The position numbers and the translations under genes are program-made. The notes under the pieces are model-generated. The model was not told where the DNA came from. It made no database searches and worked only from the letters and a program-made list of their open reading frames with translations. A stretch of DNA of 50,415 nucleotides from Candidatus Endomicrobiellum devescovinae (lineage in GTDB: Bacteria > Elusimicrobiota > Endomicrobiia > Endomicrobiales > Endomicrobiaceae): positions 1 to 50,415 of the forward strand of contig JAIRYK010000003.1 in assembly GCA_031267795.1 (NCBI GenBank). The letters run 5' to 3'. Of the stretch, positions 1 through 50,415 are shown in pieces (the first letter of the stretch is position 1; the number at the start of each line of letters is the position of its first letter).

Positions 1-35
1 AGGGCTAGAAGTATAAAGTATAGATGGGATATGAG

Positions 36-68
36 AAATGGCATAACTTTATGTTATACTTGCCATTT
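36..68 (+). promoter_or_regulatory. Extended -10 promoter inside an inverted repeat (operator candidate)
   Basis: An extended -10 element TGTTATACT lies at 52-60 without a convincing -35. It sits inside an inverted repeat whose 8-base arms are perfect: AAATGGCA at 36-43 and TGCCATTT at 61-68. Inner arms TAAC (44-47) and GTTA (53-56) extend the symmetry. A dimeric repressor bound here would cover the -10 element. The expected transcription start is near 67, giving a leader of roughly 33 nt to the ATG at 100. Confidence 0.55.
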
Positions 69-80
69 GTACAAAATCCA

Positions 81-96
81 TACGGAAAGTTCCGTA
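81..96 (+). promoter_or_regulatory. Palindrome overlapping the ribosome-binding site of the 50-codon gene
   Basis: TACGGAAAGTTCCGTA has perfect 7-base arms around two central bases. The only plausible Shine-Dalgarno (GGAAAG, 84-89) for the ATG at 100 lies inside it. As RNA it can form a 6-bp hairpin with a four-base loop that would hide the SD. As DNA it could be a second operator just downstream of the promoter. Confidence 0.45.
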
Positions 97-99
97 GAA

Positions 100-252
100 A
101 TGGTTCTTTATCTTTTGAAACAAGCTCAGCTGAACGAAATACTAACTGCCCAAGAAGCAAACGAGATAATCTACAATGACAATTGTAAGGATTATAGTAA
201 AGACAGAGCATTTTTAGAGGGCGTTAGAACTTACTTGGTTGAGGAAGTTTAG
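100..252 (+). CDS. Small phage protein, unknown function (50 aa)
   Basis: The frame is open from an ATG at 31, but that start would translate through the promoter and inverted repeat at 36-68. The ATG at 100, with GGAAAG ten bases upstream, is therefore preferred. The product is acidic and probably helical (residues 1-25 are rich in Leu, Gln, Glu and Ala), with no recognised domain. It is the first gene of a short transcription unit leading into the replisome organiser (stop at 252, next start at 284). The size and promoter-proximal position would suit an early regulator or adaptor, but nothing in the sequence shows this. Confidence 0.5.
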   Translation: MVLYLLKQAQLNEILTAQEANEIIYNDNCKDYSKDRAFLEGVRTYLVEEV

Positions 253-283
253 ATACGGAGTATGAGAGGCGGGGAGAGAAGAA

Positions 284-1246
284 ATGGCGCGTAACAGAAT
301 GATAAAGCCAGAGTTTTGGAAAGATGAAAAGACAGGAAGTTTGTCAGATAGAGGGAAATTGCTTTTCATAGGGATGTTAAACATAGCGGACGATTGCGGG
401 ATATTGAGATATAACGCTCCAATTTTGCGTTCTGAAATTTTTGTTTATTGCGACATAACAAAAACAGAGATAGAAGAGCTTATGGAAGAAATAGAGAAAG
501 CGGAGCTAATCCAAGTGTATCAAGGTAAAGACGAGGAACAAAAGTATTGCATAATAAAGAACTTTTTGAAACATCAGCAAATAGCAAAGCCAACGAAATC
601 AAAGCTGCTCAAACCTGATAATTTTGAAAATATTTTAAGAGAAATAGTTGAGTATTCGGCATATGCGGAAAAGCTATTACAAGAGGAGTACGGTAGTACT
701 ACAGTAGGGGTAGAGGAGGAGTATGGTAGTAGTACTGCGCAAAGGAAGTTAAAAGAAGAAAAGGGAAGTGTGAAGGGAAAGGAAACAGAGCCAAAGGGAA
801 CAGAGAACGACAAAACGGATATTTCTTTTGGGGATATTGTGGATAACTCAAAAACAGCAAAAACGACAACGGATTTTGGGGAGGGGGAAAGGCAAGGAAC
901 GGCAAACGACCTAACGGCAAAAACGGCTAACGACTTGCATTTACGGGAAAACCAAAAGGCAACGGCTGCTGCGTCTCCCTTAGCAAGACCTGAGGTAATC
1001 AGGTCAACGAGTGTGGAAACGTTCAAGGCTCGGGTGGAGTATGCGAAAAGTTTGGGGATAGAGGAAAGCGTAGCGAGGCGGATATGCAACTTAGCGCAGA
1101 GTGAAAAGTTTGCGTTATGCGAAATGCATTACAAAGGGTTTGCGGGCAAGAGAGGGAAAGAGGTGAAGGAAGCGTTTAATCTGCTCAAATTTCTTGCTAA
1201 AAGCGGTAAAAATCCAAGCGGACTAAAGCATATAAATTCCAGTTAA
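284..1246 (+). CDS. Phage replisome organiser / replication initiation-like protein
   Basis: The N-terminal ~110 residues have the pattern of phage replication proteins with a winged-helix domain: a start of the type RMIKPEFWKDEK, then LLFIGMLNIADDCG and a later FLKHQQIAKPTKSK. Such proteins bind the phage origin and help load helicase. Residues ~125-250 are a low-complexity linker rich in Glu, Lys, Thr and Gly. The C-terminal ~70 residues (from about VETFKARVEYAK) form a second, possibly helicase- or loader-contacting, helical domain. A strong SD (GGGGAGAG) precedes the ATG. The gene sits upstream of the late control region, as expected for an early replication gene. The family assignment is from memory of motif patterns, not from a search. 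Confidence 0.65.
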   Translation: MARNRMIKPEFWKDEKTGSLSDRGKLLFIGMLNIADDCGILRYNAPILRSEIFVYCDITKTEIEELMEEIEKAELIQVYQGKDEEQKYCIIKNFLKHQQIAKPTKSKLLKPDNFENILREIVEYSAYAEKLLQEEYGSTTVGVEEEYGSSTAQRKLKEEKGSVKGKETEPKGTENDKTDISFGDIVDNSKTAKTTTDFGEGERQGTANDLTAKTANDLHLRENQKATAAASPLARPEVIRSTSVETFKARVEYAKSLGIEESVARRICNLAQSEKFALCEMHYKGFAGKRGKEVKEAFNLLKFLAKSGKNPSGLKHINSS

Positions 1247-1290
1247 AAATTATCCCACAAAAAGTTAAAGATTGACGGTAAAAATGGGAC

Positions 1291-1319
1291 TTGACAAAGT
1301 TTTTTTGCTTTGCTAAAAT
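1291..1319 (+). promoter_or_regulatory. Near-consensus sigma-70 promoter (candidate late promoter)
   Basis: TTGACA (1291-1296) is separated by 17 bases from TAAAAT (1314-1319), and TGC immediately before the -10 makes it an extended -10 as well. This is the strongest promoter I can see in the phage block. It lies in the 249-bp gap between the replication gene and the terminase genes, the usual place for a late promoter. Transcription would start near 1326. Confidence 0.75.
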
Positions 1320-1325
1320 TGCTTT

Positions 1326-1404
1326 CGTTTGAGCATGTAGAACGGCAAATTAAAATCATTAAAAAAATAAAAGAATCTGTTGAGATTGCGGGTTCTTTTT
1401 TTTA
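1326..1404 (+). ncRNA. Predicted short terminated leader RNA (about 80 nt)
   Basis: The RNA is bounded by the promoter at 1291-1319 and the intrinsic terminator at 1369-1413, and I see no open reading frame with an SD in it. The layout matches the short RNA made at the lambda late promoter pR', where an antiterminator lets polymerase pass the terminator. It could equally be an independent phage small RNA. Prediction only; no homology was recognised. Confidence 0.5.
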
Positions 1405-1413
1405 TTTTTTTTT
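1369..1413 (+). terminator. Strong intrinsic terminator upstream of the late operon
   Basis: Stem arms AAAAGAA (1369-1375) and TTCTTTT (1393-1399) merge into a run of eight T, one A, then nine T. An alternative inner hairpin AATCT-gttg-AGATT (1374-1387) competes for the same bases. Because of the A-rich 5' side, the element could also work on the minus strand. It lies between the promoter and terS, so late expression needs read-through, antitermination or another promoter. Confidence 0.7.
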
Positions 1414-1443
1414 CGCCAAAAAAGAAGCGAGTTTTAAATTAAT

Positions 1444-1477
1444 TTTTCCCGTTTCAAACGGTGTCTAAACGGGAAAA
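1444..1477 (+). promoter_or_regulatory. Leader stem with two mutually exclusive pairings upstream of terS
   Basis: TTTTCCCGTTT (1444-1454) is perfectly complementary to AAACGGGAAAA (1467-1477). The same left arm can instead pair locally as CCGTTT-c-AAACGG (1449-1461). Copies of the 9-mer AAGCGAGTT flank the structure at 1425-1433 and 1482-1490. The terS start is 19 nt beyond the right arm. Possible roles are an RNA switch, an antitermination site, or a protein-binding array of AAACGG half-sites. Confidence 0.45.
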
Positions 1478-1495
1478 TAATAAGCGAGTTAAACG

Positions 1496-1879
1496 ATGGA
1501 AACCCAGAAAAATAAATCTTCATTTTCTTCACAAAATCAGCCTTCTCCACAAGCTAAAAGCGAAGGGTGCAGAAAAAAGTTTTTAATCAAAAATTTTCGG
1601 TCAGAATTTTTTGAAGAATTAATTAATCGCAAATATAGCGACGGGGAAATGACACGGTCAAAGATGTTGGCGCAACTGTCCAAAGCTGTCTGTTGCGAGG
1701 ACGATAGATTCCCTGTAGCCAACGAGCGAGCCAAGTTAATCCTCAACATGATTGAGGTGTTGTCGCCGAAAGATTTTGACATAGAAGATTTTAGCTCCAA
1801 ATTAAGAGTATTTATGGGCGGAAAAGAATATCCGTACGAAGCCAAATTAGCCAATGCGACTAACAGCGAAGCAGAATGA
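1496..1879 (+). CDS. Probable terminase small subunit
   Basis: The 127-aa basic protein lies directly upstream of, and overlaps by 26 nt, the large terminase gene, the standard place for the small subunit that recognises packaging DNA. Residues 1-30 are polar and disordered-looking. Residues ~28-110 are predicted helical (for example FFEELINRKYSDGE and RSKMLAQLSKAV). I recognise no small-terminase signature by sequence, so the call rests on position and size. The SD is poor, and the hairpin just upstream may affect initiation. Confidence 0.5.
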   Translation: METQKNKSSFSSQNQPSPQAKSEGCRKKFLIKNFRSEFFEELINRKYSDGEMTRSKMLAQLSKAVCCEDDRFPVANERAKLILNMIEVLSPKDFDIEDFSSKLRVFMGGKEYPYEAKLANATNSEAE

Positions 1880-3230
1880 GGCTCTGGAGCTAATTACAAG
1901 CAAAGATGTTAAGCATGCCTTGTTGTACGGCGGTGCGCAATCAGCAAAGACGTATGTAGCGTTGTACGCAGTGTTGGTGAGAGCTTTAGCAGTCCCTAAT
2001 AGCGTGCATGCGATATGCAGATTGAGGTTGGTGGATTTGAGGTCAGCGATATTGTTGACAAAATTTCCAGAAGTCGTAAGACATAGATTTGGCGAGCTTG
2101 CTGACGAGAAAAGAATTTTTCATTATATTTATTCTTACCCATCGTACGTCTCGCTCCCGAATAATTCAAAAATATTTTTTATCGGGCTAGAAGATAATCG
2201 TGGTTTTGATAAGATTTTGTCGCCGAGTTATAGCACGGTGATGATAGACGAAGCGAGCGAAATACCGTACGGTGCGTACAGCAAATTGCTGACGAGATTA
2301 AGTCAAAAGAATAGATTAAAGAAAGTATCAATATGCACGTTAAATCCGACGACAAAAAGGCACTGGACGTACCACTTGTTCTTTGAAGGCAAAAATCCAG
2401 TTGATAAAAAAGAAGTTTCAGCAATAAAAACGTACGCAAAATTGCAGATGAACCCTGTAGACAACTTGGACAATCTGCCCGACGATTACATTGAAATGTT
2501 AGAGTCATTGCCCGAGCAAGACAAAGAACGGTTCTTGTACGGGAGGTATAGCGACAATTTGGATAACTCCATATTTGGCGTGCAGATTAAGGAAGCCGAA
2601 AAAGAAGGACGGTTTGACGATAATCTACTTCCAGATCCAGAATTGCCGTTTTATGCTGTTTTTGATTTAGGCATGAATGATGCGACAACTTGTTGGATTG
2701 TGCAATTTGCAAAAAACCATATAAAAGTGATTGCTTGCAAAGAATGGGTATCGGTCTCAATACTTGATGTATTTAAGACGTGGCTTAATTGTTTTGAACA
2801 CAAAGTTGCTGGAGTTTATCTGCCTCACGACGCAAAACATAGATGGGTAGGCGATGGGCGTACTGTAGAACAAATGCTATTGAGGTATATCTCATTTTTG
2901 CCCGAAGACAAACGGTTCTTTGTACAAATTCTTAAACGAGTTGATCACAAGTGGCAACTTATCAACATGGCGAGAGTCTTTTTTAAGAAGCTCTATTTTA
3001 ACAGCCAAATGTGTGCTGAAGGTATAGAAGCCTTAAGGGAATATAAATACGAGAAAAATGAGACGCTGGGCGTGTTTAAGAATGAGCCAAAACACGATTG
3101 GGCGTCGCATGGAGCGGATGCGTTGATGTATGCGATACAAGCGTGGCAGTTCATTGCTCAACAAAAAGAAGAGTCGCCGAGAGATCCGAACAAGATTTAT
3201 TTTGACGACTTAATAAAAAATAGGGCATAA
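1854..3230 (+). CDS. terL: Terminase large subunit (packaging ATPase-nuclease)
   Basis: This motor cuts concatemeric DNA and drives it into the prohead through the portal. The ATPase domain carries Walker A GGAQSAKT (26-33), Walker B VMIDEASE (129-136) and a coupling motif CTLNPTT (161-167). The RNase-H-like nuclease domain has the expected acidic residues: D271 in FDLGMND, D326 in PHDAK and D422 in HGADAL. At 458 aa it is of normal length for the family. The start overlaps the preceding gene, and the start of type LTAKQNEALELI is characteristic of this family. The portal gene begins one base after the stop. Confidence 0.95.
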   Translation: MRLTAKQNEALELITSKDVKHALLYGGAQSAKTYVALYAVLVRALAVPNSVHAICRLRLVDLRSAILLTKFPEVVRHRFGELADEKRIFHYIYSYPSYVSLPNNSKIFFIGLEDNRGFDKILSPSYSTVMIDEASEIPYGAYSKLLTRLSQKNRLKKVSICTLNPTTKRHWTYHLFFEGKNPVDKKEVSAIKTYAKLQMNPVDNLDNLPDDYIEMLESLPEQDKERFLYGRYSDNLDNSIFGVQIKEAEKEGRFDDNLLPDPELPFYAVFDLGMNDATTCWIVQFAKNHIKVIACKEWVSVSILDVFKTWLNCFEHKVAGVYLPHDAKHRWVGDGRTVEQMLLRYISFLPEDKRFFVQILKRVDHKWQLINMARVFFKKLYFNSQMCAEGIEALREYKYEKNETLGVFKNEPKHDWASHGADALMYAIQAWQFIAQQKEESPRDPNKIYFDDLIKNRA

Positions 3231-3231
3231 A

Positions 3232-5820
3232 ATGCCAAATAAAAAAGAACTAACATCCGACGAGAAAAAGCACGAAGGCGATATTTGGCTAAACAGAATT
3301 ATAAACTCTCGTAATTATGAAAACGTTTATAGACGACAAGCCTATGCTTCTTACAAGTTTTACAATAGAAATTATAACGACGTGTATGTATATGAAGACG
3401 TGCCAGCAAAATTTAAAGATGTTGACGAGAGAATAGAAAAGTTTACTTCCAAGAATAACAGATCAAATATATATTACGCAAATATAGAAACATTACTTGC
3501 GTTAGTTCTGCCGCAAATTCCAAGCATAAAAGTTTATCTTAACAATTCGAGAGATTACGAGCCTACTAAAGCGAATCAGTTTTACGATTTAGCGATAGGC
3601 GTATTAGAAGATGTGTCGAACTATTTTATCAAAAAGAGTTTAACGAAGGACACGTTTAAAAAATTCAAATTAGACCATTTCATTACAGGGCGCGGCGTTT
3701 TGTGGGTTGACCATTATGAAATTGCCGACGAGAAAACTGGAACGAGAAAAATGGTAGTTAGCATAGATAACGTAAGTTGGCTGAACTTTGCATACGATCC
3801 CAAGTTAACTTGGGAAGAAGTTAGGTGGGTAGCCAGACGACAATATCTAAATAAAGCGAAGTTGCAGACGTTGTATCCTGAAGGTGATTTTGAAGATTTT
3901 AATTTTACGTCCAACCCTTATATCAACTTGCAAGGCGATGATGTGTATCCAGAAATAGACACTACGTATTTGGCGTCTGGCGGAAAATATGCGGAAGTTT
4001 GGGAAATCTGGGATAAGTTTACAAAGAAGAAGATTGTTGTTTCCCCGCAAGCAGCAGATAAAATTATAGGTTTAGAAGAGGTTGTAAACGTTCCCGACGA
4101 AATGTTCTTTCCGACGGCGCAACCACCTTTGACGATAAAAAACGGATTAGACCTAAGACCGACTGCGGAATTGTGGAATTATTTTCACGAGTTAAGACAA
4201 CTCAATTTCATATCACTAAGAAAAGAACAATTGCTTAGAAGTTTGATGTTAAAAGGATTTATATCTGCGGCAAACAGCGACGCCATACAACGCATTAACA
4301 ATGCTAGAGACGGCGACATAGTTGCTATACAAAGTTTTGATCCAGAACATCCTGAGGTTATTTATTACGTCGATAACAAACCGAAAGTAGAGATGTTGCA
4401 GATTTTAACACAGGAACATAATGCGTTAAAAGATGCAATATACGAGATATCTGGAATAAGCGACCAGATGAGAAACGTAGCTGCTCAATCCGACTCGGCA
4501 AGCGACGAGCAGAGCGCAACCGAGATAAAAACTAAAACGTTGTTTGGTTCTAGGCGATTAAGAGAAAAGCAAGATATTATAGCTCAATATTTGTGCAAAA
4601 TTTATGAAATAATAATTTTTAGGATTTGCAATTCTGCGAACGTAGAAACGTTGCAAGAGATAACAAATTTAAATATACCTTTTTCAAATGCTGACGAGAT
4701 ACAGGCGTTGATGCAGCAAAAACAGCAGATACAGATGCAGCAATCTAGTCAAGGCGGCTTTGCTCAGCCAACCACTCTTGGCGGGGCGTCGTTACGAGGC
4801 ATGCAGCCGCAACAGCCTCAGCCTCCGCAGACGCAGCAGGGGGCAGAACCTCCTAATGAACAGTTTAGCAACGGTATGTCTGGCGAGCAGGGGCAGGAAG
4901 ATAATAATCAAGAGCCTATGGCTCAGCAGCAACAGCAGATGCAGGGACAGCCTGACATGCAAGCTCAGGGACAAAATCCCCAGCAAGCAGCGATGCAACA
5001 GCAGCAGCAACAAATTCAACAGCAATTAAGTCAGATTGAAAATAGATTACAGGAATTGAGAGACGCTCCGACGTGGGAAGGGTTGATGAGGTTCTTTTCA
5101 ACTCAAGCATTGTCCCAAATTGCGATTGAAGTTGATTTGGACGATTTAAATAATTTGATGGGAAAGAATCAGCTTAGCCAAGAGTCTTTTGCGGCATCTT
5201 CTCAGTTAATGCAAACGATGACCAATGTAGCGCAGATGGCTATGCAGCAACCTGAATTCGTAGATGTGTTTTGCAATTTGTTAGAAGGCAACTGCGACAC
5301 TAGCTTATATTCACTTTCGCAAAAAAGACAAATCCGAGATTTTACGTCGGCGTTAAAAGCTAAGGTAAAACAGATGCAGGCAAATCCACAACCGCAGCCG
5401 CCAAATCCAGAAGCGATAAAAGCGCAAGCGGCGCAAATGACAGCGCAAGCTAGAATGCAGGAAGCGCAGGGCGAGAGCGCATGGGCTTTGGCGAAAGGGC
5501 AGTTAGCGCAGGTGGAAGCGCAAGAAAAAATGCAGGAAATGCAGCGTGAAGCTGGAGCTGCTAGCGAAGATTTGCAGAAAGGGATGGCAAAGCAGCAAGA
5601 ATTAAATACTAAACATCGGCAAGAAATAGAAAAATTGCAGATGGACATAGAAGCGGCAAACGTAAGGGCAAAAGATAAACTGCAAACTGACACAAATCTT
5701 ATGCAGATGAAAATTCAGGCTGACGACAAACGGTATCAAGATAAAATTAAATCTGACATAATAAAAGAGAAAATGAAAAACGCAGCGAAACAACCCGTTT
5801 TCACAGAAGAAGAGTTTTAA
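3232..5820 (+). CDS. Portal protein with a long Gln-rich C-terminal region
   Basis: Portal dodecamers form the vertex through which DNA enters and leaves the head. The position after terL, the 862-aa length and an N-terminal half with portal-like pattern (residues 1-~460, with NIYYANIETLLALVLPQIPS near residue 80) support the call. Residues ~485-625 are dominated by Gln, Met and Pro. The last ~220 residues form a long Gln/Ala/Lys coiled coil. P22 gp1 also has a helical C-terminal barrel reaching into the head, and this extension could be an equivalent. The Gln tracts consist of mixed CAG and CAA codons, so they are not simple slippage repeats. Confidence 0.8.
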   Translation: MPNKKELTSDEKKHEGDIWLNRIINSRNYENVYRRQAYASYKFYNRNYNDVYVYEDVPAKFKDVDERIEKFTSKNNRSNIYYANIETLLALVLPQIPSIKVYLNNSRDYEPTKANQFYDLAIGVLEDVSNYFIKKSLTKDTFKKFKLDHFITGRGVLWVDHYEIADEKTGTRKMVVSIDNVSWLNFAYDPKLTWEEVRWVARRQYLNKAKLQTLYPEGDFEDFNFTSNPYINLQGDDVYPEIDTTYLASGGKYAEVWEIWDKFTKKKIVVSPQAADKIIGLEEVVNVPDEMFFPTAQPPLTIKNGLDLRPTAELWNYFHELRQLNFISLRKEQLLRSLMLKGFISAANSDAIQRINNARDGDIVAIQSFDPEHPEVIYYVDNKPKVEMLQILTQEHNALKDAIYEISGISDQMRNVAAQSDSASDEQSATEIKTKTLFGSRRLREKQDIIAQYLCKIYEIIIFRICNSANVETLQEITNLNIPFSNADEIQALMQQKQQIQMQQSSQGGFAQPTTLGGASLRGMQPQQPQPPQTQQGAEPPNEQFSNGMSGEQGQEDNNQEPMAQQQQQMQGQPDMQAQGQNPQQAAMQQQQQQIQQQLSQIENRLQELRDAPTWEGLMRFFSTQALSQIAIEVDLDDLNNLMGKNQLSQESFAASSQLMQTMTNVAQMAMQQPEFVDVFCNLLEGNCDTSLYSLSQKRQIRDFTSALKAKVKQMQANPQPQPPNPEAIKAQAAQMTAQARMQEAQGESAWALAKGQLAQVEAQEKMQEMQREAGAASEDLQKGMAKQQELNTKHRQEIEKLQMDIEAANVRAKDKLQTDTNLMQMKIQADDKRYQDKIKSDIIKEKMKNAAKQPVFTEEEF

Positions 5821-5825
5821 TTGCT

Positions 5826-6005
5826 ATGAAAAAAGAAGAAACATTAATAAAATATTACATTTTTGGACTTTTTTTATTGATACTATTGAGTATTATAATA
5901 TGGCTATGCGGATGTAGTTTTGGGCTAAAGGAATTTAGAACAAAAGACATAGTCGAAGATGTAGTTTATTGCGATATAAATCCAGACATTTTTAGTGTAA
6001 AGTAA
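5826..6005 (+). CDS. Small membrane protein / possible lipoprotein (59 aa)
   Basis: A 59-codon frame starts five bases after the portal stop, with GAAGAAGAG as a weak SD inside the portal gene. Residues 1-10 are charged (two Lys, two Glu, then Lys). Residues ~11-27 are a strong membrane segment, followed by LCGC (27-30), which fits a lipobox with Cys30 as the lipidated residue. The remaining ~29 residues are hydrophilic. Position and architecture would suit an outer-spanin-like lysis protein or a superinfection-exclusion lipoprotein. Neither is demonstrated. Confidence 0.5.
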   Translation: MKKEETLIKYYIFGLFLLILLSIIIWLCGCSFGLKEFRTKDIVEDVVYCDINPDIFSVK

Positions 6006-6025
6006 CTTAGTTATAAGGAGAAATA

Positions 6026-6277
6026 ATGAACCTTCAAGAACAGATTTCGGAAAATTTCAAAGCCAAAATAACATACTTAATTGATTCTGCTTGCGATGAG
6101 CTGCAAGCTAATATAGGGGAATTTAACCTAGATGCAAAAATACACCTTAAAATAGCCGATTATGAGATTGATTTCAGCGTAGAGTATCCCTCCCAGCTAT
6201 CCAGCTGTCCCAAAGAAACAAATTGTTTAATTTTAGGCATTAGCGATGAGATACATTCACTAAAAAGGAGGAAGTAA
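6026..6277 (+). CDS. Phage protein of unknown function (83 aa)
   Basis: A good SD (AAGGAG) lies seven bases before the ATG. The product looks alpha/beta: an N-terminal helix (LQEQISENFKAKITYLIDSA), then alternating hydrophobic strands (IHLKIADYEIDFSVEY) and a basic C-terminal tail (SLKRRK). There is no membrane segment and no motif I recognise. It lies between two exported-looking proteins, with one base between its stop and the next start, which points to coexpression. It does not resemble a known capsid or lysis family. Confidence 0.55.
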   Translation: MNLQEQISENFKAKITYLIDSACDELQANIGEFNLDAKIHLKIADYEIDFSVEYPSQLSSCPKETNCLILGISDEIHSLKRRK

Positions 6278-6278
6278 A

Positions 6279-6707
6279 ATGAAAAAATTAAGTGCGATTG
6301 TTTTGGTATTAGGATTGTTTGTAAATATAGGGAATGCTTTTGACTTAGATATTCCTAAAGCAATATTTGGCGGAAATACAGCTTATGAAACAAATCAGAA
6401 CATGATTAAGTCTGCTAAATACTTCGGAGCTGCAGTAGTAGGCGTTGGAAGTTCAGCTTTAATTGTTGCAAAAATGATTGGCGGACGTGGCGTTTCAAAA
6501 GTTCTTAGCGTTAGCGAAAGATTATTTGCTGATTCACGTAGTCCACAAGCACGCCAGGCAAGAACTGAGTATATCCAATTTGGTGTAAATGCTAGAGACA
6601 AAGGATTTGCTTCTAGATCAAAGCTAATCATGTCCAAAGGCGAGACCAACATGCTTTGGGCATCCATTTTAGCACAACAAAATGAGCGTGATGCTCAGCA
6701 GCGATGA
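6279..6707 (+). CDS. Exported phage protein of unknown function (142 aa)
   Basis: Residues 1-20 are a classical signal peptide: MKK, a hydrophobic core, and GNA before a likely cleavage after Ala20. A second hydrophobic stretch (~47-64, rich in Gly, Ala and Val) may be a membrane or glycine-zipper segment. The rest is basic and polar. The SD (AAAGGAGGAAG) is the strongest in this part of the phage. An exported protein inside a head-morphogenesis operon is unusual. Lysis, superinfection exclusion or virion-membrane interaction are possible, but nothing distinguishes them. Confidence 0.6.
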   Translation: MKKLSAIVLVLGLFVNIGNAFDLDIPKAIFGGNTAYETNQNMIKSAKYFGAAVVGVGSSALIVAKMIGGRGVSKVLSVSERLFADSRSPQARQARTEYIQFGVNARDKGFASRSKLIMSKGETNMLWASILAQQNERDAQQR

Positions 6708-6723
6708 ACATACGCAGCTAATT

Positions 6724-6758
6724 GTAGCTAAGTTTGTACGATAGCTTAGCTTAGCTAC
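6724..6758 (+). terminator. Stem-loop after the exported-protein gene (attenuator or processing site)
   Basis: GTAGCTAAG (6724-6732) and CTTAGCTAC (6750-6758) form a perfect 9-bp stem with a 17-base loop. No T run follows, so it is not a classical intrinsic terminator. It separates the three small genes from the scaffold-capsid pair and may tune read-through or RNA processing. Confidence 0.4.
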
Positions 6759-6826
6759 TTAGCGGCGTTTATTTAGGCATATGTATGCATAATTGAAGGG
6801 AATATAGTCAATAAAAGGAACGAGTT

Positions 6827-7807
6827 ATGGCAACAGATTTGCAAGTCGGAACTAATACGCAAGTAGCACCCGTTAGAAGCGATATTTCATTACCGTCGCA
6901 CGATACGCCGCAGATAGACTTAGACACAGGGAAGTTAATATCTATAGATACGTCGTCTAAACTAGATGAACAAGCAATTAAAGAAAGCCAATCATTGTCG
7001 GAAAAAACATCAAAATACGTTCCTAGAAAGTTTTGGAATGGCGAAATAAAAAAACATTTCAACGAGTTGAACCCCGCTCAGCAAAAGGCGTGGTTAGATA
7101 GTTTTAAAATTGCAGAGAAGTCTTATGCCAAAATGATTGAGGGGATGAAAGACAGTTATGCTCAGTTAGACGATGTTGCAGGCGTGTTAGCGCCATATGT
7201 TGAAGAAATTATGAACGTATGGGGAGTAAGTCCAGCCACGTACATTGCAAACTTAATTGAAGCAGACAAAGAAGCGAGTAGAAACCCAGTACAATATATC
7301 TTAAAAATTATGGGAGCGAAAGGATTAACGTTCTCACAGCTTGGCGCTGGAGTTAAACCGTTAATGGATGACGCTGAGAATCAAGCGAAACTTGCGCCTG
7401 TAATGAATAAAATTAGCGAGTTGGAAACCAAACTATTACAACAGCAGCAAGTAACACCTTCGCAAACGGAAGACAATTTGGAATATACATCGGACGTAAT
7501 GGCAGAAGAAATACGTGAGTTTTTCAATCAAACGGATAGTTCTGGAAGAAAATTGTATCCAGAATGGGAATCTTTGTTAAACACCATTTTGCCTATGTAT
7601 TTGCAAGGTATATCGCTAGATGAAGCGTACAATGCCGCTGTAAACGATTACAAGGCAAAAATACCGACAAATCAGACACGAGTAGCACCTACGCCAGACA
7701 TAAGAGATGATAGCACTAGTAGAGCAATATCAGGGCGTGAAAGCAAAACCAAAGAAAAGCAGATGTTAGTTAATGTAATTGAACAACTAAAACAGAATTA
7801 CGAATAG
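6827..7807 (+). CDS. Probable scaffolding protein
   Basis: The gene lies directly upstream of the major capsid protein, where scaffolding genes sit in podoviruses. The 326-aa product is hydrophilic and mainly helical. It has a disordered N-terminus (1-~65), a central helical region (~70-200, for example LNPAQQKAWLDSFKIAEKSY), a coiled-coil/Gln segment (NKISELETKLLQQQQ) and a basic C-terminal helix (KEKQMLVNVIEQLKQNY) of the kind that binds coat in P22 gp8 (303 aa). The call rests on position, size and composition. Confidence 0.7.
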   Translation: MATDLQVGTNTQVAPVRSDISLPSHDTPQIDLDTGKLISIDTSSKLDEQAIKESQSLSEKTSKYVPRKFWNGEIKKHFNELNPAQQKAWLDSFKIAEKSYAKMIEGMKDSYAQLDDVAGVLAPYVEEIMNVWGVSPATYIANLIEADKEASRNPVQYILKIMGAKGLTFSQLGAGVKPLMDDAENQAKLAPVMNKISELETKLLQQQQVTPSQTEDNLEYTSDVMAEEIREFFNQTDSSGRKLYPEWESLLNTILPMYLQGISLDEAYNAAVNDYKAKIPTNQTRVAPTPDIRDDSTSRAISGRESKTKEKQMLVNVIEQLKQNYE

Positions 7808-7866
7808 CAAGTTTCACAGACAAACAGATAGTAAAAAATATAAACAAAATATAAGAGGAATATATT

Positions 7867-9159
7867 ATGGCTAATTATGGATATGGGGCTGCTCTATTTA
7901 AAGATGCTTGGGCTGCCACAAGAAGCTATTATGCGAAAAAAGTTATTGAAGATATTGAACGCTCTCACCCATTGCTTGATAAGATGGCAGGGCAAGGAAA
8001 TATTGCTGCAAAAGAGGGCGGCGTAGGAAAAAGAAACGTAGAGTTAATCCTCGCTAGAGTAAATCAAAATGTTAGATGGGTAACTTTTGACGAGCCGATA
8101 ACAGCTACAAGAACTAGTTTGCTTGAACAGATTGAATGGGATTGGAAATTCTGTTATCAGGATTTTGTTTTAAATGATAAAGTTTTGTCTATAAACAAAT
8201 CTGACGAAATAGCCAGTCTTCTCGAAATTAACCAAAAAGCGTTAAGACAAGGATTTTCTAGGGCTATGGCGGAGCAGCTCTATGCTGGAGGCGCAGACAG
8301 CCCGAAGTTAAGATCTGGATCTGGATTGGAGATGGGCGGCTTGAATTATTTGTTATCAGAAAATCCTTACGCATCCGATCTGTATGTTCTAAATCTGCAA
8401 AGAGGCGGAACTCCAGGTGATAAATATGAATTCTGGAGAAATAGAGCAGGCGAGTGGACTATTGACGCTAGCGGAGTTCAGTTTCCGTCAGATGCTAATA
8501 GAGTTGCCCAAGCAGAAATGCTTGTCAATTCTATGCGCAATATGGTTCAAACATTAAATACGTCAAAGAATTCAATAGACGGTATTTACATGAACTATAA
8601 GTTCTATGATTTGTACATTTATTTTATGCAGGAAAGATTGCATATAAATAACGTCTCTGGAGAAAAGAAAGATGTTGGATTTTCTTCTGTGGAATTTATG
8701 GGAATTCCTGTTTATCTTGACAAGTATTGCCCATCTAACCAAATTTATTTCTTGAACAGTTCAACTTTGCATTTCAAATATTTGGAAGGCGAAAACTTCA
8801 AACAAGAAGTAAGACAGATTCCAGACATGTTTGCGCATCAGTATATTACAACGTTTATCGGCAATTTCATAATTGAAAGACCCCGTTGCAACGGTGTGAT
8901 AACTCTGAACACAACAACAAATGGACTTCCTGAAGATTGCAATGTGTGTAACTTTAGCGCATATCATGACTACGATTATCCTAATGTTCAAAGTGGTCAA
9001 ACATCAGACACAGTCATAGAACGTGAGGACTACTCGGGTTCGGGAGTTTACAGAGAACCAGTATTACTCAGAGATTTGAAAGAAAAAAGAGGAAAGACAG
9101 AAGTAAATAAGAAAGACGAATCTAACAAGTCACCCCACATAATAGGTGAGAGAGATTAG
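7867..9159 (+). CDS. Major capsid protein (HK97-fold type)
   Basis: This 430-aa protein follows the scaffold and has the organisation of podovirus coat proteins. The N-terminal arm is helical, followed by basic segments (KRNVELILARVNQNVRW), a core with WDWKFCYQDFVLND, and a later MGIPVYLDKYCPSNQIYFLN stretch typical of coat proteins, where the subunit is checked against a fixed fold. It would form the icosahedral shell. The last ~50 residues are charged and low in hydrophobics, possibly an exposed tail. A 12-bp stem overlaps the stop codon. The identification is by pattern and context. Confidence 0.85.
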   Translation: MANYGYGAALFKDAWAATRSYYAKKVIEDIERSHPLLDKMAGQGNIAAKEGGVGKRNVELILARVNQNVRWVTFDEPITATRTSLLEQIEWDWKFCYQDFVLNDKVLSINKSDEIASLLEINQKALRQGFSRAMAEQLYAGGADSPKLRSGSGLEMGGLNYLLSENPYASDLYVLNLQRGGTPGDKYEFWRNRAGEWTIDASGVQFPSDANRVAQAEMLVNSMRNMVQTLNTSKNSIDGIYMNYKFYDLYIYFMQERLHINNVSGEKKDVGFSSVEFMGIPVYLDKYCPSNQIYFLNSSTLHFKYLEGENFKQEVRQIPDMFAHQYITTFIGNFIIERPRCNGVITLNTTTNGLPEDCNVCNFSAYHDYDYPNVQSGQTSDTVIEREDYSGSGVYREPVLLRDLKEKRGKTEVNKKDESNKSPHIIGERD

Positions 9160-9184
9160 TTTCTTCATTAATCTCTCTCAACTC
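9142..9184 (+). terminator. Long stem-loop overlapping the capsid-gene stop codon
   Basis: TGAGAGAGATTA (9147-9158) pairs perfectly with TAATCTCTCTCA (9169-9180) around a 10-base loop. ATAGG (9142-9146) and CCTAT (9185-9189) can extend the stem after a short bulge. Only a weak T run follows (ATTTTT a few bases on). It may be a partial terminator or a 3' stabilising stem that raises capsid mRNA above downstream genes. Confidence 0.6.
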
Positions 9185-9238
9185 CTATCCTACATTTTTA
9201 ATTAAATAAAACTAATAAATATAGATAAGGGAAAAAAT

Positions 9239-10327
9239 ATGATTTCACTTAAAGACTTTAAAAGATTAAAAGATGAGGCAATACAATCTAGTTTTGAAGT
9301 TATAGAGCCGCTCATTGTTGACCCTAGAATTTTTGAATATACGGAAAGCGGTGTTGTGGCAAATGATTACACGCTAGCTAGATGGATAGGGCGCAATATT
9401 AAGGTTAGAATTAAGCAAGGACAGAATTCCTTTTATGTTTGGGGTAAGTATGAAAAATTTAATTTAAAAAATAAATTCAATGACGACCTATATTACAATA
9501 GATTTCTTGACATGTATATGCCCTATCAAAATGAAGAGTTCGCAGATAATTTTTGCTTACAGAAAAACTATATTTTAGATACATCTTTGTTAGATGAGGA
9601 TAAGAATTATTACGGTTTAATTTTTGATACAAAAATATCGGAGATTACGTTTTTTTCAAGGTATTCGTACAGTAATCAAAAATTCTTAGTGACAAGACAA
9701 AACGATAGCAATTTAAGTTGGAAGGGAGAACCTTATTCTGATCCTAAACTTAATACTGCCAAAGTAGATGGCGACAAAAAGTTAAAAAAACAAGAAGCGC
9801 CGTTTGTAGATCCTCTTCCAGACGATTATCTTAAGAAAAGAATTTATTGCTACGACCATACTGTGATTCCCGACGAAGTTTATTGTCTGCATATAGAAAA
9901 CGAACCTAATTCTGATTTTGAAAAATATGTCGGTTTAACTTTTAAAGGGGGAAGCAACGATTCAGATTTCGTTCCACGTGACACATTTTTTATGTTTATA
10001 CGTTTAACTCTGATACCGGGTATAGTTTTAAAAGTTGGCGACGAGATAGAGATATCATCTTATTTTAATAATACAGGAAATCTATACGCGACGGTTAACA
10101 ATATCGCTATTGCAAAAAATGCAAAGGTGTTGTGGAATATAAATACTACAAACGAACTAAACCCCATATATGTTTATTGTTTAGTCGCATTTAAGAAACA
10201 AGTTGGTTTAGAGATAGCCGATGCGAGAGAAGTGTTAACCGCCAATCAGTATGGATTTTTAGAACAAAATGCAAAAACTTATAGCCTTATACCTCTTAAA
10301 GAGGGAGCAAAAGGAGAAAAAATATGA
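9239..10327 (+). CDS. Phage structural-region protein of unknown function (362 aa)
   Basis: The protein lies between the capsid and head-tail adaptor genes and overlaps the next gene by four bases. It is rich in Tyr, Phe and Asp with many short predicted strands, so it looks like a soluble beta-rich protein. I see no signal peptide, membrane segment or coiled coil. Head decoration, a capsid-vertex protein or a tail accessory protein are possible. P22 has no counterpart between coat and gp4. Confidence 0.55.
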   Translation: MISLKDFKRLKDEAIQSSFEVIEPLIVDPRIFEYTESGVVANDYTLARWIGRNIKVRIKQGQNSFYVWGKYEKFNLKNKFNDDLYYNRFLDMYMPYQNEEFADNFCLQKNYILDTSLLDEDKNYYGLIFDTKISEITFFSRYSYSNQKFLVTRQNDSNLSWKGEPYSDPKLNTAKVDGDKKLKKQEAPFVDPLPDDYLKKRIYCYDHTVIPDEVYCLHIENEPNSDFEKYVGLTFKGGSNDSDFVPRDTFFMFIRLTLIPGIVLKVGDEIEISSYFNNTGNLYATVNNIAIAKNAKVLWNINTTNELNPIYVYCLVAFKKQVGLEIADAREVLTANQYGFLEQNAKTYSLIPLKEGAKGEKI

Positions 10328-10800
10328 AGCTGAATCTGCCCGATTTTAGAATTGTCGCCCCACGATACTATCCCGAATTTATTAGTGAAAAAACAGAGAT
10401 AAACGAATCAAATAGGCACATGTTAAAAAGATTTGCAGGGTTTGAGTTCTCCTGTAGATTAGGTATATCTCCGATAAGCTATCCGTGCATATACGCTATT
10501 GTGGAGGTAGAATCCGAAGCGCCACAAATGTCATTCGTAGATATTGAAAGTGTCACGGCGGGAAAAGTTATGGATTCTTCGTCGCATTACGTGTACGGCG
10601 ATATTGGACAATTCTTGGTTGCTAAATTACTATATCCTTGTTCTACCAGCGATATAGGAAAAACTTTTGGAATGCCTCTATATATTCAAGACGCCAGCAC
10701 GTCGTTTTTTAAAAATATTGGACAATTAGAAGTGGGCGATGAAAAGGTTTTTGGAAAGAAGTTAAATGCCGATAATACTCAGGAAATAGCTTTTTTATAA
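10324..10800 (+). CDS. Phage structural-region protein of unknown function (158 aa)
   Basis: The start ATG overlaps the stop of the upstream gene, and AAAGGAG lies at the correct distance inside that gene, so the two are translationally coupled. The product is mixed alpha/beta with many aromatic residues and no recognised motif. The tight coupling suggests that it partners the 362-aa protein, perhaps as a second component of the same virion substructure. Confidence 0.55.
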   Translation: MKLNLPDFRIVAPRYYPEFISEKTEINESNRHMLKRFAGFEFSCRLGISPISYPCIYAIVEVESEAPQMSFVDIESVTAGKVMDSSSHYVYGDIGQFLVAKLLYPCSTSDIGKTFGMPLYIQDASTSFFKNIGQLEVGDEKVFGKKLNADNTQEIAFL

Positions 10801-10815
10801 AAGGGAGTTACTAAA

Positions 10816-11574
10816 ATGAACTGTTTGGATTTAATCCAAGAAGCCGCTGTAAGAGTAGGAATAGTGCAGCCTGCTACTATTGAAAACATATCAAATCCAG
10901 ATCCTAGCAGAAAAGATCCAGATGCTATGATATTGCTGGGAGCGTTGAATGAAACAATGAGGCAGGTGTTGGTAAAAAATTTATTTGACCCATATTGCAT
11001 TTTAGCAAAGATTGCAATAACTGACGCTGCCACTGCCACTGCTGGAAACACGTATATGTTTCCAATATTGACGAAATGCGTAGATTTTGCCGGTTTATTG
11101 TCTTCATATTTTAATGTTGAGTGTAGCGACGGAAGCGTGCAGACGTTTTTTGAGACTGACCCAGATACTTTTGAAAAGTTTTGGAAAGACCCTGCAAGTA
11201 CCGCTCCAGAGCCTATACCAAATAAAAATATGTTTAAAATTTACAATGGACAAGTGTGTTTTATTTCAAGAAAAGTTTTTGATGCGGACTTTAAAATATC
11301 GACGATAAGGTTCAGCTATCGTAGCAGTTACGGCGTTATGCCGCAAGGAGCTACAATCCCAGTAAATACTTTTAGCCACGACTCTGACAATACGAGTATA
11401 GACAACGAGCTTTTGATAGCAGGGACGGTGTTAAATTATAAGGCATATCAAGGTATGGATTATCAATTTGACGCTCAAAAATTTAACGATTATCTAACAG
11501 CATTAGAACGCAATAGGCAACGCAATAATCTATTTAGAGATACATCTATGGGCAAACCTGGTGTAACGGAATAA
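10816..11574 (+). CDS. Head-tail adaptor / tail accessory factor (gp4/gp11-like)
   Basis: The 252-aa protein has the layout of adaptors that ring the portal in podoviruses. The N-terminal helix (CLDLIQEAAVRVGI) and ALNETMRQVLVKNL are typical. A central beta region follows, and near the C-terminus a helical pair (LLIAGTVLNYKAYQGMDY, then FNDYLTALERNRQR) recalls the family pattern of hydrophobic, Tyr/Lys-rich helices. It lies directly before the nozzle gene, as gp4 precedes gp10 in P22 and gp11 precedes gp12 in T7. Function: closes the portal and forms the nozzle docking site. Confidence 0.7.
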   Translation: MNCLDLIQEAAVRVGIVQPATIENISNPDPSRKDPDAMILLGALNETMRQVLVKNLFDPYCILAKIAITDAATATAGNTYMFPILTKCVDFAGLLSSYFNVECSDGSVQTFFETDPDTFEKFWKDPASTAPEPIPNKNMFKIYNGQVCFISRKVFDADFKISTIRFSYRSSYGVMPQGATIPVNTFSHDSDNTSIDNELLIAGTVLNYKAYQGMDYQFDAQKFNDYLTALERNRQRNNLFRDTSMGKPGVTE

Positions 11575-11578
11575 TAAA

Positions 11579-14500
11579 ATGCCAGACCAGAGACAAAAAA
11601 TACTATTGCTTCCGCCAATGAAAGGCCTTAATCTTTACGACAACCCTTTCACGATGGACGCCCAATTTGCCGAAGATTTGACAAACTTTATGCCGCCGAC
11701 AACGGAGCTAAAAGTGCGTCCTGGAGTTGTAAAACTGACCTCTTTTTACGGTGCGATTAGGGGCATGTTTTCGTATGCAGTCGGGCAGGTTAAAAACTAC
11801 GGTAAGAATTGGTACGACCAGACAATCTCAGAGGGCGAGTATCAATCGCTCTTATTAAAAATCGTGCAAGGCAATGGCAACTCTCTGATTTATTCTTACA
11901 ATCCTCTAAACAATCAGTACGATGTTCTGCAAGAAGTAAAAGAGGGCGAGTATTCTAAAGATTTTGCAATATATAAGCATTCTTTAATGATGTGTGTTTC
12001 AAAGCCAGAATTACCGATGTACATTTGGTCAGCACGCAATGGCTGGAAAAATATGAAGTGGGTTGCTCCAGACAACTCAACCGAACTTACCGACTTGCAA
12101 AACATCACCTTTTATAATGGAATGTGTTTATCCAACGCCACTGGTACTTTTGATATTTTTATCTGCGACGCAACCAAAATAAATCCGCAAGATCCTAGCT
12201 TGTGGGATAAAGCATGGTCATGGTTCTCGCCTAAATTTCTTGGCAATATGCAAATATCTTTAGAAGGAATTGCCAAAAAAGGCGGAAGCATAATGAAAAT
12301 GTTTACAATATCCAAATCGGGTATTGAAACCATAAATAGTTATTTTTGCGTGTGTACCACGCTAGGCGAAATAATAGTTTGGCAAGGAGAATTAAAAAAT
12401 CCGTCATCGGAAGTACTACTAAAAAATCCAAATGCCGACCCTATAGCAGATTTTCAACTGGTAGGAAGATTTGAAATTCCAATTCCATTAAACAACAACT
12501 GTTTTTGTCAGATGGAAGGCGATATAATTGTTGCTACTCAAAACGGATTATTTAGTTTAAATAGAGTTATTTTTGGGCAACAAACCGAAATCACGCAGTC
12601 TTTAGAATCGAGAATTAATAATGTGTTTTCTAATTACATGTTTAAAGATAACGCGTACCAAAAGTTTTTTGGATTATTCTATTACCAAAAAAGTAGATTG
12701 TTGATATTTAACGTGCCAGACAGAATGCCGCAAACTTTGCAAAGTATCGGCGTTGGCACATTAATCGCAAAAGGCGACGAATTGGTATTAGGTTCGCTTT
12801 CAAATGACTTTGTATCCACTGTTATTGCTGGTCTAAAAAATTTTATTGGCAGTTATCTATATTATCATTGGATAGATTATACTCTTTTTATTCAGTTTGA
12901 TGACAGCGCTGGAAAAATTATAGATGAGTATTTAGGTATTTTTGCCCAATTTGTTACTAAGGAAGTAACTGACCCAGAGAATCCATATAAAGTTACCACG
13001 CAAGTAACTTTCTTTTTGCAAGAACTTTTAAGTAGCGGAATAAAAAAAACAGAACTACTAGCGCAACCCTTAGTTTTTACATGTCCTGACTTTACTGCAG
13101 CAGTTCCTTCAATTACCTTTACTAATAATCTTTCATGGAACGAAAGTTTAAAAAAGACATATCAGAATATAACGTCCTATTCTTACATGTTTAAGGAGTC
13201 TGAAGCTGGCGATAACGCTGATGTCGTTGACACTACGATAACTAACGTTATCCCTATAACTAAATTTTTTGCTCATCCGACAGCGTCGTCGCCTTTTTCT
13301 AATATTTACGAAGGAATGCAAGTTAATTTAGACAATATAAGATTATCTTATTTGGCTGTTAATCCTTTGCTTCCAGACCTAGAACCTAATACCCGAGCAT
13401 TCTTTTTGCGTTTTGGGCAAAAAGGTTTTTATCCAGACGGCGATCTATTAGACGAAATAGGCGTTCTTGAAGGAAACCTATACCTCGACAGAGCGAAAAA
13501 CGAACTAGTGCCTCAAGGGACAAGCCCTGTTGCTCAAATCTTTTTCAGAGAAATAACCAACCATATTCCCGATTTTATGGGGCTAGCCGCACAAAACTAT
13601 GAATATAGATACACTTTTACCCTCGCAGAAGAGATAACTGGAAAAACCCGAGAAATATCGGCAAGACTGTTTGCCACCATGTCTCAGTTCAGCCGTCAGG
13701 ATACTGCTTATCAATGCAACATAGATATGTCTATGGGGTGGTATGTAGACGATACTGCAATCCCAGTAAGTCTTACTTTTAACAACGCTGCTACTGTAAA
13801 CAATGCGATTTATAAGTTTCCTGGATATTGTATTTTTCTTACTTCTTTATGGGGATTCACAGAAATGGCATCTCGTTCGTCTACTTCTGGCGATTATGAG
13901 TTTAAAGATTTTACCTTCAATGAAGGGACTATTTTAGAAAGTTCTGATGGAAACGGATTTAAAGTTGTTAGTATAAAAACGGAATGGGTCAGTTGTCCCT
14001 ATTTTAAAGATGCTCTTGTAAATGCAGGTTTGACAGAAGAACATCAAACGGAAGATAACTATGAACAGATGGTAACTAAATTTGGATATACTTTAGCTCC
14101 ATTTGTTTGTGATATAACAGAAGCCCCGCCAACTCCACCAACGCCGCCAGTTCCGATTTCTATTAATGTTGAAGATTTAATAGAGGGTAGTAATTTAAAT
14201 GCCCCTCTTTCTTTGGATTTCAGCGGAAATATAGACGACATAAATTATGATGAATTTCAATATAAAAGTTATAACGATTTTTCATCGAAACTAAATTCAT
14301 ATTGGTGTCAAAACGGAACTGAATATTCTGGCGATCAGTTTTTAGCCAGACCCGCATTTACGCCTTTTGGTCTTGATTTGGTAAAAGAAGTAGGCTCTGT
14401 TTTTGTAGTTAATGGCGATTTTTTTAGTTTAAATCCACCTGCCTTTACTTACGAAATAAAATATGTTTTTTCTAGTCAAAATTTGGCTCAAGAGCATTCT

Positions 14501-15793
14501 TTGAGATTGAGATTTTATTTTTACTATACGAAAACGTCTCTCGGAGATACTTTTGTTATAGGAACTAGCTACAACGGTGAAGATTCTGGTTTTTTTTGGG
14601 ATGATGAGAGGATAGCTCCCGTCTCATCCCGAAACTTTTTTATGAAAAATATTGTAGCTTTTTATCCCCCCCTATCTTACTATCTGGTAATTGCGGCTGA
14701 TCCGACAACAACTATGTCGCCAAAGACTATTTTTGACTTTACTGGAAGCAACGACTGGGTTGTTAAAGAAATTTCTGCGGAAATGATTTATACATCTGGC
14801 GCGGAAACTGAAGAATATTTTGTCGATGCACTGCCAACCTTTAAACACGTAACCAAAGATAATATAGAAGCGTTTAAAGCTGCGTACGGATATTTGATGA
14901 GCGGATTTTGGATTAGTCCGAATGATCCAGAAAAAGAAAAAAAGGAACATAATAACTGGGCGGATATTTTTATGCCCAAAACTAAGCTAATAGAAGTTAA
15001 AAGTAAAGATTTAGCAAGGATTAAAGAACATAGAGCATCTAGGGGTGATAGTCCATTACCTATCTCGGCGGTACAGGTTGCAAATTTTAGTTTAGATGTA
15101 ATTCCAATTTTTGCAGGGTCTCACCTTCTCACAAATTTTAGAAGCGTTCAGTATGTTATGAATTCTTATTATGGGACATGGAGCAAATGGGAAGACGTTA
15201 ACATGATAGACGGAATTTCGCATTTAGGCGAATTTTATTTTGTAAAACCTGAAGATATACCTGACCGTAGTGGTACTAGTTTTACCTATAACACGTCCGT
15301 TTTATGTAAATTTGACGACATGGCTTTTGGCGATTATGATAAAAAGGGAACTCTTCCAATTCAAATATCGTATCAAACGCCAGCGAACAACTTAGGAATA
15401 AATCAATACAAACTTTTGGAGAGGATAAAGATATTAGCTACCCAAAGCACGTTCTGGGGAACGCAAGCTAATTATTTAAGAATAACGATGTTTTCAGATT
15501 TTGGGCAAAATCCTACATACTGGTATCAGCATTCGTCAGAGATTGGGAAACAGCGTATAATGAAGTTGTTAAAACTAAATGAAGAAAAAGAACTTCATGA
15601 GTTATCTTTTCAAGAGATGAAAAAGTTTAAAGAATTGTACGCTACAGAAAGTTCTACTATAAAGCACGTAGACATGGGATTGTTGTGTAGTCCGCTAAAC
15701 AGATTGAGTTTGAAAGTTGAAATGGACATAAAAGAAGCAAACATTATAATTTACGGGTATGAAATATATCTAAAAATAATGAACAAAGTATAA
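11579..15793 (+). CDS. Giant tail nozzle/stabilisation protein (gp10/gp12-like)
   Basis: The N-terminal ~60 residues fit the family of podovirus nozzle proteins: PPMKGLNLYDNPFTMD, then ELKVRPGVVKLTSFYG, followed by beta-rich repeats with APDNSTELTDLQNITFYNG near residue 163. At 1404 aa it is about three times P22 gp10 and well above T7 gp12. A proline hinge with PTPPTPPVP (851-859) divides it into an N-terminal nozzle-like part and a C-terminal ~540-residue part of unknown fold. No separate tail-fibre or tail-spike gene is seen, so the C-terminal half may provide receptor binding. It follows the adaptor after four bases. Confidence 0.7.
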   Translation: MPDQRQKILLLPPMKGLNLYDNPFTMDAQFAEDLTNFMPPTTELKVRPGVVKLTSFYGAIRGMFSYAVGQVKNYGKNWYDQTISEGEYQSLLLKIVQGNGNSLIYSYNPLNNQYDVLQEVKEGEYSKDFAIYKHSLMMCVSKPELPMYIWSARNGWKNMKWVAPDNSTELTDLQNITFYNGMCLSNATGTFDIFICDATKINPQDPSLWDKAWSWFSPKFLGNMQISLEGIAKKGGSIMKMFTISKSGIETINSYFCVCTTLGEIIVWQGELKNPSSEVLLKNPNADPIADFQLVGRFEIPIPLNNNCFCQMEGDIIVATQNGLFSLNRVIFGQQTEITQSLESRINNVFSNYMFKDNAYQKFFGLFYYQKSRLLIFNVPDRMPQTLQSIGVGTLIAKGDELVLGSLSNDFVSTVIAGLKNFIGSYLYYHWIDYTLFIQFDDSAGKIIDEYLGIFAQFVTKEVTDPENPYKVTTQVTFFLQELLSSGIKKTELLAQPLVFTCPDFTAAVPSITFTNNLSWNESLKKTYQNITSYSYMFKESEAGDNADVVDTTITNVIPITKFFAHPTASSPFSNIYEGMQVNLDNIRLSYLAVNPLLPDLEPNTRAFFLRFGQKGFYPDGDLLDEIGVLEGNLYLDRAKNELVPQGTSPVAQIFFREITNHIPDFMGLAAQNYEYRYTFTLAEEITGKTREISARLFATMSQFSRQDTAYQCNIDMSMGWYVDDTAIPVSLTFNNAATVNNAIYKFPGYCIFLTSLWGFTEMASRSSTSGDYEFKDFTFNEGTILESSDGNGFKVVSIKTEWVSCPYFKDALVNAGLTEEHQTEDNYEQMVTKFGYTLAPFVCDITEAPPTPPTPPVPISINVEDLIEGSNLNAPLSLDFSGNIDDINYDEFQYKSYNDFSSKLNSYWCQNGTEYSGDQFLARPAFTPFGLDLVKEVGSVFVVNGDFFSLNPPAFTYEIKYVFSSQNLAQEHSLRLRFYFYYTKTSLGDTFVIGTSYNGEDSGFFWDDERIAPVSSRNFFMKNIVAFYPPLSYYLVIAADPTTTMSPKTIFDFTGSNDWVVKEISAEMIYTSGAETEEYFVDALPTFKHVTKDNIEAFKAAYGYLMSGFWISPNDPEKEKKEHNNWADIFMPKTKLIEVKSKDLARIKEHRASRGDSPLPISAVQVANFSLDVIPIFAGSHLLTNFRSVQYVMNSYYGTWSKWEDVNMIDGISHLGEFYFVKPEDIPDRSGTSFTYNTSVLCKFDDMAFGDYDKKGTLPIQISYQTPANNLGINQYKLLERIKILATQSTFWGTQANYLRITMFSDFGQNPTYWYQHSSEIGKQRIMKLLKLNEEKELHELSFQEMKKFKELYATESSTIKHVDMGLLCSPLNRLSLKVEMDIKEANIIIYGYEIYLKIMNKV

Positions 15794-15806
15794 AAAGGAG
15801 ACAATC

Positions 15807-16178
15807 ATGGATAGAGGAGTAGAAGAAGGTTTGTTAGGTGGTGGCAGTATGCTTGGCGGCGTGCTTTTGGGGAAACTTTTAAAGAAACTTTTAGAAAAGA
15901 AAGAAGATGAAGAAGATACGGAAAATCAGAGCAATAAGCCGAACAAAAAAGAACCTAAGGAAGTTGACGCTGAGATAGAAGAAGGCGACGACGAAAATGG
16001 GGATAGGAAACCTAAAGGGTTATCTTTAGAAGTTTTAAGCATAGGCGGAGTCCCGAAAAATAAAAAGATATTTGGCAATGATGATGAAAATGAAGAAGAC
16101 GGAGAGTATGCCAACGCTTTTGCGAAAGTTTTACAAAAACTAAAAAGCAAAAATTCTGGAAGCAAGTTGAGGTTATAA
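15807..16178 (+). CDS. Small acidic phage protein with glycine-rich N-terminus (123 aa)
   Basis: Residues ~8-25 form a short hydrophobic glycine-rich helix (LLGGGSMLGGVLLGKLLKKL), followed by about 55 charged residues that alternate Glu/Asp and Lys. Disorder is likely. It is the first of nine genes in the candidate ejection cluster; one base separates its stop from the next start. A short hydrophobic head with a long charged tail could suit a membrane-interacting virion protein or chaperone. No family recognised. Confidence 0.55.
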   Translation: MDRGVEEGLLGGGSMLGGVLLGKLLKKLLEKKEDEEDTENQSNKPNKKEPKEVDAEIEEGDDENGDRKPKGLSLEVLSIGGVPKNKKIFGNDDENEEDGEYANAFAKVLQKLKSKNSGSKLRL

Positions 16179-16179
16179 T

Positions 16180-17685
16180 ATGTCTACTGATATTACAAAA
16201 AGAAGATTGATAACCAAAGGACTTCAGACGAGGAGACTGGGCGGAGCAATACCGCAGTGGGAAGTTTTTAGTCCTGAACGTGGATATTCTCTAGGAAAAT
16301 TTGGAATGGACGAGGGAAAACAGAAAAGAATAGCCGAGAAAGCGCTGGCGGCTAGACAAAAAGCTCAGTACGCTTTTAACACAAATAGAAATTTTTATAA
16401 ATATTCAACCCACTCTGAAGATGGAGGAGTTGGCGGGAAAGCTGTGCCGATAGCATCTAAACATTTTGTTAAGTCGTCACATGGAAAACCTATAGGCGAT
16501 CCGGGAAGGATAGAGCGTTACCTTTATCGCCTGCATGATATTATTGACTCAGCAAAAAAAGAAGGCGTTTACCAAGCGATGGCGCCACATGATATGTATA
16601 GATTGACTGGGATTCCTTCCGACAGAAATGGAGCGCACACATTTCTGCAAACAATACTTGCAGCTGCGGAAAATCCATCTACGGCATTAAACAATCCTAC
16701 TATAAAAAAATCTATATCAAATAGTTTTGAAAGATGGCATAGAGGACAAAACCTAGATGAAGATTTACATAAACCAGAGATAACAAGTCTATGGAACACG
16801 TCTCAGCTGGCGAATGCGCAAAAAGAATATCTAACAGATCCATCTACCGCAAAAGCTCAAGGAATAGTTGACCATATAGAAAAGATGAAAGAGCAAATAA
16901 ATGCAGAAGCAGAGGCTAAAGATAAAAAACTTCGGTATGACAAATGGGAAAAAAAGCACGGCGACACAGCTGAAGAAGGATACGTAGAAGGGTTGTTAGG
17001 TCAGGACTACAGCGCCCCAGATAACCCATATTATCAGCAAGCGCAAAAAGAGCGAGCAGATCAGTCCTTAGATGAATATTTAGCTGCAGGAAAAGGAACT
17101 CTATCGCAAAAAAAGAAAGCAAAACATAAAAACCCTGATTTGTACGAGGCAGGATTTCCAGAAGGGCAGCAAACCGAAATTCCTGAGCGAAAATTTATAG
17201 AAGAACCAGAACTAAATATATCGGATATTGAAAAACCTAAAAAGCCTGATTTTCGTTTAATATTAGATTCGAATAAACGAAAAGAGGAGCAGCAATCGTA
17301 TGACAAAGAGTTAGACGATTATGAGCATGCAGTTACGAGCAGAATGCGAGAAGCCGACATGGCTGCGCAGTGGAATGATAAAATAATCGCAAGAAACAAA
17401 GCGTTAAAAAAAGAAAGACAGCAGCTGATAGCGGAAAATACGTTTGAAGATAATTTAAAAATGCAACGTAAGTTGTTAAAAGATAAGCGTAAAGAATACG
17501 AAAAAGCAAAGAACGAAAAATCAAGAGACAAAAGAGTTTTGGGTGCGCATGATTTTTGGAATGTAGTGAGAGGGAATACCAGTTCAACGCCCGACAGCGT
17601 GGGAAGTATCGGAGGAATAACTAGCAGCTTAGCAGCGGCTAATCAAGCTATACAGAAGGGTCCGCAGAATTTGAGGAGAATATAA
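16180..17685 (+). CDS. Candidate internal virion protein (501 aa)
   Basis: The N-terminal ~190 residues look globular and basic (for example RRLITKGLQTRRLGGAIPQW and later APHDMYRLTGIPSDR). Residues ~215-460 are highly charged, with Lys/Glu/Gln-rich coiled-coil predictions and a proline-rich break near 330-350. The C-terminus is Ser/Gly-rich. The next gene begins within its stop codon (TAATG). I recognise no enzyme motif. Position in the cluster after the nozzle gene suggests a packaged or ejected protein. Confidence 0.55.
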   Translation: MSTDITKRRLITKGLQTRRLGGAIPQWEVFSPERGYSLGKFGMDEGKQKRIAEKALAARQKAQYAFNTNRNFYKYSTHSEDGGVGGKAVPIASKHFVKSSHGKPIGDPGRIERYLYRLHDIIDSAKKEGVYQAMAPHDMYRLTGIPSDRNGAHTFLQTILAAAENPSTALNNPTIKKSISNSFERWHRGQNLDEDLHKPEITSLWNTSQLANAQKEYLTDPSTAKAQGIVDHIEKMKEQINAEAEAKDKKLRYDKWEKKHGDTAEEGYVEGLLGQDYSAPDNPYYQQAQKERADQSLDEYLAAGKGTLSQKKKAKHKNPDLYEAGFPEGQQTEIPERKFIEEPELNISDIEKPKKPDFRLILDSNKRKEEQQSYDKELDDYEHAVTSRMREADMAAQWNDKIIARNKALKKERQQLIAENTFEDNLKMQRKLLKDKRKEYEKAKNEKSRDKRVLGAHDFWNVVRGNTSSTPDSVGSIGGITSSLAAANQAIQKGPQNLRRI

Positions 17686-18641
17686 TGGCACAAACATTAC
17701 CTTACAACTATAATGAACGAATTGTCCCTGAAACTAGCGGATGGGGGTGGAGAGATACGGCAAGAAGTCATTTAAATAGAGGAAAGACGAAAGGGCTAGA
17801 CGCTTTCAATCGTATGATAGGAATGGCGAGGGGCGGCGGATTTAGCGGGACTGGCGAGGCGGACAGCCCGTTTGCGATGCAGCCATCAAAGAGAGAGAGA
17901 CTGTCTAATGCATATGGTAGAGTTAGGAACATCGCTAAATCGGAAGGAACGGCTAGCTTAGCTAGAGGAAAAGAATTTCTTGGCAACACGAGAAGGAAAG
18001 GTCTAGACGCTTTTTCGTCTGGCTGGAATAAAGCAAAAGGACTTTTTGAACGCCCCGAAGATGAGCCAGAAGAAGACTTAACAACTCTTAGCGAACAATC
18101 ATTGGAAATGAAGAAAGAAAAAGACACTGAAATTCGCTATCAAATAGAAAAGATTAAAAAAAAGTACGACAGTATGATTAAGTACGAGAAAGACCCGTTA
18201 GAGCGAAGAAGTTTAGAAATAGAGCGAGACATGAAAATAAGGAAGGCGTCTGGAAAGAAAGGGTCAGCTGCCGAAGAATTTATGATGGGAAAGGGGAACG
18301 ACGTTCTTTCTGCTATGAATAGTACGACAGATGCGGATGTAATTCCTGCAGGCTATAAAAGTTACGATGTGGATAGCAACCCCGACGAGATAGCAAGAGC
18401 AAGGACGTATAATAAGAAGTTGGGAGAAATGCATAATAGATGGGGAAAACCAGCGGCTACTGTAGGAAAAGGATTAGGCGCTTTTGCAGCGGCAAGTATG
18501 GGAGGTATTCCTGGACTTGTTGCAGGAACGGCATTATCAAAAGGAATTCCAATGGCGGCAGATTGGCTAATGAACAGAAACGCTCAAAAACACGAAGATC
18601 AAGACGCAGACGAAAGAAGATATAATCCAAATAGGTTATAA
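17685..18641 (+). CDS. Candidate internal virion protein with internal repeat (318 aa)
   Basis: A short repeat occurs twice, 69 residues apart: KGLDAF followed by a helix ending A-R/K-G (codons from 17790 and 17997). A central charged coiled coil (~145-190) follows. The C-terminal ~55 residues hold a glycine/alanine-rich amphipathic or membrane segment (VGKGLGAFAAASMGGIPGLV and on) ending in a charged tail. Such glycine-zipper segments are common in phage ejection proteins that form trans-envelope channels. Translational coupling to the neighbours is likely. Confidence 0.55.
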   Translation: MAQTLPYNYNERIVPETSGWGWRDTARSHLNRGKTKGLDAFNRMIGMARGGGFSGTGEADSPFAMQPSKRERLSNAYGRVRNIAKSEGTASLARGKEFLGNTRRKGLDAFSSGWNKAKGLFERPEDEPEEDLTTLSEQSLEMKKEKDTEIRYQIEKIKKKYDSMIKYEKDPLERRSLEIERDMKIRKASGKKGSAAEEFMMGKGNDVLSAMNSTTDADVIPAGYKSYDVDSNPDEIARARTYNKKLGEMHNRWGKPAATVGKGLGAFAAASMGGIPGLVAGTALSKGIPMAADWLMNRNAQKHEDQDADERRYNPNRL

Positions 18642-18643
18642 CA

Positions 18644-21640
18644 ATGGCAAAATTTATAACGAGGTCGTACACCGACCAAAAAACAGGCAAAATAATTAAA
18701 AAGAATTTCCGTGTTGACGACAATTATGAGTTGCGTAACAACGGTGGTTACGACGAGGATAGAAAGCAAAAATACACGGAAGCATTCCAAGACCAACCAG
18801 GAATGGCTAAAACACTCAGTAGGGCTGCATTACCGTCTGTTGTGGGAGCAGGATTAGGCGCAATAGCTAAATCTACACAAGGCGGTGCAGCGGCTGGAAA
18901 AGCTGCAAGCGCTTTAGGCGGCACTGCGTTAGCGTCAGCGGCAAATGCTTTTGCAAATTATCAAAATAGGGTTAATCCTAAAAGCAAAGCAGCAGCAGTA
19001 GGGTCTGGAGCACTATCTACAGCAGCGAATGCGTTTGCGGAAGCTAATCAACGAAGTATAGCAAGAGGATCAGGAGCGGGCGCATCTGCATTATCAGGAT
19101 TAGGTGCAGGTTTGGAAGGTGCATTGAAAGGAGGTTTATCAATGTTGCCTGGCGGCTCTTCGTTAGGACAGGCTGCATCGCCTCTTCTTGGCGGAATTTT
19201 CAATGCGATTAATAATAAAAATCCAGCGGCGTTGCTGTCTGGGTTGGCAGGAGCGGCAGGGAGCGTTCTTAGCAGCAAAACGCTTGGACAAGATATGCCT
19301 CAGTGGTTTAGAAAATCAGAAGCAAAAGATTATGCAGGAGGTACTTGGGGGCAAGGAAGCGATATAGAAGATTTATCCGACGAAGAACAAGCCAAGAGTA
19401 ATGAAGAATATTTGACGCAAAATCAACCGTCGGTTAGAAGCGATATGCCTACGGATTTTGATGGAACTGCACAAGATTGGATGTCCGACGCTAACGCAGA
19501 TACAAGGCAAGATGTTCAAGAGCAGAACCAAATGGACACATATAATGATAAATATCAAGAAGCTATAGACAAGGGTGGAACGGAAGCCGAAGCGGCGCAA
19601 GCTGGAGTAGAAGCGCAAAGGTATCAGAATCAACCTGCAGCAAGTTTAGAAGATATAGACGATATGACGGGCGGTCAATTTAAAACGCCGCAAGAAACGT
19701 TGCAACAAGGAGCTGACAGTGAATCTACCTCAACAAACGAAGATACTGAGTCCGTCGGAAAGGATACTACAGATGATACTAGCCAACCTGTTCGACGAAC
19801 AGATGAGCAAAATGTTCAGTCCTCAGGAAATGAAGGAAATGAAGGAAATCAGCAAGTTGCTGGTGCAGTACAAGGAGGGCAAGGACAAGTTGCCCCTCAA
19901 CAGCAGCAAGGGCAAGGTGGAGTTGTTAGCCAAGCGGGAGGAAATATTGGACAAGCTCCAGCAGGTACAGGAGCAGCTCAAGGAGTTGGACAGCAAGGAG
20001 CAGGCGTAGCTCAGCAGTTACAGCAAACACAGCAACCGCCAGCAGTGCAATCGGCACAAAATTTGCCGATGCCAAATGCTGCGAGAGAAAAAGTGCCTGC
20101 ACCGCCACCGCCTCCACCAGCGCCACCGCAAATTCAGCAGCAACCTGCGGCAACCCAATCTGCATTTGCGACAGGATTTTCTAGTCCTGCTGCCAAAATG
20201 GAGAGTGAGGCAAAAAGAACAGGAACAGCAAGATTAGCTCAACAGCAGCAAGTTGCGGCGCAAATTAACGCTCCTATGGCGGCTCAACCAGAACTGGCAG
20301 CCCCAGAAGCAGAAGCTGATATATCGCTTTTTGGCAACCAAGAAGGTATTGGCGAAGCAGGCGATTTGGGCGAAGCAGGGCAACCAGCAGGTGAAGCAGC
20401 AGCAGGAGGACTAGCAGGAGCAGCAGGAGAAGCGCCAGAAGGAGCAGCAGGACCAGTGGTAGAACCAAAAGTTCCAGAACCGCCAGCAGCGCCATCTTTT
20501 TCAGGATTAACAAAACCTGAAGGCGAAGATGGACAATATAAATGGGGAAGAGGGGAAGTACCGTCGTTTTTTCCGAAAGAAGATTTAAGGAATAGAGATA
20601 CAGAAACAGATTTGATGCCGAACTACGAAGGGAAGTCGCAAGCTGAAATTGATGCCGAAAGTCAAAGGTTAATGGCGGAGCAGGAAGAATATTTAAGGAA
20701 TGCATCGCCGCAAGGTTCTACAAATTATTATAACGAGAACGCTAATAAATATGAATTTTTATCAGGATATGGCTATTTGCAAGAAAAAGCGTCGCAATTA
20801 GTTCCGCAAACAGTTTTTTCTGTGCAAGGCGACGCCGATTACGAAGCACCGAATGAAAACGATTCTATTACAGATAATGAAGGTAGAATCTTTATAAGAA
20901 CTCCTTTGGGCATGTTGCAAGTAGGCGATAAAAGCAAGAAGCCGTTATCTGAGCAATATAGACTTGCTGTGCAGCGAATTGCCGCAAACTTATCTCTGAA
21001 TGAAAGTGAGCCGTCGGAAGAGTATATCAAAGATGCCGAAGACTTATACAATCAATTGCCTGCAGATGTAAAAGGATTTTCGGAAACGCCGTCTAGAGAC
21101 AGAAAAGAAGAAACGTTGAGAAATGTGCGCATGTCTCTTTCTAGCAAAATGAATGAGAGATCTTTGAAAGAAGAAATGACTAAACTTACAGACAATGCTA
21201 AAAAATGGAATCTTAGAGCGAAAGAGTTAGATAAATTAAGGCAAATATATAAAGCAAGAAAGAAACAGTTAAGAGAATCCAAGTATGGAAAAAAACGAGA
21301 AGTAGACGACTGGGCAAAGGAGCAAGTAGGCTTGCTGACTGAAAGCGAACGTCAAGAGGCGAAAACGGCGAGAATCCAAGAAGCAAGAGAAAAAGCGGAG
21401 AGAGGCGTATCGTCTGAAGGTCTAACTAACAGACAAAAAATAGAATATTTAAGGCAACAAGAGCTGGTAGATTTAAATAGAGAACTTCCTTATAGAGATC
21501 GTTTGAAGCAACAATATTCACGTTTGGAAGAAGAAGCTAAACATCTTCCCGAACTGCAGAGAGGAACGCCTGAATCGTTACGCAGAGACGCAGAAATGAG
21601 ACGTTTGCAAAATTTAATAACTAGAATCAAACCTATGTAA
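18644..21640 (+). CDS. Ala/Gly/Gln-rich candidate ejection protein (998 aa)
   Basis: Residues ~50-220 are Ala/Gly-rich with possible membrane segments and an internal repeat (AASALGGTALASAANAFA and later GALSTAANAFAEANQR). Residues ~225-470 are acidic and Gln-rich. A proline tract (APPPPPPAPP) lies near 485-495, and an Ala/Gly/Glu-rich segment follows. Residues ~650-998 are charged and helical with coiled coils. Composition resembles P22 gp20 (Ala/Gln-rich, 471 aa) but at twice the length. It is the largest member of the cluster. No enzymatic motif recognised. Confidence 0.6.
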   Translation: MAKFITRSYTDQKTGKIIKKNFRVDDNYELRNNGGYDEDRKQKYTEAFQDQPGMAKTLSRAALPSVVGAGLGAIAKSTQGGAAAGKAASALGGTALASAANAFANYQNRVNPKSKAAAVGSGALSTAANAFAEANQRSIARGSGAGASALSGLGAGLEGALKGGLSMLPGGSSLGQAASPLLGGIFNAINNKNPAALLSGLAGAAGSVLSSKTLGQDMPQWFRKSEAKDYAGGTWGQGSDIEDLSDEEQAKSNEEYLTQNQPSVRSDMPTDFDGTAQDWMSDANADTRQDVQEQNQMDTYNDKYQEAIDKGGTEAEAAQAGVEAQRYQNQPAASLEDIDDMTGGQFKTPQETLQQGADSESTSTNEDTESVGKDTTDDTSQPVRRTDEQNVQSSGNEGNEGNQQVAGAVQGGQGQVAPQQQQGQGGVVSQAGGNIGQAPAGTGAAQGVGQQGAGVAQQLQQTQQPPAVQSAQNLPMPNAAREKVPAPPPPPPAPPQIQQQPAATQSAFATGFSSPAAKMESEAKRTGTARLAQQQQVAAQINAPMAAQPELAAPEAEADISLFGNQEGIGEAGDLGEAGQPAGEAAAGGLAGAAGEAPEGAAGPVVEPKVPEPPAAPSFSGLTKPEGEDGQYKWGRGEVPSFFPKEDLRNRDTETDLMPNYEGKSQAEIDAESQRLMAEQEEYLRNASPQGSTNYYNENANKYEFLSGYGYLQEKASQLVPQTVFSVQGDADYEAPNENDSITDNEGRIFIRTPLGMLQVGDKSKKPLSEQYRLAVQRIAANLSLNESEPSEEYIKDAEDLYNQLPADVKGFSETPSRDRKEETLRNVRMSLSSKMNERSLKEEMTKLTDNAKKWNLRAKELDKLRQIYKARKKQLRESKYGKKREVDDWAKEQVGLLTESERQEAKTARIQEAREKAERGVSSEGLTNRQKIEYLRQQELVDLNRELPYRDRLKQQYSRLEEEAKHLPELQRGTPESLRRDAEMRRLQNLITRIKPM

Positions 21641-21656
21641 TTTAGAGAGAAAAATA

Positions 21657-24146
21657 ATGCCATTACCAGACCCTAATAAGATACAACAACAGCAAGCAGT
21701 GCAAATTAGCGCTCCGACAAAGACTACAAGAGCCAACAATTTGCTAAAACAGGCTCAGGAAAAGATTGAAGACCCGAGCGATATTGGAGCGCAGTTAATG
21801 CAGGCTGGCGATAATATGATACAGCAATCGTATGCTGACGACGCTAAGCCCGATATTGTGGATTGGGGAGCGTCTAATATTCCTAAAGCTGCTGGGGCGA
21901 TAAAGAGTGCGGCGTCTAATTTCTGGGACAATATCAGAAATTTGGGTAAGCCTCCAGCTCCTACACCCACAGAACCGCCGACTGCAGATTTGCCGATGGC
22001 GCAACGTCCGACAGACGCAAGCCAAGTGCGTCTTAAGCCTTTAAGCCCAGAACTAAAGACGGAAAGAGACGCTAGAATAAATGCAGCCAATCAAGCATTG
22101 CAAAATCAGTCTATTGTTCCTCATCAGGTGCAGGGGGTGAACGCTGAAGGCGCAAGACTCATGCAGCAATATGCCATAGAAAGCAATGAAGCTGGCAACC
22201 CCGAATTGTTATTAACGCCTGAACAAGTTAAGTCTGTGAGAGTTGCTAGCGGTACTGCAGTGCCTACCGCTCCGAACGTTTCACGTAATAGAGATATGAG
22301 GTTAACTCATCAAGAAGTTTCGGCACAAGCACGGCAAAGACAACAAGAGATAGATGATATGCGTAGAAACAGCATGCCTGCTAGAAACAGGCAAGAAGTA
22401 GAAGAAGGAAACGAGCGTGCTAGATTTGAGAGAATGGGCGAAGATTATGCAAGAAGGCAAGGGCAGCGAGAAATAGACGAAAGAGAACAAAGAAGAGCAA
22501 ACCCGCAAGGGATAGGCGATAGATTGCATAACTTTTGGGAAACGATGCCAAATCCGTTATCTGCAATAAAGGGAGCTTTTACTGATAGAAGAAGAGAAGA
22601 GAATCCAGAAGATATGGAACTAGAAGAACATAATCCCACAGACCCAGAAGCGCCTGATGTTATGAGGAATCTTGGAGGATTAGCTGCCGAAGCGAGAGAG
22701 ATACCGCCCGAAGATGAAGATGTAGATGTAGACGAGTTAGAAGATATAAGACCAGCAGGAGCAGCAGCAGCGGCAGGAAGACGAGAAGATCCAAGAAGAA
22801 GACTTCAAGCAGAATTAGAAAGATTAGTGCCGCTACCGCCATTTGATTTTGCTAAGTCTACGCCAGAGCAATATAGACAGAGATTGGAATATTTGGATAA
22901 TCGTAGACGTGAATACGGAGATACGGAAGACCTACAAAATGAAGTTTCAGCTACAAGACAAGCTATGCAAAGAAAAGCTGAAGCGACAAGATTAGGAAAT
23001 ATTAGACAAGGACGAGCTACTCAATTTTCTCGTCAGGCAATGGAATATCTATCGCCAGATTCTGAACAGGAATATCTCCGTTATCCGCAAACTTTGCTTA
23101 ACTTGACGGACGGACAAAATTTGACTGGTATGCCAACAGACGAGCTGGCAGCAATAGCACAACGCAACTATATGCTAAGTACTCGTGGTCATGGCTACGC
23201 TTCCCAAATTACGAGAGAGCAAGCCCTGCAGCATGCTAACGAACTGAGAAGAATAGAGCAAGAATTGACCCGTCGTGGAGAACAAGACACAGTAAGGGAG
23301 GCACTATATCATGCTACTAACCTTGCACATCACAGGCTTAATAGAAATGTTGGCGAGCATGTTGCTGCAACCGATAAAGATTTGTACGAAACGATGTCAC
23401 CGGACTATATGAGATCGCTTTCAGAAGACCCACAGGTTGAGAGAGTCCCGTTTGAATATGCGAAAGCAACGCCTGAGCAGCTAGCAGCCAAAAATGCTGA
23501 AATACGGAGATTACATTCAGTGCCTGACACAATGACGCATAAAGAAATAGCACAAAGATTTGCAGAAGAGAGAGAGAATGCGAGGCTGCAAGGATATGAT
23601 AATCCTTTATTAGCAGATATGTCTTTTTCGGAACAGGTCTTAGCCGATGAGAGACGAGAAGAAGAGATACGGGAAGCTCAAAGGAATGAAGAACGCCGTA
23701 GAATAATAGAAGACAGCGGACTGTTTGAAGACACAGAGAGACCTGATGACGATTCTTTCCAACAATTAGCAGGAAGAATTGCAGGAATACAAGAAAACAG
23801 ACGAAATAGCGCGTTTTTGGCGCAGAAGCAAGCGGAGAGATCTGAAGAATTAGCAAGATTAAGTAGGGAAAGCGCAGGAAACATACAAAGAAATAGAGAT
23901 GAAATTGTAAGACAAAGAGCAGCCAGAGATGAAGAGCAAAGAAGAGCAGCGCTAAGAAGAGACGCAGAACTAGAAAGACAAGAAGCGGCAAGAGTAGCTA
24001 GAGAAGAAAGACAAAGAGTATCCAGACAAGAAGCAGAGGAAAGAGTACAAAGACAGATAGCAGAACGAGACAGGAAAATAAGAGAGAGAGCAGCATTTAG
24101 GGAGGATAGAGATAAAGATAGAACTCCGCTCAGATTTAGAAAATAG
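21657..24146 (+). CDS. Arg/Glu-rich coiled-coil candidate ejection protein (829 aa)
   Basis: The sequence is dominated by Arg, Glu, Gln and Ala, with long coiled coils at ~215-275 and over the last ~250 residues. A motif of the form PF[DE][FY]AK[SA]TPEQ occurs twice, at residues 395-405 and 598-608, which suggests duplicated domains of ~200 residues. A short acidic stretch with DEDVDVDELED lies near 355. The strongly basic C-terminal arm may bind DNA in the capsid. No membrane segment is obvious. It lies between the 998-aa and 338-aa cluster members. Confidence 0.6.
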   Translation: MPLPDPNKIQQQQAVQISAPTKTTRANNLLKQAQEKIEDPSDIGAQLMQAGDNMIQQSYADDAKPDIVDWGASNIPKAAGAIKSAASNFWDNIRNLGKPPAPTPTEPPTADLPMAQRPTDASQVRLKPLSPELKTERDARINAANQALQNQSIVPHQVQGVNAEGARLMQQYAIESNEAGNPELLLTPEQVKSVRVASGTAVPTAPNVSRNRDMRLTHQEVSAQARQRQQEIDDMRRNSMPARNRQEVEEGNERARFERMGEDYARRQGQREIDEREQRRANPQGIGDRLHNFWETMPNPLSAIKGAFTDRRREENPEDMELEEHNPTDPEAPDVMRNLGGLAAEAREIPPEDEDVDVDELEDIRPAGAAAAAGRREDPRRRLQAELERLVPLPPFDFAKSTPEQYRQRLEYLDNRRREYGDTEDLQNEVSATRQAMQRKAEATRLGNIRQGRATQFSRQAMEYLSPDSEQEYLRYPQTLLNLTDGQNLTGMPTDELAAIAQRNYMLSTRGHGYASQITREQALQHANELRRIEQELTRRGEQDTVREALYHATNLAHHRLNRNVGEHVAATDKDLYETMSPDYMRSLSEDPQVERVPFEYAKATPEQLAAKNAEIRRLHSVPDTMTHKEIAQRFAEERENARLQGYDNPLLADMSFSEQVLADERREEEIREAQRNEERRRIIEDSGLFEDTERPDDDSFQQLAGRIAGIQENRRNSAFLAQKQAERSEELARLSRESAGNIQRNRDEIVRQRAARDEEQRRAALRRDAELERQEAARVAREERQRVSRQEAEERVQRQIAERDRKIRERAAFREDRDKDRTPLRFRK

Positions 24147-24162
24147 TCAATAAGGAGAATAT

Positions 24163-25179
24163 ATGCTAGAAGTAAACGACCCATACGATTATAATCTGCA
24201 AAATATCAGAAGCGAAATTAAGAATAAATGGGACGACCAACAGGAAGATGAGCTAAGAAAAAGACAACAAAACGGCGTTGTAGGGCTTGGGGGCGGTTCG
24301 TGGACGTCTAGGATAAACAGGTTTAATGCAAATAAGCGAGACGAGTACATGAAAGCTTTGGAAGCTGCCAACAATCAGCGAAGACAAGATACCCAGCAAT
24401 CGTTAGCGCAGAGACAACAAGCGTTTTCTGAAGCGAGCAATTACTCTAATTTAGCTAGACTTGAAAAAGAAAGAACAGAGAATATGGAAGCAAGAAAGAG
24501 GCAGGAAGAAGAACAGAAGAGACAGCTTGGAATGCAACATGAACTATCGCAACAGCAAGCGCAAGAACAAAAATCTGCAAGGTTATCTGCAGAGGGGCTT
24601 GCAAAAGAAAAATTTGCATATCAAAAACAAAGAGACACTGTGGCGGATAAAGATGCAGCGATACTTAGAAATGTGCAACTAAGACAACAGAGTATAAATA
24701 GAAGATTTGAAGCTAGAAGATTAAGTATGCAAGAGTATCAGCAGCAAACTAGAGCAAATCTTGAAATGATAGAAGCACAAACAAGGAATTTGCAATTAAA
24801 ACAAGAGGCATCGCAACTAGCAAAAAGCGGAGCAGACCCAGATACTATGATGCAACAGTTGCAAGGGATGATGGGTCAAATGCAGGGAACTGGGAGAGAT
24901 ATGAACAATGCTGGCTTGGCACAACAGAATGCTGGCATGAGTTTATACAACAGCTTAAATGCAACGCAACAACAAGAGTATCAGCGAGAATTAGCAAGAT
25001 ATATGGATTATAATCATATGGCGCAGAGAGCAAAAGAAATTGGAGAACAAAGAGCCTACCAAGAAGAAATGCAAAGAGCCGCCGATAAAGCTGCAAAATC
25101 TGGAGCTTTCGCAAGTATTATAACTAATGTTATAGGAACAGGGGCGCAGCTATTATTAAATAAACCGGGAGCGAAATAA
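24163..25179 (+). CDS. Gln-rich coiled-coil candidate ejection protein (338 aa)
   Basis: Almost the entire protein is predicted helical and rich in Gln, Arg, Glu, Ala and Met, with a long coiled coil over ~75-290. The C-terminal ~25 residues are hydrophobic (GAFASIITNVIGTGAQLLLN) and could insert in a membrane. A clean SD (AAGGAG) precedes the ATG. The stop overlaps the next start (TAATG). The coiled coil plus terminal hydrophobic segment suits a pilot protein. P22 gp7 (229 aa) is the nearest analogue by size and position only. Confidence 0.55.
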   Translation: MLEVNDPYDYNLQNIRSEIKNKWDDQQEDELRKRQQNGVVGLGGGSWTSRINRFNANKRDEYMKALEAANNQRRQDTQQSLAQRQQAFSEASNYSNLARLEKERTENMEARKRQEEEQKRQLGMQHELSQQQAQEQKSARLSAEGLAKEKFAYQKQRDTVADKDAAILRNVQLRQQSINRRFEARRLSMQEYQQQTRANLEMIEAQTRNLQLKQEASQLAKSGADPDTMMQQLQGMMGQMQGTGRDMNNAGLAQQNAGMSLYNSLNATQQQEYQRELARYMDYNHMAQRAKEIGEQRAYQEEMQRAADKAAKSGAFASIITNVIGTGAQLLLNKPGAK

Positions 25180-26057
25180 TGGACATTAATAGCGTTGAAA
25201 AAATGTTAAAAACTAACAAAACTAAACTAAATGCAATAACTGGTGCAAGGCTAGAACACGAGAAAGAAACGTCTGCATCTGACGTCGCAGATAGAATTTT
25301 GCCGTTTTTAAAAATGCCGTCTGCCCAAGAAATTGCGTTACATCCCTGGCTTGCTGGCAGCGTGTCGGTTTTGGAGTCTATTCTGGCTGCAAAATTAATG
25401 AAAAATGTTAGTGAAGAGAAAAAAAGGAACAGAAATAAAGCGGTGGAGTTATTGAACAAAGAAGAAGAAGAAGAAGGAAAATCAGAGAAGGAAAGATTGA
25501 TAGCGTTGACGAACAAGCTGATGGGCTATCATGAAACGAAGGAGACTCTTGCTCAAGAACAGGCGAAAGCGAACATTGCAAAAGCATATCAAGACATTGA
25601 AGAGAGCAAAGGAAAATTTCCTTTAGGAATGAAACAAATAGAATATAAGAACCAAAAAGAAGCTGCCAAAGCCACTAAAGACGCTGAGGACAAATCTTAC
25701 AAGGAATCACAAGATAGAACAGCAAACCAAATGCAGCAAGTTAAAGCGTTGCACGGAAAGGTATCGGAGGCAGTAGAACAACATATGTTGGCAGCGGCAG
25801 CGAAAGGTGAGTTTGACATTAAAAACTATCGAGAGCGTGCAAAAAATGTTTGGGACGGTAAGCCAATTGTGCAAGGTTGGTTTGGAACTGGGAAAGATAG
25901 ATATGGTCTGGCAGTAAAAAAAGCTGAAGAGAACAAAGCCGAAGATAAAAAAGAAGGAAATTCAGGTTGGGTTATTCAAACTGTTGAAGATGAAAAAACT
26001 GGTAAAATCTATAAAAGAAAATATAATAAAATTACTGGAGAGAGTGAAAGACTGTGA
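25179..26057 (+). CDS. Charged candidate internal virion protein (292 aa)
   Basis: Residues ~40-75 contain a moderately hydrophobic stretch (ALHPWLAGSVSVLESILAAK). The middle is Lys/Glu/Gln-rich and helical. The last ~30 residues form a hairpin-like module (EDEKTGKIYKRKYN) that resembles the N-terminus of the 998-aa cluster protein (DQKTGKIIKKNF), possibly a shared interaction element. Start and stop overlap both neighbours by one and four bases. No known family recognised. Confidence 0.55.
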   Translation: MDINSVEKMLKTNKTKLNAITGARLEHEKETSASDVADRILPFLKMPSAQEIALHPWLAGSVSVLESILAAKLMKNVSEEKKRNRNKAVELLNKEEEEEGKSEKERLIALTNKLMGYHETKETLAQEQAKANIAKAYQDIEESKGKFPLGMKQIEYKNQKEAAKATKDAEDKSYKESQDRTANQMQQVKALHGKVSEAVEQHMLAAAAKGEFDIKNYRERAKNVWDGKPIVQGWFGTGKDRYGLAVKKAEENKAEDKKEGNSGWVIQTVEDEKTGKIYKRKYNKITGESERL

Positions 26058-27835
26058 AAATTTTATCAGAAGAGCCATTAGAATTTGGTCTGAAAGTTTT
26101 AGATGAGACGCCTATTAAAGAAAGGAAAAGCTTAGACGTAAAGAGAGCGTTGCTAACGGCAGCCAACGGAGCTGCGTTAGGAGCGTTTCCAGAGGTGGCA
26201 GGGCAAGTTAAAGGGCAGATGCGAGGTATGCGTGACTTCGCCAAATCAATGATGTTAGACCACCGATTAATTAACACTAGAAGCGATGCAGCTAGAGAAT
26301 TGAATAGAAATGAATATTTAAAGACTAAAAAAAATATACAGCATGACATAGACGAGTACGCTAAAGAACATCCGACAATGAGCATGATTGCGGATATGGC
26401 TGGAAGCATACCTACGGCAGTGCTAATTCCAGGCGGTTCAGCTGTTAGAGGAGCTAAACTCTTGTCCACGATGGGCAAAGCGGCTAGAGCTGGAGCGATA
26501 TATGGAGGCTCTAGAGGTTTTGGAGAAAGCGTAAATGCTGACGATAATTTGGAAGACATAATTAAGTCTTCGTTAAAAGGAGCAGCGGTAGGCGGAGCTA
26601 TTGGCGGAGCAGCTGGAGGAATCTTATCTCCGTTTACAAAATCTAAGCTTGCTAGCTTAGAGAAAGCTATTGGCAAAAACAGAATAGAAGAATCTATCAA
26701 AAAAGGAATTCCTCTATTAGAAGATGGTGGAGAGAGAGTAATGCAGGTTGCGAGAAGTATTAAAACTAAAGGAAACCCTAAAGCGTTGCAGAGGTTTGTA
26801 AACTTTGAGAAGAAGCTAGAAGGTGTGCAGAAAAATAAAATAAATAAAATTATAGAAGAAAACCTTTCAGATAAAAATTATAATGACATGTTGATGAAAA
26901 TTCAGAAAGAGGGGGAAAGTATATATAATCCTCTCTATGCAGAAGCGATGAAAGCTGGAGAAATAGCAAGACCTAGAACGCAAAATAGTAATGTATTAAA
27001 AGATTATTTTAAGAAGGCTAGGAAGTTTTCTGACGATTTAAAAGGATTGCCTGATAATGACATTCGCGTACTTCAACGAGTAAAAGAGAAATTAGGCGAC
27101 GATATAGCTAAATACGAAAAATTTGGCGAAAAATCTACTGCTAGAGATTTGGAAACTTTAAACAAAAATTTAGTCCAGGACATAGATGATAGCGTTTTTC
27201 TACACGGTAAAGCTAGAGAAGCATTTGCAAAAACTAAACGCAAAGAAGAAGTCATGCATCGTGGTTTCAAAGACATTCCAAAATCGTCGTTAGAAGAAAT
27301 AGAAGCGATGTCGCCTATTGATTTGCCAAAAGGCGAACAGTCCGAATTGTTGAAGGCAGGCGCTGCTCAGTATTTTAAAAACAAAGCGTTTAACGCACCA
27401 AAAACTAATGCTAATATTTTTAGAAATGTTTTTGCTGATGATGAGTTAGTGCGGTTAGTTAAGGCTAAAATTATGTCTCCAGAAGGAACGAAAAAAATAA
27501 GAGACGCCGTATATTCTGCGGATAAGAGCATTGACAATATACACAGCCTTACTAGCGGCTCGCAAACAGCAGAGAAGTTAATGCAGGCACAAGATAATAA
27601 TCCATTACGGTGGATTACATCCACCAAAAAAAAAGGTATCCAACTCTCTGATAAAATATGGGATAAGATTATAGGTAGTGGCGACGGTAGAACTGCCAAA
27701 TACCTGACAGATAGTAAAGCGTTAAAATCGGCAGTGAAGAGAGAAGGAATTAAAAGACCAGTGACAAAAGATGATATATTATATAAACTGCTAGGCGGTC
27801 AGAACGGCAGAAAGAAAAAGGAGTACTATAAATGA
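26054..27835 (+). CDS. Candidate DNA-transfer / ejection protein with glycine zippers (593 aa)
   Basis: GTG start, overlapping the previous stop (GTGA). Residues ~100-195 contain hydrophobic, glycine-zipper-rich segments (MIADMAGSIPTAVLIPGG, then GAAVGGAIGGAAGGILSP). The layout recalls phage ejection proteins, including the ~609-aa P22 gp16, that insert in the host envelope. Residues ~205-593 are basic and helical. I find no transglycosylase Glu motif or other catalytic site. Being the last large gene of the module also matches gp16, but the resemblance is architectural. Confidence 0.6.
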   Translation: MKILSEEPLEFGLKVLDETPIKERKSLDVKRALLTAANGAALGAFPEVAGQVKGQMRGMRDFAKSMMLDHRLINTRSDAARELNRNEYLKTKKNIQHDIDEYAKEHPTMSMIADMAGSIPTAVLIPGGSAVRGAKLLSTMGKAARAGAIYGGSRGFGESVNADDNLEDIIKSSLKGAAVGGAIGGAAGGILSPFTKSKLASLEKAIGKNRIEESIKKGIPLLEDGGERVMQVARSIKTKGNPKALQRFVNFEKKLEGVQKNKINKIIEENLSDKNYNDMLMKIQKEGESIYNPLYAEAMKAGEIARPRTQNSNVLKDYFKKARKFSDDLKGLPDNDIRVLQRVKEKLGDDIAKYEKFGEKSTARDLETLNKNLVQDIDDSVFLHGKAREAFAKTKRKEEVMHRGFKDIPKSSLEEIEAMSPIDLPKGEQSELLKAGAAQYFKNKAFNAPKTNANIFRNVFADDELVRLVKAKIMSPEGTKKIRDAVYSADKSIDNIHSLTSGSQTAEKLMQAQDNNPLRWITSTKKKGIQLSDKIWDKIIGSGDGRTAKYLTDSKALKSAVKREGIKRPVTKDDILYKLLGGQNGRKKKEYYK

Positions 27836-28032
27836 ACCCATTAGCATTATTAGGCGGTTTAGGTAGCATATTTGGTGGTGGTGGCAGTAATAATGGACAA
27901 CAGCAACAGCAAGGAGGTTTAGGAGGCATACTAAGCGGAGCGTTATCAGGCAGAATGATGGGCGGACCAATGGGGGCATTAGGCGGTGGAGCGTTAGGAT
28001 TGTTGGGTAATCTGTTTGGCGGTAACAAATAA
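27832..28032 (+). CDS. Glycine-rich 66-aa protein, last phage gene
   Basis: ATGA overlap with the upstream gene. The protein is Gly/Leu-rich with a central run of five Gln and repeated GG-hydrophobic-GG units typical of glycine zippers (LLGGLGSIFGGGG at the start, MGALGGGALGLLGNLFGG at the end). It could be a small membrane-active virion component or a holin-like peptide. A GGAG element follows the stop without a gene, so this may be where a longer operon has been cut. Confidence 0.55.
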   Translation: MNPLALLGGLGSIFGGGGSNNGQQQQQGGLGGILSGALSGRMMGGPMGALGGGALGLLGNLFGGNK

Positions 28033-28047
28033 GGAGAAAGTACGGTT

Positions 28048-28080
28048 TAAGTTTCTATAATTTTTCTATAAAAAAACTTA
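28048..28080 (+). terminator. Weak AT-rich stem after the last phage gene
   Basis: TAAGTTT (28048-28054) and AAACTTA (28074-28080) form a 7-bp stem with a 19-base AT-rich loop. No T run follows on the plus strand. It is the only terminator-like structure at the end of the 26-kb operon, so efficient termination here is doubtful. Confidence 0.3.
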
Positions 28081-28148
28081 TAATGCTCACATGTGTTTAC
28101 AATATTTACCAAAACTTGATAGCATTCTCTGGACGATAAAATGGTAAT

Positions 28149-28166
28149 TCGTTGAAAAATCAACGA
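28149..28166 (+). other. Hairpin in the phage-host junction region
   Basis: TCGTTGA (28149-28155) and TCAACGA (28160-28166) form a perfect 7-bp stem around AAAA. With no T run, it could be an RNA hairpin, an operator, or part of the integration region. The rest of the 275-bp gap 28033-28307 holds the elements listed separately and no further gene. Confidence 0.35.
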
Positions 28167-28174
28167 TATTTAAT

Positions 28175-28189
28175 GTTGTATAATACAAC
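28175..28189 (+). promoter_or_regulatory. Palindromic operator candidate containing a perfect -10 element
   Basis: GTTGTATAATACAAC is perfectly symmetric about one central base. A consensus -10, TATAAT, lies inside it at 28179-28184, although no clear -35 is found at 16-18 bases. A regulator bound here would block a promoter for the glucan phosphorylase gene. Confidence 0.5.
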
Positions 28190-28206
28190 TCATCTTCAGG
28201 GCGAAC

Positions 28207-28233
28207 TTTAAAATTATTTTATATAATTTTAAA
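28207..28233. repeat. AT-only inverted repeat upstream of glucan phosphorylase
   Basis: TTTAAAATTAT (28207-28217) is repeated inverted as ATAATTTTAAA (28223-28233) around five bases. It contains a second TATAAT (28222-28227). It may be an UP-like or easily melted element, but in AT-rich DNA such symmetry can arise by chance. Confidence 0.35.
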
Positions 28234-28279
28234 AAGATAAGTGCATATTTTTAATAAGGAAATGCGTACAGTTTCCAAT

Positions 28280-28294
28280 ATACAAACTTTGTAT
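28280..28294 (+). promoter_or_regulatory. Second palindrome with the same half-site, abutting the ribosome-binding site
   Basis: ATACAAACTTTGTAT is perfectly symmetric about one base and reuses the ATACAA/TTGTAT half-sites of the element at 28175-28189 in opposite order. It ends one base before the AAAGGAG SD (28296-28302) of the glucan phosphorylase gene, so it could act on DNA or as an RNA hairpin near the SD. Confidence 0.4.
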
Positions 28295-28307
28295 TAAAGG
28301 AGCTAGT

Positions 28308-30899
28308 ATGGATTTGGATTTATTTAATGAAAAGCAAGAAACTTATACTGCTGAGAATGTAAAAACTTTTGTAGGCATACCTAACCTTCCTGATAATTTA
28401 AATCCCTTAATTGCAATTGCCGATAATATGTGGTGGTGCTGGAATAGTGATGCATTTGAGTTGTTTAGAAGAATGGATATGGATATGTGGGAAAAAACAT
28501 ATCATAATCCGAAAGCCATGATTGAGGCTTTAAGCCAAGAAAGGCTCATAGAACTTTCTCAAGACGACAGTTTCATTTCCCACGCAGAGAGAGTAAAAAA
28601 TGCTCTGGATAGGTATCTTGGAATGAACACATGGTATGCGCAAAACTGTTCTGATTATGCCAATCTCAAATTTGCATATTTCTCTACTGAATTTGCTGTA
28701 CACGAAAGTATTCCTATTTATTCCGGAGGACTTGGCGTTTTATCTGGAGACCACTTAAAATCTGCAAGTGACATGGGTCTTCCTCTTGTATGAGTCGGTC
28801 TTTTATACAGATATGGATACTTCAGACAGCGTTTAAGTTTTGACGGTTTACAACAGGAAGAATATGTTGAAAATAATTTTTTTCATATGCCTCTTGAGCT
28901 TGTAAAAAATGAAGACGGAAGCGAACTTATAATTGATATTGATGTTCCAAACCAAAAAATTTATGCAAGAGCGTGGAAAATTAAAGTAGGCAGAATTCCT
29001 CTTTATCTTTTAGACACGAATATAGACAAAAATTCAAAAGACGCAAAAACTATTACTGGGCAATTGTATGGTGGCGATAGAGACATGCGCATTCGGCAAG
29101 AAATAGTTTTGGGCATTGGCGGAGCAAAGCTTCTTAAAGCTTTAAAAATAGATCCTGACGTTATACATATAAACGAAGGTCATTCAGCTTTTTTATTGTT
29201 GGAAAAAATCCGATATTATATGGACAATGGTCTTTCTTTTGACGCAGCGTTTCAAATAGTAAAAAGTAACTGTGTATTTACTACCCACACTCCTGTTCCA
29301 GCTGGTAACGAAATTTTTTCAAGCGATTTGTTTCTAAAATATTTTGAGAGTTTATGCCAAAAATTTGGCATATCAAATGAGCAGCTTTTGAAGTTGGGAG
29401 AATTTCCTTTTAATCAAAAAGATTTCTCAATGACAATACTTGCTTTGAAAACTTCAAATAAAGCAAACGGTGTCAGCAGACTGCACGCTACCGTCGCTAG
29501 AGATATGTGGCAAGGTATATGGACTAATTTACCAAGAAAAGAAGTTCCTATAACACACATAACAAACGGTGTTCATACAAATACTTGGATTTCAAATGAA
29601 ATTTCAGATTTGTTTGACAGGTATTTGGGAGATTGTTGGAGAGATGAGCCTGCAGACCACACAATTTGGAATAGAGTAACCCAAATACCAGACGCAGAGA
29701 TATGGAGAGGACATGAAAGAAGAAGAGAACGACTCGTTACGTTTGCAAGGTCTAGGCTTCGCCGCCAGCTTGAAAGGAACGGCGCAACTAGAAAAATAAT
29801 AAATCTTGCCGATGAGGTTTTAGATCCGGAAGCGTTGACAATAGGTTTTGCAAGGAGATTTGCTTCTTACAAAAGAGGCAATTTAATATTTAAAGATTTA
29901 GACAGAATAAAAAAAATTCTTACTAATAAAGATTTCCCCGTTCAAATAATAATGGCTGGCAAAGCTCACCCACAGGATAATATAGGCAAGGCTATTATTC
30001 AGAATATAATTTCTCTGTCAAAAGATCCAGATTTGCAAAGGAAGGTGGTATTTTTGGAAGAGTATGATGTGAACGTCGCACATTACCTTGTTCAAGGAGC
30101 AGATATTTGGCTTAACAATCCTCTAAGACCTGAAGAAGCTTCTGGTACAAGTGGAATGAAAGCAGCTGTAAACGGAGTGTTAAATTTTAGCGTTCTTGAC
30201 GGCTGGTGGTGCGAAGGTTACAATGGAAGTAACGGCTGGACTATAGGCTCAATAAAACGCTATCCCGATAGAGAATATCAGGATTTAGTTGAAAGTAGGG
30301 ATATTTATGAAATATTGGAAAATGAAATCATACCCTTATTTTTTACAAGAGGACAAGATTCTATACCAAGAGGTTGGACGCAGAAAATGAAATTTTCAAT
30401 GCAGGCTTTAGGTCCGGTATTTAATACTAACAGAATGATAGAAGAATATACAAAAAAGTTTTATATTCCTACTGCATTAGAATATGCCAAATACAAAAAA
30501 GATAATTGCGAGCCAGCTAAGAAAAAAAGCGAATGGATTAAAAGTATTTACTCCAATTGGGATGCTGTAAAGTTTATTTCAACAAGCGATAATATTTCAA
30601 ACGAGATGAAAATTTCAAACGAAATAACCGTACAAGCGAAGGTTTATTTAGGCTACATTTCACCAAATGATGTGAGCGTTCAAATTTACAGCGGATATGT
30701 TAACGACGGGCAATCTGTAAGCGAACCGAGCATAGGTATAATGAATCTTGTTTCAAAAGATAATGATAATTATGTTTTTGAAGGAAAACTTCTGATTGAC
30801 AACGTTGGCAAATGCGGATATACTTTACGTGTTTTGCCTCAGTATGAGGGAGAAGTTCAGATAGTACCGTGTCTAATAAAGTGGATACAGAGGATTTGA
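28308..30899 (+). pseudogene. glgP: Alpha-glucan phosphorylase (GT35) with an in-frame TGA
   Basis: The enzyme releases glucose-1-phosphate from glycogen or maltodextrin. The continuous frame gives ~863 codons of the archaeal/Thermotoga-type family. The N-terminal domain has MWWCWNSDAFELF, followed by YFSTEFAVHESIPIYSGGLG and GDHLKSASD. The PLP-binding lysine is at codon 618 within EASGTSGMKAA. Codon 162 is TGA (28791-28793) where relatives have Gly in LPLV-G-VGLLYR. One base change (GGA to TGA) explains it, and the frame continues with conserved YGYFRQ. A restart at the ATG at 28887 lacks an SD and would miss the N-terminal third of the active site. Either a recent nonsense mutation or a sequence error. 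Confidence 0.85.
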
Positions 30900-30903
30900 A
30901 GTT

Positions 30904-31542
30904 ATGGGTTTTGATTTTTTAATTTATGATTTAGACGGAACGCTTGTAGATTCTTTAGGTGATATTGCTTCTTCAGTTAATTCGGTAAGGGAAGATAACG
31001 GGCTTGAGCATTTGTCTTTAAAACAGATACGTTCTTATTTAGGAAGCGGAATAAATGCTCTTATATCAAAAGCTATTCCTGATAAGTGCGAAAAATTTAA
31101 ACAAAATGTTGACGGCTTTAAGTCTTATTATAAACGGCGAATGCTTGATACTACCATTATGTTTAGTGGTGTCAAAGAAATGTTGGAATCTTTAAAAGAT
31201 AAAAAGAAAGCGATTCTGACTAATAAAAATGAAGGTTACGCAAAAGAAATTGTGGAAAAGCTTGAAATTGCTGATTATTTTGTTGAAGTTTGGGGTGGTG
31301 ACACTTTAGATGTAAGAAAGCCTGATCCAAAAACAATTCTTGAATTGGTAAAAACCACAAAATCTAAACTTTCAAAAACAGTTATGATTGGTGACAGTGC
31401 AAATGATTTTTTAGTGGCAAAAGCCGCAGGCGTACAGATTATAGCCGTTGCTTATGGTTATTGTGATTTAGACCAAATAAAAGCGTACAGACCTGATTAC
31501 ATAGTAAAAACACCGCAAGAGATAGCAAATATTGTTTTATAA
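30904..31542 (+). CDS. HAD-family phosphatase (phosphoglycolate phosphatase-like)
   Basis: Haloacid-dehalogenase hydrolase of the Gph/pyrophosphatase-like subfamily with a helical cap. All four motifs are present: DLDGT with nucleophile D9 and D11, T106 (in LTNKNE), K139, and D164/D168 in GDSAND. The 212-aa length is normal. It starts four bases after the glucan phosphorylase stop, so the two are probably co-transcribed. The substrate could be phosphoglycolate, pyrophosphate or a sugar phosphate; context slightly favours sugar phosphates. A strong terminator follows. Confidence 0.85.
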   Translation: MGFDFLIYDLDGTLVDSLGDIASSVNSVREDNGLEHLSLKQIRSYLGSGINALISKAIPDKCEKFKQNVDGFKSYYKRRMLDTTIMFSGVKEMLESLKDKKKAILTNKNEGYAKEIVEKLEIADYFVEVWGGDTLDVRKPDPKTILELVKTTKSKLSKTVMIGDSANDFLVAKAAGVQIIAVAYGYCDLDQIKAYRPDYIVKTPQEIANIVL

Positions 31543-31543
31543 A

Positions 31544-31586
31544 GACAAAAAGACTAGGTTTTTAAAATCAGCCTAGTCTTTTTGTC
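31544..31586. terminator. Bidirectional intrinsic terminator
   Basis: GACAAAAAGACTAGG (31544-31558) and CCTAGTCTTTTTGTC (31572-31586) form a perfect 15-bp stem. T-rich stretches within each 3' arm serve both strands. It ends the glgP-HAD operon and the convergent operon of the exported protein. Confidence 0.85.
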
Positions 31587-31598
31587 AACTTGCAAACC

Positions 31599-32015
31599 TT
31601 ATTTCTTTTCAGCTTTCTTCTTATCAAAGTGAGCTTTCTTTTCGTGTATTTTCTTACGTCCTTCGTCGCTTGTTACAAAATCTACCTTGCTATCTATAGC
31701 TTTATCTTTATCAGCTTCATACTCGCTTATTTTGGCTTGCAGCTTAGAAATTTTTTCTTTTTTCATAGCTATTTTTTTGTCTAAGAAATCCGCAACAATT
31801 TTTCTTATGTCCTTCTTTATAGCGTCTTTCTTGTTGTCTGCAGCTTTTTCGTACTTGGTTAAGAAGTCATCTAGTTTAGTAATGAACTTATACTTAGCCT
31901 CTTTAAACTCTTTTACCTTTGGATCTTTGTCATGGTGATCAGCAATAGACACTGCTGGGACAAAATAAGAAAAAAAGAAAACGCTACATAGTACTAACGT
32001 CACTTTCTTTAACAT
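31599..32015 (-). CDS. Exported lysine-rich helical protein (138 aa)
   Basis: Residues 1-25 are a signal peptide: MLKK, a hydrophobic core with VLCSVFFFSYF, and a cleavage site near SIADHHD. The mature part is about one-third Lys, with Asp, Ala and Glu, and is probably a long helix or coiled coil. A clear SD (AGGAGG, minus strand) precedes the start. I know no function; an envelope-stabilising or metal/anion-binding periplasmic role is conceivable. It lies 41 bases downstream of the deaminase gene on the same strand and ends at the shared terminator. Confidence 0.65.
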   Translation of the reverse strand: MLKKVTLVLCSVFFFSYFVPAVSIADHHDKDPKVKEFKEAKYKFITKLDDFLTKYEKAADNKKDAIKKDIRKIVADFLDKKIAMKKEKISKLQAKISEYEADKDKAIDSKVDFVTSDEGRKKIHEKKAHFDKKKAEKK

Positions 32016-32056
32016 AAAAACCTCCTTCGGTTATTTCAAACTCTTCTAATACGCAC

Positions 32057-32557
32057 TTATAGAAGTTGCGCTATAGAGAGATTGTTTAAATGCAAAGTAG
32101 AAAATTCTACTCCTGCTTCCGAGAAAAGTTCCTTAAAAGTAGTATCGGGATATTCTATGTCTGCGACAACTTTTTTTATTCCAGCATTTACTATCATTTT
32201 TGCGCATAGCACACAGGGAGAATGGGTACAGTAAAGGGTTGATCCTTTAATATTGATTCCATGATGCCCACCTTGAATAATTGCATTTTGTTCGGCGTGT
32301 ATAGCTCTGCATATTTCATGCCTTTGACCTGACGGTATGTTCATGGCGTTTCTTAAACAGCCTAGAGACAAACAATCTTTTGTTCCTGAAGCTGCACCGT
32401 TATAACCTGTAGTAAAAATTCTCTTATCTCTTACAATAACAGCTCCGACATGATGACGTTCGCAGGTAGATCTTTCCGCAACAAGCCATGCCAGTTTCAT
32501 AAAATATTCGTCCCACGAAGGACGCTTATTTATAGTAGCGTTCTTTTCAGTTGTCAT
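32057..32557 (-). CDS. dCMP deaminase family protein
   Basis: Zinc-dependent deaminase converting dCMP to dUMP for dTMP synthesis. The zinc site is clear: H87-A-E89 with catalytic Glu89, and P114-C115-x-x-C118. Upstream motifs RHHVGAVIV and TTGYNGAASG and the 166-aa length fit the ComEB/dCMP-deaminase group. Its product is the substrate of the ThyX encoded about 5 kb away. The minus-strand promoter at 32563-32592 reads into it. ComEB-like competence roles are a weaker alternative. Confidence 0.9.
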   Translation of the reverse strand: MTTEKNATINKRPSWDEYFMKLAWLVAERSTCERHHVGAVIVRDKRIFTTGYNGAASGTKDCLSLGCLRNAMNIPSGQRHEICRAIHAEQNAIIQGGHHGINIKGSTLYCTHSPCVLCAKMIVNAGIKKVVADIEYPDTTFKELFSEAGVEFSTLHLNNLSIAQLL

Positions 32558-32562
32558 TAGGC

Positions 32563-32592
32563 AATTTAACTAAAAAATCTGTATTGTGTCAA
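32563..32592 (-). promoter_or_regulatory. Minus-strand promoter for the deaminase gene
   Basis: On the minus strand, TTGACA (32592-32587) is separated by 18 bases from TAAATT (32568-32563), with a 17-base alternative TTAAAT. It overlaps the plus-strand glyQ promoter, so the two divergent genes may compete for polymerase. The -10 lies only a few bases before the start at 32557, so the mRNA would be nearly leaderless, or another start is used. Confidence 0.45.
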
Positions 32593-32613
32593 CATGCTTT
32601 TTTTTGTTAAAAT
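32584..32613 (+). promoter_or_regulatory. Plus-strand promoter for glyQS
   Basis: TTGTGT (32584-32589) is followed after 18 bases by TAAAAT (32608-32613), with TGT before it as an extended -10. The leader to the glyQ start is about 35 nt, so no T-box fits here. Confidence 0.55.
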
Positions 32614-32653
32614 ATTCTTCTGGGTTAGACTTGTGCAGTAATCGGGAGATCGT

Positions 32654-33526
32654 ATGAATTTTCAAGAAATTATTATGACTTTACAGAAGTTTTGGGCAAA
32701 GCAGGGCTGCCTTGTATGGCAGCCTTACGATTTAGAAAAAGGTGCGGGTACTTTTAACCCTGCTACTTTTTTACGGGCTTTGGGTTCTAAGCCATGGAGC
32801 GCTGCTTATGTTGAGCCTTCCAGAAGACCTACTGACGGCAGGTATGGCGAAAATCCTAATAGGCTTCAACATTATTATCAATTTCAGGTGATTATGAAGC
32901 CAGCTCCAAAAAATATACAGCAAATTTACTTGGAAAGTTTAAAAGCAATAGGTTTAGATCCCAAAAAACACGATATAAGATTTGTTGAAGACGATTGGGA
33001 ATCTCCGACACTTGGTGCTTGGGGACTTGGTTGGGAAGTTTGGATTGATGGTATGGAAGCAACTCAGTTTACTTATTTTCAACAGGTTGGAGGAATATCT
33101 CTAAATCCTATTTCGGTTGAAATTACATATGGGACTGAACGCCTTGCTATGTATGTTCAAAAGAAAAATAACGTATATGAGTTGCAATGGAACGATACTG
33201 TAACTTATGGCGATATTCATCTTGAAGATGAAAAACAATGGTCTGCTTATAATTTTGAAAAAGCTAATGTTGATATGTTGAAGAAACATTTTACCGACTG
33301 GGAGAATGAAGCAAAAAATCTTATTCAAAATGAACTTCCTCTTCCAGCATACGATGCTGTTATGAAATGTTCACACTTGTTCAATTTGCTTGATGCTAGA
33401 GGGGCAATTTCAGTCTCTGAAAGAGTCGGTTATATTCTTAGAGTTAGGACTATGGCAAAATCTGTTGCTGAAAAATATTTAACAATGGCTGATGGCTTTA
33501 ATTTAGACGTTGTTGCAAATAAATAA
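32654..33526 (+). CDS. glyQ: Glycyl-tRNA synthetase alpha subunit
   Basis: Catalytic subunit of the bacterial alpha2-beta2 GlyRS, which charges tRNA-Gly. The characteristic N-terminal motifs [20 protein letters not shown] and [17 protein letters not shown] are present, as are [18 protein letters not shown] and [13 protein letters not shown]. Length 290 aa is normal. The GGGAG SD lies before the ATG. glyS follows after 17 bases, as in most bacteria with the split enzyme. Confidence 0.97.
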
Positions 33527-33543
33527 AATTCGTTACAAAACTC

Positions 33544-35667
33544 ATGGAACAAAGAATGTCTAATGATAATGAAAGAATAGCTTTACTTGAAATAGGAACG
33601 GAAGAAATTCCTACGTCGTATATTGAACCTGCTTTAAAGCAAATTGAACAAACCACTTTAAAAGAATTTGCAAATTTAAATATAAAACATGGCTCAATAA
33701 AAACTTTTGCCACGCCAAGAAGACTTACGTTGATTGTTGAAAATTTATCTATCAAAAGCGAAGATAAGAGTGAAGAAATTTTGGGACCTTCATGGAAAGC
33801 TGCAAAAGATATAAATGGGCAGTGGACTCAAGCGGCTAAAGGTTTTGCTACAAAAAATGGAACTATGCCTGACAAGCTGAATAAAAAGATTACGGAAAAA
33901 GGCGAGTACCTTTCTTTTACAAAAAAGACAAAAGGCGAAAAAACGGAAACCCTCTTAACCGTTATTTTTCCAAAGATAATAAGCAGCATATCTTTTCCTA
34001 AAGCTATGGTATGGGAGGAAAGCGAGTTTAAGTTTGCAAGACCTATAAGGAACATAATAGCGCTTTTTGGTAAGAAAGTAATTAAATTTAAAATAGCTGA
34101 TGTTAATTCTTCCAATTGGACGATAGGTCTTCATACTTATGACAGATCAAAAATAAAAATAGATTCTCCTGAAAATTATATGACGGTGTTAAAGAATAAA
34201 TCAGTTTTAGTTGACCAAAATGAAAGATGCGAAGAAATGAAAAAGTCTATAGAGTTTGTAGTCAAAAGCGTTGGGACTGTTGTTGCCGATGAGGCTTTAG
34301 TTGACGAAGTAAATTATTTGGTTGAATACCCATCGGCAGTTCTTTGCGATTTTGATAAAAAGTATTTAGATTTGCCTTCAGAAGTTCTTACAGTATGCAT
34401 GAAAAAAAGCCAAAAGTGTTTTGCGGTCAATGATAAGAGTGGGAAATTTTTAAATTGTTTTGTAGGCGTTAAAAATGGAGTTTCTAAATATTTGGATATA
34501 GCTAAGGAAGGATATGAAAGGGTTGTTGCTGCAAGGCTTGCTGACGCTGAATTTTTTTATAAGAATGATTTGAAAAGCGATCTTAACGCTAATATTGAAA
34601 AGCTTAAAGGCGTTGTTTTTCATAAAGAAATAGGAACTATTTATGAAAAAATTGAAAGGGTAAAAAAGATCGCACTTCTTTTCAATAAAGAATTTAGCAT
34701 GCAAGTAGATGAAAAATCTCTTGAAAGAGCTGTGATGCTTTCAAAAGCCGATCTAGTAAGCGAAATGGTATTTGAATATCCCGAACTTCAGGGTGTTATG
34801 GGCAAAATTTACGCTTTGAAATCAGGAGTGGATACTGATGTTGCAGAATCTGTTGAGCAACATTATTTGCCTTTAAGTGCGTCGGGAAAACTTCCTTCAA
34901 ATAAATTGGCTTCTTTAATATCTTTAGCTGATAAAATAGATACTTTAGCTGCGAACTTTTCAATTGGACTTGAACCTTCTGGCTCTGCAGACCCTTACGG
35001 TCTTAGAAGAGCGGGTATAGGATTTATAAGGATTGCGACGGAAATTCTTCCTAATAAAGAATTAAGCTCTGCAATTGAAAAGGTATTTGAGTTTTTGCCC
35101 GAAAATATAAAAAATAATCCAAAATCTAAAATGGCTTATGAGAAGCTTATTAATTTTTTACGCCAAAGAATTGAAGGTATTCTTGAATCTGAAGGCTATA
35201 GCTTTGATGAGGTTAAATCTGTAGTCAGCATTTTAGGCAGTAACAAATTTAAAGATTTGGGTTCTTTTCTTCCAAAGCTCGCAGCTTTAAAGAATGCAAG
35301 GCAGAAAGGTGACTTTTCGTCTATTTCTGCTGTTTTTAAGAGAATAAACAATATTTTAAGTCAGGCAAGAAAGCAAAATATTGATGTTTTGGCTATTATA
35401 AATGAAAGTTTATTAGTAGAAGGTGCAGAAAAAAATCTATTTGACTGCATTAAAAAGACAAAAGCAGAAGTTGTTGAATATATTTCTCAAAATAAATATG
35501 CAGAAGTTTTTGATAAGGTTTTAGAAATAAAACCTAGTATTGACGGATTTTTTGAAAAAGTTATGGTAATGGCAGAGGATGCTAAAATAAAATCAAACAG
35601 AATATCTTTGTTAAATTATACAAAGGGTATATTTGCAGAATTTTTAGATTTTTCCGCTTTGCAGTAA
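33544..35667 (+). CDS. glyS: Glycyl-tRNA synthetase beta subunit
   Basis: tRNA-binding subunit of GlyRS. It starts with the typical LLEIGTEEIPTSYIEPALKQ, has TFATPRRLTLIVENL, and later LSKADLVSEMVFEYPELQGV and SGSADPYGLRRAG, an HD-like segment. The 707-aa length is normal. The frame offers ATG at 33544 and again at 33559. The second is closer to the family start, and neither has a strong SD, so the true start is uncertain by five codons. It is coupled with glyQ, and an intrinsic terminator follows at 35789-35812. Confidence 0.96.
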   Translation: MEQRMSNDNERIALLEIGTEEIPTSYIEPALKQIEQTTLKEFANLNIKHGSIKTFATPRRLTLIVENLSIKSEDKSEEILGPSWKAAKDINGQWTQAAKGFATKNGTMPDKLNKKITEKGEYLSFTKKTKGEKTETLLTVIFPKIISSISFPKAMVWEESEFKFARPIRNIIALFGKKVIKFKIADVNSSNWTIGLHTYDRSKIKIDSPENYMTVLKNKSVLVDQNERCEEMKKSIEFVVKSVGTVVADEALVDEVNYLVEYPSAVLCDFDKKYLDLPSEVLTVCMKKSQKCFAVNDKSGKFLNCFVGVKNGVSKYLDIAKEGYERVVAARLADAEFFYKNDLKSDLNANIEKLKGVVFHKEIGTIYEKIERVKKIALLFNKEFSMQVDEKSLERAVMLSKADLVSEMVFEYPELQGVMGKIYALKSGVDTDVAESVEQHYLPLSASGKLPSNKLASLISLADKIDTLAANFSIGLEPSGSADPYGLRRAGIGFIRIATEILPNKELSSAIEKVFEFLPENIKNNPKSKMAYEKLINFLRQRIEGILESEGYSFDEVKSVVSILGSNKFKDLGSFLPKLAALKNARQKGDFSSISAVFKRINNILSQARKQNIDVLAIINESLLVEGAEKNLFDCIKKTKAEVVEYISQNKYAEVFDKVLEIKPSIDGFFEKVMVMAEDAKIKSNRISLLNYTKGIFAEFLDFSALQ

Positions 35668-35743
35668 AAGTAAGCTCAATAATATAGCGTAATTTTGTAA
35701 AAATATTTGCAGGGTCTTATTTTCATCAATCAATTTGTTTACC

Positions 35744-35756
35744 AACAGTCGCTGTT
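35744..35756 (+). other. Small hairpin in the glyS-tRNA gap
   Basis: AACAG-tcg-CTGTT is a perfect 5-bp hairpin. The 284-bp gap 35668-35951 otherwise holds the terminator at 35789-35812 and the tRNA promoter. I see no gene in it. Confidence 0.25.
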
Positions 35757-35788
35757 TAAGAAGATACCGCTTTATCAGGTGTATAATT

Positions 35789-35812
35789 AAGAGCCGGAGC
35801 GGGCTTTTTTCT
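35789..35812 (+). terminator. Intrinsic terminator after glyS
   Basis: AGCC (35792-35795) pairs with GGCT (35802-35805) around a six-base loop, and AAG at 35789-35791 extends the stem into the following six-T run. It lies about 125 bases after the glyS stop. Confidence 0.6.
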
Positions 35813-35853
35813 GTTTTACGACGGCGTTTTTTTTGTTTTTTGCATAAATCTGT

Positions 35854-35882
35854 TTGACAAAGATAAAATTTTATGCTACTCT
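35854..35882 (+). promoter_or_regulatory. tRNA operon promoter
   Basis: TTGACA (35854-35859), 17-base spacer, TACTCT (35877-35882) with TGC before it as an extended -10. It is placed about 70 bases before the tRNA-Lys gene. Confidence 0.65.
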
Positions 35883-35951
35883 TTACAGGTTGTTAGCGAC
35901 AAAATTGGTTAGTTCTATAAGAAGATTTAAAATCCTTTCAAATCAGTTGAA

Positions 35952-36024
35952 GGGCCCGTAGCTCAGCTGGTAGAGCACCTCACTTTTAATGAGGTTGTCG
36001 TGCGTTCGAGCCGCACCGGGCTCA
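35952..36024 (+). tRNA. tRNA-Lys (anticodon TTT)
   Basis: Acceptor GGGCCCG pairs with CGGGCTC (one G-T wobble). The D arm has AGCTCAGCTGGTAGAGC, and the anticodon stem CCTCA/TGAGG encloses loop CTTTTAA with anticodon TTT. The T arm is GTGCG-TTCGAGC-CGCAC. The discriminator is A, and CCA is not encoded. Length 73 nt. It would read AAA and AAG Lys codons. Confidence 0.96.
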
Positions 36025-36027
36025 TCT

Positions 36028-36100
36028 GCTCCCATCGTCTAGGGGTCTAGGACACAGGATTTTCAATCCTGCGACACGAGTTCAAATCTCGTTGGGAGCG
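36028..36100 (+). tRNA. tRNA-Glu (anticodon TTC)
   Basis: Acceptor GCTCCCA/TGGGAGC, anticodon stem CAGGA/TCCTG, loop TTTTCAA with anticodon TTC, T loop TTCAAAT. The discriminator is G, and CCA is not encoded. It begins three bases after tRNA-Lys and shares its promoter. Confidence 0.96.
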
Positions 36101-36115
36101 TATTTTATTAACATA

Positions 36116-36129
36116 GGCGTGTCCACGCC
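36116..36129 (+). other. Short GC hairpin after the tRNA pair
   Basis: GGCGTG-tc-CACGCC is a perfect 6-bp palindrome. It could help 3' processing or pausing of the tRNA transcript, or act as a small operator. Confidence 0.3.
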
Positions 36130-36138
36130 AAACACTAT

Positions 36139-37482
<1,344 letters not shown>

Positions 37483-37483
37483 T

Positions 37484-38158
37484 ATGAATGTAAAACTTTT
37501 AAAGTCAACCAAAGATGCTGAAAAAATTTGTGCAGTAGCTGCCAGACTGTGTTATAGCGCTGCAAAAATTGACGACATTGATGAAAATTTTACGACTGAT
37601 AAGGTTAAAGATTTATTAAGTAAAGTTATTTCTTCAGGACATCACTCTGTGCTTGAACATGCATCTTTTACATTTGGCGTTGAAGGTGTGTCGCGTGCTT
37701 TGCTTGCTCAGCTTACAAGGCACAGAATAGCTTCTTTTTCGGTTCAAAGCCAAAGGTATGTAAAGTTTAAGTCTGGTGTTGATTTTGTATTTCCAAACAC
37801 CATAAAAAAAGATGAGAAACTGTTGAAAAAATATAATAATTTTTTAAAAATTACTGAAAGCTTATATAAAGAATTTTTAGATGCTGGTATTCCTGCAGAA
37901 GACGCAAGATATATTCTTCCAAATGCTGCGACTACGCAGATAATTATAACAATGAATGCCAGAGAGTTGAGACATTTTTTCTCATTAAGATGCTGCAACA
38001 GAGCTCAATGGGAAATAAAAGAGATGGCGTGCCGTATGTTAAGCCTTGCAAGAAAAGAAGCGCCTTTGCTTTTTGAAGATGCTGGACCTGACTGTTTGCG
38101 GGAAGGTTGCCGCGAAACTTCTACTTGCGGAAAACATTGGAAAAAAGAAAAGCTGTGA
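37484..38158 (+). CDS. thyX: Flavin-dependent thymidylate synthase
   Basis: Methylates dUMP to dTMP using methylenetetrahydrofolate and FADH2. The signature RHRx7S spans R79-H80-R81 to S89, followed by QRY. The substrate/flavin region HHSVLEH (53-59) and the later NARELRHFFSLRCC are present. Length 224 aa fits. Presence of ThyX rather than ThyA fits an anaerobe with folate economy. Together with the nearby dCMP deaminase it supplies dTMP from dCMP. Confidence 0.96.
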   Translation: MNVKLLKSTKDAEKICAVAARLCYSAAKIDDIDENFTTDKVKDLLSKVISSGHHSVLEHASFTFGVEGVSRALLAQLTRHRIASFSVQSQRYVKFKSGVDFVFPNTIKKDEKLLKKYNNFLKITESLYKEFLDAGIPAEDARYILPNAATTQIIITMNARELRHFFSLRCCNRAQWEIKEMACRMLSLARKEAPLLFEDAGPDCLREGCRETSTCGKHWKKEKL

Positions 38159-38173
38159 TATAGGGGTTAATTG

Positions 38174-39346
38174 ATGCATGATGTTTTTGAATTTTTAATA
38201 GCTTTGGCGAGTATCCTTTTCTTTGCTAAAATTTTTGGAGAAATAGCCTTAAAGCTGGGACAAAGTGCCATAATAGGCGAACTTTTAGCAGGAGTTCTTA
38301 TAGGTCCTAGCATATTGGGTTTTGTTCATGAAACCCCTGTTTTGACAAGCATATCTGAACTGGGTGCTGTTATTCTCCTTTTTGAAGTTGGTCTTTCAAC
38401 AGATATAAAAGAATTTTTAAAAGCTGGCGGTTGGGCTACGGCTGTAGCTTTTATTGGAGTAGTTGTTCCTTACTTCCTTGGATATTTTGTCTTTTTGCAT
38501 TTTGGACTTTCAAGCACTCAGGCAATTTTTGCCGGTGCTGTTCTTACAGCTACGTCGGTCGGTATTACGGCTAGAGTGTTTATGGATTTAAAAAAGCTTG
38601 AGACTAAAGAAGCTAAGATTGTTCTTGGAGCTGCTGTTATTGACGACGTTATAGGTCTTGCAATTTTGGCTGTAGTGTTAAAACTTGTTCAAGGTGGAAC
38701 AGTTACTTTTGGAACAGTAGCCTCAATAAGCGGAACTGCTGTATTGTTTTTAGTGTTGTCTGTAGCTGCAGGAATTCTTATAGCTCCAACATTATTTAAA
38801 TTTGTTTCAAAAATGAAACAAGAGCATATAATATTTGTTATGGGAATCGCTTTTTGTTTTGTTTTTTCGGCATTTGCAACAAAAGTTGGACTTGCTTCAA
38901 TAGTCGGGTCTTTCGTCGCTGGACTTGTGCTTTCAACAACTAATCAATCCGAAGAGATTAGAAGAGACATAAAACCTTTATATGCATTTTTTGTTCCAGT
39001 GTTTTTTGTTTTGATGGGAACTAATGTTGATATAAGCGCATTTAATCCTTTTGTAGCTGCTAATAGAGAAATATTAATATTGGTTGCAGTGCTTTTTGTA
39101 GTTGCTTTTATAGGTAAAGCCGTTGCAGGTTTTGTAGTTCTAAAGAAAGGCATAAATAAATTTTTGATAGGTGTATCTATGGTTCCCCGTGGAGAAGTAG
39201 GGTTGATATTTGCGGGTATAGGTTTTAAAAATAATGTTTTTGGATCAAATGAGTACAGCGCTTTGGTAGCTGTTATAATGCTTACTACTTTTATAACTCC
39301 TATAATACTCAAGTATCTTTTATCAAAACAAAATGAGAATGGATAA
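38174..39346 (+). CDS. CPA2-family sodium/proton (or potassium/proton) antiporter
   Basis: Integral membrane protein with about 12 hydrophobic segments and the CPA2 hallmarks: GELLAGVLIGPSILG near residue 37, VLTATSVGITARVFMDL, and the paired acidic residues in AVIDDVIGLAIL that carry ions. 390 aa with no C-terminal TrkA/RCK domain, so it lacks the nucleotide-regulated half of KefB/KefC and is more like NapA/GerN. A TTG at 38171 is an alternative start; AGGGG precedes both. Ion specificity cannot be read from sequence. Confidence 0.9.
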   Translation: MHDVFEFLIALASILFFAKIFGEIALKLGQSAIIGELLAGVLIGPSILGFVHETPVLTSISELGAVILLFEVGLSTDIKEFLKAGGWATAVAFIGVVVPYFLGYFVFLHFGLSSTQAIFAGAVLTATSVGITARVFMDLKKLETKEAKIVLGAAVIDDVIGLAILAVVLKLVQGGTVTFGTVASISGTAVLFLVLSVAAGILIAPTLFKFVSKMKQEHIIFVMGIAFCFVFSAFATKVGLASIVGSFVAGLVLSTTNQSEEIRRDIKPLYAFFVPVFFVLMGTNVDISAFNPFVAANREILILVAVLFVVAFIGKAVAGFVVLKKGINKFLIGVSMVPRGEVGLIFAGIGFKNNVFGSNEYSALVAVIMLTTFITPIILKYLLSKQNENG

Positions 39347-39641
39347 AAATTTTATCTTGTTATTTTTAACAATTGTTTTTTGTGGTAATTTTTTTGTTTT
39401 TGCCGCAGACAACAAAAGTAGCACTTCCTCGGCTAATGAAATTGTCCTTGAAGATCCTTATAAATCCGCAAGACAAAACGAAACTAAATACATTGACATA
39501 AGAGATAACTTATCTGCAATATACCTCAACACTCACATGGTTGCAAGCAATTTCAAATTAAAAAAAATAGTAGAAATTTTCAAAAGAATTATTAAAAAAA
39601 TAAGAGCTTTTTTTATAAAAATCAAATTATTAAAATCTTAA
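39333..39641 (+). CDS. Small exported basic protein (102 aa)
   Basis: Start overlaps the antiporter stop by 14 bases (alternative ATG at 39339). Residues ~1-24 are a signal peptide ending near VFAADNK. The mature part is basic, with a C-terminal Lys/Ile/Phe-rich amphipathic helix (KRIIKKIRAFFIKIKLLK) that could lie on a membrane. Unknown family. An AT-only inverted repeat (39627-39644) overlaps the stop. Confidence 0.5.
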   Translation: MRMDKNFILLFLTIVFCGNFFVFAADNKSSTSSANEIVLEDPYKSARQNETKYIDIRDNLSAIYLNTHMVASNFKLKKIVEIFKRIIKKIRAFFIKIKLLKS

Positions 39642-39651
39642 TAAAAAAGCT

Positions 39652-39679
39652 TTGTCAGTCATTTTTTTTACTGCATAAT
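39652..39679 (+). promoter_or_regulatory. Promoter of the hydCBA operon
   Basis: TTGTCA (39652-39657) and CATAAT (39674-39679) are each one mismatch from consensus and 16 bases apart, with TG directly before the -10. The predicted leader is about 25 nt, and AAGGAG serves hydC. No Rex or FNR-like palindrome was recognised. Confidence 0.5.
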
Positions 39680-39711
39680 TCATACATTAGCCACTTTAAG
39701 GAGCGGAGCAA

Positions 39712-40191
39712 ATGACATCAAATTACGATAAGTTTGAATCAGCTTGCCGTATTCTTGAAGAGCATAGTTTTGATAAATCAAAACTTATACCTATCCTTCA
39801 GTCTGTTCAAGAAGAATACAGATACCTTCCTGAAGAAGTCATGTCTTTTATATCCTCATCTCTTGATATGTCCCCTGCTATAGTTTACGGAGTTGCTACA
39901 TTTTACGCTCATTTTGCTTTAAAACCAAAAGGAAAGAATATCATAAAGATTTGCGATGGAACAGCTTGTCACGTAAAGAAATCTACAGTTATTATAGACG
40001 CTATAAAAAAGAAGTTAGGCTTAAAGGAAAATGAAAATACCACAAAAGACATGCTTTTTACAATTGAAACTGTTGCATGTCTTGGGGCTTGTGGGCTTGC
40101 TCCAGTGGTAGTTATAAATGATAACGTCTATGGTCAGATGACCACCGAAAAAATTGCTGCTCTTATAGACGAGATGACGGGGGCGAGATGA
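39712..40191 (+). CDS. hydC: [FeFe] hydrogenase subunit HydC (NuoE-like)
   Basis: Thioredoxin-like [2Fe-2S] subunit of the trimeric electron-bifurcating hydrogenase. It has the NuoE cluster ligands C81-x4-C86 and C123-x3-C127 and the helical N-terminal domain (RYLPEEVMSFIS). At 159 aa it is close to Thermotoga maritima HydC. Its TGA stop overlaps the start of hydB (ATGA), so the two are translationally coupled. It passes electrons between NADH/flavin and the other clusters. Confidence 0.92.
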   Translation: MTSNYDKFESACRILEEHSFDKSKLIPILQSVQEEYRYLPEEVMSFISSSLDMSPAIVYGVATFYAHFALKPKGKNIIKICDGTACHVKKSTVIIDAIKKKLGLKENENTTKDMLFTIETVACLGACGLAPVVVINDNVYGQMTTEKIAALIDEMTGAR

Positions 40192-42062
40192 CGATTGATT
40201 TAGAAAAGATAACTCAAGAATTTTTGTCATCAAGAAAGAATATAACAAAAAGAGTCATTGTCTGCGCAGGTACGGGATGTGTGGCAAACGGTTCTCTTAA
40301 AGTGTTTGAAAGTTTAATGAGCGCTGCCAATGAGCTTGGAATAGAAGCTCATATTGAACTGAAGGAAGAAAATAAAGGAGCTTTTTTGTCTAAGAGCGGG
40401 TGTCAAGGGTTTTGTCAAAATGGACCTTTGGTAAATATCTTGCCAGCAGGCATACTTTACACTAAAGTTAAGATTGACGATGCAAAAGAAATCTTAGAAA
40501 AAAGCGTTAAAAATGATGAACTTATAGAAAGACTTTGTTATCACAATGGCGATGAAGTATGCAAAGGACAGGAAGAAATTCCCTTCTATCAAAAACAGTA
40601 TAGGATGGTTCTTAAACAGTGCGGCATTATAGATCCTGAAAATATTAGAGAGTATATATCAGGCGGCGGATATATAGCAGCAAAAAAAGTTTGTACAGAG
40701 ATGACAGATAAAGAAGTTTGCGACCTTGTTTTAGAATCGGGCTTGAGAGGACGAGGTGGCGCAGGATTTTTAACCGGAAAAAAATGGGACATAACTAGGA
40801 AACAAGAAGGCTCAAAAAAATATATGATTTGCAACGGGGACGAAGGCGATCCAGGCGCTTTTATGGACAGAAGCGTTATGGAAGGAAATCCACATAGCGT
40901 TATTGAAGGATTGATAATAGCTGCAAAAGCTACAGGCGCAGATGAGGGATACATATACGTAAGAACAGAATACGGTCTTGCTGTTGAAAGAATGAACAAA
41001 GCTGTAAAAGCCGCGACAGAAATTGGCGTTTTAGGCGATAATATTTTTGGGTCAAATCATAATTTTAAACTTCATGTTATGGAAGGTGCTGGAGCTTTCG
41101 TCTGTGGTGAAGAAACTGCTTTGATAGCTTCTATTGAGGGAAAACGGGGAATGCCGTCGCCTAAGCCTCCTTTCCCAGCTCAAAGCGGATTATGGGGAAA
41201 CCCTACGACTATAAACAATGTTGAAACACTTGCCACAGTGCCGATAATAATAAATTATGGAGCACAGAATTTTAGAAAGATAGGGACTGAAAATTCTCCC
41301 GGAACAAAAACATTCGCTCTAACTGGAAATGTTGCTAATACAGGACTTATAGAAGTTCCTCTAGGAACAACTTTGAAACACATAATATTTGATATTGCTG
41401 GCGGTGTTGCAGACGATAAAGGCGAAGTTAAAGAAGACAACTTTAAAGCCGTGCAGATAGGCGGTCCTTCTGGCGGGTGTTTAACAAAAGAACATCTTGA
41501 CCTTCCGCTAGAGTTTGAATCGTTAAAAAAAGTCGGAGCAATGGTTGGTTCTGGCGGACTTGTAGTAATGAGTAAAAATAATTGCATGGTAAATGTTTCA
41601 AAGTTTTTTATGCAGTTTACCCAAAATGAATCTTGCGGCAAATGCGTTTTATGCAGGGAAGGCACCAAGCAAATGCTTTTAATGCTTACAGATATTACAA
41701 ACGGCAAAGCAAACGAAGGAACGCTTACTCTTCTTGAGCAGCTTGCAAAAGCCGTTATGGCGGGATCTTTGTGTGGTTTAGGAAAAACTGCTCCTAATCC
41801 TGTTTTGTCCACGTTAAGATATTTTAGAGACGAATACAATGCTCATGTCAAAGACAAAAGATGTCCTGCTGGAGAATGTGTAAATTTATTAAGTTATACA
41901 ATAACAGACAAATGCGTCGGTTGCGGATTATGCGCGACAAAATGTCCTGTTAAAACAATTAGTGGCGATAAAGGGAAAAAACATATAATTGACGGTTCAA
42001 AATGCGTTAAATGCGGCGTTTGTATGGCTTCATGCAAATTCGGCGCTGTGGCGAGGGGTTAA
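40188..42062 (+). CDS. hydB: [FeFe] hydrogenase subunit HydB (NuoF-like, NAD and FMN binding)
   Basis: Three modules: an N-terminal thioredoxin-like [2Fe-2S] domain (C26-x4-C31, C72-x3-C76), a NuoF core with FMN-binding GRGGAGFLTGKKWD (~residue 183) and GAFVCGEETALIASIEGKRG, an ESCGKCVLCREGT cluster site, and a C-terminal ferredoxin-like pair of [4Fe-4S] sites (CVGCGLCATKCPV, CVKCGVCMASCKF). 624 aa, as in Thermotoga HydB. The flavin is the likely bifurcation or confurcation site. Confidence 0.94.
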   Translation: MTIDLEKITQEFLSSRKNITKRVIVCAGTGCVANGSLKVFESLMSAANELGIEAHIELKEENKGAFLSKSGCQGFCQNGPLVNILPAGILYTKVKIDDAKEILEKSVKNDELIERLCYHNGDEVCKGQEEIPFYQKQYRMVLKQCGIIDPENIREYISGGGYIAAKKVCTEMTDKEVCDLVLESGLRGRGGAGFLTGKKWDITRKQEGSKKYMICNGDEGDPGAFMDRSVMEGNPHSVIEGLIIAAKATGADEGYIYVRTEYGLAVERMNKAVKAATEIGVLGDNIFGSNHNFKLHVMEGAGAFVCGEETALIASIEGKRGMPSPKPPFPAQSGLWGNPTTINNVETLATVPIIINYGAQNFRKIGTENSPGTKTFALTGNVANTGLIEVPLGTTLKHIIFDIAGGVADDKGEVKEDNFKAVQIGGPSGGCLTKEHLDLPLEFESLKKVGAMVGSGGLVVMSKNNCMVNVSKFFMQFTQNESCGKCVLCREGTKQMLLMLTDITNGKANEGTLTLLEQLAKAVMAGSLCGLGKTAPNPVLSTLRYFRDEYNAHVKDKRCPAGECVNLLSYTITDKCVGCGLCATKCPVKTISGDKGKKHIIDGSKCVKCGVCMASCKFGAVARG

Positions 42063-42066
42063 GCAA

Positions 42067-44040
42067 ATGGGGAAACACTTGACCATAAACGGCAAAAAGG
42101 TTGAATTTACAGATGAAAGGAATTTGCTGGAAGTTATCAGAAAAGAAAATATAGAACTTCCAACTTTCTGTTATCATTCCGAACTTAACATTCACGGAGC
42201 GTGCAGACTCTGTATGGTAGAAGTTGCGGGAAAGGGAATAATGTCGGCATGCTCTACTCCGCCCGAACCTGATATGGACATAAAAACAAATACTGAGCAT
42301 TTAATAGAGATGAGAAAAATTACTATAGAGCTTTTGCTTGCAAGCCATGACAGAGAATGCACAATGTGTGCTAAAAGTGAGAGCTGCAAACTTCAATCTT
42401 TGGCAAGAAGATTAGGTATAGAAGAAGTCAGATTTAAAAATATTTCTCGCAAAGAGCCTAAGGATATTTCAACATACGCTTTAGTAAGAGATAATGGAAA
42501 ATGCGTTCTTTGTGGCGACTGCATTAGATTTTGCGATGAAATACAAAGTATTGGCGCTTTAGGCTTTGTCGGTCGCGGTTCGCAGTCTAAAATCTGCCCT
42601 GCTTTTGAGAGAGATTTAGAGTCTTCGGAATGCGTTTATTGCGGTCAATGCTCAAGAGTGTGCCCGACAGGAGCGATATTGCCAAAACCAGAATTTAGAG
42701 AAGTATGGAAAGCTTTAAGCGATGAGAAAAAAAAAGTTATAATAGCCATAGCTCCTGCAGTTAGAGCAGCGTTAGGTGAAGTTTTCGGCATAACTGAAGA
42801 AAACGGAACGGAGCTAGCTGGCAAAATTGTTACTGCTTTGAGGAGCATGGGTTTTGTCAAAGTTTTTGATATTTCGTTTACTGCCGATATGACAATTGTT
42901 GAGGAAGCAAATGAATTTTTAGGGCGTTTAGAAAAAGACGACGATATGCCAATGTTCACTTCTTGCTGCCCAGCATGGGTAAGATTTGTAGAACAATACT
43001 CTCCAGATTTTATTAAAAATCTTTCAACTTGTCGGTCTCCTCAAGGAATGTACGGTTCCATTGCAAGAAGAATAATGCCGGAAGTTTTAGGTATTCCAAA
43101 AGAAGAATTGGTTGTCGTCTCCGTAATGCCATGTACTGCAAAAAAGTACGAAGCAAGAAGGACGGAACTTGCCAAAGACGGCGTTATAGATATTGATTAT
43201 GTTATCACTACTCAAGAGCTTGCTTTGATGATTGAAGAAGCTGGTTTGCGTTTTGCAGATCTTGAAGCTTCAGCATTTGATATGCCTTTAGGTTTTAAAA
43301 CCGGAGGAGGTATAATATTTGGCACTTCGGGTGGAGTTACGGAAGCTGTTTTAAGAAACGTTATGAACACTAACGGCGATGAAGCTGAAGAGTTTAATTT
43401 TGTCAGAGGTGAAAATGGCGTAAGAGAAGCAAAACTAAAAGTTGGCAGTAAAGAGCTTAAATTAGCTATTGTACACGGATTAAAAAATGCCAGAAAAGTT
43501 TTAAGGGATATTAGAGCCGACAAAAAAAGATACGATTTTGTTGAAGTTATGGCATGTCCCGGAGGTTGTGTCGGCGGTGCGGGACAGCCCGTTTATTCAG
43601 ATTTAGCTGTAAGAAAAAGAAGAAGCAAAGTTTTATATGAAAATGATAAAATTATGGAACTGCACAAACCCCAAGACAATCCATATGTCCAAAAGATGTA
43701 TAAAGATTATCTTGAAAAGTCTGGAAGTAAAAAAGCTCATGAATATTTGCATACGAGTTACAAATATAGAAAAAGGTTTAAAGAGACTTTAGAAATTTCT
43801 AAATCTTCTTTGGACAAAATTGTTAATGTGGAAGTGTGTGTTGGCAGGAACTGTTTAAAGAAAGGTTCAAAAGAAATTCTAAAACGCGTAGCTGACGGCA
43901 ATAAGTTTAAAGATGCTGTAAATGTTCAGGCTTTGATATGTTTAGAGCGATGTTCAAAAGGACCTACAGTAAAAATAAATGGAGAGACATTTGAGCATTG
44001 TACTCCTGACAGCGTTGAAGATACAGTAAAGAAGAACTAA
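42067..44040 (+). CDS. hydA: [FeFe] hydrogenase catalytic subunit HydA
   Basis: Reduces protons to H2 (or the reverse). The ATG at 42067, four bases after the hydB stop, is chosen because MGKHLTINGK is the family start; an upstream in-frame ATG at 41989 lies inside hydB. Modules: plant-type [2Fe-2S] (C35, C46, C49, C62), His-Cys3 site, two [4Fe-4S] sites (CVLCGDCIRFC, CVYCGQCSRVC), and H-cluster motifs TSCCPAW, MPCTAKKYE and MACPGGCVGGAGQP. A C-terminal thioredoxin-like [2Fe-2S] domain (CVGRNC, CLERC) follows, as in Thermotoga HydA. 657 aa. Maturases HydEFG are not in the window. Confidence 0.96.
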   Translation: MGKHLTINGKKVEFTDERNLLEVIRKENIELPTFCYHSELNIHGACRLCMVEVAGKGIMSACSTPPEPDMDIKTNTEHLIEMRKITIELLLASHDRECTMCAKSESCKLQSLARRLGIEEVRFKNISRKEPKDISTYALVRDNGKCVLCGDCIRFCDEIQSIGALGFVGRGSQSKICPAFERDLESSECVYCGQCSRVCPTGAILPKPEFREVWKALSDEKKKVIIAIAPAVRAALGEVFGITEENGTELAGKIVTALRSMGFVKVFDISFTADMTIVEEANEFLGRLEKDDDMPMFTSCCPAWVRFVEQYSPDFIKNLSTCRSPQGMYGSIARRIMPEVLGIPKEELVVVSVMPCTAKKYEARRTELAKDGVIDIDYVITTQELALMIEEAGLRFADLEASAFDMPLGFKTGGGIIFGTSGGVTEAVLRNVMNTNGDEAEEFNFVRGENGVREAKLKVGSKELKLAIVHGLKNARKVLRDIRADKKRYDFVEVMACPGGCVGGAGQPVYSDLAVRKRRSKVLYENDKIMELHKPQDNPYVQKMYKDYLEKSGSKKAHEYLHTSYKYRKRFKETLEISKSSLDKIVNVEVCVGRNCLKKGSKEILKRVADGNKFKDAVNVQALICLERCSKGPTVKINGETFEHCTPDSVEDTVKKN

Positions 44041-44059
44041 AAAAATAAAGGAATTTAGA

Positions 44060-44476
44060 ATGAGCAGAGCGATGGGGGTTGACTATGGGCTTAAAAGAAT
44101 AGGTCTTGCCATGACAGATTTGTTAAGAATTACTGCAAGCCCTTTTGACACTATAGAAAGCATTTCTATAAAAAAAAACGCTGCGAAAATTTTAGAAATA
44201 GCCAAAGCTAACAATGTTTCTGTCATTGTGTTTGGTCTTCCTGTAAACATGAACGGCACGGAAGGCGAAATGTCTGAAACTGTTCGCAAAGCGGTTGACG
44301 AAATTAAAACTCTTTCTTCTGATGTTGAGGTGACTACTATTGATGAAAGGCTTACAACAGCTCAAGCTGAAAGAATACTTATAGAAGAAGCCGACGTTTC
44401 CAGAGAAAAACGCAAAGGTCTTAAAGACAAGATAGCTGCCGCACTCATTTTGCAAACATATTTGGATATGCATTAA
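44060..44476 (+). CDS. ruvX: Holliday junction resolvase-like YqgF/RuvX
   Basis: RNase-H-fold putative nuclease (138 aa) for 16S rRNA 5' processing and/or Holliday junctions. GVDYGLKRIGLAMTD with Asp8 is the first motif, then VFGLPVNMNGTEG and TTIDERLTTAQAERIL with the middle Glu and Asp. It lies 19 bases downstream of hydA, and a terminator follows. Confidence 0.92.
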   Translation: MSRAMGVDYGLKRIGLAMTDLLRITASPFDTIESISIKKNAAKILEIAKANNVSVIVFGLPVNMNGTEGEMSETVRKAVDEIKTLSSDVEVTTIDERLTTAQAERILIEEADVSREKRKGLKDKIAAALILQTYLDMH

Positions 44477-44500
44477 AAACTCTAACCCATTAATTTTGCT

Positions 44501-44543
44501 AACAAGAAGGGTATATTTCCGCCCCTCTTGCTGTTTATTTTTA
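44501..44543 (+). terminator. Intrinsic terminator after ruvX
   Basis: CAAGAAGGG (44503-44511) pairs with CCCCTCTTG (44522-44530) with one bulge, and flanking AACA/TGTT extend it. TTTATTTTTAT follows. A TATAAT at 44542-44547 may be the -10 of the next gene, without a clear -35. Confidence 0.65.
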
Positions 44544-44567
44544 TAATCTGCAGTATAAAGGTAGCAT

Positions 44568-45053
44568 ATGCATTATATAATTGATGGTTATAATGTTATA
44601 AATTCAAGTGACAAATTTTCTGCTTCATCATTAAAAGAAAGGAGAAAAAGACTCATTGAGTTTATACAATCATGTAGCCCGCACGGAAGTTTTAGAAATT
44701 CTGTTACAGTGGTCTTTGACTCTAAATCAAAAAATCCATATGAGTCGTACAGTTATAATAAATCTCATGTCAGTGAGATTGAAATAATCTTTAGCGACGG
44801 TATTTTGTCTGCCGATGATATTATTGCAGAATTAGTTGACGAATCTAAAAATCCATACGAAATAACGGTTGTAACAAACGACAAAGGTCTCCGCAGGAGA
44901 ACTTCTTCAGGCGGAGCTAAGCATGAAACAGTTGAAGCTTTTTTAGTTAAAGACTTTAAAACAAAGAATATTAAAAGAGCAAAAGAATATTTTGATAATG
45001 GAGAAAAAGACATTATTAATGGGGAGTTTAAAAAGCTGTGGCTAAAAAAATAG
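44568..45053 (+). CDS. NYN-domain protein (YacP/Rae1-like predicted ribonuclease)
   Basis: N-terminal MHYIIDGYNVINSS is the hallmark of the YacP-type NYN (PIN-like) fold, with Asp6 as a metal ligand. Further acidic sites lie in VVFDSKSKN, ILSADDIIAELV and VVTNDKGLRRR. B. subtilis Rae1 cuts mRNA at the ribosome. 161 aa, normal. The gene overlaps mltG by 16 bases. Function in this host is inferred from the family. Confidence 0.85.
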   Translation: MHYIIDGYNVINSSDKFSASSLKERRKRLIEFIQSCSPHGSFRNSVTVVFDSKSKNPYESYSYNKSHVSEIEIIFSDGILSADDIIAELVDESKNPYEITVVTNDKGLRRRTSSGGAKHETVEAFLVKDFKTKNIKRAKEYFDNGEKDIINGEFKKLWLKK

Positions 45054-45982
45054 GTGTTACAATATCTGTATTTTTTATAATTTTTATGGTATTTTTTTGC
45101 TTAGGCTTTATGCCTACAGCTGGAGAGAAAGCATTGTTTGTTGTTAGAAAAGGAGAAAATTTTTCAACAGTTGCGTCTCGTTTAGAAGAACAAAATTTGA
45201 TACTTTCAAAAAAATTATTTTTGCTTTTTGTAAAACTTACGAATTCGCAAAATAAATTAAAGACAGGTATATACGAGCTATCTGGCAGAGACGGTATTTT
45301 CAGAATATTGAAACAATTAAAAAATAATTCTAGAAATTTTATCAGGTTTACAATTCCTGAAGGAAATAACATAAAACAGACAGCAGATATTATTGCCGAC
45401 AAAGTAAAAATTGATAAAGAGAAGTTTATTAAAATTGCAAATGATAGAAATCTGGAAGGCTATCTTATGCCTGAGACTTATTTCGTAAGTCTGGGTGTAA
45501 GCGAAGAAGAATTGATTGACATGATGTACAATGAGTTTAACAAAAAGATTACTCCTGTTATGCACGAGCGAGCAAAAGAGTTAAATATTCCTTTCAAAGA
45601 TATAATTACTATGGCGTCAATTATTGAAAAAGAAGTCGTTAAACCTGAAGAAAGAAGTATTATAGCGGCAGTTTTTTATAATAGGCTCAAGAGAAAGATG
45701 ATGTTGCAATCATGTGCTACTGTTTTGTATGCTATGGGTGTTACAAAAGAGAAGCTTTCCTTGGAAGATACAAAGTTTAAATCTCCGTATAATACCTACT
45801 TGCATTTTGGTTTGCCTCCAGGTCCTATAAGCAACCCTGGGGTAGAATCAATAAAAGCCGCATTATATCCTGCGGATTCCGGTGTTTTGTATTTTGTATC
45901 AGCCGGTGACGGCAGCCATTTTTTTGCTAAGACTTTTTCAGAACATGTAAAAAATAAACAAATTGTAAAGAATAGAAAATAA
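45038..45982 (+). CDS. mltG: Endolytic murein transglycosylase
   Basis: YceG/MltG terminates glycan strands in peptidoglycan. GTG start, overlapping the NYN gene. An N-terminal membrane anchor (~6-25) precedes a LysM-like segment (RKGENFSTVASRLEEQ) and the catalytic domain with LEGYLMPETYF, MASIIEKE (catalytic Glu), VFYNRLKRKMMLQSCATV and LPPGPISNPG. 314 aa, near family length. Co-occurrence with ruvX/YqgF is common in bacteria. Confidence 0.93.
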   Translation: MAKKIGVTISVFFIIFMVFFCLGFMPTAGEKALFVVRKGENFSTVASRLEEQNLILSKKLFLLFVKLTNSQNKLKTGIYELSGRDGIFRILKQLKNNSRNFIRFTIPEGNNIKQTADIIADKVKIDKEKFIKIANDRNLEGYLMPETYFVSLGVSEEELIDMMYNEFNKKITPVMHERAKELNIPFKDIITMASIIEKEVVKPEERSIIAAVFYNRLKRKMMLQSCATVLYAMGVTKEKLSLEDTKFKSPYNTYLHFGLPPGPISNPGVESIKAALYPADSGVLYFVSAGDGSHFFAKTFSEHVKNKQIVKNRK

Positions 45983-45995
45983 ATAGGAATTTAAT

Positions 45996-47207
45996 ATGGA
46001 AAAAAGAAAAGTATATTTGGACAATAGTGCTACCACTCCCGTTGCCAGTGAAGTTATAAAGGAAATGCAGCCATATTTTGGGGATATTTACGGTAATCCT
46101 TCAAGTTTTCATTTTTTTGGAAGAAGGGCAAAAACTGCCATTGACAAATCAAGAGCTAAAGTGGCTGAGTTGCTAAATGCAAGCCCTGAAGAAATATTGT
46201 TTACTGGCTGTGGTACCGAGTCTGACAATATAGCAATATTCGGCTTGTTAAACGCTTATGGTAAAAAAGGACATATTATTACCACGAGAATAGAACATCA
46301 TGCAGTTTTGTATTCATGCAGACATCTTGAAGAGCTTGGTTATGAAGTTACGTACCTTGATGTGGATAAAGATGGGGTTATTTCCGTTGAAGATTTTAAA
46401 AAAGCGGTAAAAGGCAATACTATTCTTGTAAGCATAATGCATGCAAATAATGAAGTCGGAGCTATTCAGCCTATAGAAGCTATTGCTAATGAGCTTAAGA
46501 AAATTAATAAGACAAGAAAAAATAAAATATATTTTCATACAGATGCTGTACAAACTGCGGGAAAACTTCGTCTTGACGTTAAAAAATTGGGTGTGGATAT
46601 GCTTGCTATATCCGCTCATAAATTTAATGGTCCTAAAGGCATAGGAGTTTTATACGTCAAAAAAGGTGTAAAAATATCTCCAATAATGTTTGGAGGTCAT
46701 CACGAAAATGGACTTCGTCCCGGGACAGAAAATACGGCATTTATAGTGGGTTGCGCTAAAGCGCTGGAAATATCTAATGTCGCTATTGAAAATAATGAGA
46801 AACATATTTTGCATTTAAGAGAAAGCCTGAAAAAAGGTATCTTGGAAGCTATACCGGAAGTAACTGTGAATGGAAGCGGAGCAAGAGCAGTTTCAAATAT
46901 TTTAAATATAAGTTTTAACTATATAGAAGGGGAAGCATTGCTTCTTATGCTTGATATGAAAGGTATAGCAGTTTCAACAGGTTCTGCGTGCGCTTCAGGG
47001 TCGTCAGAACCTTCTCATGTATTATCGTCAATGTGTGTGGATCCTGTCGCAGCTCAAGGTGCTGTGCGTTTCTCTTTTGGGCATTACAACACTGAAGAAG
47101 ATGTTGATTATGTCCTTAGAGTATTGCCGAAAATAGTGTCAAACTTGCGCTCTATGTCCCCTGTTTGGAACCTGAGTTTATCAGATAGGAAAAAGGGTAA
47201 GATTTAA
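45996..47207 (+). CDS. Cysteine desulfurase (NifS/IscS type)
   Basis: PLP enzyme that supplies sulfur for Fe-S clusters. YLDNSATTPV at the start, SAHKFNGPKGIG with PLP Lys209, HTDAVQT, and the active-site loop GSACASGSSEPSHVL with Cys332. 403 aa, with a short polar C-terminal extension after PKIVSNLRS. No iscU or nifU is adjacent. It is probably the Fe-S supply for the cluster-rich HydABC, among other proteins. Confidence 0.93.
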   Translation: MEKRKVYLDNSATTPVASEVIKEMQPYFGDIYGNPSSFHFFGRRAKTAIDKSRAKVAELLNASPEEILFTGCGTESDNIAIFGLLNAYGKKGHIITTRIEHHAVLYSCRHLEELGYEVTYLDVDKDGVISVEDFKKAVKGNTILVSIMHANNEVGAIQPIEAIANELKKINKTRKNKIYFHTDAVQTAGKLRLDVKKLGVDMLAISAHKFNGPKGIGVLYVKKGVKISPIMFGGHHENGLRPGTENTAFIVGCAKALEISNVAIENNEKHILHLRESLKKGILEAIPEVTVNGSGARAVSNILNISFNYIEGEALLLMLDMKGIAVSTGSACASGSSEPSHVLSSMCVDPVAAQGAVRFSFGHYNTEEDVDYVLRVLPKIVSNLRSMSPVWNLSLSDRKKGKI

Positions 47208-47278
47208 GAGAAAAAGAGTTCCAATAGGGGAAGCTAAACGATATATTCAGGTTATAATAATAAATAATAGGGGCAGCT

Positions 47279-47401
47279 ATGTATATTGATTTTATGTCAG
47301 ATTGGTCTGCGTACTTATTTATGGTGTTGTTTATATTTTTCTTTGCATATATTATTATAGTAGCGAGAAAAAGCAGTAGAAGTGGCACGAATAAAAAATA
47401 A
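47279..47401 (+). CDS. Small single-pass membrane protein (40 aa)
   Basis: A 40-codon frame with SD AGGGG at ~47269-47273. One membrane helix (~residues 11-29: YLFMVLFIFFFAYIIIVAR) with a short acidic N-terminus and a basic, Ser-rich C-terminus (ARKSSRSGTNKK), giving N-out, C-in orientation by the positive-inside rule. It sits between the cysteine desulfurase and yajQ. Its form recalls CcoQ or YajC-like small subunits, but I do not recognise a family. Confidence 0.55.
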   Translation: MYIDFMSDWSAYLFMVLFIFFFAYIIIVARKSSRSGTNKK

Positions 47402-47428
47402 TTTTATTACGAATTTTTGGAGGATTGA

Positions 47429-47926
47429 ATGGCTGATAAGTTTTCCTTTGACATAGTTTCCGAAGTAAATATGATGGAAGTTGAAAATGCCGTTAATCAA
47501 GCTCAGAAAGAGCTTGCGAACAGGTTTGATTTTAAAGGAAGCAAATCTTCAATAGAACTTAACAAAAATGATAAAAAAATAACTCTTGTTGCAGACGATG
47601 ATTTTAAAATGAAAGCGTTGAAAGACATCTTAGAGGGTCGTTTTGCAAAGAGAGGAGTTTCAATAAAATCTCTTGATTATAAATCTCAAGAGAAAGCTTT
47701 TGAAGGATATATAAGACAAGCTGCAGAAATTATTTCGGGTCTGCCTGCAGATAGAGCTAAAGAGCTTGTAAGGCTTATAAAAGATTCAAAAATAAAAGTT
47801 CAGACGCAGATAGACGGCTCAAAAATAAAAGTTATTTCTAATAAAAAAGACGATTTGCAAGAAGTTATAGCATACCTAAAAAAGACGTCCTTTCCATTGC
47901 CTCTTCAGTTTACCAACTATAGATAA
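47429..47926 (+). CDS. YajQ-family nucleotide-binding protein
   Basis: Two ferredoxin-like folds. MADKFSFDIVSEVNMMEVENA at the N-terminus and the FDFKGSKSSIELN motif are diagnostic; the C-terminal KTSFPLPLQFTNYR matches as well. 165 aa. Family members bind c-di-GMP or nucleotides/tRNA; the role here is unknown. A strong SD (GGAGG) precedes it. The REC-GAF gene follows after nine bases. Confidence 0.92.
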   Translation: MADKFSFDIVSEVNMMEVENAVNQAQKELANRFDFKGSKSSIELNKNDKKITLVADDDFKMKALKDILEGRFAKRGVSIKSLDYKSQEKAFEGYIRQAAEIISGLPADRAKELVRLIKDSKIKVQTQIDGSKIKVISNKKDDLQEVIAYLKKTSFPLPLQFTNYR

Positions 47927-47935
47927 GGAGGCAAA

Positions 47936-48901
47936 ATGCCAACCGATAGAGGAAGAATACTGATTATTGACGATGAAGATGGTATAAGAGAACTTTTGAC
48001 GTCTGAATTTTCAAAGCTAGGATATAAAACAATATCGGCTATAGATGGCGAAGATGCTTTAGTTAAATTGAATACTGAAAAAGTACAAGTAGTAATTACC
48101 GATATGAAAATGCCCAAGCTTGGAGGGCTTGACGTTTTAAAGATTGTAAAAGATAAGTCTCCTGAATCTGAGGTTATAATAATTACCGGGCATGCCACTG
48201 TTGAGGATGCTATTAATGCAATGAGGGGTGGAGCATACGACTTTGTACAAAAGCCTTTTAATATTGACGAACTTACTGCTCTCGTTGAAAAGGCTATGGA
48301 AAAAAATGAGCTAAGAATTATGGTAGCTTTGCATGAAAGCTCTAACGCTATTTTTTCAAGCTTGGATTTGGAAAATTTATTTCCGATAATGATATCTTTG
48401 CTAAAAGATGCGACAAACTCAAAGGATGTTTCTGTATTTCTGCTTGACAGCAATGATTTGATGTATTTAGCTTCGTCTTCAATTCCGATGTTTGATTCGC
48501 AAAGAAGATATTTAGAGGATTTTATTGGAACGTTGTATAACTCTACTAAGAAATGTGTAAAAGCTATATTTTTTGACACGGAAAAGCCTCCATCAGAATT
48601 TGGAAAAATCTCTTTAGCTAAAACGGAAATAAAGTCAGTTTTATTGTATCCGATAGTTTTGAGAAACAAAATGCTTGGATATATGTTGTTGACTAAATCA
48701 GCGGATCAGCCATTATTTGTTGAGTCTGATATTAAGAATGTTTCAATATTTGTTGCGCAAATTGCTCAGGCTATAAATAATACTAAGCTTTATGAAAAAC
48801 TTAAAGTTAAAATTGCTGAACTTGAACAGACACTGGTTGAGTTGGAAAGTGCAAAGAAAAAAATTCAGACTTTAAAAGAAGATACAGGTTCATGTCTTTA
48901 A
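47936..48901 (+). CDS. Response regulator with receiver and GAF-like domain, no output domain
   Basis: Receiver domain at ~6-120: acidic pair D12-D13, phosphoacceptor D56 (TDMKMP), T84 and K106 (QKPF). This is followed by a GAF-like sensor at ~140-285 (LENLFPIMISLLKDAT start) and a C-terminal coiled coil (~290-321). There is no DNA-binding, GGDEF or kinase module, so it must act by protein interaction or dimerisation. No sensor kinase lies nearby. 321 aa. Its end overlaps the rRNA methyltransferase start by 10 bases. Confidence 0.85.
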   Translation: MPTDRGRILIIDDEDGIRELLTSEFSKLGYKTISAIDGEDALVKLNTEKVQVVITDMKMPKLGGLDVLKIVKDKSPESEVIIITGHATVEDAINAMRGGAYDFVQKPFNIDELTALVEKAMEKNELRIMVALHESSNAIFSSLDLENLFPIMISLLKDATNSKDVSVFLLDSNDLMYLASSSIPMFDSQRRYLEDFIGTLYNSTKKCVKAIFFDTEKPPSEFGKISLAKTEIKSVLLYPIVLRNKMLGYMLLTKSADQPLFVESDIKNVSIFVAQIAQAINNTKLYEKLKVKIAELEQTLVELESAKKKIQTLKEDTGSCL

Positions 48902-50268
48902 AAAATAAAATTATAACCGTAATATGCGAGAAAATTGTGTTTCCTGGCAGGTCTCTTTGTAGATGCGATGACGGAATTGCTTTGTTTACCGAAGGACTTC
49001 TTCCCGAAGAGCACGCAGATGTGTTGGTGGTAAGAGATAAAAAGTCGTTTAGAGAAGGATTAGTAAAAAAAATTACTTTTAAGTCTTCTAAAAGGACGTC
49101 TCCTCTATGTCCGTCTTTCGGACTATGTGGCGGTTGTTCTTTTCAAAATACTTCATATACAAATCAAATCAAATACAAGCAAGAATATATTTCGGAACTT
49201 TTAGATTTTACAGGTATTGAGATTTCTAAAATTTTAATAAGTCCAAATACATGGTTTTACAGAAATAAGATGGAGTTTAGCTTTTTTTACTCTTCAGGCG
49301 GTTCAGTTGAAGATAATTTTAAAACGGATTTAGGGCTTCACTATAGAGGAAGCTTCAATAAATATGTATCTGTCCCTCCATGCTTCATAGCAGATAAAGA
49401 TTTTTTACGTGCGACAGAAATAGTAAAAAAGTTTGCAAATAAAAACAATATTCCAGCTTATAATAATAAAACTCATGAAGGTTTTTTTAGGCATTTGGTT
49501 TTGCGCAAAGCTGGAAACAATAATCAATTCCTTATAAATATAGTTACAAATAATACTGATCAAGAACAGCTATTTTTAGAGCCTCTTGTAAAAGAACTGT
49601 CAGACTTCGCAGACAGTATTTATTGGACGATAAATAGCAGAAAGTCCGATGCTGTAGTATCGGATAAAACTACTCTTATGTATGGAAAACCGTATATTAC
49701 AGAGAAACTTAGTGTCGGCGGAAAAGATTATTTTTTCAATATCTCGCCTCTGTCATTTTTTCAGACAAATTCAAAAGGAACAGAAGTTTTGTATAACGAG
49801 GTTTTAAAATTGATAAACTCTTCTAAAGAAGACGTTTTACTTGATTTGTACTGCGGTACGGGTACAATTGGGATTTCTATGGCTCATAATGTAAAAAAGG
49901 TTGTTGGAATAGAGCAAGTTGAGCAGTCTATTGAAAATGCCAAAGAAAATGCTGTGGCAAATAATGTTTTTAACGCTGAATTCTATGCGATGACTGCAGA
50001 ACAATGGGTTAATCAAAACGCTTCAATATTTGATGTTATAGTTGTAGATCCGCCAAGAAGCGGACTTACTAAAGATGTTGTAAATTTTCTAGTGGACTCA
50101 AACGCTAAGAGAATAGTTTACGTTTCTTGTAATCCTTCTACTCTTGCTAGAGATTTGCAAATTATAACAGAGGAAAGTATATATAATGTTAAGAAAATTA
50201 TTCCGATTGATATGTTCCCGCAGACCCATCATGTTGAGGTTGTCGTTTTATTGGAGCTTAAGCAATAA
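48892..50268 (+). CDS. 23S rRNA (uracil-5)-methyltransferase, RlmD/RumA type
   Basis: SAM-dependent m5U methyltransferase with the N-terminal Fe-S cluster: C73, C79, C82 (CPSFGLCGGC) and a fourth Cys in VSVPPCF. The methyltransferase domain has LLDLYCGTGTIGISMA, DPPRSGL and the catalytic Cys in VYVSCNPSTLARDL. A TRAM-like N-terminus is present. 458 aa. Substrate (U1939 or U747 of 23S rRNA, or tRNA) is not determined by the sequence. It overlaps the REC-GAF gene. Confidence 0.9.
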   Translation: MSLKNKIITVICEKIVFPGRSLCRCDDGIALFTEGLLPEEHADVLVVRDKKSFREGLVKKITFKSSKRTSPLCPSFGLCGGCSFQNTSYTNQIKYKQEYISELLDFTGIEISKILISPNTWFYRNKMEFSFFYSSGGSVEDNFKTDLGLHYRGSFNKYVSVPPCFIADKDFLRATEIVKKFANKNNIPAYNNKTHEGFFRHLVLRKAGNNNQFLINIVTNNTDQEQLFLEPLVKELSDFADSIYWTINSRKSDAVVSDKTTLMYGKPYITEKLSVGGKDYFFNISPLSFFQTNSKGTEVLYNEVLKLINSSKEDVLLDLYCGTGTIGISMAHNVKKVVGIEQVEQSIENAKENAVANNVFNAEFYAMTAEQWVNQNASIFDVIVVDPPRSGLTKDVVNFLVDSNAKRIVYVSCNPSTLARDLQIITEESIYNVKKIIPIDMFPQTHHVEVVVLLELKQ

Positions 50269-50406
50269 AATGAATCCAATAAAAGATGTTTGTGAATACT
50301 GAAAAGCTGAGCAAACAAGAAAAGAAGTTTTACTTAAAAGAAAGTTCTCGTAATTCATAAAAGTATATTATTAGTATTATACGGTGGATTTAGTTCAGGA
50401 GGGTTT

Positions 50407-50415
50407 ATGCCTACA
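50407..50415 (+). CDS. Start of a gene cut by the window end
   Basis: An ATG follows the strong SD AGGAGGG by a few bases and is read as Met-Pro-Thr before the end. The 138-base gap from the methyltransferase stop (50268) holds no other frame I can support. Only three codons are visible, so the product is unknown. Confidence 0.4.

What the first reader, a model, noticed from the sequence alone, without database searches (positions are those of the whole stretch)
15807..28032. Nine-gene, 12-kb cluster of putative ejection proteins
Nine overlapping or nearly contiguous genes (123, 501, 318, 998, 829, 338, 292, 593 and 66 aa; ~4,060 residues) encode Gln-, Ala-, Gly- or Arg-rich coiled-coil proteins with glycine-zipper or hydrophobic termini. 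P22 uses three ejection proteins (gp7, gp20, gp16) and T7 four. This set may be an unusually large pilot or capsid-core apparatus for crossing a difficult envelope, and it is my leading candidate for an undescribed system.
Basis: partly seen in the sequence, partly recalled or inferred. Interest (0 to 1): 0.8.

Follow-up and report, generated by a model that had tools for sequence, protein, structure and literature searches.

The report
Oversized DNA-ejection gene block in prophage
A virus dormant in a bacterium of the termite gut, from a group that lives inside protists, devotes about a third of its genome to proteins that look like the set short-tailed viruses shoot into a cell ahead of their DNA: the usual three plus six extra ones, and none of the nine contains a single cysteine.

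Summary
In detail: nine tightly packed + strand genes (4,058 residues) at 15807-28032, all with good coding signal, directly behind the tail-nozzle gene of a podovirus-type prophage. The prophage (at most 37 kb) lies between apt and glgP in a genome of the termite-gut genus Endomicrobiellum; its left arm is on another contig.

The reading as ejection proteins is largely supported. The last three large genes (338, 292, 593 aa) sit where Mx9, RHph_I3_18, Mwe-JY13 and ctMlz233 carry a three-gene set with ejection-protein family matches. Profiles from those phages find the 338 and 593 aa proteins, the 292 aa protein only weakly. The other six are lineage-specific; the 998 aa protein, and by position the 829 and 66 aa proteins, recur in sister prophages.

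A test independent of alignment: all nine lack cysteine. Ejection proteins of eight reference phages have 3 cysteines in 13,796 residues (22 of 25 proteins free of it), other annotated proteins of at least 150 aa 337 in 37,329 (23 of 101 free).

At 33% of the prophage the block is proportionally the largest of nine compared (others 9-17%). A capsid core is not supported. The role of the extra proteins is unknown. New variant of a known kind.

The parts
1854..3230 (+). terminase large subunit
   Evidence: Pfam Terminase_3 8.8e-16; phrog_2 8e-26
3232..5820 (+). portal protein (862 aa) with long Gln-rich C-terminus, possibly a P22-type barrel
   Evidence: phrog_12082 2.5e-54; profile A1 to PDB 7sfs (Gene 3 protein) 5.5e-5 in the C-terminal part
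6827..7807 (+). probable scaffold (326 aa), Cys-free
   Evidence: position and conservation in relatives; no significant family match
7867..9159 (+). major capsid protein
   Evidence: phrog_9953 6.8e-28
10816..11574 (+). P22 gp4-like tail adaptor
   Evidence: 31.6 bits to the four-phage profile, best null 7.6; phrog_6013 'tail protein' 9.6e-7
11579..15793 (+). tail nozzle/stabilisation protein, enlarged to 1404 aa
   Evidence: 56.9 bits to the four-phage nozzle profile, best null 3.2; also matches phrog_5107, labelled 'amidase', 8.9e-20
15807..16178 (+). A123: Cys-free, glycine-rich hydrophobic N-terminus, acidic body; putative extra ejection protein
   Evidence: operon position; 0 Cys; no family
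16180..17685 (+). B501: Cys-free; putative extra ejection protein
   Evidence: operon position; 0 Cys; found only in its own genome, 1 of 76
17685..18641 (+). C318: Cys-free, C-terminal glycine zipper (about 257-296); putative extra ejection protein
   Evidence: only a marginal family match (phrog_30761 7.7e-3, unknown function)
18644..21640 (+). D998: Cys-free, N-terminal Gly/Ala zipper region (about 53-215), low-complexity Q/A/P middle; conserved in sister prophages
   Evidence: G016:C10 5.5e-30; L112 hhalign 2.8e-4; 0 Cys
21657..24146 (+). E829: Cys-free, Arg-rich (13.0%) and Lys-poor (2.7%); positional counterpart in sister prophage L112 (773 aa, K 0.8%, R 10.0%)
   Evidence: sequence match to L112E not found; 1 of 76 genomes, its own
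24163..25179 (+). F338: first member of the conserved triad (gp7/gp14-like place), C-terminal hydrophobic segment
   Evidence: 15.6 bits to the four-phage profile, best null 6.5; L112F hhalign 3.7e-5
25179..26057 (+). G292: second member of the triad (gp20/gp15-like place)
   Evidence: 8.5 bits to the four-phage profile, best null 5.5: weak; position
26054..27835 (+). H593: third member of the triad (gp16-like place), glycine zipper and hydrophobic segments about 107-196
   Evidence: phrog_5880 4.1e-22 (best stretch 78-188), phrog_342 3.9e-6; 16.6 bits to the four-phage profile, best null 2.2; blastp hits in 6 other Endomicrobia loci
27832..28032 (+). I66: 36% Gly peptide, last gene of the late operon; counterparts by position and composition only, 128 aa (L112) and 89 aa (L149)
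   Evidence: no alignment hit
28033..28307 (.). right prophage/host junction lies in this stretch (attR not pinned)
   Evidence: apt and glgP 141 bases apart in G009

Best explanation
This is the late-operon ejection-protein block of a temperate, P22/Mx8-like short-tailed phage integrated in an Endomicrobiellum genome. F338-G292-H593 are the conserved triad. A123, B501, C318, D998, E829 and I66 are lineage-specific additions of the same functional class. Inferred mechanism: the proteins are co-packaged in the head near a barrel-type portal, leave through portal and nozzle ahead of the DNA in unfolded form, and refold in the envelope. The hydrophobic or glycine-zipper segments of H, F, C, D and I would enter membranes, and the remaining helical or disordered proteins would line or scaffold a trans-envelope conduit or travel on into the cytoplasm. 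Shown here: gene order, operon, distant homology of F, H, adaptor and nozzle, partial synteny with sister prophages, and cysteine exclusion. Inferred: virion location, ejection, conduit formation, and the role of every extra protein.
For: Order portal-(scaffold by position)-MCP-adaptor-nozzle-triad is the same in Mx9, RHph_I3_18, Mwe-JY13 and ctMlz233. Profiles built from those four phages score nozzle 56.9, adaptor 31.6, H593 16.6, F338 15.6, G292 8.5 bits; best of 273 null sequences 3.2, 7.6, 2.2, 6.5, 5.5. H593 matches phrog_5880 (4.1e-22), as does RHph_I3_18's third triad protein (6.1e-59). The first triad protein matches phrog_6121 'virion structural protein' in the three phages scanned; Mx9's third and RHph's first match 'DNA ejection protein' families at 5.1e-9 and 1.9e-9. 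Sister prophages: L112 has D, a 773 aa protein, F, G, H and a 128 aa peptide in the window's order, with detectable similarity for D, F and H; G016:C10 has nozzle, two small genes, D, and at the end an 89 aa Gly-rich peptide. Cysteine: 0 in 4,058 residues, 43.7 expected at the rate of the other 12 prophage genes of the window. In eight reference phages ejection proteins have 3 Cys in 13,796 residues, 22 of 25 Cys-free; the other annotated CDS of at least 150 aa in the stretches fetched have 337 in 37,329 residues, 23 of 101 Cys-free, Fisher p 2e-9.
Against: No match of H's profile to any solved structure; the AlphaFold model of H593 is unusable (pLDDT 37.1). Of three third-triad proteins scanned only RHph's matched phrog_5880; Mx9's and ctMlz233's did not. 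B and E have no relative in the other 75 family genomes; A, C, F, G and I were not searched there. The G292 match is weak, and L112F did not show up with the four-phage F profile. In G016 the 366 aa protein in H's place does not match the H profile and the stretch before it is decayed. Cysteine-free proteins are not rare outside the ejection set: 7 of 8 scaffolds, tail needles and three MCPs among 23 of 101, so the mark does not prove ejection. No virion data exist.
Confidence: 0.7

Rival explanations
1. Only F-G-H (perhaps with I) are ejection proteins; A-E are an accessory insertion of other internal or assembly proteins, such as extra scaffold or head-filling proteins that are never injected.
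For: The triad alone fills the ejection place in four reference phages; A-E match none of those profiles above null; scaffolds are also Cys-free in 7 of 8 phages; A-E sit as one block before the triad.
Against: A scaffold candidate already exists at 6827-7807; D, C and A carry Gly/Ala or hydrophobic membrane-type segments; D and E keep their place next to F-I in a sister prophage.
Confidence: 0.21
2. A-E, above all D998 and E829, are external tail parts (fibres or adhesins), since no tailspike was recognised in the prophage.
For: No tailspike or fibre family was matched by the window and C7 proteins scanned (small genes not all scanned); long low-complexity proteins can be fibres.
Against: D998 and E829 are low in hydrophobics and rich in Q/A/R/E; no fibre family match; the nozzle itself is enlarged (1404 aa, 2780 aa in G016) and is the better candidate for receptor binding.
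Confidence: 0.05
3. Decaying prophage with drifting low-complexity genes of no present function.
For: Several relatives carry broken remnants (L130, L131, L132; decayed stretch in L148); the host group has reduced genomes.
Against: Nine of nine frames open with normal codon usage and tight spacing; open frames for integrase, RecT, exonuclease and head/tail genes; zero cysteine kept over 4,058 residues.
Confidence: 0.04

Closest known systems
Triad of Mx9 / RHph_I3_18 / Mwe-JY13 / ctMlz233 (Mx8-like podoviruses)
   Same: Position directly behind adaptor and nozzle; order about 300-340, 440-710, 670-730 aa; F, H and nozzle detectably related; nearly no cysteine
   Different: Three (Mx9 four) genes, 4.4-5.1 kb, 9-12% of the genome, against nine genes, 12.2 kb, 33% here; no match of A-E or I above null there; F338 has no S74 domain match, unlike L103F and RHph's first protein as annotated
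P22/Sf6 ejection proteins gp7-gp20-gp16
   Same: Gene order small-medium-large; barrel-type portal likely here too; Cys-free in 5 of 6
   Different: H's profile matches no solved structure (the other eight proteins were not searched against PDB); three genes, 9.5-10.2% of the genome
T7 gp14-gp15-gp16 and phiKMV gp35-37 core
   Same: Internal proteins ejected before DNA; Cys-free in 5 of 6; H593 has a partial match to phrog_342, 'internal virion protein with endolysin domain', 3.9e-6
   Different: T7 type has a head core and a barrel-less portal (PMC8954989, passages); no lysozyme/transglycosylase domain found in the nine proteins
crAss001 cargo proteins gp45-gp50
   Same: Several cargo proteins in one short-tailed phage; extrusion with partial unfolding proposed (PMC10172136, passages)
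   Different: Those include three RNA-polymerase-associated proteins; about 103 kb genome; no sequence relation tested

Membership tests
Podophage ejection proteins (P22/Mx8-like triad) | Gene block immediately downstream of adaptor and nozzle in the late operon | tested here: met
Podophage ejection proteins (P22/Mx8-like triad) | F, G, H: sequence/profile relation to the triad of related phages | tested here: met
   F338 and H593 above all 273 nulls; G292 only weakly; H593 phrog_5880
Podophage ejection proteins (P22/Mx8-like triad) | A123, B501, C318, D998, E829, I66: sequence relation to any ejection protein | tested here: not met
   no PHROG or Pfam family of known function; no match to the four-phage profiles above null
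   9 of 9; reference rate 22 of 25 against 23 of 101
Podophage ejection proteins (P22/Mx8-like triad) | Membrane-spanning elements in gp14- and gp16-like members | tested here: inconclusive
   hydropathy only: F338 310-334 and H593 107-141, 169-196
Podophage ejection proteins (P22/Mx8-like triad) | Present inside the virion, injected with DNA | not testable with these tools
   needs virion proteomics and cell fractionation
T7-type capsid core | Head core stack with barrel-less portal | tested here: inconclusive
   portal C-terminus resembles P22/Sf6-type portals, 5.5e-5 in a Gln-rich region: argues against a core, no structure
T7-type capsid core | Transglycosylase domain in the gp16-like protein | tested here: not met
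   no such Pfam domain in H593

The most novel reading that the evidence does not exclude
The six extra proteins form a second, lineage-specific injection module adapted to a bacterium that lives in a eukaryotic cytoplasm. Its Arg-for-Lys proteins (E829; 773 aa counterpart with 6 Lys) would be delivered effectors or conduit parts whose lysine avoidance is a response to exposure to the protist's ubiquitin system. In addition, near-total cysteine exclusion would be a general physical rule for proteins extruded through a phage portal, usable together with gene position to find unknown ejected proteins by composition.
Probability: 0.12. Interest if true: 0.85.

Novelty: new variant of a known kind. 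Interest (0 to 1): 0.5.

Why it matters
It suggests that the ejection set of a small short-tailed phage can grow from three genes to nine and take a third of the genome. It also gives a simple mark that needs no alignment: in eight reference phages ejection proteins carry about forty times fewer cysteines per residue than the other annotated proteins, which can be tested on any phage. Phages of this host lineage seem undescribed: two searches listed no paper on an Endomicrobium phage by title, the comparative genome paper on Endomicrobia has no occurrence of 'phage' or 'virus' in its main text (PMC11257099), and the one termite-symbiont phage paper seen concerns an Azobacteroides phage (PMC5478533, passages).

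Tried and rejected
Megablast of 15-32 kb against phage records: none. tblastn of H593 and of the L103 H protein against phage records: none. Four viral-contig scans for MCP or H relatives gave nothing; an alignment scan was impossible. In the 80 viral-contig loci brought in by the portal, the H profile found one 127 aa ORF in L042 at 1.2e-5, upstream of the portal, not followed up. PDB sequence searches with the H profile and two nozzle proteins: none. A repeat shared by E829 and L112E was guessed and rejected: E829 scored 0.4 bits, shuffles up to 4.7. A candidate 11-base att repeat is within chance (shuffles up to 12). Direct repeats in the cluster: only short, diverged families among the 20 of 49 shown. 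tRNA/Rfam: two host tRNAs only.

Cysteine controls. In one search I chose the non-ejection proteins by hand (49, plus 8 scaffolds; 11 of 49 Cys-free) and left out small, cut or unassigned genes. One search took all mechanical ORFs of at least 150 aa (12 of 109 Cys-free), but its starts run upstream of the annotated ones and so add cysteines; it is superseded, which takes the annotated, uncut, unspliced non-ejection CDS of at least 150 aa in the eight stretches, coordinates typed (23 of 101; T7 gp10B, a joined CDS, left out). This mend weakens the contrast between proteins, hardly that per residue; I lowered confidence from 0.72 to 0.70. L130F was translated in a wrong frame (47 aa); its rows there and are to be ignored.
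Full report
What is there. All nine ORFs are present at 15807-28032 with the stated lengths, 4,058 residues in all. They follow the 11579-15793 gene after 13 bases and one another within -4 to 16 bases; in all nine the annotated frame scores best of six by codon usage. Pfam gives no family above its cut-off for any of the nine. PHROGs gives a strong match only for H593 (phrog_5880 4.1e-22, best stretch 78-188; phrog_342 3.9e-6) and marginal ones to families of unknown function for I66 (1.4e-3) and C318 (7.7e-3).

Setting. The window starts at the end of contig C2. Contig C7, reversed, ends with the same 85 bases and carries RecT, YqaJ exonuclease, HTH, repressor-like and integrase genes, then apt. 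In G009 apt and glgP lie 141 bases apart, so the prophage occupies at most 37.0 kb between them. The att sites were not pinned. Five of the fetched contigs of relatives are identical to named public contigs of Endomicrobia, among them 'Candidatus Endomicrobiellum roisinitermitis' for G016, which the search tool puts in the same genus as the window's genome. That members of this group live inside termite-gut flagellates is from the literature (PMC11257099, title and start of abstract); it was not tested for this genome.

Which phage kind. Terminase, portal, MCP, adaptor and nozzle are recognisable. Portal tblastn gives 10 records: Mx8 (twice), Mx9, RHph_I3_18, Mwe-JY13, ctMlz233 and four further phages, all under 25% identity. 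Annotated records of four of these share the order portal, scaffold (by position), MCP, adaptor, nozzle, then a triad of about 300-340, 440-710 and 670-730 aa; Mx9 has a further 120 aa gene inside it. The first triad protein matches phrog_6121 in the three scanned. The nozzle also matches phrog_5107, labelled 'amidase' (8.9e-20); I take the label to be inherited from other members, since the four-phage nozzle profile fits too.

The triad. Profiles from the four phages, tested on the window proteins and 273 reversed or shuffled sequences, find nozzle, adaptor, H593 and F338 clearly and G292 marginally; A-E and I are not found above null. H homologs occur in 11 of 76 family genomes, the window's own included, several as fragments in decayed remnants. 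One (L104) ends in an LPD3 polyvalent-protein domain, 8.3e-10. The order F-G-H matches the gp14-gp15-gp16-like operon described in a review (PMC8954989, passages).

The additions. D998 has a relative in G016:C10 (5.5e-30; 46% over 186 residues) and a shorter match in L112. In L112 D, a 773 aa protein, F, G, H and a 128 aa peptide follow in the window's order; D, F and H are alignable, the other three agree by position only. In G016:C10 the nozzle (2780 aa) is followed by 152 and 70 aa genes, D, a decayed stretch, a 366 aa protein in H's place that does not match the H profile and an 89 aa Gly-rich peptide. E829 and its counterpart are not alignable but share length class, place and an Arg-for-Lys bias: K/(K+R) 0.17 and 0.07, while of 94 mechanical ORFs of at least 100 aa with at least 10 K+R from five Endomicrobia loci one had 0.18 and the next 0.38. 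Arg codons in E829 are mostly AGA (73 of 108), so high G+C does not explain the bias. B501 was found only in its own genome (1 of 76).

Cysteine exclusion. None of the nine proteins has cysteine; 43.7 would be expected at the rate of the other twelve prophage genes in the window, two of which (142 and 326 aa) are Cys-free too. The cluster proteins scored in L112 (6), L103 (3), L104 (1) and G016:C10 (152, 70, 815, 366, 86 and 89 aa) are Cys-free, and L130H; L130G has one. In P22, Sf6, T7, phiKMV, Mx9, RHph_I3_18, Mwe-JY13 and ctMlz233, 22 of 25 ejection proteins are Cys-free, 3 Cys in 13,796 residues, 0.02%. The remaining annotated CDS of at least 150 aa in the fetched stretches are Cys-free in 23 of 101, 337 Cys in 37,329 residues, 0.90%; scaffolds, two tail needles and three MCPs are among the 23. 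So the mark is strong per residue but not exclusive. A plausible reason is passage through the portal in unfolded form and through an oxidising periplasm; this is inference. Four literature searches did not turn up the rule (0 papers; listings only, with 0 occurrences of the cysteine phrase in the papers listed), and the review of ejection proteins has no occurrence of 'cystein' or 'disulfide' in its main text. The library holds open-licence papers only.

Size. The block is 12,226 bp, 33.0% of the at most 37.0 kb prophage; the ejection blocks of the eight reference phages are 9.2-17.1%. Larger absolute sets exist, for example crAss001 cargo proteins (PMC10172136, passages) and giant-phage head proteins (PMC5694885, passages).

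Mechanism and limits. Most likely all nine are head-packaged and leave ahead of DNA to build a trans-envelope conduit, with zipper or hydrophobic segments in C, D, F, H and I for membranes. A T7-like core is less likely since the portal C-terminus resembles P22/Sf6-type portals (5.5e-5 in a Gln-rich stretch). No structure, virion or infection data support any of this directly; the H593 model was unusable.

Noticed in passing
window 21657-24146; L112 14736-17057 (-); L105 2518-3165 (-); L150 973-1416 (+): Arg-rich, Lys-poor, Cys-free proteins in prophages and prophage fragments of Endomicrobiellum: K/(K+R) 0.17, 0.07, 0.00 and 0.00; the last two, both from G016, begin MSPVR.
   Followed up: partly
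window 11579-15793; L148 6667-15009; L137 26753-28363: The nozzle protein grows from 536 aa (Mx9) to 1404 aa (window) to 2780 aa (G016); the insertion may be the receptor-binding part, since no tailspike was recognised.
   Followed up: partly
window 28308-30899: Host alpha-glucan phosphorylase gene (named by eye) next to the prophage has an in-frame TGA at 28791; the G009 relative has one TAG in the matched frame.
   Followed up: partly
L105 3626-3913 (-): A small protein that reads like a J-domain (DnaJ) protein, by eye, follows the scaffold gene in the G016 prophage fragment; Mx9 also carries a putative DnaJ-like gene.
   Followed up: no
prophage, C7:1-8824 and window 1-28032: No endolysin, holin or spanin family was recognised in the proteins scanned, apart from the 'amidase' label of the PHROG that the nozzle matches; small genes were not all scanned.
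   Followed up: partly
L104 13777-16230 (+): H homolog carries a C-terminal LPD3 polyvalent-protein domain, suggesting that some third-triad proteins deliver extra domains.
   Followed up: no
L149 736-5572 (-); L150 2193-2765 (-): Family of about 190-215 aa similar proteins with signal-peptide-like starts (MKKIVMATITSMTILANV...), in several copies beside the G016 prophage fragments.
   Followed up: no
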